This document shows positions 1 to 64,000 of a stretch of DNA of 64,000 nucleotides, piece after piece. Every line of letters starts with the position of its first letter. The first letter of the stretch is position 1. The notes under the pieces were generated by a model, which did not search any database, was not told the DNA's origin, and saw nothing but the letters and a program-made list of their open reading frames with translations. The position numbers were made by a program, and so were the translations under genes. Source of the stretch: a virus; the IMG/VR virus record IMGVR_UViG_3300023179_000044, positions 39,879-103,878 of that record. One strand, given 5' to 3'.

Positions 1-659
1 ATTTGCCAAAGAAGCGGGAGTGGAAGTTCTCTAATAGAAACTGCATCTTTTTTAAATTTTCTTCCGTCTCCAGATTCTATATCTTCTGGAATTAAAAGAG
101 GAATAGAAAACTTTGCACCGTCAGTTTGAATAGATGCAGTAAGCCCTAAAATTCTTTCTTTTGCTGCATTTGCTGTAGCAATAAGATATGATTTTTCAAT
201 AATTTCATTGGTTATTGCATCATTTACAGAAAAGAATTTTTTAAAACTATTTCCTCTACTACCTGAATTAAAACGACTTCCAGTGTAAACACCAGTCATT
301 TCTTTATGACGAAGTTGACAATATCCCTTAGCACGGGGGCCAAGATACTTTGAGAGGTGACGAACACAGCGGGTCCAATCTCCAGGAACTCCCCACATAA
401 TTTTTGCTCCACCTACACCTCTAGTCCAGTAGTGCCTTAAATCTTCTGCATTTCCCCTATTTCTATCTAGACCCCCACCAGCAGTAAGAGCTTCATACTC
501 TTTATCTCCACATTTTGCTAGCTCCTCTAGAGCATACTCAATCTCCATCTGAGGCTGCCAGTTAGATTCATATAATGGATCTTCTTCTTGCATAATTTCT
601 TCATAGGACATAAGAAGATCTTCATTAGTGATATCAGTTGGATTTCCTATTTCCATCAT
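1..659 (-). CDS. Capsid maturation protease, N-terminal 219 residues (runs off the left edge)
   Basis: Start is ATG at 659 (a second in-frame ATG follows at 656); the frame stays open to base 1. Residues 59-126 are an actinophage head-protein module (AGGGLDRNRGN, WGVPGDWTRCVRHL, YLGPRAKGYCQLRHKE), nearly the same as the C-terminus of the next gene upstream. Residues 198-219 begin a second domain with RKFKKDA followed by ELPLPLLWQ, a pattern I recall from capsid maturation (prohead) proteases of actinophages. Its place downstream of terminase and portal fits. The catalytic residues would lie outside the window, so the protease call rests on the entry motif and on gene order. Confidence 0.62.
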   Translation of the reverse strand, partial: MMEIGNPTDITNEDLLMSYEEIMQEEDPLYESNWQPQMEIEYALEELAKCGDKEYEALTAGGGLDRNRGNAEDLRHYWTRGVGGAKIMWGVPGDWTRCVRHLSKYLGPRAKGYCQLRHKEMTGVYTGSRFNSGSRGNSFKKFFSVNDAITNEIIEKSYLIATANAAKERILGLTASIQTDGAKFSIPLLIPEDIESGDGRKFKKDAVSIRELPLPLLWQ

Positions 660-666
660 GTATTCG

Positions 667-2598
667 TTATCTGCCACGGTTACGATCTCTCTTTGCATGA
701 GTTGCGGTATAAAAACCTAGGGCTTCTTTGTGCCTAAGTTGACAATATCCTTTTGCTCTAGGTCCAAGATATTTAGCTAAATGTCTAACACATCTCTTCC
801 AGTCCCCAGGGAGTCCCCATTTAATCTTTAATGCACCTTCTCCGCGAGTCCAGTATCTGCGTAGCTTTTCTGCATTACCTCGATTTCTATCTAGTCCACC
901 ACCGGCAACCATAGTCGAGTAGTGGTCACCCCAGAAATTAATTAGATGCTGATATGTAGATGACATCGCTGCTTGAGGAGCACCCATTGGTGCTTGTGTC
1001 GGAGCTGGCATAGGGGCTGGCATAGGTCCAGCTGGTGCCGCTGGAGCCGGATTCTGCTCTTTTGGCGGCTGAGTAGACTCATCTACTTGCTTAAGGATAT
1101 CTTTAACAAGTTCTGGAGTATCTAGTTTAACTACAGGTGGAGGAGTAGCTGATTGCAAGTCTCTTAGAATTTGCTCATCTAAAACCCATTTTTGATCTTT
1201 ACGCTTGTATGTGAGAGGTTGATTAGTAGTTGCTGTTTTTGGAACAATTGCAACTACATCCATTACGGCCTGCGGATCATCTGGTGAAACAATAGCAATA
1301 TATTTTGGCTCTACATCACTAGTTTTAGGTGTCATATCTTCAGCCGAAGCACCATCTGAAGTTAGAGCAACTTTTCCTCTAAATTTAGTAACTGCATTTG
1401 ACCAATCAGTAAGCATCTGATCTAATTCATATTTAGTCATTGGACTAGGACCACTTGATAGTAAAGCTACAGGACCATCTTTTTCAACAACCGGCTGAGC
1501 TAAAATTCCTTTTGTATTGATAGGAGTAATTGGAGCAACAATTTTGTAAGATTTTTCTTCTGTAGAGTCATCTATTTTTTCAAATCCAGAAGCCTGAATG
1601 ATTCTATCAATCATGCCCATGTCGAGATCTTCTATCGAGTCAGAAAACATCTGAGATTCGTCTGGATTAATATCATCAATTTGAATCATTTTAAAGGGAG
1701 ATTCTTGCATGAGAGCTGAAATAATAATTGCAGAGTCAGAATCAACTAAAACATGTGTTTTTTCAGTTTTATCATATGGATCATCTAGTCCTGAATCGTA
1801 AGTATAAATATCACCATCAATATAACCAAGATCATCCCAAGAGCAGTCGTCCCATACATAAACGTGACCATCGATTTCTATTTTGTAAAGACGATCAATC
1901 CCAGAGCCATCTAATCTAACTCTTACTAAAAACTCAGGGCCATATGACGAATCTAAATTATGAGCTTCTTTAAAAGCATTTATATCTGACTCATAGTCAT
2001 CTTCATAGTAGCTGTCAAGATGATCTTCATATTCTGGATCCGTATATCCAGTTGAAGTCATTGCTCGTTTTTCACGCTCTACAATTGCAGAAGCCCAACG
2101 CCAAGCAGCGTCACCGCCCCACAGTGCCCAGGCGATTCGTCCATTACTAGGGAAGTTATCTTCACCCAAATCCCATCCTTTACCCTTTTTGTCGACTTCA
2201 TGACGAGGGAAATATTTAGCGATATGGCGGACCTTTGCTAGACCGATTTGACCACCTTTAGCAAGTGTACGAGCAGTATTAAGCCCAACTGGAGTTCCGC
2301 CTCGGTGGTGCTCTTTGTGCCACTTAAGGGCTTTAATTGCTTCGGATTTAACACCATCAGGAATAGTGTACATTCTGCTAGTAGATGCAACTACTGGATT
2401 TAGAGTGCTATCTAGTGTTACAGATGCAAGCTCATAGGCGGTTTCCGGAGTCTCTGAATTAAAAGTCCAACCACTTTTTTGAATATTAGAAAGTGCACCC
2501 ATCTCAGTGACGATGTTAAGTTCAGTGTCAATAATTACACTGTAGTCGCCAATAGCAAAAAGCGATAACTTTCCTATACTTCCTAAATATTCAAGCAT
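667..2598 (-). CDS. Head-associated protein with two actinophage modules
   Basis: 643 residues. Residues 79-180 hold one module (GLNTARTLAKGGQIGLAKVRHIA, then IAWALWGGDAAWRWASAIVER) that recurs in actinophage structural proteins. The middle is acidic and rich in D, E and Y. About residues 510-555 are a Pro/Ala linker, and residues 563-632 are the GGGLDRNRGN...RAKGYCQLRHKEALG module shared with the adjacent protease. The arrangement suggests a minor head or scaffold-like protein that carries the same tag as the protease. Function is not established. Start ATG follows AGAGAGTAAAA and sits just after the stop of the preceding gene. Confidence 0.6.
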   Translation of the reverse strand: MLEYLGSIGKLSLFAIGDYSVIIDTELNIVTEMGALSNIQKSGWTFNSETPETAYELASVTLDSTLNPVVASTSRMYTIPDGVKSEAIKALKWHKEHHRGGTPVGLNTARTLAKGGQIGLAKVRHIAKYFPRHEVDKKGKGWDLGEDNFPSNGRIAWALWGGDAAWRWASAIVEREKRAMTSTGYTDPEYEDHLDSYYEDDYESDINAFKEAHNLDSSYGPEFLVRVRLDGSGIDRLYKIEIDGHVYVWDDCSWDDLGYIDGDIYTYDSGLDDPYDKTEKTHVLVDSDSAIIISALMQESPFKMIQIDDINPDESQMFSDSIEDLDMGMIDRIIQASGFEKIDDSTEEKSYKIVAPITPINTKGILAQPVVEKDGPVALLSSGPSPMTKYELDQMLTDWSNAVTKFRGKVALTSDGASAEDMTPKTSDVEPKYIAIVSPDDPQAVMDVVAIVPKTATTNQPLTYKRKDQKWVLDEQILRDLQSATPPPVVKLDTPELVKDILKQVDESTQPPKEQNPAPAAPAGPMPAPMPAPTQAPMGAPQAAMSSTYQHLINFWGDHYSTMVAGGGLDRNRGNAEKLRRYWTRGEGALKIKWGLPGDWKRCVRHLAKYLGPRAKGYCQLRHKEALGFYTATHAKRDRNRGR

Positions 2599-2600
2599 TT

Positions 2601-3002
2601 TTACTCTCTAGCTGGATTACTACCGAACAGAGTGTATTCTTCTAACCACTCTTCATTTAAAGTGCCATCAACGTATTTAACAAGAGCAAGTGACTTGTTA
2701 TTTTCATCAAAAGCTTCGTCATTTTTCCAATCAACTACATAATTTACATAGTCATTAAATAAATCATGAACGCGCCAAGAATAGTTTCCTGGAGCTAAAA
2801 CCCACTGATCTTTTTCTTTATTGTAGTAAGAAATACCAAAAGCACCATCAGCTAAAATATCTACAACTTTTCTAGTTTTAGGGTCTAAAAATATATAAAT
2901 TTTTCTACCCAGAGTAGTCTTTTTAGAGACAGATTCATTTTCTGGTAGTTGAACTTTATAGTCCTCTACTTTTGTATCTTTACTAACTGAACTATTTACC
3001 AT
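2601..3002 (-). CDS. Hypothetical protein, 133 aa
   Basis: I do not recognise it. It is soluble, mixed alpha/beta in appearance, with a TLGRKIYIFLDPKTRKVVDILADG core and many aromatic residues (SYYNKEKDQW, YVNYVVDW). No membrane segment and no cysteine. It lies two bases before the 643-aa head protein gene and is probably co-translated with it, so a virion role is plausible but unproven. Confidence 0.6.
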   Translation of the reverse strand: MVNSSVSKDTKVEDYKVQLPENESVSKKTTLGRKIYIFLDPKTRKVVDILADGAFGISYYNKEKDQWVLAPGNYSWRVHDLFNDYVNYVVDWKNDEAFDENNKSLALVKYVDGTLNEEWLEEYTLFGSNPARE

Positions 3003-3020
3003 AATATACTCTATTCTATT

Positions 3021-3383
3021 CTAATACAGTATTGTACCAGTGTCATTGGTAGGACCAAGTCCCATTGAACGCATTGTCGGAGCATTTCCTTCTATTTTAA
3101 CTTCCCCTGGCTCATCATAAAGACCATATGCAGCAGCGACTACAGCATATGGGTCCTCTAAAGATGCAGATAAGAATGGTCCAGTTGGAGTTACGGCCCA
3201 GTCTGGTCCATTCGCCATTGAATAAATATAGTTTTCTATATCTTTAGAAATAGCATCGGCATCTTCGGTGTGAGTTATAAAGTAGCCATCTGGAACCCAG
3301 ACTAGTTTTTCTCCAAGAACATATATATTAAATGGTTCATTGTACTTTTTTCTCCACGGCTGAGCGGCATAAAATTCTTCCAT
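3021..3383 (-). CDS. Hypothetical protein, 120 aa
   Basis: Not recognised. An N-terminal WRKKYNEPFNIYVLGEKLVWVPDGYF stretch is followed by an acidic helix and a Gly/Pro-rich end. It starts 8 bases after the stop of the 2593-codon gene (TAGGATATACT before the ATG) and belongs to the head-gene run. No catalytic motif is visible. Confidence 0.6.
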   Translation of the reverse strand: MEEFYAAQPWRKKYNEPFNIYVLGEKLVWVPDGYFITHTEDADAISKDIENYIYSMANGPDWAVTPTGPFLSASLEDPYAVVAAAYGLYDEPGEVKIEGNAPTMRSMGLGPTNDTGTILY

Positions 3384-3391
3384 AGTATATC

Positions 3392-6300
3392 CTACAATCC
3401 TGTAATTTTGCTTAGATAACTTCTAAGACTATTTAATTCTTTTTCAGTATACTTTGAAGCTTCTTCACCTTCAAGTTCATTTTGCAAGAAGTTGATTAAC
3501 TGGCTATATTCAGATCTACTAAGAGTTCCATCACTACCAGAGAATTTATCAATTATAGAAGAAATAACTCCTTCATTATCTGATCCTATAGATCCTTTTT
3601 GCATGGCTTTCTGCGCAGATCCGGATGGCTTAGGAGTAGTAACTGAACTATTAGCTTTAGCCACTGCACCAGATCTATCTGCTAGTGCAAATAATGTACC
3701 GAAAGCAAGATTTCTTACATCGTTATCTACTCCATCAGACTTAGCTCTACCAAATACTTGAACTATATTATCTACAGGATTGCCTTTAGAATCAGTATAA
3801 GTATCAGTATTTGGATCGTAATTTACATCAATTACTTTCTTTTTACCATCTTTATCTTTGATTTTTGCCTTTAGGCCTTTTCCTCTAGAAGCAATCCCAG
3901 GTAGAGATAAAGCATCTTCAAAAGCCATAGTCATAACTTCGCTATGAGATGATTCTGGAGTAATTCCTCTTTCATAGACCTTAGACATATATGGACTAGC
4001 AAGACCCTTAATCGCTAATGCTTTTTCTTTGTCGCTATACCCTGGACCAAGAAGCTCAGCTAGTCTCAAGACATTTGGAAGCATTTCTTCAGGTGTTCCT
4101 GCATTTTGCACGCCTTTATCATAAATAAATGCATGCTGCAGTTGAGGCATATTAGGAATTAATTCTGCAATAACGTGAGTATTCTCGTGAATTGCAGTAG
4201 CAGTAGTTCCGCCATCACCTTTCTGAGACATCCCTGGTCTATTAGATAAGTGAATATGGAATCCCTTTATATCTTCACTAACAAAAGCCCTAGGTACGCC
4301 AGACATAATGAAAATGCTTTTATTTTCATTTCTAGCCCTACTAATTAATCCACGAATCATAGATGATGGAAGTAGGCTTATTGCTTCTTCAAAACCAACC
4401 TTTGATAAGAATGTATCTTCAGGTCTTACGGGTAGATTTTTCTCTTCACTAAATAGCAAACCATTAAATTCACTCAATGACACGTTATCAAGTTCGATGC
4501 CTTCGTCATTCATGGTATCTATGTAGCCTTGTCTTTGGGCAGCACCTATAGTTTGAATAGCACGTCTTTCAGAAACCTGAGCATCTTTATGATTTTTTGC
4601 AGCAAGCTTAAATTTACTTTGAAGTGTTTTATATGCAGCAGTTGCTGCTCTATCATTCATAACATCATAAGCATGGAAATGAATTGCATTAGAGCCAAGA
4701 ACGCCAGTTTTGACAGAAGTAGCAAGATATGGAAGTCCAGCTGCATCTAAACGCTTCTTTAGTTCATCTCTATCAACTTCTGGACCATTAGGACCATTTT
4801 TAATTAATCCTTCGGCATTCATTTTATCAAAAATAGCTTTTTGATTAGCATTAGATATCGTTGCTAGATTAGACGGAACTGACTTAAATTTAGACATTCC
4901 TTTAGCTCTTTCAAGATCTAATGCATTTTTTGCAGAAACTTTTTCATTTTCTTTTTCAACTCTATTTGACTCTAAATCATTAAAGAAAGTATCCAAATCT
5001 GGAGCATTAGAAGTTGATATGCCCTGGGACTGAAGATTTTCTAAAGTTCTTTGATCAATCTTTTTTCTAAGTTCATCACCAATAGCCAATACTTCATCTT
5101 TAGCTTTTCTAGCCTCTTCGGTAGGTTTAACCGCTGTATCAGAACTATCCTTAATTGGAGTCCTTTGAGTAGTATCAATAGATAATGTTTTAGCAGTTTT
5201 TCCATCGCTACCCATTCCAATTCCAATATCAGCTGCTCTCTTTCCAAGTGTAGTTAGAGCAGATGGTTCTGGAGCCTTGAGAGGAGAAGAAGAAATTATT
5301 TCATCAGTATCATTAAAGGTTTTAGAATCACCATTGTCAAAAGTAAACTTAGTTACAGCCGACCCAGTCTTTTTATTTGTTCCAGACTTCTTAGATATAA
5401 CTCTACCAAAACGACCCCCATTTGGATCGTACAGGGTATCTCCTACAGAAATATCAGATGCTTTGGTTGAAGTACCTTTTTGCGGGCTACCAATTATTTG
5501 ATCTTCATACTTATTATAATCAATATAAGAAAAATCAATTGCATCAGTATTAAACTTCATGATAGGAACAATGTCACCATTATCATCATAAGCTTTTTTA
5601 TCAAAAATCAAACCTTTATCAAAATCAACAACATCTCCATTTTTAAGAGCACGCTCAACGTCAAGTTGATCATTTCTTACAGTTTTTCTTCCCTTTTCTA
5701 GAGGTGTATTATCAGGAACTCTTATGAGTTTTTCAGTTGTAATAACTCTAGGTTGCTCATCTGGGTCATCAGAGAACCTAACACTTACATAGTTAGAGTA
5801 AGCAAAGTTTCCTGCAGCATCATGTTCAACTCTAAGTTTATGATCAATTACACCTACGGCATCGCCATTAGGATCGATATTATTTGGCCATCTCACTTTC
5901 ATTCCAACCTGAGCAATTTCTCCACTCTTAAGCCTGTGAGGAGCTAATGCGATTCCAGCATCATCAAGAACTTTATTTTCTATAAAGTCAACAATTTCTT
6001 TAAACTGATCAGTAAACTCGCGCTCATCAAGATATGCAAATTTTTGTCTTAGAGTTTCAAGGATGACTCTTTTAGCTACATCTCTTGCTTCCTGAGTATC
6101 AGGAAGATCAGCAACATATGATACTAAAGCATTAACTGCAGCTAATTTATCTCCTTTATCAAGAGCATCCCAGAATGATGGAATACCTTTTCTCATTTGG
6201 TTATAGAGCTGGCTCGTATCTTTTGCTTTTGATTTATTTAATCTTTGCTCTCTACCCCCAAGAATTAGCAATGCTTCTTCGGTAGGAGTTCTTAAAGAAA

Positions 6301-9300
6301 GGCTTGTATCATCTGAAGACGGGTCTCTTAGGATATTTTCAAAACTTCCTGTCCGCTGAGCCTTAAATCCTCCACGAATTCCTCCGTAGTATCTTTCATT
6401 ACGCATCTGATCCTTAGGTGTTTTTCCTTTAGGATTTGCTTTCCAGTCACGAAGGAAGTATTTTTCTAATAGAGCCTGAGGGCCACTAACACCTAGCAAA
6501 CTTGTAAGACTCTTATGAGGAGCATAGTGATAGAAAGTTTCTGACATACCAGTGTTTAAATCAGTATAAGTTGCTACAACTCTAAAGTTATCATCCTGAT
6601 TCTTTACAATACGAAGTTCAAAAAATGTTTTTTTACCAGCAAAATCTTTAGATGTTTTAGGCTCAGTAAAACTTAGTTCCCTGGCCCAAACTATGCTGCC
6701 ATCTTGTTTAATAGTTGCATTAGGATTAATTGCTAACAATGCAGCAATAATATCTTCTCCTTTAGCAGTAGACACGCTAGCAAGGGCAGTTTTAGGAATA
6801 CCGGATACATCAATTCCTTCTACACGCTTTTTAGGATCGTCTTGTCTAGCTGGGTTATCAACCCAGAACCTAGACGGACCTCCAGGATGAGGAGTTGGAG
6901 TTATTACAGTAGAAGCATTCTTTGGCTTAGCGAATCTAGAAGAATTCTTAGATTGAATACTTCTTCCATTATTAAGTTTTTCTAATGCTGCAATTAAAGA
7001 AGAAACTCCACCCTTATTAGACTGAACATCAGCTATAAAGTTAGGATCTTTAAATAGTTCTTCAATTACAGTATCGCCATCTGCACCTGAATCAATTAAT
7101 TTAGCAATTTTTCCAGTAGGGTCATATTTAGATAGCTTAGACTTTGAAAGTTCTCTGTTATTTCTAACCCCGGCACTACGCTGTTGTCCAAAATTCTTAG
7201 CTAATTCGTCAATACTGTCATATTTTTTAGATGGAACTGAAGAATCACTTCTATTACGAAGAAGTGCACTACCGTCTTTATTAACAGTTACTTCCCAGCG
7301 CACGCCATCAATTAACTTACTGTATTGCTGTCTACCTTTAGACCCAATTTGTTGCCAACCATCAAGGAAGTTTTTAGGCGGGGTAGTTGGACCAGAAACT
7401 CTTCCCTGAGAGATAAATGTTTCTTGATCATTTTGTTCAATAAATGGCTTTCCATTTCTTCCGGTAGATCCAAGAGACGAAGAAAGTTTTTCTGGTTTAG
7501 ATCCTCCATCTTCTTCATTTCCAGGACCTCGAACTTCTTCGGCCATTTTATCTCTATAATCCCAGCCATCCATTCCGTAGTCCGCCGGGCGGTTATATTT
7601 AGTATTAAACTTCTCGAGGCCATCTCGTCCAGAGTAATTCATTGCCCACTCAAGGCTACCTAAAAATAAACCTTTTTTAGCTCTAGTTGTAGAAACATAA
7701 TGAATTCTTGTTTCTTCTTCATCTAATGCTCTTTTAGCTATTTTTTTATCTTCAGAATTTGGATCAGCAAAATCATTACCGAGACTAACGTAATCCCACT
7801 CTAGACCTTTACCCCTATGCGCAGTACTAAGAGTTACATCAGCAATTACATCATTTGCTTCTAGTCTATTTGGAATGTAAGCAGCTATTGCATCTAATTC
7901 AGACTGACGATCATCATCATCACGAGTTGAAAACTCCCAGTGTTGTTCTGTACCATTATATTTCCAGCCTCGATTTTTTAGGTAGTCTTTAAGCGGAGAC
8001 CCATTTACATACTCTTTATATGTAGCTTCACCACTTAATGTTAGAACTCCAAAATCATCAACTTCATAATTTAATCCTCTACCAGCTTTAGATATCCATA
8101 CGGTTCCAGATGACCCAATTGAAGCATCCAAATTAGAATCTACAGCACCTCCAGTATCAGACTTATCTACTAATAGATCCTCTATAACTTCACCAAGACG
8201 ATCGTATCTTGTTTTACCTGTATTATCTGCATATGTAGAAAATGTATACCAACGGCCAACTACAGATTTAGGATCTCTTTCTGCTCTTTTTTGAAACTCT
8301 TTTAAGGTTGTAATTCCTCTAAAATCAGAATCTTTTATGGGCTCTCCATTAGGCATTTGAGGGGTTTTAGTTCTATCTTTAAAATCTGCCCTAAGCCACT
8401 GTATATAGTAGTAATTATTAGTTAATTCTTTATAAAGCTGGCTTAAAGCCGCAACTTTTCTATTATCATCAATAAAACCAACAATAGCTTCGGCAGCAGC
8501 TAAATTAGTCCTAGTTAAGTGAGCTCTCTGTGGTCCAAATGGTAGTTCATCAATATCCCCTACAATTCCAGGGAAGTTAGAATCATCAACATTAGGATTT
8601 CCTACAAGACGCTTATTGTCTCCAAGTATATTTAGAAAAGCATTACCTGGTCCAGTTAAAGAATCAGGCATTCTATAGCTTGTAGTTAAGTTTACAACTG
8701 CACCAGCCGAGTTCTTTGCATCATTTAATGCGTTAACTGCACCTCTCCAGGTAAAGATATTTTGATTTGTATCTCCAACGTGAGCGAGCTGAATATTTCC
8801 TTTATTATTTTTTAGAATATCAACAACAGTCTCGTTTGTGTCCTGAGCTTCATCAATAATTACAAGTTTTGCTGGTAGTCTCTTCGTTCCAACTTTAATT
8901 TTAGATAAATCCGGATTACTAAGTTGCCAAAGTTTTAGCACATGGTCCTGGCTAATAGCTATTCTTCTATTACCAACAAATTTTTTCTTGTCTTTATCCC
9001 AGTAGCCAAGTTTAGGATTATCTTGACTAATGTCATCCCAGTATTTATTTGCCCAGCCAAGCCATTTATCAAAATCAATCTTGTACTTTTGACCGTCTCC
9101 TTCCATAAAATCTTCTGTAGGCATGTCAAAAGCATCAGAAAATGCTTTAATTACGTTATCTTTTGATATCTCTCTACCAGGAGAATTACAGAAATTAGAA
9201 ATGATTTTATCTACAAGAAAAGCTGCATCTTCACTATCAATATTTCTTCCAGGACCAGGAGTATCATCAGTACCTAAATGAAGAGCCAGATATTCTGGAG

Positions 9301-11173
9301 TATAGACAAGTTTAGAAAACTTTGGTGCTCTATTAATTTTTGTTGCAGCTTTTTGCTGAATAGTTAAAGATTTTCTAGCTAATTTGTGAGTTGTCATCGC
9401 ATCTGAGTTATCACGTGGAAGCCTAGCTTTTGCATCAGCAGCATTTTTATTACCAAAAGTAAGTACTAATACACCATCATCTGGGCGTAGCCGACCCATG
9501 GCCCTAGCAATAGCTACCGATGTGGCAGTCTTTCCACAACCAGCTAATGCATCCATAACAGTATCTTGCTTAGCTAAAACAATCGCAGCAATTGCTCTTT
9601 TTTGTTCAGAGCTTGGTACAAATCCTCCCGTATCTTGAGTAAAGTCCTGACCTGCCGCCAAAGCATCAAGTTCTTCGTTGCTCATCTTAGCTACTTCTTC
9701 AATAGCCTGTTTAACTTCTTCTACAGTAGGTGGAGTTTCACCAGTAAGTTCTGGATCCTTCATTGGATCGCTTGTTGTTTCACTTGGAGGAATATTTAAA
9801 TTCAAATCTCCGTCTTTTGCTGGAGGAGTGAATCCACCATCCCCCTCTGAAGTTTCTGGAGTCTGGATAGACGGAGTTTCTTCTTCTCCATCTTTAAAAT
9901 CAACATCATCATCAGGAATATCTTCATATGAAGGACCGTAAGATCTTCCGCCTTTTCTACCCTTTGCTTTTTCAACAACTTCATCTACAGTTGGCGCGTT
10001 GCCATCCATCGCATCATCAATTGCTTCTTTAATGATGTCATCAGATGCTGGCTGAGATTCTTTATCTAATTTTGATGGTTCGTATTTTTCTGCCTCTGTA
10101 GTGTCAATAATTTCAGGTTCAGTAGTATCTGGAAGCGTGCCCGGCTCTTCATCGGTCAGTAGATTTTCAAAATATTCTTTATTTGGAATATCTTCTGTTG
10201 GAGACTCGGATCCATCTTTAAGTCCATCCATTACTTTAGAATTTAATAGTCTTCTAGCAGCTCTAAGTCTTTCAATTCTTTGTGTATCAGGATTTTCTTC
10301 AGCTTTTAAAGACTCAATTTTATCTTTAAGAGCTTCATCTAATTTAAATATAGGAAACTTTGACTCAAGTTCTGATCTTAGTCGAGCAGCTTCCCCTTTT
10401 TTATTTTTTTCACCAGAAATTTTTCTATAGTTTGAATGTTCCTTACCAAAGTACTTCCAAGCATTACGATTAAAACTCTTTCGACCTGCCTCCCTAACAA
10501 CATCCTCCACGCTCTGCTGTGGCTTCATTAGTGGTTCTTCTGGCTCTACTTGCTTAGATGGAACAACTTCTTCCGATGGCATGCTTTCGACTATGCGAGC
10601 AAGCTCTTCTTTTGACATCTTTCCTTCAGCACCAGGCTCAAGCTGAGCAAGAGGAGAGTTAGCTTTTTGCTCTTCAATTATTTGCTTTTCTTCATCTGTA
10701 GGAGTAGCATCAGCAAGTTCTAAGTCCTGAGGAGTAATTTCATCAATTAAAGTATTCTCATAGTCAAGAAAATCGTCCTGTGACCACTCTCTAGAAATAA
10801 TAGGATTTCCCCTACTATCGAGTTTTTGACCTGGAGTAATGCCTTGACGCTTAAGAGCTTCTTCAGGAATAATACCTTCAATGGTTTCCATGGCATTTGT
10901 AGGAACGTGATAAACACCATCTCTAAAGCCTTTATCAGAAAAACCTTGAACTAAAATTCTAGCAAAACCCTTAATTTTATTAGAAGCTCCGATATACTTA
11001 CCTCTAATAGGGATTGGTGGCAAACCATGCTTCAGCCTAGCTAGCATTAATTGTAGATGGCCCATTTCGGCCCACTGGCCGTGGCGATCACGAAGCTGGA
11101 CCATCCAGAAACCCTTGTTAGCTCCTAAGCCAACTGCAATAATTACTTCTGGGTCTTTATTTTCTAATGACAT
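3392..11173 (-). CDS. Giant polyvalent protein: UvrD/Rep-type helicase plus HExxH metallopeptidase
   Basis: 2593 residues. Residues 17-102 are an N-terminal module shared with the 3612-aa protein (GANKGFW, QLRDRHGQWAEMG, DGVYHVP, GIIPEE). Residues 110-510 are a charged, low-complexity linker. A complete superfamily 1A helicase follows: Q motif near 519-531, Walker A GCGKT 545-549, DEAQD 774-778, GDTNQNIFTWRG about 800-811, SYRMP 832-836, TAHRGKGLEW about 1117-1126 and YVSTTRAKKG about 1159-1168. The middle (1200-2050) includes small beta-rich segments. A zincin site HENTH (2329-2333) has a downstream Glu (SSHSEVM, about 2412). Known helicases of this family unwind DNA using ATP. Fusion to a peptidase and to a head-type N-terminus suggests a protein carried in the virion and ejected into the host (inference). 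Start ATG follows AGAAGGAC. Confidence 0.8.
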   Translation of the reverse strand: MSLENKDPEVIIAVGLGANKGFWMVQLRDRHGQWAEMGHLQLMLARLKHGLPPIPIRGKYIGASNKIKGFARILVQGFSDKGFRDGVYHVPTNAMETIEGIIPEEALKRQGITPGQKLDSRGNPIISREWSQDDFLDYENTLIDEITPQDLELADATPTDEEKQIIEEQKANSPLAQLEPGAEGKMSKEELARIVESMPSEEVVPSKQVEPEEPLMKPQQSVEDVVREAGRKSFNRNAWKYFGKEHSNYRKISGEKNKKGEAARLRSELESKFPIFKLDEALKDKIESLKAEENPDTQRIERLRAARRLLNSKVMDGLKDGSESPTEDIPNKEYFENLLTDEEPGTLPDTTEPEIIDTTEAEKYEPSKLDKESQPASDDIIKEAIDDAMDGNAPTVDEVVEKAKGRKGGRSYGPSYEDIPDDDVDFKDGEEETPSIQTPETSEGDGGFTPPAKDGDLNLNIPPSETTSDPMKDPELTGETPPTVEEVKQAIEEVAKMSNEELDALAAGQDFTQDTGGFVPSSEQKRAIAAIVLAKQDTVMDALAGCGKTATSVAIARAMGRLRPDDGVLVLTFGNKNAADAKARLPRDNSDAMTTHKLARKSLTIQQKAATKINRAPKFSKLVYTPEYLALHLGTDDTPGPGRNIDSEDAAFLVDKIISNFCNSPGREISKDNVIKAFSDAFDMPTEDFMEGDGQKYKIDFDKWLGWANKYWDDISQDNPKLGYWDKDKKKFVGNRRIAISQDHVLKLWQLSNPDLSKIKVGTKRLPAKLVIIDEAQDTNETVVDILKNNKGNIQLAHVGDTNQNIFTWRGAVNALNDAKNSAGAVVNLTTSYRMPDSLTGPGNAFLNILGDNKRLVGNPNVDDSNFPGIVGDIDELPFGPQRAHLTRTNLAAAEAIVGFIDDNRKVAALSQLYKELTNNYYYIQWLRADFKDRTKTPQMPNGEPIKDSDFRGITTLKEFQKRAERDPKSVVGRWYTFSTYADNTGKTRYDRLGEVIEDLLVDKSDTGGAVDSNLDASIGSSGTVWISKAGRGLNYEVDDFGVLTLSGEATYKEYVNGSPLKDYLKNRGWKYNGTEQHWEFSTRDDDDRQSELDAIAAYIPNRLEANDVIADVTLSTAHRGKGLEWDYVSLGNDFADPNSEDKKIAKRALDEEETRIHYVSTTRAKKGLFLGSLEWAMNYSGRDGLEKFNTKYNRPADYGMDGWDYRDKMAEEVRGPGNEEDGGSKPEKLSSSLGSTGRNGKPFIEQNDQETFISQGRVSGPTTPPKNFLDGWQQIGSKGRQQYSKLIDGVRWEVTVNKDGSALLRNRSDSSVPSKKYDSIDELAKNFGQQRSAGVRNNRELSKSKLSKYDPTGKIAKLIDSGADGDTVIEELFKDPNFIADVQSNKGGVSSLIAALEKLNNGRSIQSKNSSRFAKPKNASTVITPTPHPGGPSRFWVDNPARQDDPKKRVEGIDVSGIPKTALASVSTAKGEDIIAALLAINPNATIKQDGSIVWARELSFTEPKTSKDFAGKKTFFELRIVKNQDDNFRVVATYTDLNTGMSETFYHYAPHKSLTSLLGVSGPQALLEKYFLRDWKANPKGKTPKDQMRNERYYGGIRGGFKAQRTGSFENILRDPSSDDTSLSLRTPTEEALLILGGREQRLNKSKAKDTSQLYNQMRKGIPSFWDALDKGDKLAAVNALVSYVADLPDTQEARDVAKRVILETLRQKFAYLDEREFTDQFKEIVDFIENKVLDDAGIALAPHRLKSGEIAQVGMKVRWPNNIDPNGDAVGVIDHKLRVEHDAAGNFAYSNYVSVRFSDDPDEQPRVITTEKLIRVPDNTPLEKGRKTVRNDQLDVERALKNGDVVDFDKGLIFDKKAYDDNGDIVPIMKFNTDAIDFSYIDYNKYEDQIIGSPQKGTSTKASDISVGDTLYDPNGGRFGRVISKKSGTNKKTGSAVTKFTFDNGDSKTFNDTDEIISSSPLKAPEPSALTTLGKRAADIGIGMGSDGKTAKTLSIDTTQRTPIKDSSDTAVKPTEEARKAKDEVLAIGDELRKKIDQRTLENLQSQGISTSNAPDLDTFFNDLESNRVEKENEKVSAKNALDLERAKGMSKFKSVPSNLATISNANQKAIFDKMNAEGLIKNGPNGPEVDRDELKKRLDAAGLPYLATSVKTGVLGSNAIHFHAYDVMNDRAATAAYKTLQSKFKLAAKNHKDAQVSERRAIQTIGAAQRQGYIDTMNDEGIELDNVSLSEFNGLLFSEEKNLPVRPEDTFLSKVGFEEAISLLPSSMIRGLISRARNENKSIFIMSGVPRAFVSEDIKGFHIHLSNRPGMSQKGDGGTTATAIHENTHVIAELIPNMPQLQHAFIYDKGVQNAGTPEEMLPNVLRLAELLGPGYSDKEKALAIKGLASPYMSKVYERGITPESSHSEVMTMAFEDALSLPGIASRGKGLKAKIKDKDGKKKVIDVNYDPNTDTYTDSKGNPVDNIVQVFGRAKSDGVDNDVRNLAFGTLFALADRSGAVAKANSSVTTPKPSGSAQKAMQKGSIGSDNEGVISSIIDKFSGSDGTLSRSEYSQLINFLQNELEGEEASKYTEKELNSLRSYLSKITGL

Positions 11174-11269
11174 CTAGATTTGGGTCCTTCTTCTAGGAGC
11201 AAAATAATTGTTTTCTAGTATGATTTCTACTAGTAATTTTACCGTTATTTAGCTGGTATGATTTGGGAA

Positions 11270-12085
11270 TTATAGATTATCTAAATCTTTTATGGAATTT
11301 AAAGTACTTAGAAAAGTATTCCAATTTGCAATCTGAGCATACCTAGGGCTATCAACAAAATCTCTAGTTAAAAAATCATTAGAATCTTCTACCCAGTCAG
11401 GATGATCATTCAGTTCTTGTAGCACTTCGTTAGCACTAGCACCGCCATCAATCATTCGAGATAGCTGGCCAGATACATCATATTTAGCTAGTTTTTCTTT
11501 AGCTATTTCTTTAAAATCTACGGCCACTTCAGGGTCCTCCAATTTATTAAGAGAATCTATAAATTCATTTAGTTTAAATGCTGAAAGCCTATCTTCCATA
11601 TCTGAGTCATCGCTCAATCCCCGAGATGCTTCAGAAAGACCATTATAAGCAGAAAGAGAATTTAAATATTCCATAATGCTATCTTTTGTATAGCCCTGAT
11701 TAATTCTATATTCTAGCTCTCCACTAGGATCTAGAAGATTACTTTCACCACTATTTAGACTAAATAAGTCAAGTTTAGACAAAAGATCAAGTCTAGACTT
11801 GTTATACGCATCCATAGCTACGTTTTTAAAGTTTTCTTCATTTCCAGTAGTTGCAGCATTATACATATCATCTGAAATAACACCAGCGGAAACTAACGCA
11901 GACAGACGAGTTTTTGTATGAGCATACTCAACGCTAGATGGATCGTAACGAAAAACTCTATAAATTAAATTAGATTCTCTAGGATCTAGTGACTCAAGTT
12001 CTGCTAATAGTTTTTCAGTGGCGGCTTTTCCATAAATATACTTAGATTTATTAAAAAACTCATCTTTAAATTCATTATCTGACAT
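11270..12085 (-). CDS. Helical head-region protein sharing a short module with the helicase giant
   Basis: 271 residues, mostly charged helices. Near the C-terminus LAKYDVSGQLSRMIDGGA followed by ELNDHPDW matches LSKYDPTGKIAKLIDSGA followed by ELFKDPNF at residues 1347-1379 of the 2593-aa protein, so the two share a small domain. An ATG with a strong AAGGAGA site overlaps the previous stop (TAATG), implying coupled translation. Function unknown. Confidence 0.65.
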   Translation of the reverse strand: MSDNEFKDEFFNKSKYIYGKAATEKLLAELESLDPRESNLIYRVFRYDPSSVEYAHTKTRLSALVSAGVISDDMYNAATTGNEENFKNVAMDAYNKSRLDLLSKLDLFSLNSGESNLLDPSGELEYRINQGYTKDSIMEYLNSLSAYNGLSEASRGLSDDSDMEDRLSAFKLNEFIDSLNKLEDPEVAVDFKEIAKEKLAKYDVSGQLSRMIDGGASANEVLQELNDHPDWVEDSNDFLTRDFVDSPRYAQIANWNTFLSTLNSIKDLDNL

Positions 12086-13332
12086 TAAATCTCCTTAGGA
12101 AGAAGGTCTGCATCCTGGCTATCGTCAAGATAAACAGCCAAACGCTTTGCTCTGTTGAATGGATTTTCTCCCATTGTTTCAGCTCTGAGCCAAGCAGCCT
12201 TTAGTGCCGGAATAATCTCATAACTAGCATCTGAATATTCAGCTAAAGCAAAGATTGCTTGTTCTTTATTAGTATACTCTGTTTCCGATAATAGTGTTAC
12301 CGTCAACTCTCCAGAGTAGTCGTATTCATAAACTGTAGTTTGATCTTCAGGAGTTAAAGTAGGTTGATCTCCGGAAGCTCTAACTGATTTCTTTGATGAT
12401 TTTGGATGTGATGGTGGAAGTAAATCATTATCAGTAGTGTATTTACTATTCTTTGGTGAACCAGATTTGAGCAAGTGTAAAAACGCATTTACACGAGCCA
12501 TAGCCCATGAGTTGCGGTTTTGATCTGGACGATGGGAAGAAGAAAAGGCTCCAGCACCACGGCGATAAACAGCTTTAACCATGGAAAGAGAAGCTTTTCT
12601 GTTTGACGTTTTATTAAATTCTTCTACTTTAGATTTTAAAGACTCTTCTACTTTTTTAGAAAAAGTAATTGACTTTGAGCCAGAAGCCGATCCTTCAGAA
12701 TTTTTATCAGAACCTTTTATTTGGTCTTTTTTTGGAGCTGGTTTAGAGCCTGCAGTTGCAGTTACAGCTTCTTCTTTTTCTTTTGTAATTGGGCCCCCAA
12801 CAACCCAGGCATTACAAGTTCTTGAAGCTGCACACTTAAAGTCAAATGCTTCACAGTAGCCAAGCTCAGCTGTATCTATAGCATCCCATGCATTCTGCTC
12901 ACCAGAATCTCCAGCTGCTAAGCCACCTTCAATACAGTTAAGCATTTTTGGAGTACGAATAAACATAACACAGTTGCCGCAAACACTTTTTCTGGCTTCA
13001 TCGCTAGATACATCCCATCTTTGAGCTTTAGACGCCCAGAAATCATCGTTAGGTTCTTTAGGATTTAAAGGTCCGTATTCAGCAGTTTTAATGGCTTTTT
13101 CTCTATTTGCAAGATTTATAGCAATATCTTGAGTAGCAGGGGGGCAATTATCATCGGATTCAACAGCCGCTGTTACAGGGGTTTTAACTTCAGTTTCTTG
13201 CTTTTTAGTAATATCAGAAAGTCTAATCCACTTACCATCTCTGTATACCTTCATCCCCTCAATATCAGACATACGTTCGCCGATAGAACTTCTTTTATCG
13301 TCGTTAGTTTTTTCAGTAATTTCTTCAGCCAT
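12085..13332 (-). CDS. Cysteine-cluster head-region protein with actinophage YRRGAGAFS module
   Basis: 416 residues from ATG 13332; a start 19 codons further upstream would overlap the preceding gene. Residues 118-173 contain six cysteines (CGNC at 118-121, C133, C160, C167, C173) that could bind a metal or an iron-sulfur centre. Residues about 253-312 carry AVYRRGAGAFSSSHRP, then WAMARVNAFL and DNDLLPPSHPKS, a module I recall from many actinophage head-cluster proteins. Neighbours indicate a virion or head-assembly role. No enzyme activity can be assigned. Confidence 0.6.
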   Translation of the reverse strand: MAEEITEKTNDDKRSSIGERMSDIEGMKVYRDGKWIRLSDITKKQETEVKTPVTAAVESDDNCPPATQDIAINLANREKAIKTAEYGPLNPKEPNDDFWASKAQRWDVSSDEARKSVCGNCVMFIRTPKMLNCIEGGLAAGDSGEQNAWDAIDTAELGYCEAFDFKCAASRTCNAWVVGGPITKEKEEAVTATAGSKPAPKKDQIKGSDKNSEGSASGSKSITFSKKVEESLKSKVEEFNKTSNRKASLSMVKAVYRRGAGAFSSSHRPDQNRNSWAMARVNAFLHLLKSGSPKNSKYTTDNDLLPPSHPKSSKKSVRASGDQPTLTPEDQTTVYEYDYSGELTVTLLSETEYTNKEQAIFALAEYSDASYEIIPALKAAWLRAETMGENPFNRAKRLAVYLDDSQDADLLPKEI

Positions 13333-13339
13333 TTTCTTA

Positions 13340-13546
13340 TTATACCTTATCGTCAGATTTTGGAATATAAACAGCTTCCCAATAGCCACGAGCTAGAATA
13401 CTACCTAAAAACTGAGTATCAAATTCTTCGCCATCAGCATTTTTAATATGAGCAAGATATTCTCCATTTTTATCTTTGCCATCATAAATCACTAATGAAC
13501 CACTTTCTCTTTTATAGAGAACAGTTCCTTTTTTAACTTCTTCCAT
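13340..13546 (-). CDS. Small hypothetical protein, 68 aa
   Basis: The ATG at 13546 has AAAGGAAAATAAT directly upstream, better than the ATG six codons earlier, which would overlap the preceding gene. The sequence looks like a small beta-barrel (GTVLYKRESGSLVIYDG, DTQFLGSILARGYWEAV). It sits between head-region genes. Function unknown. Confidence 0.55.
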   Translation of the reverse strand: MEEVKKGTVLYKRESGSLVIYDGKDKNGEYLAHIKNADGEEFDTQFLGSILARGYWEAVYIPKSDDKV

Positions 13547-13557
13547 ATTATTTTCCT

Positions 13558-13770
13558 TTACCATCTATATCCGTCAGCTAAACTTTTATAGAAATTATCC
13601 TCTAATTCTATGTATTTATCTCCCGTGTAGTCTTCTACTTCAGAAGCAGCACCATTAAGAAGAACATTTTTATAAATAGGCATTTTAGTTTCAGTTATCC
13701 ACAAATCGGGTGTAACTTCTCCTAGTAGTAGACCGGACTCATGTTTTTTAGTCATTTTTATTTTAATCAA
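13558..13770 (-). CDS. Small hypothetical protein with a likely TTG start, 70 aa
   Basis: The frame has a TTG at 13770 and an ATG at 13755. The TTG lies six bases after a perfect AGGAGG inside the end of the 3612-codon gene and overlaps its TGA, so I favour TTG and coupled translation. The product is acidic with no recognised motif (LLLGEVTPDLWITETKMP). Confidence 0.55.
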   Translation of the reverse strand: MIKIKMTKKHESGLLLGEVTPDLWITETKMPIYKNVLLNGAASEVEDYTGDKYIELEDNFYKSLADGYRW

Positions 13771-16700
13771 AATAGCCCTCCTCCAAAGGATCTAGGTTTA
13801 GAATATGGTTTTTTACTAGAGAACTCCCATATTATACCCTTACTAGTCAACAAGTCAATCATTTCAACTGAAGGCATTTCATAAAATACAACTTTTTCAA
13901 TGTCATCTAGTGTCACACCGCCATGAATCTGGGCCTCAATTGAACCAAATTTAGCAAAATTTTCACTTTCAAAGAAGTTTTTCCCGGTAGCTTCTCTATA
14001 AATAGCAGCCATCTGAGTCAAATAACTCAATTTAAATTCTGGATCAGTCAATGGAGTAGTTTCATCAAAGTTATTCAAAGAGTCTCTATCAGAAATGGTG
14101 GTTCTTTTCTTTACTTCTGGCTTCAGCACTACCTGGGCAGGCTCGGATCCTCCATAAATTTTTAAAGCATCTTCTGGTGGTGGTAGTGTAGCTGAAGCAA
14201 GCGATCCATATACTGGACGCCCTTCCAGTGGAGAGTCTCCCTCATAGCCAAAAGCCATGCTTTCATATAAAACACGTAAAGCACGATACTCCTCATTAGA
14301 GACTCCAGCCATAGAGCGTTTAGTCTCGTGTACTGTCTTTATTCGTCCTTCTTCTAGAACTTTTTCTAGAGCACGAGATGGCATAATAACTGATACAGCA
14401 CCAGATTCAGAAAATTCTTTTAGATCTTTATTTGTAATTTCTACAGATTGTTCTGGATCAACCGTAACATCATAAACCTGACTATTTACTTCATCATCCG
14501 CATAGTCTGGAGTTGTTATGGCAAACTGATCTAGGTCTTCTTTACTTATTCTTGGACGTTGTCTAGTTAAACCTCGTTCTAAAAGTGCATAAGCTATAGT
14601 TGAACCATCAAAATTATTAGTTTTAGATGTCAATGCTTCCATTATGTCTCTGTAAAGTGGATTACTATGCGCTGCTATTAAAGCTTCAGTATATTTTTGA
14701 TCGTTATCCATTTTGTCTTTATAAAGATTTTTTATTCTTAACAATTCTTTTTCTTCATCTGTGTCGGGGCTATCTTTTTTAAATTGTATAGCTGACCTAA
14801 TATATTCGTAAGTTTCTCTACCTTCTGGAGTTCTGTCAGTGTCCCAGGGGAGAGACAAATCCCTACCAAGTTCAGTTGCAATTTCTTTATAAGCTTTGTC
14901 GCTAGCATTGTGTTTTGCATCATCAAGATTAGAAATAACCGAGCTTAGTTCTTGCCTAGCGTCGTCCGATAGTCGTGTTCCAGTTATATCTGTTCTATTT
15001 TTATTTTCTTGGTTCGGGTTTTTATTTTTATTTTTATATTCACTAGAAAACATGATAGGAATAGATATTCCAGCTTTATCTAACTCTTTTTGTATTCTTG
15101 CTTTTTCGGCTTCCATATCTGCTTTAGAACTATTTCTATCATCGAGAATAATAGTTTCTATTTCATCACTAGAAATTCCACCGTGAATCTGAGCTTCGGT
15201 GTAGCTGGGATGGTAAGCACCATTTCCGTAATCAAGGTTATTTTCAACTTGCGGTAAATAGCCAATAATACCTGCAGCATATAAAGAATCAGGATCAATT
15301 TTTTCTCCAAGTGGGATAGCTTGGAAAGCCCTATCAAACGAATCGTTCATCGTGGCTGTAGATCTATCTCTGACTGATTTTTTAAGAATAAGCTTTACAT
15401 CTCCGTAGCCAAAAGTTGGACTAGAGTCTATATCATTGAATCGATTACTAGTTCCAAATAGTCTTTTTGGAGCATCATCAGTTGGATAAACTAAATAGCC
15501 ATAAATAGGTCTATTTTTTGGATCTAAATCAATTGGAAGACCCATTAAAGCACGTTCGACCACCGTTCTTTTAGAATTGTCAAACAATCCATTAGAAAAT
15601 TGAGTCTCAAACTGAGTTTTAATTCTTTTATCTTCTAAAATTTTAGCAAAAGTTTTTTCATCTACCGCGACTACAATTTCGGCGTTATCTAATTTATCAG
15701 CAATTAAACTTAAATTACTGTCTATGAGATCAATACCCGAAACAATCTTAGGAAGATTATTTTCAGATACTTCATTTTTCATCTCTTTATACATCTCTAA
15801 AAGTAGCATGGTATTTTCATGCATTGCATAATTATTAAGTTGCTCTTTTATTGCATCAAATTCAATAGGAGAAAGTTTATCTTTATATATTTTATTAAAT
15901 TCTTTTATATCAAAATATATAAATCTATCTTTATTTCTTTTAATCCAATCTTGAGCAAAATCTATGGCTTCTTGTGAATGACCATATGAAGTACGGTCAA
16001 GATAATCAACAGTCAAAACAGTGGACATTACTTGACCCGTAATATCTTCAGATTTATTTGGTATAGGGTCCCCATCAGAGTCTGGCTCAGTCAATTTCTT
16101 TATAAACTTTTTATCTGGATCTATGTATTCTTTAATAGAATCCATTGCAGAATAGTTTTTAAGTAAAGATATAATTTCTTCTTGAGTAGATGGAATAGCT
16201 ACTTTTGGTTTTTGTTGTTCTTCAAGTTCATCAAGGCTTGGCCTTTCGCGAGTGACCTGAACTACTTCTACAGGAATAGAAATTCCATAATTTTTCATAA
16301 GATCTTCAATATTTTTAGCAACCTCTAGAAGAGCCTCTTTATCATTATCACTGTAAGCAGGTATAACAAATTTTTCAATATCATCTAAAGAAACACCACC
16401 ATGAATCTGAGCCTCAAGATAGTTTGATCCAAAATCTCCAAGAGTACTTGGCGGTATTTCTAACACTCCAGATTTTAAAACAGAGTCTCTGTCAACTTTA
16501 GTCAAATCTGATGCCACGAACTCGGCTGAAAGACTATCCTTAGCTGTAAATCTTGTTCTATTTTTTATTGATGATTTAAGTACTACCCTAACATTTCCGT
16601 ATTGATATAAATTAGGACTTTCTAGTCTATAGTCCGTTGAGAATGGATTTAGATTACGATACAATTCTGGAGTACTCTCTAGTCCTAGATATCCATAAAT

Positions 16701-19700
16701 AGGTCTAAGACTGTCATCAATGTCTATAGGAACACCGTTTACACTGAATTCTGAAATTGCTCTTTTAATTGGATCATAAAGGCCCCTACTTTTAGCAGTT
16801 TCAAATTGAGATTTTATTCTTCCATCTTTAAATAAATTTTCAATAAACTTTTCATCGATAGCAATAGTAACAGAAGCATTTTTTATAGCATTAGATAAAT
16901 CTTCAGCTGCATCCATCATTTTTCTTACAGATTTAGCATCTTCACTTTGTCCAGGAAAAGCTTTTTCATATTCAAGAAACATCTCATCAACGGCTTTTTT
17001 ATTTACATAATCTTGATAAGTTGTTATTGCATTATAAATAGCATCTTTTTTCCACATAAAGTCATTAGAGGTTCTTTCATCAATACTTTCAGCGGCAGCA
17101 AATAGTTTTTCTTTTAATTTTTTTCTATTTATATATAAAAATTTTTCTTTATTTTTTTCAAACCACTCTTTAGCAAAATCAAATACCGTCTGATCTGGCT
17201 CTTTATATCCTTCATTTACTTTTAATGCTTCATCTCTGTCTTTTAATCTTTTTAATATGCTATATGGGTCATAATAAAATGTTGGATCATCTGGATCACT
17301 AGCATCATCATATGCTTTTTTATCGGTAAAAATAATTGACTTATCCGACAGATATTTTTCTAGCTCGTCCTCTATGGAATAAGGAATGGCAGAAGCATTA
17401 ATTTCATTAGAAGTAAAGTCTTCTTTTTTAACTGGTTCTTTAGGACGTTTATATATTTTGTCATACTCTTCAATATCGGCATTAATTTTGTCTGATAATT
17501 CTTTTATAGTATTAGAATCAATTTTTTGATCTTCTCTATTAATGAGCTCATCTAAAAGATCCTCGGTAGGCTTGCTAAGTCTAGCATCCTTAAAATATTT
17601 GTATACATCATCACGTTCTTGTGGGCTAGCAAAGGTGACGTCAGTTACACCGTCCGACTTATACTGCTCTTCAGGCCACTCAGGTAAGAATTGCTTTTTT
17701 CCATACTTTACCCTGATTCTTAGGGTTCCGTCAGCATCTTCAAAAACTTCAGAAACTGTAAACTTGGCAGCTATAGGGAGAATAACTTCTTTTTCTCTGT
17801 CATAAACAGTTCCGTCTGGCTCGATAGGGGAGCCTGTAGCACCTTTTTCTGTTTTAATTTCAAAAATAACCGCTGAATTAGTATTTGAATCTTTATTATT
17901 TTGATCTAGAATTGCAAAGCCCTCGGCCACTTCAGGGTCTAGTGAGGTCGAAGTAAAAATATCACTAGATATAACTTCATCCCCTGGCTTTAGCTGCATC
18001 AACTGAGCACGTAATTCAGAGTCTCTTCGGGCTATAGTTCCTCTATAGAGTTTTGTTCCTTCTGGAATTTCTTCAGATTCAGTTAGCTTTTTTAAATTAG
18101 AAACTAATTTATTAACACTCTCGGAAGTATCGGAATCAAACTCTTCACCTTTTATAAAATCTTTTATTAATAAATACTGACCTTTTTGATAACCAGTGAT
18201 TGCTTCTTTTTCTTCATTTGTTCTATCTGGAGTTGGAAGTTGATCTATGCCACCCATATCAGGAGATTCGGGCTGGATCTGCCATATAGGATCGCCATCA
18301 GGAGGGCCAAAACCAGCTGGAATACGAGCAAATGATGTAAAGAATATAGGATTTAATACAGTATTTTCATCGTATCGACCACTCGACTCTGAGATTTTAA
18401 TTCTAATAGGAGTTGGTCGGCCACCGTTATCTCTTGCAGCAATAAGTTTTACTACGTCATCGCTATTATTTAAAGAATATTTTTCAGTATTTGGATTATA
18501 AAGTATTTCAATTGGCTCCCTAAATCCATTATCCTTAATATCTTTAGCGACTTCACTAGCTTTAGTTTTATTTTCCCCAGTGACAAGACCGAAATCAGCA
18601 TTATCTACTTTAGAAAGCACATCTCCTGGACGTACATATCCAACAGTGCCGAGGTTTCCTCCATTAAGAATTCCAAATGGAGCACGTTTTGTTCCTGGTT
18701 TTAAATCTATATTTAAGTTAGGATCTTCTTGCTTAGAGTACTCGGATGTTTTTTGTCTTACTGCATCTAAGTATGGCTCATTAAGTGTTACTTTTCTGTA
18801 TAAACCATATTTATGTAAAAGACTTTGTAAAGTCTCTAACCCCTCATCAGAGTTACCATATTCATTAATTAAATTAATAGCTTGAGTGTCATATATTTCA
18901 CCTCTAAGCGAAGCTTTTATATCACGAAGTTTTTGTCTACCCCAAATACTTAGATTTGATAATTTTTCTGAAGAATTTTCTTTTTTAACTGTTGTATTTG
19001 TATTTTTATATTTTAGTTTGATTGTTAAATTACTATTAGAATCCTTTTCTACACCGATAACTTCTAGCTGCGCTCCAATTGGTAAAACCACCTCTTTTTC
19101 TAAATCATACATATCCCCACTGGCTCCCACTACAGCACCAGTTGCACCATTTTCTGTTGTAATATCAAATACTATTCTTTTTGTTGGAGCAACTCTTTGA
19201 TCACCAAGAGCAGCGAAATCTATAGCAACACTTTTATCTCTTGTAGTAGAAGTAAATGTATTATCTGACGATACAATATCGCCAGGTTGTAGTTGGTTAA
19301 ATTGAGCGTACTTATCACTAGAAAATACGGCAAAAGTTCCTCTATAGAGTTTTGTTCCTTCTGGAAGCTCTTCTGAAGTAGTTACTTTTTTTAGATGCGG
19401 TATTGCTTTATCAAATTTTGCTTTTTGTTCTTCAGTAATAGTCCCATTAGTTGGATCTGCCATATATTTTGCTAAACGATAATATGAAGGACTTTGATAA
19501 AGTTCTATACTTTCATTTTCTTCATCAGTTCTAGGTGGTATTGGTAAATCAAATTCGTCATTAGCTGTTTCTGGAGTTTTCTCTTCTGATTCTGGATATT
19601 TATTTAAAATAAACTCGCGACGAGCTTTTAGTTTTTCTTTAAGTTCTTTATTATCAGCTGGGTCAGAAATAAACTTATCAACAAGTTCATCTATTTTTTC

Positions 19701-22700
19701 TGGAGTAATAGCGCGAAGCTTTTCGACACTTTTTCTTTCAGCCTCGGGACTCATATTAGAAAAAAGTTGACCAGTAGTATTTTTCTTGTCTTTAAAAGTC
19801 TCTAATTCTCCTACTTCATTACCAAAAGCCGATCCCTTACGCTCGCCTCTGGCACGATATAGAAGAGAACCTCCGGAGTCTATACGAACTGGATTTCCAT
19901 CTTTGTCATAACTTAAATTGTCGTATCCAGTACCAACAACGTCCCAGTTGCCTAGCCATGCATCTATTGCAAACCCGTCGAATGCCGGATCGTTGGGGTC
20001 CACCCCATTATTTATTCTTTCTGCTACTGAAGTTAAAGGAGTGGTTTTCCAATCAGTGTAAGTTACTTGTTTACTACGCATTAGGCCTTTTTTAACTTCT
20101 AATGCGTCGATTCCGGCTTCTTTATATAATGCAGAAGCGAGTGCTTCATTATCTCCACGGTTTTTATCTTGGATCTTTACATAGAAAATATTTCCAGTAT
20201 TTGGATCTTGATATTTTCCACCAGGATTAGAACCAAGAGGTCCAGAAATTTGTTTAAAGTTAGTAAAATCTAACTCGGGGGTTTCAGATTTTTTAAGCTC
20301 TTCACTTAACTCGGGTTTTAACTTATTTTCTGCAGATTCTATAATAGGTTCTATTTTTTCTACATTTTTAAGACGAGAGTCATTTGGATCGTGGCCACGG
20401 CTGACAAAGAAAGGTTTACCTATTAGCTCTTGCATAGAAGAGAGGACCTTAAGCGATCTGTCTACTTCATCTCCAGCTTCTGGATTATCAAAGTATTTTT
20501 CAGCTCCTCCTCCAATATAATGAAGTGATTCACCCTTTAAACGCCATTTTTGATTACCATTTTTATCTTTAAATGATTCAAATAATCTATAAAACCTATC
20601 AGAACGAGGTGTCTCCGAGCCCCAGTCGCGTTCCCATGCACCTTCACCATAAAGTTCGTCATATTTAGCTGGAAGAGCACCTTTTGTTAAACCATTTTCT
20701 TCATAAAAAGATGCCCAGTCGCGGCCATCACCAAAAGGACTGCTATCTAGTGCATAGTAATCGAACTGGCCTAGTGGTTTAAGATGTCTAAATGGGCTTC
20801 CTCCACCACTTCTATCAAACTTCTCATTTGGGCCAACCTTTAGATCCTTTAAATTAAACCACGGAGCATTTTCTGGGTTTGGAATCTCTAAATCACCAAG
20901 TCTAGTAACTCTACCTGGAATTGACGTAACTTCGGGGCTTATTACAGCACCAATTTCATCAGAAATACGGCTAAAACCAAGTAGACCAGTTATTTCATCG
21001 GGTCTAGCTTTAATTTCATAACGACCAGTATTTTTCCCTTTATCTCCTTTTCCACGTTCAACGTTATAATCAAAAGCCATATACCTATCAAGTGAAGCGT
21101 AACCAGCGGCGGCATCGGCTTCTGTATCTTTATGGTGAATATTATTTCTATAAAAAGAAATAAATCCTCCAGGCTTAACTCCTAAAAATTTTTCAGCATA
21201 AAGTTGATTAACTTTTTTGGCTAAAGGTGAAATATCTTTTGGATCGCTATACTTAGTCATTAAATCTGTGGCAATATGATTACTTAGATAATCCCAGAAA
21301 AGATTTTTATCGGTAAGTTCGCCATATACCGTTTTTAAAAGTTCAGGGTTTTCTTCTTTAATCTGATCGAAGAGACTCCTATACTGAGCACCAACAACTT
21401 CTTCAATATCTTTTGGACTTCTAATTAAAGGGAAGCGACCCTTTTTTCTAAGATTGTTTGCGGCAACAGAACGAATATTCTTAAGCGCGTCATCCCCAGA
21501 AACTTCATCAACCAGCTGGTCTGGAGAGACCGGCTTTATAAAATTAAGCCCTTCGCTTGCTAAGTGTAAACGTATACGTTCATTCTGTTCTTCAGCAATA
21601 GCTGCCATTTTTGGAGATAACTCGGTAACAAATGGTCCTAGTTCTGGTCTTTCGGATTTTTGTTTTACAAGTTTATCTGCAATATCAGCTGGAGATTCTT
21701 TTGTAACTTCTGGAGATGGTGGCGAAGTTTCTTTTGGTGGTTCTCCTTCTGGTGCTTTAGGCGGATTTCCTTTAATACCAACTTCACCTTCTACTTCACG
21801 CTTAGGAGCAGGCTTAGGATTAGCGGAAGTAGCGCCTAGAGTCTGTCTAGGAACACCAACATAGTCATTATATTCATTTGCAAGTTTAAGAACATCCTCA
21901 TGATCAAGATCAACAACGACAACATTTAAATCAATTGGCTTATCCCCCATCTCCTGCGCAGCCAAAGCACCAGCCCAACGGTGGTGACCATCGATGACAT
22001 ACCCGTCACGGCTTACATATAGAACTGCTTGATCAAACTTTGCTCTACCTTCTGGAGTTAGGAATGCCTGAGCAATACCTCCAACATTTCCCATATCCAT
22101 TTCTGACTGAACTGGTGTAAGTTGATCTGGTGTTTTTACATCTCTAGTGTGTTTGATATTAAGTTCATCAAGAATTTTTTCAAATTGTTTTTGATCAGCA
22201 TCAGTACCAAGCTGCGGCATTAATCCACGTTCAGCACCTAAATTGTTATTTGTATAGTTTTCTTTACCATACATCTTCATATTCGTAACATCTACACCAT
22301 TGGTTCGATATTTACGAGTTAGACTTTGCATTTCTTCACTACTTAAAGGACTTCCATTTTTAGATCTTAAAAATGAAAGTAATGAATTAGCTCTTTCCTC
22401 ATTTAAAAGCCCAGAACTTATAGCTCTGCGGAGTCTGTTGTATTGCCTCGGCTCTAATTTCTTTAGTTCATCATCTAGTTCTCTAGCTAGTTCAGCTGCT
22501 CCTCCTATAGCATTCTCATCTGCACCAATATACTTTCTATCTGCAGCTGCAATTTTTAGAGCTTCTACCCAAGTATCTTTGTCTACTTCAATAAATCCGC
22601 CATCATAAAGAACTTCATACGCTTCCTGAGGATCAGTTATATCTGTTCTTACCTCTGATGGGTCAATTTCGTTTAGATCCCAGAAACCGCCCTCGTGTCT

Positions 22701-24605
22701 AGTTGGAGCTGTGGGGCTAGACTCATCTTTAAATTCAGGCTTAAACTCTACTTTTCTTCCATAGCCGTCAAGTACTCGATTATTTTGAATATCACGAATA
22801 CGTCGATTTGCCTTAGTTTTATCAACGTGGGTGAGTTTATCAGCTGGAATTATATTTCCACTAGAGTCAACGTACCACTCTAAAGGCTTACCATCAGTAT
22901 CGGTTTCACCCTCTACATCAGGTATCTCATATATAGGCTCTTTTTTCCTCGGCTCCGGAGGTGGTTTTATTGGCGGTGACTCGGATGGGTTTCCTTTGAT
23001 ACCAACTTCACCAGCAACTTCACGGTCAGGAACTTCTTTTTCTTCAAATTTTTGGCTAAGGTCAGCCTTTTTAACACCAGCAAAATCAGTAAACTCGTTG
23101 GCTAAACGGATACCTTCGCCGTGATCCATATCAACTACAACAACATTTAGTTCAATGTCTTCCCCAAGCTCGTCCTGAGCAATAAGTGCAGCAGCCCAGC
23201 GGTGGTGACCATCAATAACATACCCATCTCTAGTTACATAAATGGGGAGTTTTCTAAGTTTTTCTCTTGACTCCGGATTTAAGAAACCCTGAGCAATTCC
23301 ACCAACCTTACCCATGTCCATTTCTGACTGAATAGGTGTCAACTGGTCAGGAGTCATCAGTCCATCGGTTATTTTAATACCATTGTCAGCGCAATATTTT
23401 CTAAATAACTTAGCGTCGTTGTCATCTCCAAGTTGTGGCATCAAACCACGAGGAGCACCTAGGTTGTTCTGGGTATAGTTAGTCGAATTACCCATCTGAA
23501 GATTTGTAAGGTCGACTCCGAGATTACGGAACTTCCTATGTACTTGCCTCATTTCGTCTTTAGTTAAGGCTTCGCCGTTCTTACCGTTAACTAGGTCTAT
23601 TAGGGCTCTGGCTTTTTCTTCATTTAAGTCGGATGGCTTCACAGCACGAAGAATTTTTGCTTTTTGTTTTGTTGGAAGTTTATCTAAAGTATCTAGAACT
23701 TCCTGAGCAAGTGCAGATTTTCCGATCGCATTCTTGTCTTTTTTTATGTACTTGGAATCCGCTGCTGCAATTCTAAAAGCGTTCCAAGCAATTTCTGGAG
23801 CAGCTTGACAAACTTCTCCGTCATACATAAGCTCATACAGTTCTTGAGCATCTTTTACGTCTCTAATTACATCGGCTTCAGTAATTTCATTTTTATCAAT
23901 GAAGCCCCTCTCGTGTCTTACTTCTTGAACTCTAGGATCAGCTGATTCACGATTTTCAAATTTAAATTTTACTTCTCGACCATTTCCGTCAAGAATTCTA
24001 TTATTTTCTATATCTCGAATACGAAGATTTTCTGGAATTCTGCGAGATGGGTCTAGTTTATCTTCACTAATAACCATTCCATCTTCATCAACCCACCAAG
24101 CTAGAGATGGATTTTTAGAAATGTCTGGAATTGGATAAATTTGAGCTACAGGCTCATTACCAGTAACACGTTCAAAGTCAGCATCAGGAATTCTTGCTTT
24201 TACTGTCCCGCTGTCTAAAGATTTTCCAGTTATTCTTTCAAAATCATCATCAGGAATAATACCTTTTGCATTTGTAAAATTAGCTGAAGGAATTTCATAT
24301 TCACCATCTGGAAGATTAGGATTATTTTTAACCTTAATTACAGCAACACCAGGTTTAGAAATTCTTACAAATTTTCCATGTCCAGAAACTTTTCCAATAT
24401 TTGGAAAGTCCATAGAAAAAGTAACGCTACCAAACATCTTAGCCCAGCGGCCTTTAGCATCACGAATCTGTCTACGCCAGAAACCTTCGTTTGCACCCTC
24501 GCCGCCAGGAATATCAGGCCCAGCGTCTGCTACAAGTCCTTGGGGCTGAGCTGGGAGTTTAAGATTTTTTTCAGCACCTAAGACGTCTCTTAGGTAATTA
24601 GACAT
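13767..24605 (-). CDS. Giant polyvalent effector-like protein: ParB-like, kinase-like, ADP-ribosyltransferase and repeat modules
   Basis: 3612 residues. Order: N-terminal module shared with the 2593-aa giant (37-118: GANEGFW, DAKGRWAKMF, DGEYEIPS, GIIPDD). Two copies of a 380-residue unit (about 165-540 and 575-945), each ending in a ParB-like domain with YVIDGHHRW (462-470, 869-877) and then VAGEVGIKGNP or VEGEVGIKGNP. An unassigned region 960-1410. A HipA/PI-kinase-like fold 1440-1660 (Gly loop 1458-1463, K1477, E1487, NWD...YDN 1553-1563, D1576). Arginine-type ADP-ribosyltransferase 1 (R1755, STT 1786-1788, E1836/E1838). A degenerate ParB-like part 1985-2072. Transferase 2 (R2188, STS 2219-2221, E2271/E2273). 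Three copies of a module with GRIK, RP(I/V)YG, VVLK or LILK and EAQIHGG (about 2580-2760, 2980-3160, 3405-3575), reminiscent of DUF3626. Such proteins are known as phage polyvalent proteins and probably enter the host to modify its proteins and nucleic acids. Confidence 0.82.
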   Translation of the reverse strand: MSNYLRDVLGAEKNLKLPAQPQGLVADAGPDIPGGEGANEGFWRRQIRDAKGRWAKMFGSVTFSMDFPNIGKVSGHGKFVRISKPGVAVIKVKNNPNLPDGEYEIPSANFTNAKGIIPDDDFERITGKSLDSGTVKARIPDADFERVTGNEPVAQIYPIPDISKNPSLAWWVDEDGMVISEDKLDPSRRIPENLRIRDIENNRILDGNGREVKFKFENRESADPRVQEVRHERGFIDKNEITEADVIRDVKDAQELYELMYDGEVCQAAPEIAWNAFRIAAADSKYIKKDKNAIGKSALAQEVLDTLDKLPTKQKAKILRAVKPSDLNEEKARALIDLVNGKNGEALTKDEMRQVHRKFRNLGVDLTNLQMGNSTNYTQNNLGAPRGLMPQLGDDNDAKLFRKYCADNGIKITDGLMTPDQLTPIQSEMDMGKVGGIAQGFLNPESREKLRKLPIYVTRDGYVIDGHHRWAAALIAQDELGEDIELNVVVVDMDHGEGIRLANEFTDFAGVKKADLSQKFEEKEVPDREVAGEVGIKGNPSESPPIKPPPEPRKKEPIYEIPDVEGETDTDGKPLEWYVDSSGNIIPADKLTHVDKTKANRRIRDIQNNRVLDGYGRKVEFKPEFKDESSPTAPTRHEGGFWDLNEIDPSEVRTDITDPQEAYEVLYDGGFIEVDKDTWVEALKIAAADRKYIGADENAIGGAAELARELDDELKKLEPRQYNRLRRAISSGLLNEERANSLLSFLRSKNGSPLSSEEMQSLTRKYRTNGVDVTNMKMYGKENYTNNNLGAERGLMPQLGTDADQKQFEKILDELNIKHTRDVKTPDQLTPVQSEMDMGNVGGIAQAFLTPEGRAKFDQAVLYVSRDGYVIDGHHRWAGALAAQEMGDKPIDLNVVVVDLDHEDVLKLANEYNDYVGVPRQTLGATSANPKPAPKREVEGEVGIKGNPPKAPEGEPPKETSPPSPEVTKESPADIADKLVKQKSERPELGPFVTELSPKMAAIAEEQNERIRLHLASEGLNFIKPVSPDQLVDEVSGDDALKNIRSVAANNLRKKGRFPLIRSPKDIEEVVGAQYRSLFDQIKEENPELLKTVYGELTDKNLFWDYLSNHIATDLMTKYSDPKDISPLAKKVNQLYAEKFLGVKPGGFISFYRNNIHHKDTEADAAAGYASLDRYMAFDYNVERGKGDKGKNTGRYEIKARPDEITGLLGFSRISDEIGAVISPEVTSIPGRVTRLGDLEIPNPENAPWFNLKDLKVGPNEKFDRSGGGSPFRHLKPLGQFDYYALDSSPFGDGRDWASFYEENGLTKGALPAKYDELYGEGAWERDWGSETPRSDRFYRLFESFKDKNGNQKWRLKGESLHYIGGGAEKYFDNPEAGDEVDRSLKVLSSMQELIGKPFFVSRGHDPNDSRLKNVEKIEPIIESAENKLKPELSEELKKSETPELDFTNFKQISGPLGSNPGGKYQDPNTGNIFYVKIQDKNRGDNEALASALYKEAGIDALEVKKGLMRSKQVTYTDWKTTPLTSVAERINNGVDPNDPAFDGFAIDAWLGNWDVVGTGYDNLSYDKDGNPVRIDSGGSLLYRARGERKGSAFGNEVGELETFKDKKNTTGQLFSNMSPEAERKSVEKLRAITPEKIDELVDKFISDPADNKELKEKLKARREFILNKYPESEEKTPETANDEFDLPIPPRTDEENESIELYQSPSYYRLAKYMADPTNGTITEEQKAKFDKAIPHLKKVTTSEELPEGTKLYRGTFAVFSSDKYAQFNQLQPGDIVSSDNTFTSTTRDKSVAIDFAALGDQRVAPTKRIVFDITTENGATGAVVGASGDMYDLEKEVVLPIGAQLEVIGVEKDSNSNLTIKLKYKNTNTTVKKENSSEKLSNLSIWGRQKLRDIKASLRGEIYDTQAINLINEYGNSDEGLETLQSLLHKYGLYRKVTLNEPYLDAVRQKTSEYSKQEDPNLNIDLKPGTKRAPFGILNGGNLGTVGYVRPGDVLSKVDNADFGLVTGENKTKASEVAKDIKDNGFREPIEILYNPNTEKYSLNNSDDVVKLIAARDNGGRPTPIRIKISESSGRYDENTVLNPIFFTSFARIPAGFGPPDGDPIWQIQPESPDMGGIDQLPTPDRTNEEKEAITGYQKGQYLLIKDFIKGEEFDSDTSESVNKLVSNLKKLTESEEIPEGTKLYRGTIARRDSELRAQLMQLKPGDEVISSDIFTSTSLDPEVAEGFAILDQNNKDSNTNSAVIFEIKTEKGATGSPIEPDGTVYDREKEVILPIAAKFTVSEVFEDADGTLRIRVKYGKKQFLPEWPEEQYKSDGVTDVTFASPQERDDVYKYFKDARLSKPTEDLLDELINREDQKIDSNTIKELSDKINADIEEYDKIYKRPKEPVKKEDFTSNEINASAIPYSIEDELEKYLSDKSIIFTDKKAYDDASDPDDPTFYYDPYSILKRLKDRDEALKVNEGYKEPDQTVFDFAKEWFEKNKEKFLYINRKKLKEKLFAAAESIDERTSNDFMWKKDAIYNAITTYQDYVNKKAVDEMFLEYEKAFPGQSEDAKSVRKMMDAAEDLSNAIKNASVTIAIDEKFIENLFKDGRIKSQFETAKSRGLYDPIKRAISEFSVNGVPIDIDDSLRPIYGYLGLESTPELYRNLNPFSTDYRLESPNLYQYGNVRVVLKSSIKNRTRFTAKDSLSAEFVASDLTKVDRDSVLKSGVLEIPPSTLGDFGSNYLEAQIHGGVSLDDIEKFVIPAYSDNDKEALLEVAKNIEDLMKNYGISIPVEVVQVTRERPSLDELEEQQKPKVAIPSTQEEIISLLKNYSAMDSIKEYIDPDKKFIKKLTEPDSDGDPIPNKSEDITGQVMSTVLTVDYLDRTSYGHSQEAIDFAQDWIKRNKDRFIYFDIKEFNKIYKDKLSPIEFDAIKEQLNNYAMHENTMLLLEMYKEMKNEVSENNLPKIVSGIDLIDSNLSLIADKLDNAEIVVAVDEKTFAKILEDKRIKTQFETQFSNGLFDNSKRTVVERALMGLPIDLDPKNRPIYGYLVYPTDDAPKRLFGTSNRFNDIDSSPTFGYGDVKLILKKSVRDRSTATMNDSFDRAFQAIPLGEKIDPDSLYAAGIIGYLPQVENNLDYGNGAYHPSYTEAQIHGGISSDEIETIILDDRNSSKADMEAEKARIQKELDKAGISIPIMFSSEYKNKNKNPNQENKNRTDITGTRLSDDARQELSSVISNLDDAKHNASDKAYKEIATELGRDLSLPWDTDRTPEGRETYEYIRSAIQFKKDSPDTDEEKELLRIKNLYKDKMDNDQKYTEALIAAHSNPLYRDIMEALTSKTNNFDGSTIAYALLERGLTRQRPRISKEDLDQFAITTPDYADDEVNSQVYDVTVDPEQSVEITNKDLKEFSESGAVSVIMPSRALEKVLEEGRIKTVHETKRSMAGVSNEEYRALRVLYESMAFGYEGDSPLEGRPVYGSLASATLPPPEDALKIYGGSEPAQVVLKPEVKKRTTISDRDSLNNFDETTPLTDPEFKLSYLTQMAAIYREATGKNFFESENFAKFGSIEAQIHGGVTLDDIEKVVFYEMPSVEMIDLLTSKGIIWEFSSKKPYSKPRSFGGGLF

Positions 24606-24608
24606 GGG

Positions 24609-25064
24609 CTATCTTAGACCAAGTGTTGATTCTAGTTGCCACTGCCATTTCTTGTGCATGTCATCACGCTCTGCCAAGAAATTTGCAATTCCCTGTTCAT
24701 TACACTCATTAGCCACTTCAAATGCGCTAATTACACAGAAATTGATAGATTTATTCAAATTTGCAAGTGACTCAACCATCTGTGAGGGGTCACCAGACAA
24801 ACGTGGAAGATCTCCAACACAAGTCAACTCATGAAAATCTTTTAAAAAATACGGAGCATCAAACCCAAGCTTGCGAATATTTTCAGCAAGCGGATCTATT
24901 GCACTATCGTAGTCTTCATAAATCTCACTAAAAAATTCATGCATCTGAGAAAATTCAATTCCTTTTACATTCCAGTGATAGCCATGTGCAATAAATTTTG
25001 CAACAATAGTATCGGCAAGAAGATGGGAAAGCTTTTCAGCTAGGGCTACATTATTTTCATGCAT
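24609..25064 (-). CDS. dps: Dps-like ferritin-fold protein
   Basis: 151 residues, a normal Dps length. The family signature is present: AHGYHWNVKG near the start, MHEFFSEIYEDYDSAIDPLAENIR, then further helices with LxxLxDFHELT. The His, His, Asp and Glu positions expected for the ferroxidase centre are visible (HGYHW, MHEFF, EDYDS, LAENI). Dps proteins form 12-mers that oxidise and store iron and shield DNA. It lies 2 bases after the portal stop with GAGGTATAAAA before the ATG, so it is expressed with head genes. It may be a virion or host-DNA protection protein. Ferroxidase residues suggest activity. Confidence 0.82.
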   Translation of the reverse strand: MHENNVALAEKLSHLLADTIVAKFIAHGYHWNVKGIEFSQMHEFFSEIYEDYDSAIDPLAENIRKLGFDAPYFLKDFHELTCVGDLPRLSGDPSQMVESLANLNKSINFCVISAFEVANECNEQGIANFLAERDDMHKKWQWQLESTLGLR

Positions 25065-25066
25065 TT

Positions 25067-26815
25067 TTATACCTCAGGTTCTGCCAATGGAACTGGCGGT
25101 TCGGCGGGGGGTGGGGTGGTAGGAATAGCTCCCGGAGCTCCAGCAGCTTCAGGGGCTCCATTTAATAGTTGTTGAATATCTGGAGACATAGGAGCTGGAT
25201 TACTTGCTTGAGAGGTAGTTCTGATCATGTCCATAATTTCTGGAGTTATTGCTGCAAGCATACCTTCAGTCAATTCTGGAGTAATCATACCCTTACTCAA
25301 TACTAACCTAAGAGCTAGTTCCTGAGGAGTAGGAGCATCCTGATCAGAGAATCCGTGAGATTTTCTCCAAGTATCAAATGAAATTGCCATCTTTTCAAAT
25401 CCGCTATCTGCATCTGCAGCTCTGTCATTACGAGTAGCAATTAATGATGGATCATACCAAACATGCAATCGCTTAACATCAGCTTCTGAGTATCCGTTTG
25501 CAATTAAATAAGGGCGCAAATATACAACAGTAAGGGCATCTGCAATAAGCAGCATCATAGGCTCGATGTGAGCCTTATAAAGAGCTTCGTCAATCTGAAG
25601 AGCATTCGAGTACTTAACATTAGCTAGACCTGTTACAACATCTTTTGGAACATCTAGACCTTGCATGATGCGCTCTAGAACTCGATCAGCACGAGCTACA
25701 AGAGAAGCATCAAATGAACGCTCAAACTTGAATTGCTTGATCTTATCACCAAGTTCAGCAGGACCACGAATAATAAGTGGAACAACTGCAGATGCTGAAT
25801 CCTCGTCTTTAATCGGAGTGGTCATAGCATCGATAAGTTGATCTTCAAAGTCGTCAGCAGATTCTTCTGGATTGTATTGCTCGTTGTAGTTGCCATTCTC
25901 GTCGTATGGATAGTCTGGGTCTGGAGCAGCAGCTACAGAAAGGCCATCTGGCAAATACAAAGCACCTGCGTTGAGGCGAGAACGAGCAGTTGCACGAAAG
26001 GTACGATTTAGAAGTAGAAGTTCAGCACAAAGATCTAGTAGACCACGAAGGCTTGAATCAGATTCTTGGCTATAACGTGGGTGAGCTTTCCAGACACGTC
26101 CAATAAATGCGTCTTTTGGAAGAAGAATTCCACCTTTACCACTAGACATTGAAGAAGCTACTCCACCACCAACTTCCCTGCGTGGCTGAATAATGTAGTT
26201 ACCCTTAGAATCTACCTGAAGTTCATCAACAGACCTGATATCCCAAGACTCCGGGAGACCGGAACCAATTCTTTCTGGAATCTGTACTAGGTAACACTCT
26301 CCAGTGACCTGCAAGTTTAGAGCTGCATCTTTTAAAAGACCTGACTGGCCGCCATACGCTGAATTTAATCTATCAAGAGCCCTCTTTGCAGCTTCTGCAA
26401 GTTGAGTATCAACAGTGCTAGATTTTTCTACAGAAACAGGAGCCTCCGCTGGGTCATCTACAACAGCTGCGTAAAGACGAATACGTGAGACGACAGACGC
26501 CACAAGGTTAAACGCATATTTAATTTCACCAATTGAATCATAGTACTCCCATGCTTCGGTTTGCCAACTAGAAGACGCGGATTGACGTCGGGATTTAAAA
26601 AGTTCTGCTTCTCCTCTGTCGCCAATCCTTACCTGAGCTGCAGCTGCTGTAAGTGGGCGAGGAGCATTATAAGCTAAAGATTCTGCGTAAACTAGACCAA
26701 AAGAGTCAACCGAAACACCAGGAGCCACCTGAGTAGCCGTTTTTGGAACAGTTGTACGAAAACCTGTAGCACTCCTACGACTTGGTTGCTCTGCGTTTTT
26801 CTTAAAAATTCCCAA
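25067..26815 (-). CDS. Portal protein
   Basis: 582 residues, usual size for actinophage portals. The N-terminus has WEYYDSIGEIKYAFNLVASVVSRI. The C-terminal half has the long helix region with LIDAMTTPI, AHIEPMMLLIADALTVVYLRPYL, and a Pro/Ala-rich tail. Start is TTG at 26815, preceded by AGGAGCCCCG. The portal forms the dodecameric ring at one head vertex through which DNA enters and leaves. It follows terminase with only two small genes between, the common order in tailed phages. Confidence 0.85.
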   Translation of the reverse strand: MGIFKKNAEQPSRRSATGFRTTVPKTATQVAPGVSVDSFGLVYAESLAYNAPRPLTAAAAQVRIGDRGEAELFKSRRQSASSSWQTEAWEYYDSIGEIKYAFNLVASVVSRIRLYAAVVDDPAEAPVSVEKSSTVDTQLAEAAKRALDRLNSAYGGQSGLLKDAALNLQVTGECYLVQIPERIGSGLPESWDIRSVDELQVDSKGNYIIQPRREVGGGVASSMSSGKGGILLPKDAFIGRVWKAHPRYSQESDSSLRGLLDLCAELLLLNRTFRATARSRLNAGALYLPDGLSVAAAPDPDYPYDENGNYNEQYNPEESADDFEDQLIDAMTTPIKDEDSASAVVPLIIRGPAELGDKIKQFKFERSFDASLVARADRVLERIMQGLDVPKDVVTGLANVKYSNALQIDEALYKAHIEPMMLLIADALTVVYLRPYLIANGYSEADVKRLHVWYDPSLIATRNDRAADADSGFEKMAISFDTWRKSHGFSDQDAPTPQELALRLVLSKGMITPELTEGMLAAITPEIMDMIRTTSQASNPAPMSPDIQQLLNGAPEAAGAPGAIPTTPPPAEPPVPLAEPEV

Positions 26816-26830
26816 CGGGGCTCCTAATGG

Positions 26831-27112
26831 TTAGCGACCAGCTAATAGACCAATTACTGCAGATATGGACAATACTAATGATACCACATATGCAATTACT
26901 GGAACTAGTAAAAATCCTACTACAAATAAGATAGATACATAAAAACCAGTACACCAGTCACACGTTATTAAATAGCCAAAGCCGTGGCTAGCAGGAAATT
27001 TTTTCCAAATTCTTTCTCTAACTGGTTCAAAAATAGTATCCGTAGTTATTACTCTAGTTAGTCTAAAAGCGGCTAAGGCATAAATTATAAATGTAACAAG
27101 ATCTAGTGTCAT
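26831..27112 (-). CDS. DUF1360-type small membrane protein
   Basis: 93 residues with an N-terminal hydrophobic helix ending in AFRLTRVITTDTIFEPVRERIW, a LITCDWCTGFYVS motif (CxxC) and two further membrane segments. This matches the DUF1360/YngL family, common in actinophages next to terminase and portal. The ATGA overlap with the gene before indicates coupled translation. Function in phages is unknown. Holin is an alternative but the conserved cysteines point to DUF1360. Confidence 0.72.
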   Translation of the reverse strand: MTLDLVTFIIYALAAFRLTRVITTDTIFEPVRERIWKKFPASHGFGYLITCDWCTGFYVSILFVVGFLLVPVIAYVVSLVLSISAVIGLLAGR

Positions 27113-27468
27113 TTTTTCTCTTTCAATGTAACTAATGTTCTTCTAGGGTTCCAGCTTCTAAGTCTAGACCCACAGCCACAATTTGTGTCTCTTTTAAAGG
27201 CAAGCATTTTTCCACTTTTAGTAATAATCTTACTTTCACCTTTTAGATCTTTTTCAAAAGTAGTGTACTCTTCTTGAAAAATAACTTTTGCTCCATCAGG
27301 AGAATCAACTGCAACAATAATTATGTCTGAGTCAATGACAACTCTACACTTATCAACCATAAATGAACCTTCGGTAGGCGGGACTACCTTTACTTCATCT
27401 AGTGAAGCAACTGAATTAGGTGCTACAGCAACAAGAATTGCCGGAAACATATCAAAAACTATAATCAT
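27109..27468 (-). CDS. Hypothetical protein with C-terminal CGCGSRLRSW motif
   Basis: 119 residues, beta-rich, with DTNCGCGSRLRSWNPR near the end. I have seen similar small proteins between terminase and portal in actinophages, but no function is known to me. ATG overlaps the terminase stop (ATGA) and its own stop overlaps the DUF1360 start, so the three genes are translationally coupled. Confidence 0.6.
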   Translation of the reverse strand: MIIVFDMFPAILVAVAPNSVASLDEVKVVPPTEGSFMVDKCRVVIDSDIIIVAVDSPDGAKVIFQEEYTTFEKDLKGESKIITKSGKMLAFKRDTNCGCGSRLRSWNPRRTLVTLKEKK

Positions 27469-28847
27469 CTAACTCTAAATCTTCCATTTCCATTAATTCT
27501 TCGTTCAGAAAAACTCTTGGCCCTTATTTTTCCACCAGTAAATCCGAGAGGTGGCTTAATTAAAAGAGCTGTAAGAGCATGGACAAGTGCATCAACTCGA
27601 TCAGGAGATTTTCCTTCCCCTGGAACCCACGAAATCATTTGCGATTCAAGATCACCAAGAAAACCTATATGGTGAACGCGACCTTGTTCGTAAGCAAGAG
27701 TAACTGGCTCTGCACGAAGGGCTTTTCCATGTTTAGAGTGGACTTCAAGTACTTTAACAGTTGGGTCAATTGTATTAATAGCGTTACGAACAAGTGCTCC
27801 ACCCTGGTTTACTTCAGCAATAACAGGGCAACCCCACTTGCGAGCCATCTTAACAACCTGATTAGCCCAAACATCAGGAGAGCCATGCACGCTGGCATCT
27901 TCAAGCACCCAAGCTTGGCGTTTGTAAAGATCATGTTCTGCTGTAGACGCTACAACTACAATTCCACACTCGTCACGGGGATTTTCTGCAACTGAAGGAT
28001 CAACTCCAATACAGCGAAGTGGGGTTGAAAGTGGGTAAGCACCCTCTCTTCCTGACTCAATCATTTCTTCAGTCCAAAGAGCACCTTCCATAGCTTCAAG
28101 CATTTCACCGTAAAGTTCCTGACGAGCAAGTGCAGTTCCCTGATAAACGCCAAGCATAGTATCAAGATAGCTAGAACTTAAGTTTCCAGCATTATCCATA
28201 GTCGAGCCACGAGTGATTACAACTTTTCCAGTTTTTGATTCTTCAATAAGTTTGTAAAGAAGCTGAGTACGCTTAGGAGTAGTTGTTACAAGAATCTTAG
28301 GGTTCTGTCCAAGACGAGTACCAACACGCAAGTTGTCAAAAGCAGTCATACCAGCTGCGTCTGGTGTCTGACGCCAAGCGGCTATCTCATCTCCCCAAGC
28401 GTGAGTGAACTGAGGACCACGGAGAGAGTCTGGTTCGTCAGCAGTAAATAGTGAAGCTACGTTTCCATTTGGCCAGGTAAGTCGTCTCTTAGATGGTTCG
28501 TAGAGTGGACGCTCGGATGGTGGAGTTATGTTCATAATTCCAGACTCACCTTCAACGATAACGTCACGAACGTCTCCAGCAGTACGAGCTACAAGGGCAA
28601 AACGACGTTGGCCAGTATTTGTATATCGAGCTTGTTCACGAACCCACTCGGAGGCAAGTCTTGTCTTACCAAACCCACGTCCTGCTAGAACTAGCCAGAC
28701 GTTCCAATCTCCTGGTGGAGTTTGTTGCTCAGGGCGACCCCAAACAGACCAATCCCACATTAATGCATCTGGATCCATTCCAGATAAAGCAAGAGCCTGC
28801 TCTTCCGGTGATAGAAGAGCAAGCTGCTCCATAATGCTTTTTCCCAT
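27465..28847 (-). CDS. terL: Terminase large subunit
   Basis: 460 residues. ATPase domain: Walker A GRGFGKT (56-62), Walker B-type WGDE (151-154), coupling motif VTTTP (186-190). Nuclease domain (RuvC/RNase H fold): D282 in GVDPSVAE, an acidic position near E344 (AEVNQGG), and D418 in PDRVDALVHAL. The protein pumps DNA into the prohead and cuts it. Upstream lies a paired-HTH protein that could act as small subunit. Two ATGs are possible (codons 1 and 6), and neither has a clear ribosome binding site. Confidence 0.92.
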   Translation of the reverse strand: MGKSIMEQLALLSPEEQALALSGMDPDALMWDWSVWGRPEQQTPPGDWNVWLVLAGRGFGKTRLASEWVREQARYTNTGQRRFALVARTAGDVRDVIVEGESGIMNITPPSERPLYEPSKRRLTWPNGNVASLFTADEPDSLRGPQFTHAWGDEIAAWRQTPDAAGMTAFDNLRVGTRLGQNPKILVTTTPKRTQLLYKLIEESKTGKVVITRGSTMDNAGNLSSSYLDTMLGVYQGTALARQELYGEMLEAMEGALWTEEMIESGREGAYPLSTPLRCIGVDPSVAENPRDECGIVVVASTAEHDLYKRQAWVLEDASVHGSPDVWANQVVKMARKWGCPVIAEVNQGGALVRNAINTIDPTVKVLEVHSKHGKALRAEPVTLAYEQGRVHHIGFLGDLESQMISWVPGEGKSPDRVDALVHALTALLIKPPLGFTGGKIRAKSFSERRINGNGRFRVR

Positions 28848-28861
28848 AGGGATATTTTACC

Positions 28862-29413
28862 CTACTTTAAGCGATTCTCTTTAACAATCGGAGTGTAGAC
28901 CTTGGAAGTAGCAGTAACTGGTTGCTTATATCCGTAGCGGACAAGACGGAAGCGTAGAGCACCATGAGTAACTCCGAGACGTTTTGCTAGGCGGTACAAG
29001 GTAACACCTTCAACAACGTGAGCGTGATTCAGAAGGGCTGTGTACTCTTCTGCTTCAGCACGATACTTCTTTCCATTTGAACGGACCTGCTGAGCGTATG
29101 GCTGAAGCTCGAGTAGACGCTTTAAAGTTTCTGGAGAAGGTTCAATGTAAACAGGTTTTGGTTTTTCCTGTTTAATTGGTGGTTCTGGAATAAGAACTGG
29201 AATTGTTACTTTTTCTGAAAGAGGAGACAGTGCAATTTGTCTTACTCTCTCACGAGTGATTCCAGAGGCAGCAGAAATAGATTCTAAAGTCCAACCAGCC
29301 GAACGTAGCGCACGAATAAGATTGTCTCTATTCTCGCCACTTACTGTTTCGAACTCTTCGTAAATGTGCTTAGGTAGCATTTGATTCTTTTTAATAAATG
29401 TTGTAGTTGTCAT
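28862..29413 (-). CDS. Paired helix-turn-helix DNA-binding protein, possible terminase small-subunit-like
   Basis: 183 residues from ATG 29413. An earlier TTG at 29449 is ruled out because it lies in the -35 box of the promoter. HTH 1 is SAGWTLESISAASGITRERVRQIAL. HTH 2 near the C-terminus is VTLYRLAKRLGVTHGALRFRLVRYG. The spacing, with a Q/R/K-rich middle, is shared with the gene at 31032-31553, so the two are paralogues. Directly before terminase it could recognise a packaging site, or be a late regulator. The 57534-58496 product is a rival for the small-subunit role. Confidence 0.72.
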   Translation of the reverse strand: MTTTTFIKKNQMLPKHIYEEFETVSGENRDNLIRALRSAGWTLESISAASGITRERVRQIALSPLSEKVTIPVLIPEPPIKQEKPKPVYIEPSPETLKRLLELQPYAQQVRSNGKKYRAEAEEYTALLNHAHVVEGVTLYRLAKRLGVTHGALRFRLVRYGYKQPVTATSKVYTPIVKENRLK

Positions 29414-29449
29414 GACTGTCACTTTATAAGGTATCTTTCTATTTGTCAA
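29414..29449 (-). promoter_or_regulatory. Leaderless promoter for the terminase operon
   Basis: On the minus strand TTGACA (29444-29449), 17 bp, TAAAGT (29421-29426), then 7 bases to the ATG at 29413. A start point at the usual distance would fall on or next to the A of ATG, giving a leaderless mRNA, a form common in actinobacteria. Confidence 0.7.
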
Positions 29450-29453
29450 ATTA

Positions 29454-29735
29454 TTAAGAGCTTCTTTTTCGCCCTTGATTTTTTAGGTACGGAGGTATTT
29501 CTTCACTAATTCTGATTTTATAGCCGTCTATAAAATCATCAGTAATTAGGTTGGAGTCAACAACATTAATAATTGAATTTACAAATTCAAAAAATTTATT
29601 GATCTCCTGAGTTTCTTTGTCTAAGTTGCAAGTTACTTCTAACGTGCAATCAGACATTTCAAACAATCCAGTTTGATGAACAGAATCTCTAAATTCATCA
29701 AATGTATTAATTTGAAGTATTACGGTTTTTGCCAT
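29454..29735 (-). CDS. Hypothetical protein, 93 aa
   Basis: Not recognised. Acidic with alternating hydrophobic residues (VILQINTFDEFRDSV, LEVTCNLDKETQEINKFFEFVNSIINVV). No membrane segment. It ends 41 bases before the leaderless terminase-operon start and overlaps that promoter region. AGAAGAG before ATG. Confidence 0.55.
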   Translation of the reverse strand: MAKTVILQINTFDEFRDSVHQTGLFEMSDCTLEVTCNLDKETQEINKFFEFVNSIINVVDSNLITDDFIDGYKIRISEEIPPYLKNQGRKRSS

Positions 29736-29747
29736 TTTAACTCTTCT

Positions 29748-29903
29748 CTATTTAGTTTTTTGTGTTTCAATGTGATCGTCAATATCTATAGTCTCAACGC
29801 CACTAACTAAAACAATAGCACTTAAAGCAAGTACTGTCAATACAAATAGTATAAATAAAATAATAAATATGCAACTTAGAGTAGCTAGTAAAATATCAAC
29901 CAT
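29748..29903 (-). CDS. Small membrane protein, 51 aa
   Basis: One long hydrophobic helix (ILLATLSCIFIILFILFVLTVLALSAIVLV) then an acidic tail DIDDHIETQKTK. It is one of three tiny membrane-protein genes in a row (29748-30206) next to an NlpC/P60 lipoprotein, so a holin or spanin-like part in lysis is possible but unproven. Confidence 0.5.
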   Translation of the reverse strand: MVDILLATLSCIFIILFILFVLTVLALSAIVLVSGVETIDIDDHIETQKTK

Positions 29904-29904
29904 T

Positions 29905-30048
29905 TTAATTCCTTGATGCAAGAATTGCTACAGGAATAGCAGAAATAGCAATAACAGTTGAATTTAAGATGATAGCTGCAATTACTAAAGAAACAGTTAA
30001 AACCGAAGACCATGAAATAGATCTGAGCCATAAAAGAAATCTAATCAT
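29905..30048 (-). CDS. Small membrane protein, 47 aa
   Basis: Starts MIRFLLWLRS, then a continuous hydrophobic stretch (VLTVSLVIAAIILNSTVIAISAIPVAILA). AAAGAGGAAAA precedes the ATG, which overlaps the stop of the gene before (ATGA). Function unknown; possible lysis or superinfection role by context. Confidence 0.5.
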   Translation of the reverse strand: MIRFLLWLRSISWSSVLTVSLVIAAIILNSTVIAISAIPVAILASRN

Positions 30049-30206
30049 TTTTCCTCTTTGTCATTTGGATATACAACCCCTAAAAGAGGCTGCGGAGATT
30101 TTTTGCTTTCTCTAAATATAATATACAATTTGCAGACGAGATAAGCAAGTACGCCACTCAAGCTAGTCATAAAAATAATACCAAGAGTGAACAATAAAAA
30201 TATCAT
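30045..30206 (-). CDS. Small membrane protein, 53 aa, leaderless start
   Basis: Hydrophobic helix at residues 1-31 (IFLLFTLGIIFMTSLSGVLAYLVCKLYIIF) followed by a basic, polar tail. TATACT lies 6 bases upstream of the ATG, so it seems to begin a leaderless transcript carrying the three small membrane genes and 29454-29735. Confidence 0.5.
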   Translation of the reverse strand: MIFLLFTLGIIFMTSLSGVLAYLVCKLYIIFRESKKSPQPLLGVVYPNDKEEK

Positions 30207-30241
30207 AACTTAAGTATAGTGCAAGTTTTATATGGGGCAGT
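30207..30241 (-). promoter_or_regulatory. Leaderless promoter for the small-membrane-protein run
   Basis: TATACT (30213-30218, minus strand) is 6 bases before the ATG at 30206. The -35 is weak. The same -10-to-ATG spacing is seen at 29413, 31553, 48305 and 61346. Confidence 0.5.
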
Positions 30242-30269
30242 TTTAGGCCATGCCCAGGGCTAAGGGGTG

Positions 30270-30872
30270 CTACTTTTTTAGTATGTTTGGCTTTTCTATA
30301 TCTTTTTGATCAACTACTCGAACAAATCTAATTTGACTATGTTTGTAGTCTGATAGAGGCTGAATAGTTGTTGTACCAGTCCCCCGATTTGCATTGATTA
30401 TCCAGATAGTTCTTTTGCCATTTTTACTAGTTTTTATTTTGTAGACAATAGAAGAGTGGTAGAAATTAGTGCTGTTATTGTAGGCATAGACAGCAATATC
30501 TCCAACCTTAACTTCATCATAAGACACACGTTTACCTATATGTGCCTGTTTGTCAGCTGAATGTGGAAGTGTAATACCGAACTGCTCGTAAAGCCACACA
30601 ACCATGCCTGAGCAATCCCAGCCATAAGTGCTTGACCCAGCAAAAACATAAGGAGTTCTATTTTCCCGGGTCCCCAGATATTTTACGAGATGCGTCATAT
30701 GTTCTAGATTTCGTTGCAATTTAAATGTATCCGCAGTCGAAACTCTAACTTTAGATTCCGAGGCAGCAACATTTGCCTTATTATTTTTATCCTGAATCGT
30801 ACGAGCCGAAACAGATGCAGAGCACCCTGCTAAAAGCAGAATGATGCTTGCTATAGTAATGAACTTTTTCAT
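30270..30872 (-). CDS. NlpC/P60-family lipoprotein (peptidoglycan hydrolase)
   Basis: 200 residues. Signal peptide with lipobox LLAG-C17, so it should be anchored in the cell membrane facing outward. The NlpC/P60 fold shows YVFAGSSTYGWDCSGMV (C87), a SADKQ segment and NFYHSSIVY (H139). These enzymes cut peptide links in the wall. AAGGTAAGG lies before the ATG. A lipid-anchored hydrolase in a phage could aid lysis, act at infection, or block superinfection. A dedicated soluble endolysin is not evident in this block. Confidence 0.8.
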   Translation of the reverse strand: MKKFITIASIILLLAGCSASVSARTIQDKNNKANVAASESKVRVSTADTFKLQRNLEHMTHLVKYLGTRENRTPYVFAGSSTYGWDCSGMVVWLYEQFGITLPHSADKQAHIGKRVSYDEVKVGDIAVYAYNNSTNFYHSSIVYKIKTSKNGKRTIWIINANRGTGTTTIQPLSDYKHSQIRFVRVVDQKDIEKPNILKK

Positions 30873-30952
30873 TTAGCGACCTTACCTTTCATTTCTTTAG
30901 TACTGGGGTCGTTTATTGTCGAAGTGACATATATCTATTCAGTTTTTATATA

Positions 30953-30991
30953 CAAAAAAGCACATTCAGTCTTTTATTGACAGAATGTGCT
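30953..30991 (-). terminator. Intrinsic terminator after the 31032-31553 gene
   Basis: Stem AGCACATTC / GAATGTGCT (30959-30991) followed on the minus strand by a run of six T. Confidence 0.75.
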
Positions 30992-31031
30992 CTCCGTCTT
31001 AATAGGATATCACAAGTTTAAATAGTTGCGT

Positions 31032-31553
31032 CTATTTTGTCAAGCGAACTCTTTTATACATGGCTCTATATGTTACGCCGGCCGCCTCAGCTAATTCTTT
31101 GATTGGGACGCCATTAGCATGTAAGCGCAAGCAAATGGCAGTTAGTTGGTCATTTGCCACGGCTGCTGCCGAAGAGTTTGCCATCTTTGCCCTGTAAGTA
31201 CGTGCAACTGGTGCAATTGAACGAATAAGCTCTATCTCATCTGGAAGAATGCCTGGAGATATTGGAGTAGTTTTTTGATAGCCATCAGGATGGGTTTTAT
31301 AGCCCGGAGAAGGCACCGGAATAGGCGCGTCTACTAAATCTCGTTCCGTGGGTGAAGTAAAGCGTAGAAGCCAGCTACGGACTGTTGAGCGAGGTCTAGG
31401 AGGGGTTAAAGAATCTCCGATAGCTTGAAGAGTCCAACCCTCGTGATAGAGGTCATAGACGCGCTTAATCAGATCTTCTTGGGGGAGAGATTTTAAGTAG
31501 CGTTTTTCTTCGGGTGGCAGGGGCTGATTTCTAGCTGAACGGCGATCTGTCAT
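31032..31553 (-). CDS. Paired helix-turn-helix protein, paralogue of 28862-29413
   Basis: 173 residues. First HTH: HEGWTLQAIGDSLTPPRPRSTVRSWL. Second HTH: GVPIKELAEAAGVTYRAMYKRVRL. The middle keeps the RTYRAKMANS...AVANDQLTAICLRL frame seen in the paralogue (RKYRAEAEEYTALLNHAHV). It is the first gene left of a gene-free 1-kb stretch and has its own leaderless promoter and terminator, which suits a regulator or a site-binding factor. Confidence 0.68.
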   Translation of the reverse strand: MTDRRSARNQPLPPEEKRYLKSLPQEDLIKRVYDLYHEGWTLQAIGDSLTPPRPRSTVRSWLLRFTSPTERDLVDAPIPVPSPGYKTHPDGYQKTTPISPGILPDEIELIRSIAPVARTYRAKMANSSAAAVANDQLTAICLRLHANGVPIKELAEAAGVTYRAMYKRVRLTK

Positions 31554-31590
31554 GGAACCATTATAGCGGGTAAAACTCTTATACTGTGTT
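31554..31590 (-). promoter_or_regulatory. Leaderless promoter for the HTH gene at 31032-31553
   Basis: Perfect TATAAT (31560-31565 on the minus strand) followed by GGTTCC and the ATG, i.e. 6 bases. No good -35. Confidence 0.65.
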
Positions 31591-32528
31591 AAAAATTTAG
31601 TACCTTAACGTCAACTGCTTTTGGCCTGCGAGACGGAAAACCCTAATTTTTGCCCGCGCGATTTTTGTTTCCTACGTGTGCCGCTATCTCGTATTATATT
31701 TTTTCAAAACTGGCGAATTTTTTATACTCTTATTTTTTTTTAATATTTAATCTCAAATAGTATTTCAAGTAATCTGGGAACTATTATCTTTTAAAAATAA
31801 TCTTTTTTACATGTATATTCTAGGTAATCACATCTTTAAAAAAAAATATTTTAAAAATATTCTAATTATTTATACAAGTCTTATAATCTTCTTGATCTTA
31901 ATCACTACTCATTCAGTATAAAATCACGTGCATATATTTTTTGTTTAACAAATAAAATATTTAACACAAGTAACACAAGAGTCACATGACAATCACACAT
32001 GTCACACATGTCACACACTACACAACATTCTCTAATGTAAATTTCATATACCCATCTCACACTAATCACATCTACTAGATATAGCTCATGATACTTACCT
32101 AATCCAATTGCCTAATCACAATCTTCATATCTAGTTATGTCCACATAGTCTTTACATTAGGGGAGGTATTATATGTTGCTTGAGGATAACCGTGTATATA
32201 GTTATCACACTAGAAGCATTTCACTATACACATGTAATCCCTTAGTCACTACCCACTCATCCTACTTCCCTCTAATACTCTTGTCCCCTTTATCTCTTAC
32301 CCCCTCTTATTTCTTATCCCCTCTTCCCCTCTAGTTCCTTCTTCCCCTCTTTCCCTTTAGTCCCCTCTTCCCCCCTCTAGTCTTTCACTCAGGGGGCACT
32401 CCACCCACTGCCCCCCACTCACCCATCTCTCCTCACACAAAGAATGATATTGTCGCCTGGAGCTATCCGTGACTATAGGTATGACATCTACCCACACATC
32501 TAGTACTCCTGCATCTACTACACTCTCA
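31591..32528. other. Gene-free AT-rich stretch with CA repeats and a pyrimidine tract
   Basis: No convincing reading frame. It holds poly-A/T blocks (about 31720-31880), CACACATGT-type direct repeats (about 31990-32020), several AATCACA words, and a plus-strand C/T tract at about 32270-32395. A 65-codon minus frame at 32357-32554 starts inside a terminator and is discounted. Could be an origin, packaging region or regulatory boundary. Confidence 0.5.
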
Positions 32529-32564
32529 ATAAAAGAAGAAGAGGTCTTACACATGTAAGACCTC
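32529..32564 (-). terminator. Intrinsic terminator after 32587-32868
   Basis: Perfect 10-bp stem GAGGTCTTAC / GTAAGACCTC with loop ACAT (32541-32564), followed on the minus strand by a T-rich tail. Confidence 0.8.
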
Positions 32565-32586
32565 TCACTCTTAGTACTTATATCTC

Positions 32587-32868
32587 TTAGCTACTCACAG
32601 CTGCAAGAATGATCAAGAATGTCCAGAATAGATTCCACACCAATGTAGGAACACCAGTCGCTAGACCAGTCACTGACCAAGCAGCAGATGTCCCATCTTC
32701 TTTAGCTCTCTTAAAACCAATAGAAGATAAAACAACTACAACAATAGAAGATAGAACAAACAGAGGAGATAGGAACCAAGACAAGATGAATGATAATGAA
32801 ACATTCACAATGCCAACAATACCAGCAGCTACTCCAAGACTATTCTCTTTAGATTTAGACATATACAT
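32587..32868 (-). CDS. Small two-helix membrane protein (DUF4190-like)
   Basis: 93 residues with two to three hydrophobic segments (GVAAGIVGIVNVSLSFIL, PLFVLSSIVVVVLSSIGF, and a C-terminal one). The layout resembles DUF4190-type actinobacterial membrane proteins. AAAGGAAA favours either the ATG at 32868 or the one at 32862. Own terminator downstream. Possibly an envelope-directed or superinfection-exclusion protein (inference). Confidence 0.55.
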   Translation of the reverse strand: MYMSKSKENSLGVAAGIVGIVNVSLSFILSWFLSPLFVLSSIVVVVLSSIGFKRAKEDGTSAAWSVTGLATGVPTLVWNLFWTFLIILAAVSS

Positions 32869-32922
32869 TTTCCTTTACATAAGAGCTATGACATAGCACT
32901 CTAATCATAGTAGACATCTCTA

Positions 32923-33672
32923 CTATTTTCTCCAAGGGAACTGCTTATTCCCATAGAGATCTCTCATATGTTTATTCAATGAGAGAAACATATCCCCTTG
33001 AACTGAGCCATCATTACCCCCAAGGCGATACAACAAAGTACTCTTACCACTACATGCAAAGTTCTTATGATTTAGTACTCCAGTAATTAACTGATAGTAC
33101 CTACGATCTCCACCCCAACCTGAGTCCCACATGTACCCAGTCAGTCTAATAAAGTCCCTCTTAAAGAAGTAGCAACTAGTATCGACTAGGTTTCCATTGT
33201 CTGGATTACCAGCAATAGGCCACATACCAAGGGACTCAGAGTCATCCTCACAGATAAACTCTCCATCCTTAGAATAAATCTTCCTAAGCGAATATACCCA
33301 ATCATAGTCTTCAGACTCTATCTTCTCCACCAACGAACTTACATGATTTACCTCTATCATGTTGTCTTGATCTAGAAACATCACATAGTCATGATTGATC
33401 AAATGACTTAATCCTGCAATTATCCTATGACCATACCAACCCCCACCTCCAGTATTGTAGGGAAGAGTCAAAACGCGCAGCTCGACCATGCACTGAATCT
33501 GACCCACTATGCTACTGACTTGCTTCTCATACTCAGGGCCATCTACTACTAGCAAGTACTCGACATTCTCATAGTCCTGCTTCATCACAGACTCGATGCA
33601 GTCTTTAAGTTCAGGGGATCCTATTGTTGGAGTCACTATCAAGACAGATTTCAAATTACTTCTTCTTCCCAC
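32923..33672 (-). CDS. Glycosyltransferase family 2-like protein
   Basis: 249 residues from GTG; a TTG at 33654 just before SVLIVTPT is an alternative start. GT-A fold: SVLIVTPTIGSPELKDCIESVMKQ at the N-terminus, DYVMFLDQDN (a DxD metal/nucleotide-sugar site), and an acceptor part with MWPIAGN and WDSGWGGDRRYY. It would transfer a sugar from a nucleotide donor, to virion protein, phage DNA or host surface glycan. Its start overlaps the small membrane gene upstream. Confidence 0.75.
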   Translation of the reverse strand: MGRRSNLKSVLIVTPTIGSPELKDCIESVMKQDYENVEYLLVVDGPEYEKQVSSIVGQIQCMVELRVLTLPYNTGGGGWYGHRIIAGLSHLINHDYVMFLDQDNMIEVNHVSSLVEKIESEDYDWVYSLRKIYSKDGEFICEDDSESLGMWPIAGNPDNGNLVDTSCYFFKRDFIRLTGYMWDSGWGGDRRYYQLITGVLNHKNFACSGKSTLLYRLGGNDGSVQGDMFLSLNKHMRDLYGNKQFPWRK

Positions 33673-33808
33673 TGAAAATATAACTCAGTAGCATAAATAT
33701 AATTACCACGCCAAGCCATGACCACGAAATGTACTGCTTGGTCACAAACTCACCAGCAAAAAATAATAGGCTAATCCAGCCAAGTGTCCTAAGTAGTAAC
33801 GAGAACAT
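33656..33808 (-). CDS. Small membrane protein, 50 aa
   Basis: Two hydrophobic stretches (LLRTLGWISLLFFAGEF and WLGVVIIFMLLSYIF) and a basic end SGKKK. GGAGATATAAAGTAGAGG lies before the ATG, at the end of the DUF6421 gene. It overlaps the glycosyltransferase start by 17 bases, so it could anchor or accompany that enzyme. Confidence 0.5.
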   Translation of the reverse strand: MFSLLLRTLGWISLLFFAGEFVTKQYISWSWLGVVIIFMLLSYIFSGKKK

Positions 33809-33811
33809 CCT

Positions 33812-35176
33812 CTACTTTATATCTCCTTCAGAGGCTCCAGTAATTCCAATACTTGACTCTACCACAGGGAGCGCTTTCTTGACAAGTGCTTCATAGAACA
33901 TAGACAAAGGAAACTCATCATCCAGAACGCAGTCAGTCAATTCTCCAGTTGTCCCCTCGAGCAGAGGTAGGTCGCGCGCGAGCCACCGTGATGCAGGATG
34001 AGGAGTTAAAGTACTTGACACTAGTTCATAGGCTGCCAGCCAATGAGCCAGCTTTGGTCTGTCTATAGACTTCCAATAAAGCTCATTGATTTCGTCTGAC
34101 AATTGCAAGACTACAGTAGGCAATCTATTCCAATTGATAAACAAAGAAGTGTCAGTCCAGTCTAGAACTCTATGCTGATGCAAGTAGGCAAAGAGCAACT
34201 GGCCAGCAACTGAATCATAGTTACGCTTCCTAGTTCCTGACAGAGGAAACCTAAAAATTCTGTCAAAAATGATTGCATACTGCACTAGCTCAGCATGCTT
34301 TTTTGCGTCGACTACCGTGTAAGGGTTGGAGCTAAGTTTTACACATTCTCTGAATGCAGTAAGGTCACACCTAAGTTCTTCTATTCCATACAGAAAGAAA
34401 GGCATGCGTTGCTTAATCATGAATGGGTCGAAGGGCAAGTCACCTCTCATGTGGGCTCGATCATGAATCAAGTCCCACATCACATAGGTCTTCTCAGTCA
34501 GCTCTTGGTCAGCAAGTAACTCAGCCAGGCCAGCAGGAATATCCAGATTGGTTATCTTGGCGACCTCTCTAACAACTCTTCTAAACCTGGCAGCTTCTCT
34601 GTCTGCAAAGATTCCTCCCCAGGTAAACTTAGGCAGCTCACCAGCTCGCTTAACTATTGACACAGACTCAGGGAAAAGTACAGCAGAGTTGGTCAAGTAG
34701 CCAGATGTGAAGTCGACAAACCTTATTGGAACAAACCCAGGATTTGAGTACTCCATATCTTCTAGATTGAAAATAAACTCTGGCCAAATGACCTCAAACA
34801 AAACAGCCTCGACCAATCTGTCAGTCGAACCATTTTGTGTATACATTGGAAACACAACAACATGAGCCAGCCCATCTACTCTTGCTCGCTCTGGATGAAA
34901 AGCTTCTAATGAATTGTAAAAGTCTGGCATTGCAAACTTACCATCAGCCCACTTCTCGAAGTCATCAGCACATGCCAGCAGATACTCTGAGTCATGTGGA
35001 AGAAAGCCTGAAATCTTTCGAAGCGACATCGAAATAGTTGAAGCAGCAAGCGCACACAAGCCGTGTACTGCTGTATCAGGTATAGATCCATTTGTAACTT
35101 GATACCCTCTAAGTGTAGAGGCAGCAGATTTAATTGCAGACCATTCAGGGGATAAGGCTATGTCTTTTGCTAGCAT
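33812..35176 (-). CDS. DUF6421-like actinobacterial protein
   Basis: 454 residues, near the normal length of the family as I recall it. The diagnostic core is WDLIHDRAHMRGDLPFDPFMIKQRMP (HDRAH 238-242) and GIEELRCDLTAF (266-274), with His/Asp/Glu residues that look like a metal site. DUF6421 proteins are chromosomal genes of actinobacteria with no proven function. Its presence in a phage suggests acquisition from a host and supports an actinobacterial host. Context with sugar-transfer genes does not settle the role. Confidence 0.65.
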   Translation of the reverse strand: MLAKDIALSPEWSAIKSAASTLRGYQVTNGSIPDTAVHGLCALAASTISMSLRKISGFLPHDSEYLLACADDFEKWADGKFAMPDFYNSLEAFHPERARVDGLAHVVVFPMYTQNGSTDRLVEAVLFEVIWPEFIFNLEDMEYSNPGFVPIRFVDFTSGYLTNSAVLFPESVSIVKRAGELPKFTWGGIFADREAARFRRVVREVAKITNLDIPAGLAELLADQELTEKTYVMWDLIHDRAHMRGDLPFDPFMIKQRMPFFLYGIEELRCDLTAFRECVKLSSNPYTVVDAKKHAELVQYAIIFDRIFRFPLSGTRKRNYDSVAGQLLFAYLHQHRVLDWTDTSLFINWNRLPTVVLQLSDEINELYWKSIDRPKLAHWLAAYELVSSTLTPHPASRWLARDLPLLEGTTGELTDCVLDDEFPLSMFYEALVKKALPVVESSIGITGASEGDIK

Positions 35177-35277
35177 TTCTTACTTTCAATTTACTTATAC
35201 TAATGATAACATGTAGCATTATAAAAATACATAGGCACTCAAACCATAACAAAGACTTAACAGAAAGTGGGTTCTCC

Positions 35278-35664
35278 ATGCTAAGGGTTATCATATGTGG
35301 ATCAAGAGAGTTCACTGACCAGTCGGTCATGGCTCAGGCATTGGAAGAGCTACGAGAGTGGGCTGAGCAACAGCCACTAACCATCGTTCATGGACATGCT
35401 AGGGGAGCAGACCTACTAGCAGAATTTCTAGCTAAGTCAATACTTCCAGACGCCATTATTGAGCGACATCCAGCCAACTGGGGATACTATGGAAAGTCTG
35501 CTGGTCCCTTGAGAAACGCAGAGATGGTTAGTCTAGGAGCAGACCTAGGGCTAGCCTTTTATGTAGATGGACTAGATTCCAGAGGCACCAATGGATGCGT
35601 CTCTCTCATGGAACTTGCCAAGATCCCAGTCAGGAAGTTTGTCCAGCCTAGCAGAAAAAACTAG
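35278..35664 (+). CDS. SLOG-fold DUF2493 protein (YspA/YpsA-related)
   Basis: 128 residues from ATG 35278, where similarity begins: LRVIICGSREFTD, VHGHARGADLLAEFLAK, ERHPANWGYYGKSAGPLRNAEMV and FYVDG. This is the GSR-x-F plus GxARGAD signature of the SLOG superfamily, which binds nucleotide-derived ligands (for example ADP-ribose) and is often found in conflict systems. It is the only plus-strand gene in the left 61 kb. With two ADP-ribosyltransferases encoded elsewhere in this window, an ADP-ribose-related ligand is a fair guess only. Confidence 0.75.
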   Translation: MLRVIICGSREFTDQSVMAQALEELREWAEQQPLTIVHGHARGADLLAEFLAKSILPDAIIERHPANWGYYGKSAGPLRNAEMVSLGADLGLAFYVDGLDSRGTNGCVSLMELAKIPVRKFVQPSRKN

Positions 35665-35721
35665 CGAGCTACCCGTGTTACTAGGGCTATCGAATAGAAC
35701 TAGTAGTTAATACCTACTCAG

Positions 35722-35738
35722 GTGAAAAAATGAAAAAT
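35722..35738 (-). promoter_or_regulatory. 17-bp motif copy, variant, antisense to the SLOG gene
   Basis: Gene-strand ATTTTTCATTTTTTCAC. Downstream on the minus strand come TAGCCC and AACACGGG, as in the other units. A transcript from here would run antisense through 35278-35664 toward the DUF6421 gene. Confidence 0.55.
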
Positions 35739-35770
35739 CATACTAGGCAGTTTTCATTTGGGCTGGCAAC

Positions 35771-35799
35771 AAAAAACCCCCGATTTCTCGGGGGCTTTT
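35771..35799. terminator. Bidirectional intrinsic terminator
   Basis: Stem CCCCCGA / TCGGGGG (35777-35794) with an A run on the left and a T run on the right. Serves the convergent genes at 35278-35664 (plus) and 35816-36214 (minus). Confidence 0.85.
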
Positions 35800-35815
35800 G
35801 TCTAGGGGGACTTGA

Positions 35816-36214
35816 CTAATCTTCTTCGTCTTCGTCTTCGTCTTCGTCTTCGTCTTCACATTCACCCTCGCAACCCTCTACGCCACAAATGTAGCAAACT
35901 TCGTATTCAGTAGCACCTTGCTCAATAAGGCTCGTGTAGCCAGCGTTAGGGTCTTCGTGATTAGTCTCTACTGCCTGAATGAATTTTAGAGAGCAAGACT
36001 TCGCAAACCACTCTTTTAGTATGGAGAGCATTTCACTAGGGGTCTTCTCTTCGCAAGTGAAGAAACTATCTGGCTCTTCACCATAACCATAACCTTTTAC
36101 TTCGGCGACTTGCTCTTCGTCCATAAGAACATAGATTTTGTGGCAAGTGTCCCAAGTAATCGCCTTAGCGTCGTCTAGGGCGTATTCTACTTCGTCCCAG
36201 TCTATAACTGCCAT
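35816..36214 (-). CDS. Acidic hypothetical protein with ED-repeat tail
   Basis: 132 residues. N-terminal VIDWDEVEYALDDAKAITWDTCHKIYVLMDEEQ. A CYICGVEGCEGEC cluster may bind zinc. The C-terminus is an alternating Glu/Asp run encoded by a repeated GAAGAC-type hexamer, a slippage-prone tract. Highly acidic small phage proteins often mimic DNA or bind basic host proteins, but that is only a suggestion. It has its own promoter and terminator. Confidence 0.6.
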   Translation of the reverse strand: MAVIDWDEVEYALDDAKAITWDTCHKIYVLMDEEQVAEVKGYGYGEEPDSFFTCEEKTPSEMLSILKEWFAKSCSLKFIQAVETNHEDPNAGYTSLIEQGATEYEVCYICGVEGCEGECEDEDEDEDEDEED

Positions 36215-36259
36215 TTCGGTTTTCCTATCTGTTTAGTAACCCTTGTTGGCTACATACTT

Positions 36260-36333
36260 ACTATAACCCTTACTGCCGACATTTGTTCCAACTTCTAATC
36301 AAAAATTAGTAGTTACTGGAAAAAATGAAAAAT
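36260..36333 (-). promoter_or_regulatory. Motif promoter for 35816-36214
   Basis: TATAGT (36260-36265), N10, TGTCGG (36276-36281), 35 bp, then ATTTTTCATTTTTTCCA (36317-36333). The leader contains GTAGCC-AACAAG-GGTTAC. Confidence 0.7.
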
Positions 36334-36361
36334 GTTATTTAGGCTTTTATTTTTTCTGGGC

Positions 36362-36388
36362 AAAAAATAACCCCCGATTTCTCGGGGG
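36362..36388 (-). terminator. Intrinsic terminator after 36408-36761
   Basis: Stem CCCCCGA / TCGGGGG with a T run on the minus strand; near copy of the one at 35777. Confidence 0.85.
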
Positions 36389-36407
36389 CTATCTGTGAAG
36401 TTTTTGA

Positions 36408-36761
36408 TTACAGGGTTTTTAGGTAATCGTAAAGGGTTTCCCTAATCGTAGCAAAATACGCTTCTGGATAGGCTTCCTTCATCATCTCTCGGTCAAAATG
36501 AGTGTTACGACCATTGACCTTCTTGACGACTACCACGCCACCGATAGTGCCTTCTACGAAGTCACCTAAGATTTCTCTTAGGGCTAGTTCAGCAAGTTCC
36601 TTCTGCTCTTTTGCTAGTGCTTCTGCTTTCTTAGCGTTCCTAAACTGGTTTAGGATTTCTTGGGCTTCTGGGGATAGTTCTAGTGATACTGACTTTGTTG
36701 CCTTTGTTGCCTTTTTTGCTGGGGCTGACTTTTCAGCCTTCTCTATTTTTTCTTTTGGCAT
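36408..36761 (-). CDS. Hypothetical protein, paralogue of 41035-41376
   Basis: 117 residues: basic Lys/Ala-rich N-terminal tail, a coiled helix (AKKAEALAKEQKELAELALREILGDF), then a compact GGVVVVKKVNGRNTHFDREMMKEAYPEAYFATIRETLYDYLKTL end. The second copy at 41035-41376 keeps the last 75 residues almost unchanged. The 48502-48873 product has a related plan. The Lys-rich tail hints at nucleic acid binding. Function not known. Confidence 0.62.
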   Translation of the reverse strand: MPKEKIEKAEKSAPAKKATKATKSVSLELSPEAQEILNQFRNAKKAEALAKEQKELAELALREILGDFVEGTIGGVVVVKKVNGRNTHFDREMMKEAYPEAYFATIRETLYDYLKTL

Positions 36762-36802
36762 TTTTTTCCTTTGTTAGTTTTTCGGCTGGTTGCCGTGTTA
36801 CT

Positions 36803-36876
36803 AGGCTACGATACACCACCGACATAGAGCAACACTAATAGCAGTTTTTTTGTATCTACTGGAAAAAATGAAAAAT
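36803..36876 (-). promoter_or_regulatory. Motif promoter for 36408-36761
   Basis: TAGCCT (36803-36808), N10, TGTCGG (36819-36824), 35 bp, 17-bp motif (36860-36876). Leader continues TAGTAACACGGC. Confidence 0.7.
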
Positions 36877-36896
36877 GTTATTTAGAGTTGCTGGCT

Positions 36897-36931
36897 AAAA
36901 ACTTGGGGCTAAGTCTATTGACCTAGCCCCA
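36897..36931 (-). terminator. Intrinsic terminator after 36936-37115
   Basis: Stem TGGGGCTA / TAGCCCCA (36904-36931) followed on the minus strand by AGTTTTTAG. Confidence 0.8.
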
Positions 36932-36935
36932 GATT

Positions 36936-37115
36936 TTATCTAAAACTTTTTATTAGTTTGTAGATGGCAGTTAGGGGTCTGCTCTTACGCCTATGACGAC
37001 CACCTGACTTATCTAGCATTTTGTAAGACCAGTTTTGAGTTTTATACGAAACTTTGAAAGATAGTCCGTGTATTGCTCTTAGCAACTTGTATGCCAAATA
37101 GTATGCCAGTTTCAT
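36936..37115 (-). CDS. Small basic protein, 59 aa
   Basis: ATG at 37115 overlaps the preceding stop (ATGA), better than an upstream ATG. Sequence begins MKLAYYLAYKLLRAIHGLSF and ends in an Arg/Lys-rich RHRRKSRPLTAIYKLIKSFR tail. An amphipathic first helix plus basic tail suggests membrane or nucleic acid binding. Not recognised. Confidence 0.5.
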   Translation of the reverse strand: MKLAYYLAYKLLRAIHGLSFKVSYKTQNWSYKMLDKSGGRHRRKSRPLTAIYKLIKSFR

Positions 37116-37366
37116 TTGACCGATACCTTTTCCCACTGGTCTTTGTTATCAACTAACTCTTTTACATCTAGCGAGATTTGATACCACGCTTGGAATAGCA
37201 TTAGACCATAAACATCTAGGGTTAGACCAGTTGAGCCATTGTAGAGATAACCCTTTGGCAGTTCCAGCGTTGCTAGACCATCACTATAAAAAATAGTTAT
37301 GCCATTATCTTTTGCTAGGTTTATAGTCTTTACTATGTCCCCAGTTCCAAATGTTTTCTTAGCCAT
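37112..37366 (-). CDS. Hypothetical protein, 84 aa
   Basis: First gene of a two-gene unit. Beta-rich start (TFGTGDIVKTINLAKDNGITIFYSDGLATLELP) then a helix (LTLDVYGLMLFQAWYQISLDVKELV). No recognised family. Translationally coupled to 36936-37115. Confidence 0.55.
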   Translation of the reverse strand: MAKKTFGTGDIVKTINLAKDNGITIFYSDGLATLELPKGYLYNGSTGLTLDVYGLMLFQAWYQISLDVKELVDNKDQWEKVSVK

Positions 37367-37419
37367 TTGAGTTTGTTCCTATCTTTTAGGGGGTCTGCTG
37401 GTTGCTGACCCGTGTTATC

Positions 37420-37491
37420 ACTCTACACCTAAATAGAAAAACACCACTACTTTTACTTAGTTTTTTAGAACTACTGGAAAAAATGAAAAAT
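37420..37491 (-). promoter_or_regulatory. Motif promoter for 37112-37366
   Basis: 17-bp motif (37475-37491) and TAGAGT (37420-37425) followed by GATAACACGGG. The TGTCGG box is not evident here. Confidence 0.55.
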
Positions 37492-37512
37492 AGTTCTGGC
37501 ACTCATCTAATC

Positions 37513-37546
37513 AAAAAATACCCCGTCAAACTGACGGGGCATTTTT
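37513..37546 (-). terminator. Intrinsic terminator after 37552-37782
   Basis: Stem CCCCGTCA / TGACGGGG (37521-37539) with a T run on the minus strand. Confidence 0.85.
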
Positions 37547-37551
37547 GCGAC

Positions 37552-37782
37552 CTAACTATTCAGGCTATTCATTAGGTCAAACATTATCCAGCAAGGCTCA
37601 CACTTGACGGACTTACTGGCTTGACTTGGACTAGGGGGATTAGATTTGAGATTACGACCACAAAGAGAGATTACAGGCTCTAAGGGCTTACCAGTTTCAT
37701 CTAAGGCTACAAGATGTCTAATGGACTTAGGGGGTCTAGTTCCAGTTGTATCTGGCGAGATGTCTGTTAGGGCTTGGCTCAC
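37552..37782 (-). CDS. Small putative zinc-binding protein with GTG start
   Basis: 76 residues. IRHLVALDETGKPLEPVISLCG and VKCEPCWIMFDLMNSL give a His/Cys plus CxxC layout seen in many small actinobacterial and phage proteins (DUF3039-like by memory). Start GTG overlaps the preceding TGA. Last gene of a three-gene unit. Zinc binding is inferred only. Confidence 0.55.
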   Translation of the reverse strand: MSQALTDISPDTTGTRPPKSIRHLVALDETGKPLEPVISLCGRNLKSNPPSPSQASKSVKCEPCWIMFDLMNSLNS

Positions 37783-38009
37783 TTGGCTTCACACTCCCAG
37801 CAAGCAGGGGAGTAATCACTATAAAGTGATACCCCGTGTTCGCAGTAATCGGTTTTACGCTTGCGTTCCAGAACTTCGGACATCTGGTCTATCATAGCCA
37901 GCAAGCGTTCAGGGTTGCCACCCAGAGAGAGTTGGCGTTGGGCTTCTTGGATAGCATAGCCCAGAGTTTCGGCAGAGTAGTTAGCGTAGGGGTTGCTAGG
38001 TGTAGTCAT
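37779..38009 (-). CDS. Small protein with C-terminal Cys pairs, 76 aa
   Basis: Start taken as ATG 38009 (MTTPSN), right after the stop of the previous gene. An ATG six codons earlier would overlap it. The upstream neighbour also begins MTTP. Middle helix QEAQRQLSLGGNPERLLAMIDQMSEVLERKRK, then DYCEHGVSLYSDYSPACWECEAK, a likely zinc ribbon. Middle gene of a coupled three-gene unit. Confidence 0.55.
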   Translation of the reverse strand: MTTPSNPYANYSAETLGYAIQEAQRQLSLGGNPERLLAMIDQMSEVLERKRKTDYCEHGVSLYSDYSPACWECEAK

Positions 38010-38010
38010 C

Positions 38011-38154
38011 TTAGTTGTCGCTTTCATCTAGGGTCATTTCGACTTCGGTTAGGTGGCACTCTCGGCATAACTGGGAGTTGCTATCGGGGGCTAGGGTTGG
38101 GAACACTTTACCAGCGATAAAGTTTCCACAGTCGGCACAAATTGGGGTGGTCAT
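38011..38154 (-). CDS. Tiny zinc-ribbon-like protein, 47 aa
   Basis: ICADCGNFIAGKVF and SQLCRECHL give two CxxC pairs, enough for one structural zinc. Start MTTP with GATAGGAACTCA upstream. First gene of the unit 37552-38154. Confidence 0.55.
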   Translation of the reverse strand: MTTPICADCGNFIAGKVFPTLAPDSNSQLCRECHLTEVEMTLDESDN

Positions 38155-38202
38155 TGAGTTCCTATCTATCGGGGGGCTTGCTCGTTGCTTGCCCGTGTTG
38201 CC

Positions 38203-38286
38203 AGCCTAGCAAATACCACCGACATCATCTACACTTCTCACCAACTTTTCACCAAAGAGTTCCTGGTACTGGAAAAAATGAAAAAT
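38203..38286 (-). promoter_or_regulatory. Motif promoter for 37552-38154
   Basis: TAGGCT (38203-38208), N10, TGTCGG (38219-38224), 45 bp, 17-bp motif (38270-38286). One extra helical turn compared with most units. Leader has GGCAACACGGGC. Confidence 0.7.
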
Positions 38287-38306
38287 CTTATTTGGAAATT
38301 CTAAGT

Positions 38307-38354
38307 AAAAAAACTTCCCCTAGTATCCGCAGGGATTTCTAACTAGGGGAAGTT
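38307..38354 (-). terminator. Intrinsic terminator of the putative RNA unit
   Basis: 13-bp stem AACTTCCCCTAGT / ACTAGGGGAAGTT (38312-38354) followed by a T run on the minus strand. Confidence 0.85.
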
Positions 38355-38654
38355 TCGGGCTATCGCTTGGAGATAGGATTTGGGCAAGGTATAACAAGCG
38401 ATAACCCTAGTGAGTTTGTAAGACCTGCCCTTACTCTTAGGGGGCGACCCTAAGCGACCTAATCAGTATGCCTACTGACTTGACTAACTCTCCCGACCTT
38501 GTAGATGTCTGCTCTGTGTATTTGTGGAAACCGACTAACCCGACCTTATAGATGTCTGCTCTGTGTTTCCTGATTCGGCGAACTCTTCCTAGTCAACTGA
38601 TTCGCCCTGACTCGCTAGTTTCCAACAATACTTACCTAGGAAGTAAGTGGACAA
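38307..38654 (-). ncRNA. Putative structured non-coding RNA of about 340 nt
   Basis: A complete transcription unit (17-bp motif, TTGCGT-16-TATTCT, strong terminator) contains no reading frame of 40 codons with a start. It has several stem-forming repeats: CTTAGGG / CCCTAAG, CAGTA-GGCA-TACTG, TATCGCTTG / CAAGCGATA, GGCGAA / TTCGCC, CTTAC / GTAAG. A 28-bp segment is directly repeated with one change (38494-38521 and 38540-38567, core AGATGTCTGCTCTGTGT). I see no tRNA pattern. Confidence 0.5.
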
Positions 38655-38661
38655 CAAGATA

Positions 38662-38733
38662 AGAATACAGGTTTTTATGATTTACGCAACTTTTCACGAA
38701 AGTTTTTTGTATTCACTGGAAAAAATGAAAAAT
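38662..38733 (-). promoter_or_regulatory. Motif promoter for the putative ncRNA
   Basis: 17-bp motif (38717-38733), then on the minus strand TTGCGT, 16 bp and TATTCT (38662-38667). Confidence 0.6.
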
Positions 38734-38756
38734 CTTATCTAAGCGATTTTTTGGCT

Positions 38757-38796
38757 AAAAAAATAAGTCCCCGATTTTCAGGGGACTTACTTTTTA
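38757..38796 (-). terminator. Intrinsic terminator after 38804-39151
   Basis: Stem TAAGTCCCC / GGGGACTTA (38764-38789) with A/T runs on both sides. Confidence 0.85.
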
Positions 38797-38803
38797 GATT
38801 TGT

Positions 38804-39151
38804 CTAGGAGACACCGATTACTGACTTTATCCGTGTTATCTGGTTTTCGGTTAGGCTCTTGGTTTCGCCATTGTCGTCTGTTCCACCTGTAATAACTGCG
38901 TCTCCGACAATAATGTCTGTTTTGCCATAAGACATTTCCCAGAGTTTCGTTGCTAGAAAGTTGAAAGGCAGTCCAGTTAGTTTACCTTCCTCATTTATCC
39001 AGAGAGTTAGTCCAGCGAGTTCTTGGTCTAAATCTACTGCTTCTATCCAACCTGCTACTGCTTTACTTAGGAAATCATACTCCTTAGAGTTCTCTACCTG
39101 CTCGGTAGAAACTCCACCATCAGCCTTGATAACTAATACTTGCTTAGTCAT
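38804..39151 (-). CDS. DUF3846-like protein
   Basis: 115 residues. LSKAVAGWIEAVDLDQELAGLTLWINEEGKLTGLPFNFLATKLW and DIIVGDAVITGG match the DUF3846 pattern (G-W-I-E..., NEEGK...LP.N..AT, GD.VI.G), a small family of phages, plasmids and mobile elements with no proven function. Single-gene unit with own promoter and terminator. Confidence 0.75.
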   Translation of the reverse strand: MTKQVLVIKADGGVSTEQVENSKEYDFLSKAVAGWIEAVDLDQELAGLTLWINEEGKLTGLPFNFLATKLWEMSYGKTDIIVGDAVITGGTDDNGETKSLTENQITRIKSVIGVS

Positions 39152-39197
39152 TTTGACCTGCCTATCTGTTTTGGTAGCCCGTGTTGACTACATAAGT

Positions 39198-39270
39198 AAT
39201 CTACTACTATCAACCGACATTTGTTCCAACTTCTAACTAAGTTTTGTATCTACTGGAAAAAATGAAAAAT
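39198..39270 (-). promoter_or_regulatory. Motif promoter for 38804-39151
   Basis: TAGATT (39198-39203), N10, TGTCGG (39214-39219), 34 bp, 17-bp motif (39254-39270). Leader stem-loop GTAGTC-AACACG-GGCTAC. Confidence 0.7.
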
Positions 39271-39305
39271 CTTATTTAGACATTTTGCTTCTAGTTCATC
39301 TGGGC

Positions 39306-39350
39306 AAAAAATAAACCCCTAGATTTTTGGTCTAGGGGTCTATTTATTTT
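39306..39350 (-). terminator. Intrinsic terminator after 39360-39473
   Basis: Stem ACCCCTAGA / TCTAGGGGT (39315-39339) with A/T-rich flanks. Confidence 0.85.
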
Positions 39351-39359
39351 TGAGTTGAT

Positions 39360-39473
39360 TTAGAGCCTGTCCCTGCTCTGCTTGCTCTGCTTGATGTCCC
39401 TGCTAATGCCACCGATAACTGATAACACTGATAGCACTAAATAAACACCAATAAAGGCGTATTGCCACCACAT
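39360..39473 (-). CDS. Tiny membrane protein, 37 aa
   Basis: MWWQYAFIGVYLVLSVLSVIGGIS is one membrane segment, followed by a polar basic tail (RDIKQSKQSRDRL). Its ATG overlaps the stop of the XRE regulator gene (TAATG), so it is co-translated with it. Function unknown. Confidence 0.5.
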   Translation of the reverse strand: MWWQYAFIGVYLVLSVLSVIGGISRDIKQSKQSRDRL

Positions 39474-39715
39474 TAGTTCCACTCCCCTAATGCTCTTAGC
39501 ATTTCGTTAGGTGAAACTTTTAGGGCAACGCATAACTTAGCAAGTGTATCTGCTGGAAGTTGGCGTTGCTTGTGGAAGTATCTGCTAAGGCTGGACTTTT
39601 GTAGTCCTGTTGCGATAGCAAACTGATTTAGCGACTTATAGCCACGCTTAGAATACTGGGCGACAAACCACTCCCAAGTAATCTCACTCTGGCTCTTGAC
39701 TTTTGCTTTTGGCAT
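39473..39715 (-). CDS. XRE/Cro-type helix-turn-helix regulator
   Basis: 80 residues. GYKSLNQFAIATGLQKSSLSRYFHKQRQLPADTLAKLCVALKVSPNEML is a complete Cro/C1-type five-helix HTH. Such proteins bind operator DNA as dimers. It sits in the repeat-promoter region and is one candidate to bind the TGTCGG box or another common element. No effector domain. Confidence 0.8.
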   Translation of the reverse strand: MPKAKVKSQSEITWEWFVAQYSKRGYKSLNQFAIATGLQKSSLSRYFHKQRQLPADTLAKLCVALKVSPNEMLRALGEWN

Positions 39716-39813
39716 CTATCTCTCCTATTTTTGAGTTGGTCTATTTGACCTACTAACCACATTACACCAGTTTCCCGAAAAGCAACACCCGTGTTATGAG
39801 TTTTTGTATCTAC

Positions 39814-39830
39814 TGGAAAAAATGAAAAAT
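39814..39830 (-). promoter_or_regulatory. 17-bp motif upstream of the XRE regulator unit
   Basis: ATTTTTCATTTTTTCCA on the gene strand, 99 bases before the ATG at 39715. AACACGGG lies in between. Confidence 0.6.
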
Positions 39831-39866
39831 CTTATTTAGGATTTCAGTTGTTAGTTTGTTTGGGAT

Positions 39867-39900
39867 AAAAATAACCCCCTAGATTTAGGGGGCTACTTTT
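39867..39900 (-). terminator. Intrinsic terminator after 39914-40228
   Basis: Stem CCCCCTA / TAGGGGG (39875-39892) flanked by A/T runs. Confidence 0.8.
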
Positions 39901-39913
39901 TTAGGGGGGGGGT

Positions 39914-40228
39914 CTATCTGGACAATAGGGCGATAAATCGTCTAATGGTCTTTTTATCCGTGTTTTGTTCTAGGTATCTCAACACGCTATCAACTGGCAG
40001 ATTTCGGGCTATTCTGCCGACTAATACTGATGTGGTTTGGCTAATGTATGGTGTGTGGAAATACATAATCTCACTGGTTCGGGTGTTGTAGTCTAAGATT
40101 TTGGTTTTCCAGTGTGTTATCTGGTAGATGTCCCCTAACTGCTCGGCAGTTATGGTTTGGTTGTAGTTTGTAAAGGGGGCAAGGTTTTTGATTTGTTCCC
40201 CGATTTCGTGGTTTGGTAGGCGTTTCAT
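39914..40228 (-). CDS. Hypothetical protein, 104 aa
   Basis: Not recognised. NHEIGEQIKNLAPFTNYNQTITAEQLGDIYQITHWKTKIL, then TSVLVGRIARNLPVDSVLRYLEQNTDKKTIRRFIALLSR. Helical and basic at the end. Its ATG overlaps the preceding stop (ATGA). Confidence 0.55.
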   Translation of the reverse strand: MKRLPNHEIGEQIKNLAPFTNYNQTITAEQLGDIYQITHWKTKILDYNTRTSEIMYFHTPYISQTTSVLVGRIARNLPVDSVLRYLEQNTDKKTIRRFIALLSR

Positions 40229-40398
40229 TGGGACATCTCCACTAATACAATAGCGTTACGAAGTTCGGCTATACGGGCTTTGACTAGGGTAATCTGTTTT
40301 TTCTCGGTTAGCGTTTCTAGTTCAGCAATTAGTACTTGCTCACGCTTTTTCAGATGGGCTAATGGGTTGATAACCATTGGCAGTTTATTTTCTGTCAT
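40225..40398 (-). CDS. Short coiled-coil protein, 57 aa
   Basis: Start ATG 40398 (MTENKLPMV), after AGAGATAGAGAAACTGAA. HLKKREQVLIAELETLTEKKQITLVKARIAELRNAIVLVEM is a continuous heptad-like helix, so it probably dimerises or binds a partner. Coupled to 39914-40228. Confidence 0.5.
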   Translation of the reverse strand: MTENKLPMVINPLAHLKKREQVLIAELETLTEKKQITLVKARIAELRNAIVLVEMSQ

Positions 40399-40442
40399 TT
40401 CAGTTTCTCTATCTCTAAGGGTAGCCGTGTTGCTACTCATCA

Positions 40443-40506
40443 ACTATAACCCTAACAACTGACAAAAGTTCTGACTATCTGACAACTACTGGAAAAAATG
40501 AAAAAT
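40443..40506 (-). promoter_or_regulatory. Motif promoter for 39914-40398
   Basis: TATAGT (40443-40448), N10, TGTCAG (40459-40464), 25 bp, 17-bp motif (40490-40506). Leader stem-loop GTAGC-AACACG-GCTAC. Confidence 0.7.
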
Positions 40507-40558
40507 GTAATCATAGGTTTCTGGCTTCTGGGCTGGTTTGGATTTGATTTGGATAAAG

Positions 40559-40598
40559 AAACCCCCCCTGAAACCCAACTTGGACAGGGGGGGTTTTT
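40559..40598. terminator. Intrinsic terminator after 40624-40827
   Basis: 11-bp stem AACCCCCCCTG / CAGGGGGGGTT (40560-40595). The T run is better on the plus strand, so it may work both ways. Confidence 0.75.
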
Positions 40599-40623
40599 GA
40601 GTGTGGCAGACACTCGGCTGGAT

Positions 40624-40827
40624 TTACTTGACTTTGACCCAACGGCAAGTCGTAGCGAGCAAGTTATCGTAATCGCCACTTGTGGCTTCTACTCTATACT
40701 GCTCAATAAGTTCTGGCGACACCTTAGCGTCTTTCATTGCTCGCATTACACGAGCAAGAATAGCAAAGGCATTTCCATCTTCACCGACTAACTTGACGGC
40801 TTTGACTTCTGGCAACTTTACAGACAT
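40624..40827 (-). CDS. Small conserved phage protein, 67 aa
   Basis: Start ATG 40827 (a GTG three codons earlier is possible). VKLVGEDGNAFAILARVMRAMKDAKVSPELIEQYRVEATSGDYDNLLATTCRWVKV. The SGDYDNLL...C.WV ending is a pattern I recall from small proteins of many phages and plasmids, without known function. Single-gene unit. Confidence 0.65.
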   Translation of the reverse strand: MSVKLPEVKAVKLVGEDGNAFAILARVMRAMKDAKVSPELIEQYRVEATSGDYDNLLATTCRWVKVK

Positions 40828-40880
40828 CTCTAACACCCCACTTCCCTATCTCTAAGGTAGCCCCGTGTGGCTACATAAGT

Positions 40881-40954
40881 AATCTACACTTTCCCACCGA
40901 CATACCCCAACACTTTTCACCAAGATTTAGTATCTACTGGAAAAAATGAAAAAT
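40881..40954 (-). promoter_or_regulatory. Motif promoter for 40624-40827
   Basis: TAGATT (40881-40886), N10, TGTCGG (40897-40902), 35 bp, 17-bp motif (40938-40954). Leader stem-loop GTAGCC-ACACGG-GGCTAC. Confidence 0.7.
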
Positions 40955-40983
40955 GTGTATCTCTAATCTTGCGATTTTCTGCT

Positions 40984-41026
40984 AAAAAAATAAACTCCCC
41001 TAGATTTAGGGAAGTTTATTTTTTTT
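40984..41026 (-). terminator. Intrinsic terminator after 41035-41376
   Basis: Stem AAACTCCCCTA / TAGGGAAGTTT with one mismatch (40992-41017), A run left and T run right. Confidence 0.8.
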
Positions 41027-41034
41027 GGTCGGTG

Positions 41035-41376
41035 TTAGAGAGTTTTCAGGTAGTCGTATAGAGTTTCCCGAATAGTTGCGAAGTAGGCTTCTGGATAAGC
41101 CTCTTTCATTAGTTCTCGGTCAAAGTGGGTGTTTCTGCCATTGACTTTTTTCAGGACTACGACACCATTGATGGTGGCTTCTAGGCACTCTCCTAGCAAC
41201 TCACGCAGGGCGAGTTCTGCTTGCTCTTTGTCTGCTTTGGCTTGGGCTTCGGCTTTTTTGGCATTACGGAAACTGGTTAGCAACGCCATACCCTCTGGCG
41301 AGAGTTCTAGCGAGTTGGATTTCTTGGCAGTTTTTTTAGTGGTCTGCTTTACACTTTCAGTTTTAGTTTTTGGCAC
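41035..41376 (-). CDS. Hypothetical protein, paralogue of 36408-36761
   Basis: 113 residues, same plan: Lys/Thr-rich tail, AKKAEAQAKADKEQAELALRELLGECLEATINGVVVLKKVNGRNTHFDRELMKEAYPEAYFATIRETLYDYLKTL. DNA differs at many third positions, so the duplication is not recent. The unit lacks its own 17-bp motif. A promoter must lie in 41377-41447 after the terminator at 41448. Confidence 0.62.
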   Translation of the reverse strand: MPKTKTESVKQTTKKTAKKSNSLELSPEGMALLTSFRNAKKAEAQAKADKEQAELALRELLGECLEATINGVVVLKKVNGRNTHFDRELMKEAYPEAYFATIRETLYDYLKTL

Positions 41377-41442
41377 TTTTTATCCTTTGTTAGTTTCGGG
41401 GTTATTCCCGTGTTATCAGTGTAGCCTAATAATCAAGATTTT

Positions 41443-41479
41443 ACAAATAAACTCCCTAAGATTTTTAGGGAGTTTATTT
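41443..41479 (-). terminator. Intrinsic terminator after 41494-41652
   Basis: 12-bp stem TAAACTCCCTAA / TTAGGGAGTTTA (41448-41476). Confidence 0.85.
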
Positions 41480-41493
41480 GACTACTTGATTTT

Positions 41494-41652
41494 TTAGTAA
41501 TCGCTCTCGTCTGTAAAGTCGGCAGACATAGCCAACTCGCCTCTGGCGTTCATCTCGCTTTGAGAAACAACCTCATCTTTATCGCAGATGTGCTCTTGGC
41601 TCGCAGGGTAAGAAACCCAACCCTCGCAGGTCTCGCAGTATTCGTGTATCAT
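41494..41652 (-). CDS. Tiny Cys/His protein, 52 aa
   Basis: MIHEYCETCEGWVSY...HICDKDE gives CxxC and HxC, a possible zinc site, followed by an acidic tail. Preceded by GATAGGAAAGAGGTGAAAA. Single-gene unit between a 17-bp motif and a terminator, which supports it being real despite its size. Confidence 0.55.
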   Translation of the reverse strand: MIHEYCETCEGWVSYPASQEHICDKDEVVSQSEMNARGELAMSADFTDESDY

Positions 41653-41679
41653 TTTTCACCTCTTTCCTATCGTGTTCCC

Positions 41680-41752
41680 AAACTAGCACTAAAACGGATC
41701 TCCATAAAGAAAAAAACTAGCAAGTTGCTAATCACTGGAAAAAATGAAAAAT
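41680..41752 (-). promoter_or_regulatory. Motif promoter for 41494-41652
   Basis: 17-bp motif (41736-41752) and TAGTTT (41680-41685), then GGGAACACGATAGG. The TGTCGG box is degenerate. Confidence 0.55.
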
Positions 41753-41789
41753 GTTATTTAGGATTTCCTAGTTTAGTTCTGGGCTAGAT

Positions 41790-41826
41790 AAAGCAAAGGG
41801 CTAGACTACAAAAGTAATCTAGCCCT
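41790..41826 (-). terminator. Probable terminator after 41851-41973
   Basis: Stem GGGCTAGA / TCTAGCCC (41798-41825). The T tail is interrupted. Confidence 0.6.
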
Positions 41827-41850
41827 AAGTTCGCTAGGAGATAGGGGAAA

Positions 41851-41973
41851 CTAGCGAAACCTTCTCGGTGTTCGTAATCTACGATAAACCGAGTATTGAC
41901 CTATTACATAACCAGCGACCAGACAGGCAACAGCAAGCGTGATAACTGCTATCAACTCAATAAGATTAGACAT
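41851..41973 (-). CDS. Tiny membrane protein, 40 aa
   Basis: MSNLIELIAVITLAVACLVAGYVIG is one membrane segment, followed by a strongly basic tail (RRLRTPRRFR). ATG overlaps the previous stop (TGATG). Third in a row of three small membrane-protein genes. Confidence 0.5.
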   Translation of the reverse strand: MSNLIELIAVITLAVACLVAGYVIGQYSVYRRLRTPRRFR

Positions 41974-42122
41974 CACTTCCCCCTTTCGCTAATCGCCAAT
42001 ACCAAAGCACCAAAGATTAGGATTAGAGCCAGAGAGCCACCTATAACTAAACTTTCCGTGTTCATAAAATAAAACCCTGTTATTAGAGAGTAGCACCCTA
42101 ACGCCATTAGTAAATACTTCAT
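41973..42122 (-). CDS. Small membrane protein, 49 aa
   Basis: Two hydrophobic segments (YLLMALGCYSLITGFYFM and LVIGGSLALILIFGALVLAI). ATG overlaps the previous stop (TAATG). Likely co-expressed with its two neighbours as an envelope-acting set. Confidence 0.5.
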   Translation of the reverse strand: MKYLLMALGCYSLITGFYFMNTESLVIGGSLALILIFGALVLAISERGK

Positions 42123-42334
42123 TACTTATCTTTTCCTATCTTTACAGCGTCTAAGGCAAACCAAATAGATACCACTACACCAAGAACCAGACCATTAGAC
42201 CAAACTTCATCTATGGTGTGAGCCTGACCAGCACCATTGGCAACCAGTAAAGCGTAAGTGATAACCCAAGCACCAGCAACTAGGGGAGTGATTAGCAACC
42301 CTGCCAATGCTCTAAAAAATACATACTTATTCAT
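42122..42334 (-). CDS. Small membrane protein, 70 aa
   Basis: Two membrane segments (VFFRALAGLLITPLVAGAWVITYALLVAN and NGLVLGVVVSIWFALDAV) ending in KIGKDK. First gene of the unit. GATAGGAACTGAA precedes ATG. Confidence 0.55.
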   Translation of the reverse strand: MNKYVFFRALAGLLITPLVAGAWVITYALLVANGAGQAHTIDEVWSNGLVLGVVVSIWFALDAVKIGKDK

Positions 42335-42377
42335 TTCAGTTCCTATCTATCAAGTAGCCTGTGTTGGCTACATAAAT

Positions 42378-42449
42378 AATTTATACCCAAATAGCAAAAA
42401 ACTCAACAAGCAACAAAAAAATAACTATCTACTGGAAAAAATGAAAAAT
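42378..42449 (-). promoter_or_regulatory. Motif promoter for the three small membrane genes
   Basis: 17-bp motif (42433-42449), TAAATT (42378-42383), and leader stem-loop GTAGCC-AACACA-GGCTAC. No clear TGTCGG box. Confidence 0.6.
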
Positions 42450-42482
42450 GTAATCTAGGGTTCGGTGTTTTCTGGGCTGGAC

Positions 42483-42518
42483 AAAAAAATACCCTGCCAC
42501 TTGGACAGGGTATTTTTA
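42483..42518 (-). terminator. Intrinsic terminator after 42527-42919
   Basis: Stem ATACCCTG / CAGGGTAT (42489-42513) with A and T runs on both sides. Confidence 0.85.
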
Positions 42519-42526
42519 GTTTTTAT

Positions 42527-42919
42527 TTAGTAGCAATAAAGGCAGGTTGAGCCATAACAGGCGTGTTCATCAGCGTATCGTTCAGGGCAGATTTCTCTGG
42601 CTTGTTCGTGTATTTGGATAGATAACTTTTCTAGCAACCTTTTTACCTGCCACATAGATTTTAGGATTTCATCTATCGTGTTTTGGGTCTGCTCTGGCAT
42701 CTCAACTAACAGGGCAGGTTCGCCATTGGTATCAAGCGTTAGGGGCAAGTTCAGCAACTCATCTCTATACTTCTCGACCTTGCGAATTATGGTGTCTATT
42801 TCGCTGGTGTCTTGGCTGGTGTCGTAAAGAATAGCACCATAGGGGCTTTCTAGGATTTCCACCTGCTCTGCTAGTTTTTCTAGGGCGATAGCGTTGCTCT
42901 CTGCTAGGTTCTCTTTCAC
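42527..42919 (-). CDS. Helical hypothetical protein with Cys-rich end, 130 aa
   Basis: Long helices (NAIALEKLAEQVEILE, IDTIIRKVEKYRDELLNLPL, IDEILKSMWQVKRLLEKLSIQIHEQA) followed by ICPERYADEHACYGSTCLYCY, a cysteine cluster that might bind zinc. Not recognised. Second gene of its unit. Confidence 0.55.
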   Translation of the reverse strand: MKENLAESNAIALEKLAEQVEILESPYGAILYDTSQDTSEIDTIIRKVEKYRDELLNLPLTLDTNGEPALLVEMPEQTQNTIDEILKSMWQVKRLLEKLSIQIHEQAREICPERYADEHACYGSTCLYCY

Positions 42920-42927
42920 TGGGTTTC

Positions 42928-43128
42928 CTATCTCTCGGTGTTCTCGGTGTTCTTGCTTTCAGCAAGGATTTCTTGGGTTCTAGCCAAAATAACTTTTATC
43001 TGCTCTGGCGTTAGGTGAGCAAAAATAAAGCCATAAGCGTATGGATAAACTACTTCATCGCTTTTACCTGCTAACCTAAGGTTTTCTATGACCTGAATAA
43101 TCGGGTCAATGGTGGTCTGGTCTGCCAT
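42928..43128 (-). CDS. Hypothetical protein, 66 aa
   Basis: Start ATG 43128 (MADQTT), 8 bases after AGGA. An upstream ATG lacks a site. IIQVIENLRLAGKSDEVVYPYAYGFIFAHLTPEQIKVILARTQEILAES looks helical. First gene of a two-gene unit. Confidence 0.5.
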   Translation of the reverse strand: MADQTTIDPIIQVIENLRLAGKSDEVVYPYAYGFIFAHLTPEQIKVILARTQEILAESKNTENTER

Positions 43129-43167
43129 AATCGGTGTCCTATCTGTCGGGGGCTTTTCCATAAAACA

Positions 43168-43242
43168 ACTATAACCCTAACCACTGACGAAGCTTCACTA
43201 CTTTTTATCAAAAAAAAATAGATACTGGAAAAAATGAAAAAT
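43168..43242 (-). promoter_or_regulatory. Motif promoter for 42527-43128
   Basis: TATAGT (43168-43173), N10, CGTCAG (43184-43189), 36 bp, 17-bp motif (43226-43242). Confidence 0.65.
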
Positions 43243-43267
43243 GTTATTACTGCTTTTTTTCTTGGAC

Positions 43268-43300
43268 AAAAAATAAACCCCCCTAAGTTCAGGGGGGAGT
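43268..43300 (-). terminator. Intrinsic terminator after 43321-43734
   Basis: Stem ACCCCCCT / AGGGGGG (43277-43297) with a T run on the minus strand. Confidence 0.75.
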
Positions 43301-43320
43301 ATCTTGATAACTAGGCTAGA

Positions 43321-43734
43321 TTAGTCATCTAAGGCTATTTCAGCGACCTCTAAGGTAAAGGTTGCCCAATACTCATCATGGCTAGACCTAACTACCTCTA
43401 ACACGCTGTAATCATCATTAGAGTAAAAGCGAAGTGTGAAGTCGCTATCTAGGCTAAGGTCGCTAATCAAGTTTTCAGGGTTGCTAATTTTATAGCCAGA
43501 GCGTCTATCCCAATTTAGGTTTTTAGCGTTGATTAGAATTGGAGTTTTCAGTTCATAAGAATTGGCAGTCATCCACTTTTCCAGCAAGTCAAACTTGATG
43601 TTATCTAAGTCATCTTGCCAGCAACCATAGCAGTCTTCACTAGGTTTTGATGTTTTAGTTTCTTCATCATAATCCTCACAAGAGCAAGTGTCGCTAAGTG
43701 TATAGCGAAGCGTTAGTTCAGTTTTAGTTCCCAT
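43321..43734 (-). CDS. Hypothetical protein, 137 aa
   Basis: TCSCEDYDEETKTSKPSEDCYGCWQDDLDNIKFDLLEKWMTANSYEL suggests a Cys-based metal site at residues 17-39. RRSGYKISNPENLISDLSLDSDFTLRFYSNDDYSVLEVVRSSHDEYWATF is beta-rich. Similar small proteins occur in large actinophages, but I cannot assign a role. Confidence 0.58.
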   Translation of the reverse strand: MGTKTELTLRYTLSDTCSCEDYDEETKTSKPSEDCYGCWQDDLDNIKFDLLEKWMTANSYELKTPILINAKNLNWDRRSGYKISNPENLISDLSLDSDFTLRFYSNDDYSVLEVVRSSHDEYWATFTLEVAEIALDD

Positions 43735-43851
43735 AATAATCTCCTAAGTAAGTTTTGGCAGTTGCCATAAATAGAGGCTAGCAAACTTTATAAAAATAAC
43801 TCGCAACTTGGATAACTTTTTGATAACTTTTTTTCTTTATTTATTATCTAG

Positions 43852-43868
43852 TGGAAAAAATGAAAAAT
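43852..43868 (-). promoter_or_regulatory. 17-bp motif upstream of 43321-43734
   Basis: ATTTTTCATTTTTTCCA on the gene strand. Just downstream lies TTATCAAAAAGTTAT and TTGCGA, the second promoter class seen at 46881 and 48873. Confidence 0.6.
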
Positions 43869-43952
43869 AGTTAGTAAGGTTTTTGTTCCCTTTTAGCAAC
43901 TTATCAAAATAAGATGTATTCTGCTCTAAGTCCCCCCTAAATAATCTAATAA

Positions 43953-43969
43953 TGGAAAAAATGAAAAAT
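43953..43969 (-). promoter_or_regulatory. Second, tandem 17-bp motif at the edge of the repeat region
   Basis: Full match, 101 bases beyond the previous copy with no gene between. It abuts the AT repeats of the putative origin. Confidence 0.55.
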
Positions 43970-43984
43970 AATCTAGCAACTTTT

Positions 43985-44508
43985 ATAGATTTTTACAGGT
44001 TTTTACAGGTTTTTACAGGTTTTTACAGATTTTTACAAATTTTTTATTATTTTTTACTTTTATTTTTTGATTTTTACAGATTTTTACAGATTTTTACAGA
44101 TTTTAGCGTTTTTTGGCTTTTTAGGCGTTTTAGGGCTTTTAGCGTTTTTCAGGCGTTTCGGGGTTTTAGGCGTTTTAGGGCTTCTATGGGCTTTTAGAGC
44201 GTTTCCAGCCAGAAACGGCTGTTAGACGGGTTTGGCTATCCGTCAAGGCTTCTAGGCTCTATCGGGTCTAAGGTCTATCCGTCAAGTGTAGGCAGGGGGC
44301 TTATAGGCGAGCCGTCATTTAGCGAGCCGTTGAGTTCAGGGGGCTTATAGGCGAGCCGTCAAACTGCTAGCCGTTGGCTTTTAGGGCTTATAGGCGAGCC
44401 GTTGATTTGCTAGCCGTCATTTAGGCAAGCCGTCAAATGCTAGCCGTTGGCTCGCCTAGCCGTGTTGATTAGGCGAGCCGTTAGGCTTGCTGGTTTAGGC
44501 TTGCCGTT
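43985..44508. repeat. Iteron and AT-repeat region, candidate replication origin
   Basis: Three adjoining blocks. (1) 43985-44104: TTTTTACAGR in 10-bp steps, at least seven copies. (2) 44105-44200: GGCGTTTTAGGG-type repeats. (3) 44307-44508: about eleven copies of GC(G/T/A)AGCCGT(C/T) or close variants, often 15 or about 29 bp apart. No credible gene. Phased AT repeats next to iterons is the usual plan of an initiator-bound origin. No DnaA box cluster was recognised. Confidence 0.6.
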
Positions 44509-44842
44509 CAGTTTCTATACTAAACTCCGTGTATTCCACGCCGTCAATGGTATAAACACCCGTATCAGCATCAACCGACACGCTTGGAACATTTATCCAC
44601 TCTGTTCCCGTTAGGCTACCCGTTTCTATCCCGAAAGATAACTCGCCATTATAGTTTCCAAGCCTGACGGCGAACTCGTAAAAGATTTGAGCAGCCAAGT
44701 AAGACGGGTCGCCAATACGCCCCGTGTTCTCTAAAACATTTCTTACTGCTGTTAGGTTGTCCGTGCCTGACCAATGCCCGTAAAAAACTACGGGTTCAGG
44801 AAAACGCTGGCTGGTGATTTCTATAAATGCTCTGTCGCCCAT
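44495..44842 (-). CDS. Hypothetical phage protein, 115 aa
   Basis: GDRAFIEITSQRFPEPVVFYGHWSGTDNLTAVRNVLENTGRIGDPSYLAAQIFYEFAVRLGNYNGELSFGI. This form (N-terminal R.F.E......VYGHWSG) is familiar from actinophages and plasmids, but no function is known to me. The last iteron-like repeat overlaps its 3' end. Confidence 0.6.
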   Translation of the reverse strand: MGDRAFIEITSQRFPEPVVFYGHWSGTDNLTAVRNVLENTGRIGDPSYLAAQIFYEFAVRLGNYNGELSFGIETGSLTGTEWINVPSVSVDADTGVYTIDGVEYTEFSIETERQA

Positions 44843-44844
44843 TT

Positions 44845-45309
44845 TTATTTGTTCTCGCTTTCTTTGATTTTGTTGAGTTGGTTTATCGTATCACGCAAGA
44901 TGTTCATAGCCCTACCATTTGTAATAGGTGCGTGTTCATTTTCTAGTGTTGCTAAATGGTTCTCCAAATCAGCGATAACTGATTTTAGTGTTGGAACTAA
45001 TAGCGTTGGTGTTAGTGTTTCCATTTCTGATTTCTCGCTTTCTGTTTCAGGGTTGATAAATGTTTCCAAGTGGCATAACTCTACCATTTTGGAAACAGAT
45101 AGGATTTTTGAGCCACCAAAAGTAATCCCTTTTGGCAACTCTATTTCACTATCCCAGTAGCCGAAGTTTGCTAACTCTATTGCCTGTAAGCAAGGCTCTC
45201 TTAGGTCTATTGGAAGTGGTGGATAGTGGTTGCCTAGTAAGTGCCAAGTTATTCTTTTATCTAGGGCTATCTCGGTGTTGCTAACTATGTTCTCGCTTAG
45301 TTTGCTCAT
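44845..45309 (-). CDS. Hypothetical protein, 154 aa
   Basis: Not recognised. PLPIDLREPCLQAIELANFGYWDSEIELPKGITFGGSKIL, then an acidic helix and ENHLATLENEHAPITNGRAMNILRDTINQLNKIKES. Probably soluble and helical. First gene of a two-gene unit; the downstream ATG is 2 bases after its stop. Confidence 0.55.
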   Translation of the reverse strand: MSKLSENIVSNTEIALDKRITWHLLGNHYPPLPIDLREPCLQAIELANFGYWDSEIELPKGITFGGSKILSVSKMVELCHLETFINPETESEKSEMETLTPTLLVPTLKSVIADLENHLATLENEHAPITNGRAMNILRDTINQLNKIKESENK

Positions 45310-45335
45310 TTGTTTCCTTTCAGTTAGGTAATGAA

Positions 45336-45417
45336 AGTCTAGTGATTTTTTTTACCCAAATCAAGTTATTTTCGGTGTGTTATCAAAAAGTTAGTTTTAC
45401 TGGAAAAAATGAAAAAT
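45336..45417 (-). promoter_or_regulatory. Motif promoter for 44495-45309
   Basis: 17-bp motif (45401-45417), then TTGATT-17-TAGACT (-10 at 45336-45341). Canonical -35/-10 class. Confidence 0.65.
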
Positions 45418-45437
45418 CTAGTAAAAAGTTTCCAACT

Positions 45438-45483
45438 AAAAAAATCCCCCTATGCGAAACAATAAACATAGGGGGAAGTTTTT
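45438..45483 (-). terminator. Intrinsic terminator after 45482-45667
   Basis: Stem CCCCCTATG / CATAGGGGG (45446-45475) with a T run on the minus strand. Confidence 0.85.
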
Positions 45484-45667
45484 ATTTTCTATCTTTACAG
45501 CCTACACAAACCCAGATAGCGTGTTCATAGTTAGGGTCAAGGTCAAGTCCAGAAGTATCTACAAAGTAAAGTGGTTCGCTGGCTAATCCAGTTCCACACA
45601 TTTCACAGGTGAAAACATTTTCGCCTTTACAGCAACTACATTTATCAAGTTTTTTGTTCGTGTCCAT
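45482..45667 (-). CDS. Small zinc-ribbon protein, 61 aa
   Basis: Start ATG 45667 overlaps the previous stop (TAATG). KLDKCSCCKGENVFTCEMCG and HAIWVCVGCKDRK give at least three Cys pairs, enough for one or two zinc ribbons. Last of a three-gene unit. Confidence 0.6.
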   Translation of the reverse strand: MDTNKKLDKCSCCKGENVFTCEMCGTGLASEPLYFVDTSGLDLDPNYEHAIWVCVGCKDRK

Positions 45668-45861
45668 TAGTCCCACCCCATACAACCACAATAATAATCG
45701 TCAGTTGGCTCGTCAGGCGTGTATCTAAAAAACGCTAAGTCAGGGCTACTTGGTTTTGGATTATGAGCCCTATTAGTTTTTTCACTTCCACAGGTAGCCA
45801 TACGACCTGCTAACTGCTCTGGTGTTGGTTTTGCTGGTGTTAGTTCATTTTTATTTTCCAT
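45667..45861 (-). CDS. Hypothetical protein with CGC end, 64 aa
   Basis: Pro/Thr-rich N-terminus, ATCGSEKTNRAH in the middle and YYCGCMGWD at the C-terminus. CGCxGW-type ends are known in small actinobacterial proteins. No function assigned. Confidence 0.5.
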   Translation of the reverse strand: MENKNELTPAKPTPEQLAGRMATCGSEKTNRAHNPKPSSPDLAFFRYTPDEPTDDYYCGCMGWD

Positions 45862-45872
45862 TTAGTTTCTCC

Positions 45873-46193
45873 TTAGTCTTGCTCAAACTCTACTAAATAA
45901 ACTTCGGGAATAACAGCGTCTAATCCTGTTGAGAACATACTTTCTAAACTATCGTATCCACCTAGTTCATCATAAAGAAACTCTTGGAAATCATCTGTGT
46001 ATTTGGTATCTACAACTAGCCAAGATAAATCGTTATACTCGTTTTCCCTGCTCATTTGTAGCCATTGTTCAGTTCCACGCCATAAGAACCAAACAAATCT
46101 ATCGGTGTAATCACCCTGAACCTTGACTAACTTTACATCAGGTATCCAGCCATTTAGTTCGTCAGCGTAGAAATCGTGTTTTACTTTTTCCAT
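45873..46193 (-). CDS. Hypothetical protein, 106 aa
   Basis: ATG 46193 has GAAAGGAACACCA upstream and is favoured over an earlier start. KHDFYADELNGWIPDVKLVKVQGDYTDRFVWFLWRGTEQWLQM is rich in aromatics. Acidic overall. Not recognised. First of a three-gene unit. Confidence 0.55.
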   Translation of the reverse strand: MEKVKHDFYADELNGWIPDVKLVKVQGDYTDRFVWFLWRGTEQWLQMSRENEYNDLSWLVVDTKYTDDFQEFLYDELGGYDSLESMFSTGLDAVIPEVYLVEFEQD

Positions 46194-46225
46194 TGGTGTT
46201 CCTTTCCAAGTTTGTTGATACAGAT

Positions 46226-46290
46226 ACACTAACACAGCCCACAGACATTTTTCTATTTTTATTTATTATCTAGTGGAAAAAATGAAAAAT
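46226..46290 (-). promoter_or_regulatory. Motif promoter for 45482-46193
   Basis: TAGTGT (46226-46231), N10, TGTCTG (46242-46247), 26 bp, 17-bp motif (46274-46290). Confidence 0.65.
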
Positions 46291-46308
46291 GTATTTCAGG
46301 TCTGGCTC

Positions 46309-46342
46309 ATAAAAAGTTTGAGCAGTTTAGACACTTGCTCAG
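46309..46342 (-). terminator. Weak terminator after 46366-46881
   Basis: Short stem TGAGCA / TGCTCA (46319-46341) followed on the minus strand by ACTTTTTAT. Confidence 0.45.
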
Positions 46343-46365
46343 GTGTTTTCCTTTTCAGGAGTGGT

Positions 46366-46881
46366 CTAGCAGATAGAGAACCCACCAGAGTTCTCTAAAA
46401 ACTCTGCGAACTCTTTTAGGTCGTCAAGTTCCAGCGAGTAGTTAGTGTCCCAACTCTCTTTCTTGCCCTCGCCATTACAGCCATTACACCAGCCAGTTTC
46501 TCTGCCTAACATAATCGCCTGTTCAGGTGATAACTTGTGTTCTGGCATTTGGTTCTGGACACCTACTTCATCACTTCTAATACCAGTTCCAGCACATAGG
46601 TCGCAGTTTTCTAGTGGCAGACTAGCCAGATAAGCGTTTCTTTGCTCTATGTATTCACTAGCCTTGCCAGTTGCTAAATCGTCTTTGATACGCTTGGCGA
46701 GTTCCTTAGCACCTGTTTCGTCTAGTCCATCGCCATCGTTGTAATGCCCAGAAACATTAGCAACTAGGTCATTATAGTTATCCACGCAGAACTCCCAGAG
46801 TGGTCGCCAGCCCCAGACACTTCGCCTGAAATAAGCCCCTACTTCATTAGCAGGGTTTTTACCAAATACATCCATACCCAT
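46366..46881 (-). CDS. Phage protein with DnaJ-type CxxCxGxG zinc site
   Basis: 171 residues. N-terminus MGMDVFGKNPANEVGAYFRRSVWGWRPLWEFC is typical of a conserved phage and plasmid family. The middle holds NCDLCAGTG and WCNGCNGEG, a DnaJ-like zinc pair, and the end is SLELDDLKEFAEFLENSGGFSIC. Role unknown. Single-gene unit. Confidence 0.7.
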   Translation of the reverse strand: MGMDVFGKNPANEVGAYFRRSVWGWRPLWEFCVDNYNDLVANVSGHYNDGDGLDETGAKELAKRIKDDLATGKASEYIEQRNAYLASLPLENCDLCAGTGIRSDEVGVQNQMPEHKLSPEQAIMLGRETGWCNGCNGEGKKESWDTNYSLELDDLKEFAEFLENSGGFSIC

Positions 46882-46923
46882 TTTTCGTTTTCCTTTCGCT
46901 AGGGTTATTTATTTGATAACTGA

Positions 46924-47018
46924 AATCTACCAAACAAACTTCCAAAAACGCAACTTATTTCATAACTTTTTGATAAACATTTTTCTTGCTTTGGTTATTA
47001 GTGGAAAAAATGAAAAAT
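46924..47018 (-). promoter_or_regulatory. Motif promoter for 46366-46881
   Basis: 17-bp motif (47002-47018), TTATCAAAAAGTTAT, then TTGCGT-18-TAGATT (-10 at 46924-46929). Confidence 0.65.
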
Positions 47019-47035
47019 CTTTTCTTGACATTTTT

Positions 47036-47073
47036 GGGGAAAAAGTTAGTTTTCCCTTATGGGAAAAACTAAC
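47036..47073 (-). terminator. Intrinsic terminator after 47085-47282
   Basis: Stem GTTAGTTTTCCC / GGGAAAAACTAAC with one bulged A (47045-47073), T run on the minus strand. Confidence 0.8.
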
Positions 47074-47084
47074 GATTAGAAATA

Positions 47085-47282
47085 CTATTCAGTTTTAGTT
47101 TCAGGTTCATCATCACCAAAATCCACCAAGTCATAGGCGAGTATCTGGCGACCTACCTTGTCGTAGATGACTTCATAAATCTCTCCGTCATCTCCATTTG
47201 CTTCGGCTTCCGTCTTTGCTTCCAAGAGCAAGGCAAGCAGTAGGTTTGCTTCTGCTTCTGTTAGGCGTTTAGGGTCTTTCAT
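47085..47282 (-). CDS. Small acidic helical protein, 65 aa
   Basis: RLTEAEANLLLALLLEAKTEAEANGDDGEIYEVIYDKVGRQILAYDLVDFG then an acidic tail. Helical, no known motif. Last gene of the four-gene unit with the prepilin peptidase-like gene. Confidence 0.5.
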   Translation of the reverse strand: MKDPKRLTEAEANLLLALLLEAKTEAEANGDDGEIYEVIYDKVGRQILAYDLVDFGDDEPETKTE

Positions 47283-47350
47283 CTGCTATCCGTTAGTTGT
47301 TGGTCTGGTCTAGTCTGGTCTAAGGTCTATCCGTCAGGTCTGGGCAACTA

Positions 47351-47641
47351 CTATGCGAGCCGACTTGGTTGGCTGTCCGTCAAAAGTTGCTCGGCTGTAT
47401 CTGGCACTCTAAATCCCATACGCAAGCCGACTATCACTACAAGTTCAGCCGTGTCCATACCAAGACACTTGGCGATTTCATTTAGAACTTCACTACTCGC
47501 TTCTTTTCTACCCTGTTCTAGTTCCCAAAGGTAGTTATGTGAAATCCGTGCCTGTGATTTGTTTATGGTTTCTCGCAGAGTTAGTTGGTTCTTGTATCGG
47601 TGTTCGGAGATAACTTCTCCTAATGCTTGCCTGAATAACAT
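47351..47641 (-). CDS. ClgR-like XRE-family transcription regulator
   Basis: 96 residues. FRQALGEVISEHRYKNQLTLRETINKSQARISHNYLWELEQGRKEASSEVLNEIAKCLGMDTAELV closely follows the actinobacterial ClgR/PopR pattern (a Cro-type HTH with ERGQKEASSELL). In hosts ClgR activates clp protease genes and DNA-repair genes. A phage copy could redirect host proteolysis or regulate phage promoters. Starts 3 bases after the gene before. Confidence 0.72.
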   Translation of the reverse strand: MLFRQALGEVISEHRYKNQLTLRETINKSQARISHNYLWELEQGRKEASSEVLNEIAKCLGMDTAELVVIVGLRMGFRVPDTAEQLLTDSQPSRLA

Positions 47642-47644
47642 TTG

Positions 47645-47812
47645 TTAGTCCAAGTCCTTTCCGTGTTTTGAGTTGTATTCGTCAATAGCCTTACGAACTT
47701 CCACAGCGTAAGCAGGGTGTCGTGCCATAGACATCAGTAGTTTTTTCTTTTCCGTGCTGGTTAGAAAAATCCAGCGAAAGCGATACCAGAGTGTAATGAG
47801 CGTGTCTTTCAT
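47645..47812 (-). CDS. Small basic protein, 55 aa
   Basis: LITLWYRFRWIFLTSTEKKKLLMSMARHPAYAVEVRKAIDEYNSKHGKDLD. Aromatic/basic first half and a polar helix. Between the prepilin peptidase-like and ClgR-like genes with short gaps, so co-expressed. Not recognised. Confidence 0.5.
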   Translation of the reverse strand: MKDTLITLWYRFRWIFLTSTEKKKLLMSMARHPAYAVEVRKAIDEYNSKHGKDLD

Positions 47813-47822
47813 AATCTTTTCC

Positions 47823-48305
47823 TTACCTAATGAATACTACTGCTACTAATCCAAAATACACCAGATAGATAAATGGGGCAAGTCTGCCACCAATAATCTC
47901 TCGCCTACTACGCCACATAACGAGATACACACTTCCTATTACAAATGCCATAGATACAAGTGGCAATACTAGCCAGACCCAAGCGAACTTCCAAGATAGA
48001 GATAGACCCATAACTACAAATAACTTTACATCACCCATACCAATACTTTCCCATTTAGCGTGTATGTAAGTGAACACAGCAAGTAATACCACTCCAAAAA
48101 TAAGTGGCATAACTAATCCCCATAGCCACTCACCAGATACAACTGCGTAAGTAATGGCAGAGCCTAGCCAGAGCCAGATAGTAGGTAGCGTGTATTTGTT
48201 AGGAACTCTATTTTCCATAAAGTCCCAAATCAGTATTGGGATAGCAACTACGCATAAGTAGATAGCAGGAAGCGAAGCGATTATTTGTTGTTGTTGTGTA
48301 TTCAT
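47823..48305 (-). CDS. Type IV prepilin peptidase-like protein (peptidase A24)
   Basis: 160 residues from ATG 48305. Several membrane segments. The two catalytic Asp motifs of aspartic prepilin peptidases are present: IWDFMENRVPN (D28) and ESIGMGDVKLF (D92 in the GxGD motif). The length fits the minimal TadV/CpaA-type form without the methyltransferase part. Such enzymes cut the leader of prepilins at the membrane. Phage copies are unusual. It might process host pilins or a phage secreted protein. Appears to be leaderless (TATAGT 7 bases before ATG). Confidence 0.75.
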   Translation of the reverse strand: MNTQQQQIIASLPAIYLCVVAIPILIWDFMENRVPNKYTLPTIWLWLGSAITYAVVSGEWLWGLVMPLIFGVVLLAVFTYIHAKWESIGMGDVKLFVVMGLSLSWKFAWVWLVLPLVSMAFVIGSVYLVMWRSRREIIGGRLAPFIYLVYFGLVAVVFIR

Positions 48306-48312
48306 AAATCCC

Positions 48313-48387
48313 ACTATACAAGTTAGGTGCGACATTTTACAAATCTTTTTTGGCGTGTTTTATTATTTAGTGGAAAAAATGAAAAAT
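48313..48387 (-). promoter_or_regulatory. Motif promoter for 47085-48305, leaderless
   Basis: TATAGT (48313-48318) 7 bases before ATG, N10, TGTCGC (48329-48334), 36 bp, 17-bp motif (48371-48387). Confidence 0.7.
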
Positions 48388-48406
48388 CTTATGAGCCAAA
48401 AAAACT

Positions 48407-48453
48407 AAAAAAAAACGCTGGTAGATAAACGAGAAAATCTACCAGCATTTTTT
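48407..48453. terminator. Intrinsic terminator after 48502-48873
   Basis: 10-bp stem GCTGGTAGAT / ATCTACCAGC (48417-48446) with A and T runs on both sides. Confidence 0.85.
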
Positions 48454-48501
48454 CACTTAGAAAGGAGTGATTATTTATTTATGGGTGTTGCTTGGTTCTG
48501 G

Positions 48502-48873
48502 TTAGAGAACATCAACTCGTAGAGTTGGCTCGCCAGCACCTTTGGCGACCCTGTAAGGTTCTAGCAGAGAGTAAAGTTCAGGATTTTCTCTCTCCAACTT
48601 ATCAAGGTCAAGTTTGGCAGGACTAGGGATAAGTTTGATAGACAATAAACGCTTACCCTTAGCGTCAGTTGCTACCAAATCAGATGTGATAGAGCCAACA
48701 GCGTCAAGAATAGCCTGTCTTGCTTGGTCAGACATTTCCTTTGCTTGCTTACCTAAATCACGACCATTACGCAGGTTTGCTACCTGCTTTTGTATGGCTG
48801 GTTTTAGAACTACTACCTGTGGGGTAGAAGTGCTAATGCTTGTAGTGCTTTGGTTCTTAGTTGCGTTTCCCAT
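48502..48873 (-). CDS. Hypothetical protein, 123 aa
   Basis: Ser/Thr-rich N-terminus, helix KQVANLRNGRDLGKQAKEMSDQARQAILDAVG, then VATDAKGKRLLSIKLIPSPAKLDLDKLERENPELYSLLEPYRVAK and LRV. The plan (coiled helix, small beta hairpin, PELY) resembles the paralogues at 36408 and 41035. Role unknown; possibly DNA-related. Confidence 0.55.
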   Translation of the reverse strand: MGNATKNQSTTSISTSTPQVVVLKPAIQKQVANLRNGRDLGKQAKEMSDQARQAILDAVGSITSDLVATDAKGKRLLSIKLIPSPAKLDLDKLERENPELYSLLEPYRVAKGAGEPTLRVDVL

Positions 48874-48918
48874 TTGGAGTTCCTTTCGTTAGATTACCTT
48901 TGGGTGTATTGCTCTAAT

Positions 48919-48947
48919 AGTAAATCACGATTTCTAAAATCTCGCAA
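48919..48947 (-). promoter_or_regulatory. Canonical promoter for 48502-48873
   Basis: TTGCGA (48942-48947), 17 bp, TTTACT (48919-48924). TTATCAAAAAGTTAT stands just upstream of the -35. No 17-bp motif here. Confidence 0.65.
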
Positions 48948-48977
48948 GTTTATTTGATAACTTTTTGATAAACATTT

Positions 48978-49148
48978 TTAGGGAGTTTCTACCTGCTGTG
49001 GCTCGCCACACTCATAACAAGTTATGTAGCCAAGTCCGTCCCCAACAGGTGTTATCTCAAAAGTATCTACTGCTTTTAGTCCACACTCCGAGCAGTTGAT
49101 TTCAGTTTCCAGCGTCAGGGCTGTCTTGCTAGTCCGTTGGTTGCTCAT
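48978..49148 (-). CDS. Small zinc-ribbon protein, 56 aa
   Basis: Start ATG 49148 (MSNQRTSKT), overlapping the end of the DUF4314-like gene. INCSECGLKA and YITCYECGEPQ give two CxxC pairs, a single zinc ribbon. An upstream start nine codons earlier is possible. Confidence 0.55.
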   Translation of the reverse strand: MSNQRTSKTALTLETEINCSECGLKAVDTFEITPVGDGLGYITCYECGEPQQVETP

Positions 49149-56403: not shown

Positions 56404-57252
56404 CTAAACAATGATAAAAAGATTCGTTTCTTTTGCAAGATGCTCAAGCGTTGGAATGTGAATCGTTCCCTGTAAATCTAGGTTGACCACACCAATGCTC
56501 CGCTGGTACCTGGCAAACGCGGACGCAGTTACTGAATCCCACTTTCCACGCTCAGCTCCTTTGATGTCCGTCATCGTCGAGAGGGCTAGCTGCACAACTT
56601 CGATTGAGCGGTTACGTGTTCCGGCACGCAATGCAGCAGTCTTAACCTGTTCGGGCTTGTTCGTAAGTTCTTCCAGGCCGCTGAGTTCAATACGATCCGG
56701 ATGCAGGCCGGTTAACTTTCTACCAAGCTTCGTTAAAAGTGCAGCTGCAGATCTGGCCTTCGGTCCCTGGAACTCCTCAGGCCGGCAAAACAAAACAACA
56801 TCCGTTAAATGTCTAACCTTCAGATGCACGCCGTCTTTTTGTTGGTGCTTTGAGTCTCCGAGTGTATTTCCCTCAACCGTTAAAAATTTACCCGTCTTCT
56901 TAAACTCACGTACGTCAACAACAATCCCAGCCGTTGGCATATCGAATGAACTACCCGTCGAGCCTTTTACAGAAATTGATGGAAAGCTGAAGATTGCAAT
57001 GTCACCAGGCCGAGGCTTACTGTAGACGCCGTTACTTCGAATGAAATCGGACAGTGCCGCGGGTACGTAAATGAATGACGGAATCTTTACACCGGACTCC
57101 CTGGCAACTACATCAATGAATGCTCCAGACCATGGAACACTGTCATATCCGAGGTACCGTCCGAACATGTTCTGGCCGAGAATCTCAGACTGATAGCCTA
57201 AATACTTTTTGGCAGTGGCAATGAAGAGATCTATTTTAGATTTACGTGACAT
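56404..57252 (-). CDS. CHAP-like cell-wall protein with Ser at the usual Cys position
   Basis: 282 residues. Residues 1-150 follow an NlpC/CHAP-type amidase layout: FIATAKKYLGYQ, VPWSGAFIDVVARESG, PRPGDIAIFSF, TAGIVVDVREF and FLTVEGNT. The position normally held by the catalytic Cys (PWC) reads PWS, so it may be inactive or use Ser, or be a binding module. The C-terminal part (GKWDSVTASAFARYQRSIGV...TLEHLAKET) resembles a peptidoglycan-binding fold. Candidates: endolysin-like or virion wall-binding protein. Confidence 0.6.
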   Translation of the reverse strand: MSRKSKIDLFIATAKKYLGYQSEILGQNMFGRYLGYDSVPWSGAFIDVVARESGVKIPSFIYVPAALSDFIRSNGVYSKPRPGDIAIFSFPSISVKGSTGSSFDMPTAGIVVDVREFKKTGKFLTVEGNTLGDSKHQQKDGVHLKVRHLTDVVLFCRPEEFQGPKARSAAALLTKLGRKLTGLHPDRIELSGLEELTNKPEQVKTAALRAGTRNRSIEVVQLALSTMTDIKGAERGKWDSVTASAFARYQRSIGVVNLDLQGTIHIPTLEHLAKETNLFIIV

Positions 57253-57274
57253 GTTCGCATCTTAGCACATTAAA

Positions 57275-57547
57275 TTAATAGCTGCAACTACATTTACATT
57301 TGACGGCAGCACCTGCAGCGGATTTACATCCGCACGCTTCATGAGAAGTTGATAGATGCAGATCCCTGGAATTAGATCCGGTAGATCCGGCTGCAAACTT
57401 TTCAAGATTGATTAAAAGATTCTCCGCTTCCTGAGCTAGGGTCGTCAGTCGAATGTGCTCGATGCGAGTCGATGCGTTTGTGATATCCGCTTGGAGGTGG
57501 TTGAAGTGAAGGCGGGCTGCTTCCACTAGTTCGTTAATTGTTGAGCT
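57275..57547 (-). CDS. Small protein with Cys-rich C-terminus, 90 aa
   Basis: Start ATG 57547 (MSSTINEL), overlapping the end of the preceding gene by 14 bases. N-terminal helices (LVEAARLHFNHLQADITN, TTLAQEAENLLINLEKFA), then ACGCKSAAGAAVKCKCSCSY, which could bind metal. Not recognised. Confidence 0.5.
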   Translation of the reverse strand, partial: SSTINELVEAARLHFNHLQADITNASTRIEHIRLTTLAQEAENLLINLEKFAAGSTGSNSRDLHLSTSHEACGCKSAAGAAVKCKCSCSY

Positions 57548-58496
57548 CATCCGTTTGATCTTCTTTCTTTTCTTCAGCGGGTATAACTTCCGCATCAATT
57601 ATGTCTTTGTCCGCTACTACGTGCACGCCGCTATCCGCTAACTTTGCAGCAGCTTGAATAGCACCTTGGGCTAAGCGATCGAGCCGCTCCGCGATTACTT
57701 GAGCGGCAGGCCGCACGTCAATGTTTATTGAGCTATCTATCTCCACGCCGCCTCGAACTCCGGCTCTATCAAGAATTTCAGTGGCGGCTTTTAACTTAAC
57801 CGGTTCTGACTCAGCATTCTCCATAAGATCTTCAAGCATGTCCACGGCGTATGGAGCAGCTTGAGTCAACTTTTGACGAGCCCGTTCAATGTCATCCGAT
57901 GTTTTATGCTGCGTTGATCTTAAGTGAATCCGGCACAGGCCGTCATCTTTGGGGCGTCCGCTGGACCATAGCATACAACGAATACCGTCGTCTTTAATGT
58001 GACGGCAGCGATGCGGCTGAGCTAGAGGCTTACGCTTTGAAGACTTCGGGCCGCCTTCTTCTTGCTCTTTTAAATAAAGTCGCGTTGAGTGAACAACCCA
58101 CGGAGGTACTAAGTAATCCGTTGCTGGTTCAGCTAATAGATCCAGGCCGGTTAAATAATCTGAGTTGTTGGAAGTTGGGTCGAGCATAATTGGACGCTTC
58201 TCCGCTAAAGAGAGTAGACGTCGCTCCATAGTTGATTCTTTAGAGCGAGCTCGAATTAGACCCGTTGGTACTCCGTTAGAAGACCAGACCGGATCCCAGG
58301 CTAACTTTGCACGACGTAATATAGCACGGTTTTGATAGTTGTCTTCGCAGACACCTTTTTCTGCTTCTTCTATTCCTAGTACTGATAGATCGGGCCGTAG
58401 GTCAACCGGTTCGTCGATTTGATATTCCGAACGCTCTTCTTGTTCTTGATTGAAAGGATGCAGGCCGCTGAGGGAAACTTCTGATGAGTCATTCAT
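57534..58496 (-). CDS. Terminase-small-subunit-like protein with zinc knuckle
   Basis: 320 residues. A Cys/His cluster (HRCRHIKDDGIRCMLW...GLCRIHLRS) is followed by helices APYAVDMLEDLMENAESEPVKLKAATEILDRAGVRGGVEID and RPAAQVIAERLDRLAQGAI. That last pattern I recall from actinophage proteins annotated as terminase small subunit or DNA-binding. It would recognise the packaging site. It lies about 29 kb from the large subunit in this window, so the assignment needs care. Confidence 0.6.
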   Translation of the reverse strand: MNDSSEVSLSGLHPFNQEQEERSEYQIDEPVDLRPDLSVLGIEEAEKGVCEDNYQNRAILRRAKLAWDPVWSSNGVPTGLIRARSKESTMERRLLSLAEKRPIMLDPTSNNSDYLTGLDLLAEPATDYLVPPWVVHSTRLYLKEQEEGGPKSSKRKPLAQPHRCRHIKDDGIRCMLWSSGRPKDDGLCRIHLRSTQHKTSDDIERARQKLTQAAPYAVDMLEDLMENAESEPVKLKAATEILDRAGVRGGVEIDSSINIDVRPAAQVIAERLDRLAQGAIQAAAKLADSGVHVVADKDIIDAEVIPAEEKKEDQTDELNN

Positions 58497-58757
58497 AGTT
58501 ACTAACTTTACTTTAACCGTTGAAAGTTGATTGGATGATTAGATCGGGCCGAGCTTTCAACTTTTAACCAAGGCCGGTCTAAGGCGACGGTCACCTTTAC
58601 TGGGGAGAGGGCTTGAAAGATGACCGCCGCTGCTATTAATTTTAGCAGGGCGACAAATCGTCTAGTTGAAAGTTGAAAAGTTTGTTGGTAAGTTGAAAAG
58701 TTTTTTTGCGTGCGGTGAGGGAAACGGCAGCATTTTCTCTTAGTATAAACAACATTT
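58497..58757. other. Non-coding stretch with GTTGAAAAGTTT repeats
   Basis: Contains three AAGTTGAAA(A)GTT copies in 58662-58703, GGCCGG and a GGTCACC segment. No gene. Next to the terminase-small-like gene, it could hold a packaging or operator site. Confidence 0.4.
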
Positions 58758-59012
58758 TTAATTTTCGTCTTTTTCTAACTTTATGAAGCGACCATTTTTA
58801 TCTCTAATAATTCCAAAAGCAAGTAGTCTTGCTCTATCAGAACGCTTTAAAATTTTGTCTTTGTGAACTTTTTCAACATCACCACGCCTAACCATTCCCT
58901 TTTCTGGCATCTCCAAAGCACCCTCTTCAATCCAGTTATAAATAGTTTTTGGGGTGACCTCAAGCCACTTAGCTGCTAGTTCAATTTTAATTAGTGAGTT
59001 TTTAAAATCCAT
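58758..59012 (-). CDS. MerR/excisionase-type helix-turn-helix protein
   Basis: 84 residues. LIKIELAAKWLEVTPKTIYNWIEEGALEMPEKGMVRRGDVEKVHKDKI is a MerR/Xis-like winged HTH. No effector or cysteine motif. It could regulate phage genes or act as a recombination directionality factor, though no integrase is seen in the window. Confidence 0.72.
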   Translation of the reverse strand: MDFKNSLIKIELAAKWLEVTPKTIYNWIEEGALEMPEKGMVRRGDVEKVHKDKILKRSDRARLLAFGIIRDKNGRFIKLEKDEN

Positions 59013-59024
59013 AGTCTTCCTTAA

Positions 59025-59068
59025 ATAAAAATACTCCTAACAAGATAACATGCTAGGAGTATTTTTAA
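59025..59068. terminator. Bidirectional terminator
   Basis: 10-bp stem AATACTCCTA / TAGGAGTATT (59030-59063), A run left and T run right. Confidence 0.85.
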
Positions 59069-59077
59069 AAGACCGGA

Positions 59078-59365
59078 CTACTTTGGCGTGTTGCCTTTTC
59101 CATCGTTATCGTCATCTAAATCTTCTGGCCTTAGTTTCTTGAACTGATTCCAGAAGTCAATTACATTGTCGATTCCGTCTATTCCGTTTTTTCTATTAGC
59201 AAAGAGCACTGACTCATAGATTGTGTCTTCAAGTGATGTAATCTCTTGAACAATTTGTTCGATGTGTGAGTATAAAGCTTTTGCTGTGTCTTCTCTTAGA
59301 ACCTTGTACTCTTCAAGCAAAGACAGGTGTTCAAAGATTTTACTTAGGGCTTCGTTCTTATTCAT
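59078..59365 (-). CDS. Helical hypothetical protein, 95 aa
   Basis: Long helices: EALSKIFEHLSLLEEYKVLREDTAKALYSHIEQIVQEITSLEDTIYESVL, then IDNVIDFWNQFKKLRPEDLDDDNDGKG. ATG overlaps the stop of the collagen-like gene (TAATG). Unknown function. Confidence 0.55.
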   Translation of the reverse strand: MNKNEALSKIFEHLSLLEEYKVLREDTAKALYSHIEQIVQEITSLEDTIYESVLFANRKNGIDGIDNVIDFWNQFKKLRPEDLDDDNDGKGNTPK

Positions 59366-60066
59366 TACTCTACCACCTTAATTGTTCTATAACAAATGCC
59401 GGTTGGTTCTGTACGCCATTGCCATACATTATCTTTCATACCATTAGGATATTCAACATATATCATTGTTCCTTCTCCACACCCATCTATTCCAATACCA
59501 GGGCCATTATAAGAGTATTTAAATAAGTCGCTAGGCAGTGATGAATTTGGATTACCGCATGAAACTCCAGGGGCACATGTACTTCCCTTAGGCCATATTG
59601 TCGGTGAGTAGTAAATAGTGATAGTTTTAGTCGCTACACTACCACCATTTCCTGCTGGACCAACTGGTCCTTGAATTCCTTGTGCACCTGTATCCCCCTT
59701 TGGACCTTGCAATCCCTGTTGCCCTTGGACTCCAGGAATGCCCTGTAATCCAGTTAATCCTTGAATGCCTTGAACTCCCTGAACACCTTGTGGTCCAGTT
59801 AAACCTTGTGGTCCACGTGGTCCTGTGTCTCCTGCTGGTCCTGTGTTACCAACATCACCCTTTGGACCTTGTGTTCCTACTTGATTCCAAGTGATTACTT
59901 TTTCAGAGGACTTACATTTGGTATCTATTCTTACAACCTTGGTCTTGTTGTCTACGCAGGCTGAGATGGTGTTATTTGAGCCAGCAGCCATAACTGCTGT
60001 ACTGGATAGAATTCCTAGTCCTACCAGTAGATTTAGTGCTAATAAATTACGATTGAATTTATTCAT
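59365..60066 (-). CDS. Secreted collagen-like protein
   Basis: 233 residues from ATG 60066 after AGGAAGAAGAAA. Signal peptide NRNLLALNLLVGLGILSSTAVMA. ISACVDNKTKVVRI...KVITWNQVG is the lead-in found in bacterial collagen-like proteins. Then about 70 residues of Gly-X-Y triplets (GPKGDVGNTGPAGDTGPRGPQG...). The C-terminal domain has several Cys. It should be exported. In a virion-less secreted form it could coat or bind the host surface. Phage collagen-like proteins are usually tail fibres without signal peptides, so this is unusual. Confidence 0.75.
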   Translation of the reverse strand: MNKFNRNLLALNLLVGLGILSSTAVMAAGSNNTISACVDNKTKVVRIDTKCKSSEKVITWNQVGTQGPKGDVGNTGPAGDTGPRGPQGLTGPQGVQGVQGIQGLTGLQGIPGVQGQQGLQGPKGDTGAQGIQGPVGPAGNGGSVATKTITIYYSPTIWPKGSTCAPGVSCGNPNSSLPSDLFKYSYNGPGIGIDGCGEGTMIYVEYPNGMKDNVWQWRTEPTGICYRTIKVVE

Positions 60067-60244
60067 TTTCTTCTTCCTTTTGTTGATTGGTGCTTTCATC
60101 TGATTGTACTACATTATTACATTTTTCGCAATAGCACAACCATTCTTTGTCATACCAGACAATTTTTGGTTTACAGTTCTCGTGGTGCCCTGTCATGCAG
60201 AAGCCACACATTGGTCTACCATCTTGTGAATTTCTTTGCTTCAC
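60059..60244 (-). CDS. Zinc-binding protein with GTG start, 61 aa
   Basis: MCGFCMTGHHENCKPKI and WLCYCEKCNN give a Cys/His cluster for one or two zinc ions. Start GTG overlaps the preceding stop (TAGTG). Confidence 0.55.
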   Translation of the reverse strand: MKQRNSQDGRPMCGFCMTGHHENCKPKIVWYDKEWLCYCEKCNNVVQSDESTNQQKEEENE

Positions 60245-60699
60245 TAGTTTTCTTCTCTACATCTCTGACAAAGAAGAACGTCATACCCAGTTGCTTCGTC
60301 TTTAATAATTCCTTGCTGTGTTACTGGGACTGGACTAACTTTGCCCTCGGACTTGCATCTGTCGCATCTTTGCTCAACTAGCCACTTAACTTCATGCTTT
60401 CCCTTGCAGGCTAATATTCCCTGAGTTAAAGCATGGGCTGTACCAGATCCACGAGTTTTTCTTAGAAACACTCTTGTATCTGAAACTTCCAGGACTGGTT
60501 TTCCTTTTTTACATGGGCACACTAGTCTGGATGGTGAGCACGTACTCAACCCCCCATACTCAGTATGTCTTTTCATTGGATGGCCACAGATACAGATTCG
60601 TCCGTCTCTGTTATATCCGTCACCCTCAAACTCTCGTGCTTTTTCTTCTGCTTCTTCTTCCGAGAAATCAAAGAAGTCAAATGGATTATTTTCTGTCAT
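60244..60699 (-). CDS. Multi-zinc-ribbon phage protein, 151 aa
   Basis: Acidic N-terminus (FDFFDFSEEEAEEKAREF), then ICICGHPMKRHTEYGGLSTC, LVCPCKKGKP, LVEQRCDRCKSEG and VLLCQRCREE. The CGH..KRH...C.P....C.C part is a widespread actinophage/actinobacterial pattern. Probably nucleic-acid binding. First gene of a minus-strand run under the 60715-60735 palindrome. Confidence 0.65.
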   Translation of the reverse strand: MTENNPFDFFDFSEEEAEEKAREFEGDGYNRDGRICICGHPMKRHTEYGGLSTCSPSRLVCPCKKGKPVLEVSDTRVFLRKTRGSGTAHALTQGILACKGKHEVKWLVEQRCDRCKSEGKVSPVPVTQQGIIKDEATGYDVLLCQRCREEN

Positions 60700-60714
60700 A
60701 TCTACATCTTCCTA

Positions 60715-60735
60715 CTTGACAAATGATTTGTCAAG
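60715..60735. promoter_or_regulatory. 21-bp perfect palindrome near the start of 60244-60699
   Basis: Arms CTTGACAAAT and ATTTGTCAAG around one G, 16 bp before the ATG at 60699. It also contains a TTGACA hexamer. Typical of a dimeric repressor site. Confidence 0.7.
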
Positions 60736-60893
60736 TCTACTAAGTCTAGCACAACTAAACTCAACTAAAAACACACTTAAATATACTAAACCAATTAAGT
60801 CGACTATATTTACAGTTACTGTGAAATTCATTTTCTTACGCGCGTAGTGGAATATAGTTCACTTAATTCATTTAGTATATATTAGTTTAGTTA

Positions 60894-60994
60894 TATTAGC
60901 AGAATTTTCCAGTTTTGCACCAGATTTTTTTGCTAATATTTTTAATTTATATTAGCAGAAAATTCTCTGCCAACTTCATCTTTTTTTGCTAATA
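60894..60994. promoter_or_regulatory. Two 45-bp operator-like inverted-repeat units
   Basis: TATTAGCAGAA ... TTTTTTTGCTAATA at 60894-60938 and again at 60950-60994, same 45-bp length, 56 bp apart. In the divergent region between the genes at 60244-60699 (minus) and 61095-61331 (plus). Confidence 0.65.
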
Positions 60995-61044
60995 ATATTT
61001 TTGCCTTTATCAATTATTATGATAACCTTACCACCCCCATATGC

Positions 61045-61050
61045 TATAAT
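61045..61050 (+). promoter_or_regulatory. -10 box for the plus-strand run
   Basis: TATAAT 44 bases before the ATG at 61095; -35 is weak. It lies about 50 bp downstream of the paired inverted repeats, so regulation by their ligand is likely. Confidence 0.55.
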
Positions 61051-61094
61051 TTAGAGCCTAAATCAGCCCTTAAAACCACCATTAAACTTGTCTC

Positions 61095-61331
61095 ATGGAC
61101 CAGAGAGACTTCGATATATCATCAAATCCAGACCCACTGGATGTACTTTTGGAGCGTCTACAGCTCTGTACAGAAGTCATTAAAGAAGTACATTATCAAC
61201 TTGAAGAACCAGAAGAAGCAGACAATAAAGCGGACCTACTACTCACAGTAGAAGCCCTAGCCAGTGAAACTCTCGACCTTCTACACACCACAAAGAACCT
61301 CGTATGGGGGCCAGAAGAGGACGAAGATTAG
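61095..61331 (+). CDS. Acidic helical hypothetical protein, 78 aa
   Basis: DPLDVLLERLQLCTEVIKEVHYQLEEPEEADNKADLLLTVEALASETLDLLHTTKNLVWGPEEDED. Two amphipathic helices and an acidic end. First gene after the strand switch. Not recognised. Confidence 0.55.
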   Translation: MDQRDFDISSNPDPLDVLLERLQLCTEVIKEVHYQLEEPEEADNKADLLLTVEALASETLDLLHTTKNLVWGPEEDED

Positions 61332-61332
61332 G

Positions 61333-61345
61333 TATAATAAATACC
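61333..61345 (+). promoter_or_regulatory. Leaderless promoter for the glycan cluster
   Basis: TATAAT (61333-61338), 7 bases, ATG at 61346. Confidence 0.55.
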
Positions 61346-62053
61346 ATGTCTGAAGAATCTAGCGACAAACCATTAAACATTAAAATATGTGTAAATACCG
61401 TTAAAGGATTTAGCGAGAAAACTCTTCCATTTGTAATACCGTCATTGCTATCAGCGGGTATAGAAAAAGAAGATATTTATATTTTTGAAGGTGGCCACGA
61501 TGAAAGGGTCATTGATACATATGAAGGTATTACTTATATAAAAACCAATCACAATTCCTTGGAATATACTTCATTTGTAGAAATTGTAGAAAATAAAATC
61601 GAAGCTGATTACTGGTTCTACACTCACGATACAGTTGTAGTAGGGGAGAATTTTAAATCTCTACTATACAACATTCCTGAAGATATGCCAGATAAAATAG
61701 CTTTAAGACATTTTCCATCCATGAGCATAGGAACCTATAAATACGAGTATTTACTTACTAATAAAGATTTAATTACTGGTATTAAAAACACCGATTACGA
61801 CAGGATTAGCCTTGTTGCTCTTAAGAAGTGGGGCGTTGGTAACGAGGACTATATCTTGTGGAAACATGAGCCACATCTAACAAGAACTTATAATCCACAT
61901 ATATACGGCCCAGATGAATACCCACAGGTGCTTCATCAAAGTAATATCTATGGAACAGAGACAATAAGAAGGGCAGAATATTTCCCACAACTTGATTTAG
62001 TAAAGCATAAATCTAATTGGGGGCAATCGCAGGACGTTGGAATTTCAATATAA
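61346..62053 (+). CDS. Glycosyltransferase-like protein
   Basis: 235 residues from ATG 61346. The frame extends 14 codons upstream but that part overlaps the preceding gene. IKICVNTVKGFSEKTLPFVIPSLLSAGIEKEDIYIFEGGHDER has the beta-alpha-beta start of a GT-A fold, and DYWFYTHDTVVVGENF gives an acidic metal-type site (HDT). Followed by sugar-modifying genes. Acceptor and donor unknown. Confidence 0.55.
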   Translation: MSEESSDKPLNIKICVNTVKGFSEKTLPFVIPSLLSAGIEKEDIYIFEGGHDERVIDTYEGITYIKTNHNSLEYTSFVEIVENKIEADYWFYTHDTVVVGENFKSLLYNIPEDMPDKIALRHFPSMSIGTYKYEYLLTNKDLITGIKNTDYDRISLVALKKWGVGNEDYILWKHEPHLTRTYNPHIYGPDEYPQVLHQSNIYGTETIRRAEYFPQLDLVKHKSNWGQSQDVGISI

Positions 62054-63006
62054 TGAAGATCGCCATAATAGGCGCAGGCTGGGTTGGCTGTCATTTAGCG
62101 TCTAAACTAATGAATGACCATGAAGTAGTTGTCTACGAGTCAGAGGGCATATTTTCTCAGACATCTTATAAGAATCAAAATCGCCTTCATTTAGGTTATC
62201 ACTATGCCAGAAGTAGTTTAACTAGGGATTTATGTATCAACACATTTAATAAGTTTTTAGAAGATTATCCGTCACTTATTTCTGACATTGAAAATAATAT
62301 TTATGTAGTTCCAAATGATAAATCAATAATTGACTTTAAAACTTATTTAAAAATATTTGATTATATGACGCATGACCTAGTCAACCTAATGTATTTAAAT
62401 AATATAGAAGGCGCAATTCGTGTAAATGAGAGATTTATTGATCCGTTTAAGTCGAAAAAGTATTTTATAGATCTTTTAAAAAATAACATAGTTTATAAAA
62501 TAATTACGGAAGAGGATTTAAGAAGCCTAGCTTTGAATAATGACTTAGTAATTAATGCAACAAACAACGTTCTTTCTCCAATTCTAGAAGATGTTAAGTA
62601 TGAACTATGCGAAGTCCTTGTCTATAAAAAAGTTGCCCCAGTAGAGTTTGGTGCTTTGACCTTTGTTGACGGGGATTTATTCTCTATATTTCCCTATCAA
62701 GATGACCTCTATACCGTAACTCAGGTAAACATAACTCCAAACCAAGACCTAACAACAGAACAAAAAAGAAAAGCACTCTCTAAAAGTATTGAATATTACT
62801 ATAGTTCTTTTAATAATGATTTTAAATTTCACCATAGTTTTAAGTCTTATAAGGTAAAAAATGTAAGCAGTTATGACTCTAGAATTCCTAGAATAATAAA
62901 GAACGACAATATAATTACAACATTTACGGGTAAAATTCAAGGTATATATCAAATAGAAGAATATGTTTTAAACCAAATCAAGGAGTTAAAAAGTGGCAAT
63001 ACCTAA
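62053..63006 (+). CDS. FAD-dependent oxidoreductase (DAO/amine-oxidase type)
   Basis: 317 residues from ATG 62053, which overlaps the previous stop (TAATG). KIAIIGAGWVGCHLASKLMNDHEVVVYES is the Rossmann FAD-binding start (GxGxxG and the acidic end of strand 2). The C-terminal FTGKIQGIYQIEEYVLNQI resembles the closing part of UDP-galactopyranose mutase and related enzymes. It likely oxidises or rearranges a sugar or amine substrate in the cluster. Confidence 0.68.
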   Translation: MKIAIIGAGWVGCHLASKLMNDHEVVVYESEGIFSQTSYKNQNRLHLGYHYARSSLTRDLCINTFNKFLEDYPSLISDIENNIYVVPNDKSIIDFKTYLKIFDYMTHDLVNLMYLNNIEGAIRVNERFIDPFKSKKYFIDLLKNNIVYKIITEEDLRSLALNNDLVINATNNVLSPILEDVKYELCEVLVYKKVAPVEFGALTFVDGDLFSIFPYQDDLYTVTQVNITPNQDLTTEQKRKALSKSIEYYYSSFNNDFKFHHSFKSYKVKNVSSYDSRIPRIIKNDNIITTFTGKIQGIYQIEEYVLNQIKELKSGNT

Positions 63007-63757
63007 AATACTAGTTGGAGATACAGGACTGATTGGTAGAACCCTCTGCGACAAAATAGATTTTGACCTAAAGTTTAATTCAAGCAATATTTCTTTTTTT
63101 GATTCCACGGTCGAAGATGGCTGTGACATCTATCTTTCTTGTCTTCCGGCAGAAAAATGGAAGGTAAATAATAATACTTTAAAAGATATTTTAAATATAA
63201 TACAAATTTTCAACTATTTACAAACAAAGAAATACAACAATATTTATTTATTTTCAACTATAGATGTTTATGAAAATATTACAAGCGGAGCAGACGAGGA
63301 GTTATTACCAGAACTTAGATATTTTAGTTACGGAAACAATAGAAGATTCTTCGAGATTTTAGTAAAAGATCAATTGACCTACAATAAATTAAAAGTTATT
63401 CGCCTTCCAGGGCTATATGGAAAGTATTTAAAAAAGAATATTATTTTTGATTACATCAATAACCATCAATGCGAGAGCATAAATTTAAATTCCACGTATC
63501 AGTGGTATAACTTAGTTAATTTAGTTGATGACTTAGACAAAATTAAAGACGAGGAACGCGAGTTCTATAATTTTTTTCCAGAACCACTTTCAACTAAAGA
63601 ACTATTTTCCGCCTTAAATGCATCCGAAATAGGTTATGAAGGCTCAGAAGTGCTATATAACTACAAGACTAATACTACAGAAACAGGATATTGGCAAGAT
63701 AAAGATTCAGTTTTAAGGGGGGTATTAGAGTTTGTCAATCAAAATAGGAATAAGTAA
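62993..63757 (+). CDS. NAD-dependent epimerase/dehydratase-like protein (SDR)
   Basis: 254 residues, GTG start overlapping the preceding gene by 14 bases. KILVGDTGLIGRTLCDKI gives a GxxGxxG-like site. FSTIDVYEN, YGNNRRFFEI (YxxxR in place of YxxxK) and VIRLPGLYGKYL are SDR-extended landmarks. Short for the family. Probably a nucleotide-sugar modifying enzyme; the altered YxxxK leaves activity in doubt. Confidence 0.65.
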   Translation: MAIPKILVGDTGLIGRTLCDKIDFDLKFNSSNISFFDSTVEDGCDIYLSCLPAEKWKVNNNTLKDILNIIQIFNYLQTKKYNNIYLFSTIDVYENITSGADEELLPELRYFSYGNNRRFFEILVKDQLTYNKLKVIRLPGLYGKYLKKNIIFDYINNHQCESINLNSTYQWYNLVNLVDDLDKIKDEEREFYNFFPEPLSTKELFSALNASEIGYEGSEVLYNYKTNTTETGYWQDKDSVLRGVLEFVNQNRNK

Positions 63758-63758
63758 C

Positions 63759-64000
63759 ATGAGTTGGGACGCGGATCAAAACGAATCCATGTTCCATTTA
63801 TTGAAAGAACTTGGCTATGACTATGTAGAGTCCGTTTATAGTAAATTTTCTACAGAATTTCCAGTCCTAGCTATTCAAAGCATCTTCTACAACTCGGGAA
63901 TTACTACTTTAGATAACACAGAAGTCTGCGCAAATCATATAAAAAAGATTATTGCCGACTGCAAAAAACACGGAATTAAAGTAATTACCTTTGGCTCCCC
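63759..64000 (+). CDS. TIM-barrel sugar isomerase/epimerase-like, 5' part (runs off the right edge)
   Basis: 81 codons present. NESMFHLLKELGYDYVESVYSKF, PVLAIQSIFYNSG and HIKKIIADCKKHGIKVITFGSP match the early strands and helices of xylose-isomerase-like TIM barrels. AGGAATAAGTAAC before ATG, 1 base after the previous stop. Continues the sugar cluster. Confidence 0.6.
   Translation, partial: MSWDADQNESMFHLLKELGYDYVESVYSKFSTEFPVLAIQSIFYNSGITTLDNTEVCANHIKKIIADCKKHGIKVITFGS

Follow-up and report, generated by a model that had tools for sequence, protein, structure and literature searches.

Why would a phage carry a DNA helicase, fused to a peptidase, among the genes that build its head? The question is raised by one gene in the right-hand 64 kb (hereafter the window) of an uncultivated virus record that runs to 103,878 bases. 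The gene (P0001; 3392..11173, minus strand) is a single unbroken open reading frame, free of internal stops, that encodes 2593 amino acids. The first-pass annotation had described a helicase and a metallopeptidase joined in one gene, and that description holds, since both domains lie in one frame and the fusion recurs in independent contigs and in isolates. The same recurrence of the architecture, in independent contigs and in isolate genomes, rules out an assembly artefact or a lone assembly fusion. We consider it probable that the giant is a packaged and injected polyvalent protein, whose helicase would protect or process the entering DNA and whose peptidase would free the domains from one another or cut a host target.

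Anatomy of the giant

The helicase is of the UvrD/Rep type and belongs to SF1A (aa ~486-1185; 7619..9718, minus strand). Pfam matches to UvrD-helicase (aa 523-814, E 4.4e-15) and UvrD_C (aa 1096-1171, E 1.1e-10) are both over the curated cut-offs, and PHROG 1967, a DNA helicase family, matches aa 488-1178 (1e-58). Motifs Q, I, Ia, II, III, IV, V, and VI are intact: I is AGCGKT (544-549), II is DEAQD (774-778), III is GDTNQ (800-804), IV is SYR (832), V spans 1116-1126, and VI is TTRAK (1162-1166). The span agrees with the 545-1168 first assigned to them, and the motifs are intact in all 11 helicase giants compared. Sequence matches in the PDB are to F-box DNA helicase 1, Rep, and UvrD, with which the domain has the full SF1A motif set in common; it differs from them in being embedded in a larger protein and in having, from motif IV to motif V, a long stretch without assigned relatives. 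UvrD occurs once in this genome, as a domain of the head-cluster giant, and nowhere else in it as a stand-alone helicase gene.

Toward the C terminus lies a zincin-like metallopeptidase domain (aa 2206-2507; 3653..4558, minus strand), delimited by alignment, an AlphaFold2 (AF2) model, and weak zincin fold matches. The sequence HENTH (aa 2329-2333; 4175..4189, minus strand) supplies predicted zinc ligands and the predicted catalytic Glu, and E2412 (3938..3940, minus strand) is the predicted third ligand. A chance HExxH can be ruled out for the motif noticed early on near residue 2330: a protein so composed would be expected to contain 0.02 of them, and 12 homologues, which share 18-43% identity with the query, all keep H2329, E2330, H2333, and E2412 unchanged. 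This invariance of HExxH and the downstream E2412 makes it very probable that the peptidase is real. The model (pLDDT 81.4, pTM 0.82) sets HExxH and E2412 on two helices (domain positions 118-133 and 208-217). Zincins make up seven of the eight best Foldseek matches in the PDB (lethal-factor type, PPEP-2, M61, and astacin), the best E being only 0.1; neither profile nor fold comparison with the PDB gave a significant match, and Pfam gave none. The best viral fold match is an uncharacterised phage protein (E 7e-8), and SprT-like viral matches are weak. We conclude that the domain is a divergent zincin-type metallopeptidase. A weak match to the zincin region (E 0.1) was also seen in a Bacillus phage head-morphogenesis/ART protein (MN703407/vB_BboS-125, L016:4273-6312) and was set aside.

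Iterated local profiles place the helicase at aa ~497-1185 and the zincin at aa 2214-2499, and they divide the remainder of the protein. An N-terminal module (aa 18-112; 10838..11122, minus strand) is followed by a short conserved segment (aa 137-196; 10586..10765, minus strand) that stands next after the module in ~30 homologues, and then by an acidic, low-complexity, unconserved linker devoid of Pfam domains (aa 197-485; 9719..10585, minus strand). Beyond the helicase come a conserved segment (aa 1269-1379; 7037..7369, minus strand), a backbone domain (aa 1475-1841; 5651..6751, minus strand) found in ~55 homologues with the helicase present or absent, and, between backbone and zincin, a short profile segment (aa 1897-1977). 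A PDB profile search with the backbone domain gave no significant match, and comparison with Pfam gave scattered weak matches only (best SH3b_T, 3/31). A 43-residue motif of the giant (aa 1340-1382) recurs in the adjoining 271-aa protein (11270..12085, minus strand), a pairing repeated beside the giant of relative L129; this neighbour is a possible assembly partner.

A conserved slot between portal and protease

The gene's assignment to the head region is secure. Along the transcribed strand, TerL (27465-28847) and the portal protein (25067..26815, minus strand; PHROG 776, E 1.2e-105) are followed by a Dps/ferritin-like protein of 151 aa, named from its sequence (24609-25064, minus strand), a companion giant of 3612 aa (13767..24605, minus strand), a 434-aa protein, and the 271-aa protein. 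The helicase-peptidase giant comes next, then two small proteins and a 643-aa protein (667..2598, minus strand) homologous to the protease polyproteins of relatives (N-terminal part). On that side the order ends with the prohead protease (G000:37538-39826), mostly outside the window, whose frame runs on into window positions 1-666 as an open frame in register (1..666, minus strand), and with the major capsid gene, identified by position and by annotation in relatives, just past the window's left edge. From 12085 down to 667 the genes lie on one strand, tightly spaced or overlapping, and a promoter and terminator scan of window 1-14000 found fewer sites than in shuffled sequence, a result with no bearing on expression timing. 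The replication genes are grouped on their own, far to the left, with products named from sequence: a primase/helicase-like protein (863 aa), a DNA polymerase I-like protein (605 aa), an SNF2-like helicase (598 aa), and a Cas4/RecB-like protein (310 aa). Elsewhere in the window, a 454-aa protein (33812-35176, minus strand) gives a full-length match to DUF6421 (E 1.7e-208), which is unusual for a phage, and another gene (59365-60099, minus strand) encodes a collagen triple-helix repeat protein (E 6e-14).

The companion giant, delineated by Pfam and PHROG matches and by profiles, begins with the same N-terminal module (aa 38-124) and has matches to ParB-like, Alt-like ART, and DUF3626 families; it is a rich polyvalent protein itself. 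In it we count two ParB-like regions, two ADP-ribosyltransferase-like regions, one kinase-like region, and three DUF3626-like repeats.

Similarity of the portal protein, by which relatives were placed, groups this virus with actinobacterial phages: DSL-LC01 is closest (71% identity), followed by the Microbacterium phages Pumpernickel, Cece, Zooman, and A3Wally and the Arthrobacter phages Racecar and Atuin (46-48%), and Gordonia phages are more distant. A scan of viral contigs with the whole P0001 protein found no relatives, its patterns being poorly conserved; a scan of IMG/VR with a prohead-protease alignment found 522, of which 80 were retained. Large unassigned genes fill the slot between portal and protease or major capsid gene in every relative opened. 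Directly after the portal in Racecar and Atuin come gp78 (2709 aa) and gp71 (3113 aa), respectively, both with the annotation "DNA helicase" and with UvrD domains over the Pfam cut-offs. They share the slot, the N-terminal module, and a homologous helicase (25-26% identity) with the giant described here; their other flanking domains differ. Racecar gp78 has a C-terminal HExxH as well, whereas Atuin gp71 has an ART domain and no exact HExxH.

More helicase giants occupy this slot among the IMG/VR relatives, with full-length reading frames of 2485-3770 aa (the one in L137 is 5'-truncated), so that the arrangement is known from at least 10 non-redundant viruses, this one and nine others that include the isolates Racecar and Atuin. 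The closest, in L129, has 46% identity to this giant across aa 369-2593. In the more distant L134, L135, Racecar, and Atuin, the N-terminal module and helicase are kept and the remainder is different: the L135 giant combines RNase_T, UvrD, ArdC-N, and MPTase-PolyVal (the last two each at E < 1e-15), and that of Atuin combines ART with UvrD. Some 25 relatives have versions of 886-1474 aa that consist of N-terminal module and backbone, lack the helicase, and mostly lack the zincin; the frame is thus conserved, and helicase and zincin act as cassettes that it may or may not carry. The slot also holds genes that encode ArdC without the N-terminal module. One, confirmed with Pfam, is a tandem (ArdC-N plus MPTase-PolyVal, twice) between giant and protease (L025:3917-6094, plus strand), and similar genes in L026, L037, L041, L053, and L073 were recognised by a paired HExxH pattern. 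Two further giants in the same slot (L136:6672-18098, minus strand; L088:2-6844, plus strand) match GNAT acetyltransferases and end in the same type of C-terminal zincin; no helicase match appears in the visible part of either.

Helicase and zincin tend to occur together. Of 10 non-redundant full-length helicase giants, this one counted, 9 have an HExxH on the C-terminal side of the helicase, and an HExxH is found in 5 of 41 module-bearing proteins that lack a helicase (Fisher p 6e-6, indicative only, given the relatedness of the sequences and the greater length of the helicase giants). The pairing has an exception in Atuin, which lacks an exact HExxH. The peptidase in this position is of at least three apparently different types: one of its own in this virus and L129-L133, an ArdC type in L135 (MPTase-PolyVal, 7e-28), and others in L134 and Racecar. 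Such a distribution suggests a functional helicase-zincin pairing that may have been gained more than once; common descent with replacement of the zincin would give the same pattern.

Known relatives in kind, and a candidate address

Although the first-pass annotation saw a helicase as out of place among head genes, a described class makes room for it. Polyvalent proteins are giant multidomain proteins of phages and plasmids, injected early, with zincins in ~36% of them (Iyer et al. 2017, PMC5512222), and the giant has their size, unrelated enzymatic domains in one chain, and portal and terminase neighbours. At least two biochemically unrelated domains in one polypeptide mark the class; here a UvrD helicase is joined to an HExxH...E zincin, and the gene lies between portal/TerL and protease/major capsid, as it does in the relatives. 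A zincin as hub domain, a helicase-type ATPase, and ArdC, ART, and ParB associates are further points of likeness. Pfam finds none of the hallmarks MPTase-PolyVal (PF18818), ArdC-N, or other LPD domains in P0001 itself, and what places it functionally with the polyvalent proteins is therefore its architecture, its context, and its relatives. Neither zincin nor backbone domain matches a Pfam model, which sets them apart from the described class, and the helicase differs in kind and setting: polyvalent helicases are mostly SF2 enzymes of the SWI2/SNF2 group, with UvrD in a few actinomycete giants in plasmid- or conjugation-like contexts (PMC5512222), whereas here UvrD lies in giants of the phage head cluster. 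The best-ranked plasmid helicase match, a giant, multidomain UvrD protein of Streptomyces sp. NBC_01298 (WP_327309649.1, a 26,460-bp gene), is plasmid-borne, and phage head genes are not seen beside it.

Phage P1 offers a precedent for a very large helicase-type protein in a head. DarB, a 251 kDa head protein found by virion proteomics, is targeted to the capsid by a signal within its N-terminal 30 aa, and the Dar proteins have no common targeting consensus by BLAST (PMC9024508); DarB is an adenine methyltransferase with an SF2 ATPase (PMC5512222). It resembles the class described here, which is known from genes, as a very large helicase-type head protein. DarB is delivered to the cell and has an N-terminal capsid-targeting signal, for which the giant's candidate counterpart is its N-terminal module. 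The differences are an SF1A UvrD helicase and zincin in place of methyltransferase and SF2 ATPase, and a recognisable module that recurs across the giants.

This module (~95 aa, delimited by alignments, HMM distribution, and AF2) combines a QxRDxxGRW motif, QLRDRHGQW at aa 26-34 of the giant, with a predicted small beta-barrel (AF2 pLDDT 83.6, pTM 0.66). Its consensus over 39-44 sequences is QxR[D]xxG[RQK][WFY], in which R is invariant and Q and G nearly so. Fold neighbours are SH3/Tudor-like, none significantly, and a PDB profile search gave no significant match. The module stands at the N terminus, or within ~220 aa of it, in 11 of 11 helicase giants; it is also present in the companion giant and in many other giants, and internally in 53 of 80 protease polyproteins. 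Its profile matched 18 of 2037 open reading frames, drawn from this genome and, for ten related phages, from regions of 24-42 kb, and all 18 lie between portal and major capsid; as proteins of this kind had served to train the profile, it is the lack of matches elsewhere that is informative. In this genome, a simple pattern search found the motif in both giants and the protease and in no other protein. Some large genes in the slot, those for ArdC among them, lack the module. The protease polyprotein has a second, related motif near its C terminus, QPRDAKGKYRKVLA, which is kept in relatives and might serve in scaffolding or docking.

By its distribution, the module is a candidate capsid-targeting or docking element. 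The proposed logic is that of the T4 internal proteins and Alt, in which an N-terminal signal leads to packaging in the head and injection with the DNA, with the difference that the T4 capsid-targeting sequence (CTS) is 10-20 residues long and is cleaved (PMC5694885), whereas the module spans ~95 aa; no homology of the module to T4 or P1 signals was shown. What appears to be new, then, as judged from sequence, is a UvrD helicase in a phage-head polyvalent protein with a divergent zincin, together with a shared candidate capsid-targeting module.

Cysteine content sets the embedded helicases apart from free ones. Helicase domains inside head giants hold 7 Cys in 6777 aa, about tenfold fewer than stand-alone helicases from ten phage relatives (58 in 5434 aa; Fisher 7e-14, Mann-Whitney 9e-5), the two sets differing in host range. 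Stand-alone helicases of two Streptomyces phages (0.6% Cys) and the phage's own early enzymes (0.7-1.5%) are richer in Cys, which argues against a simple host effect. Whole giants have 0-4 Cys per 1479-3809 aa, and the phage's tape-measure-like reading frame of 1233 aa has none. We infer that low Cys is the composition of proteins that live in virions and perhaps thread out of them.

Probable delivery with the virion, and its alternatives

Virion delivery, put forward in the first-pass annotation, has become the best-supported reading, given a slot conserved in at least 10 viruses, the N-terminal module, the indirect sign of Cys depletion, and companions of ArdC and ART type. The giant would be synthesised late, together with the head proteins, and drawn into the prohead via the module that the protease polyprotein and companion giant also have; it would then be packaged and, later, ejected with the DNA. 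In the new cell, the helicase may work at or close to the incoming phage DNA, or on host enzymes attached to it, by blocking or displacing a nuclease (AdnAB/RecBCD-type), restriction complexes, or RecA-type complexes, or it may ready ends for repair or recombination. The zincin might cut the giant into separate working parts or cleave a host protein; the former, also anticipated from the first reading, accords with the processing of polyvalent polypeptides proposed for zincins of this class (Iyer et al. 2017, PMC5512222). Two observations make a part in protecting DNA seem likelier than one at the replication fork: an early cluster already supplies the phage with a primase, a polymerase, and an SNF2 helicase, and the antirestriction factor ArdC turns up repeatedly as a companion in the slot.

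Much of the same evidence can be turned toward a protein that stays in the head. A module common to giant and protease polyprotein, a position among assembly genes, and a backbone domain retained where helicase and zincin are missing would all suit an assembly or packaging role, for instance as an inner-core scaffold, with the peptidase maturing head proteins and the helicase handling DNA during packaging. The phage already has a terminase and a prohead protease, however, and assembly functions should be constant, whereas helicase and zincin come and go; the ArdC, ART, ParB-like, and DUF3626 companions moreover point to host-directed effectors, and we regard a purely head-internal role as unlikely. 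That the helicase is a cytosolic replication or repair enzyme, which lies in the head cluster by chance and acts once translated, also draws on real observations, as PHROG 1967 helicases stand alone in many other phages, several of them beside replication or nucleotide genes. Within the slot, by contrast, the helicase never stands alone, the module is always present, and a zincin is fused in nearly all cases; with the low Cys of the embedded versions relative to the stand-alone ones, and with primase, polymerase, and SNF2 helicase encoded in a separate cluster, this makes a cytosolic enzyme decidedly improbable.

A further alternative concerns the peptidase, which could be a degenerate, non-catalytic zincin fold used for binding, with the helicase as the sole active part. 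It would fit the lack of a significant PDB match, and some polyvalent-type domains are inactive in some members, as in the case of the MuF PBECR domain (Iyer et al. 2017, PMC5512222). Residues of HExxH and E2412 that stay invariant in 12 sequences, down to 18% identity, are nevertheless hard to explain without a metal-dependent function, and loss of catalysis seems very unlikely indeed.

Returning to the packaged and injected polyvalent protein, a broader scheme can be sketched tentatively, and we give it somewhat less than even chances: a general cargo system in which the module is the capsid address, the giants that bear it are swappable (UvrD plus zincin, ART, ParB-like, ArdC), and the zincin releases the helicase after entry. 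If delivery with the virion is correct, virion-delivered anti-defence proteins would extend to a UvrD-type helicase, and there would be a concrete sequence module to examine as a possible capsid address in a large group of phages of actinobacteria. Because this module is visible by sequence, its sufficiency and necessity are directly testable in cultured Arthrobacter and Microbacterium phages.
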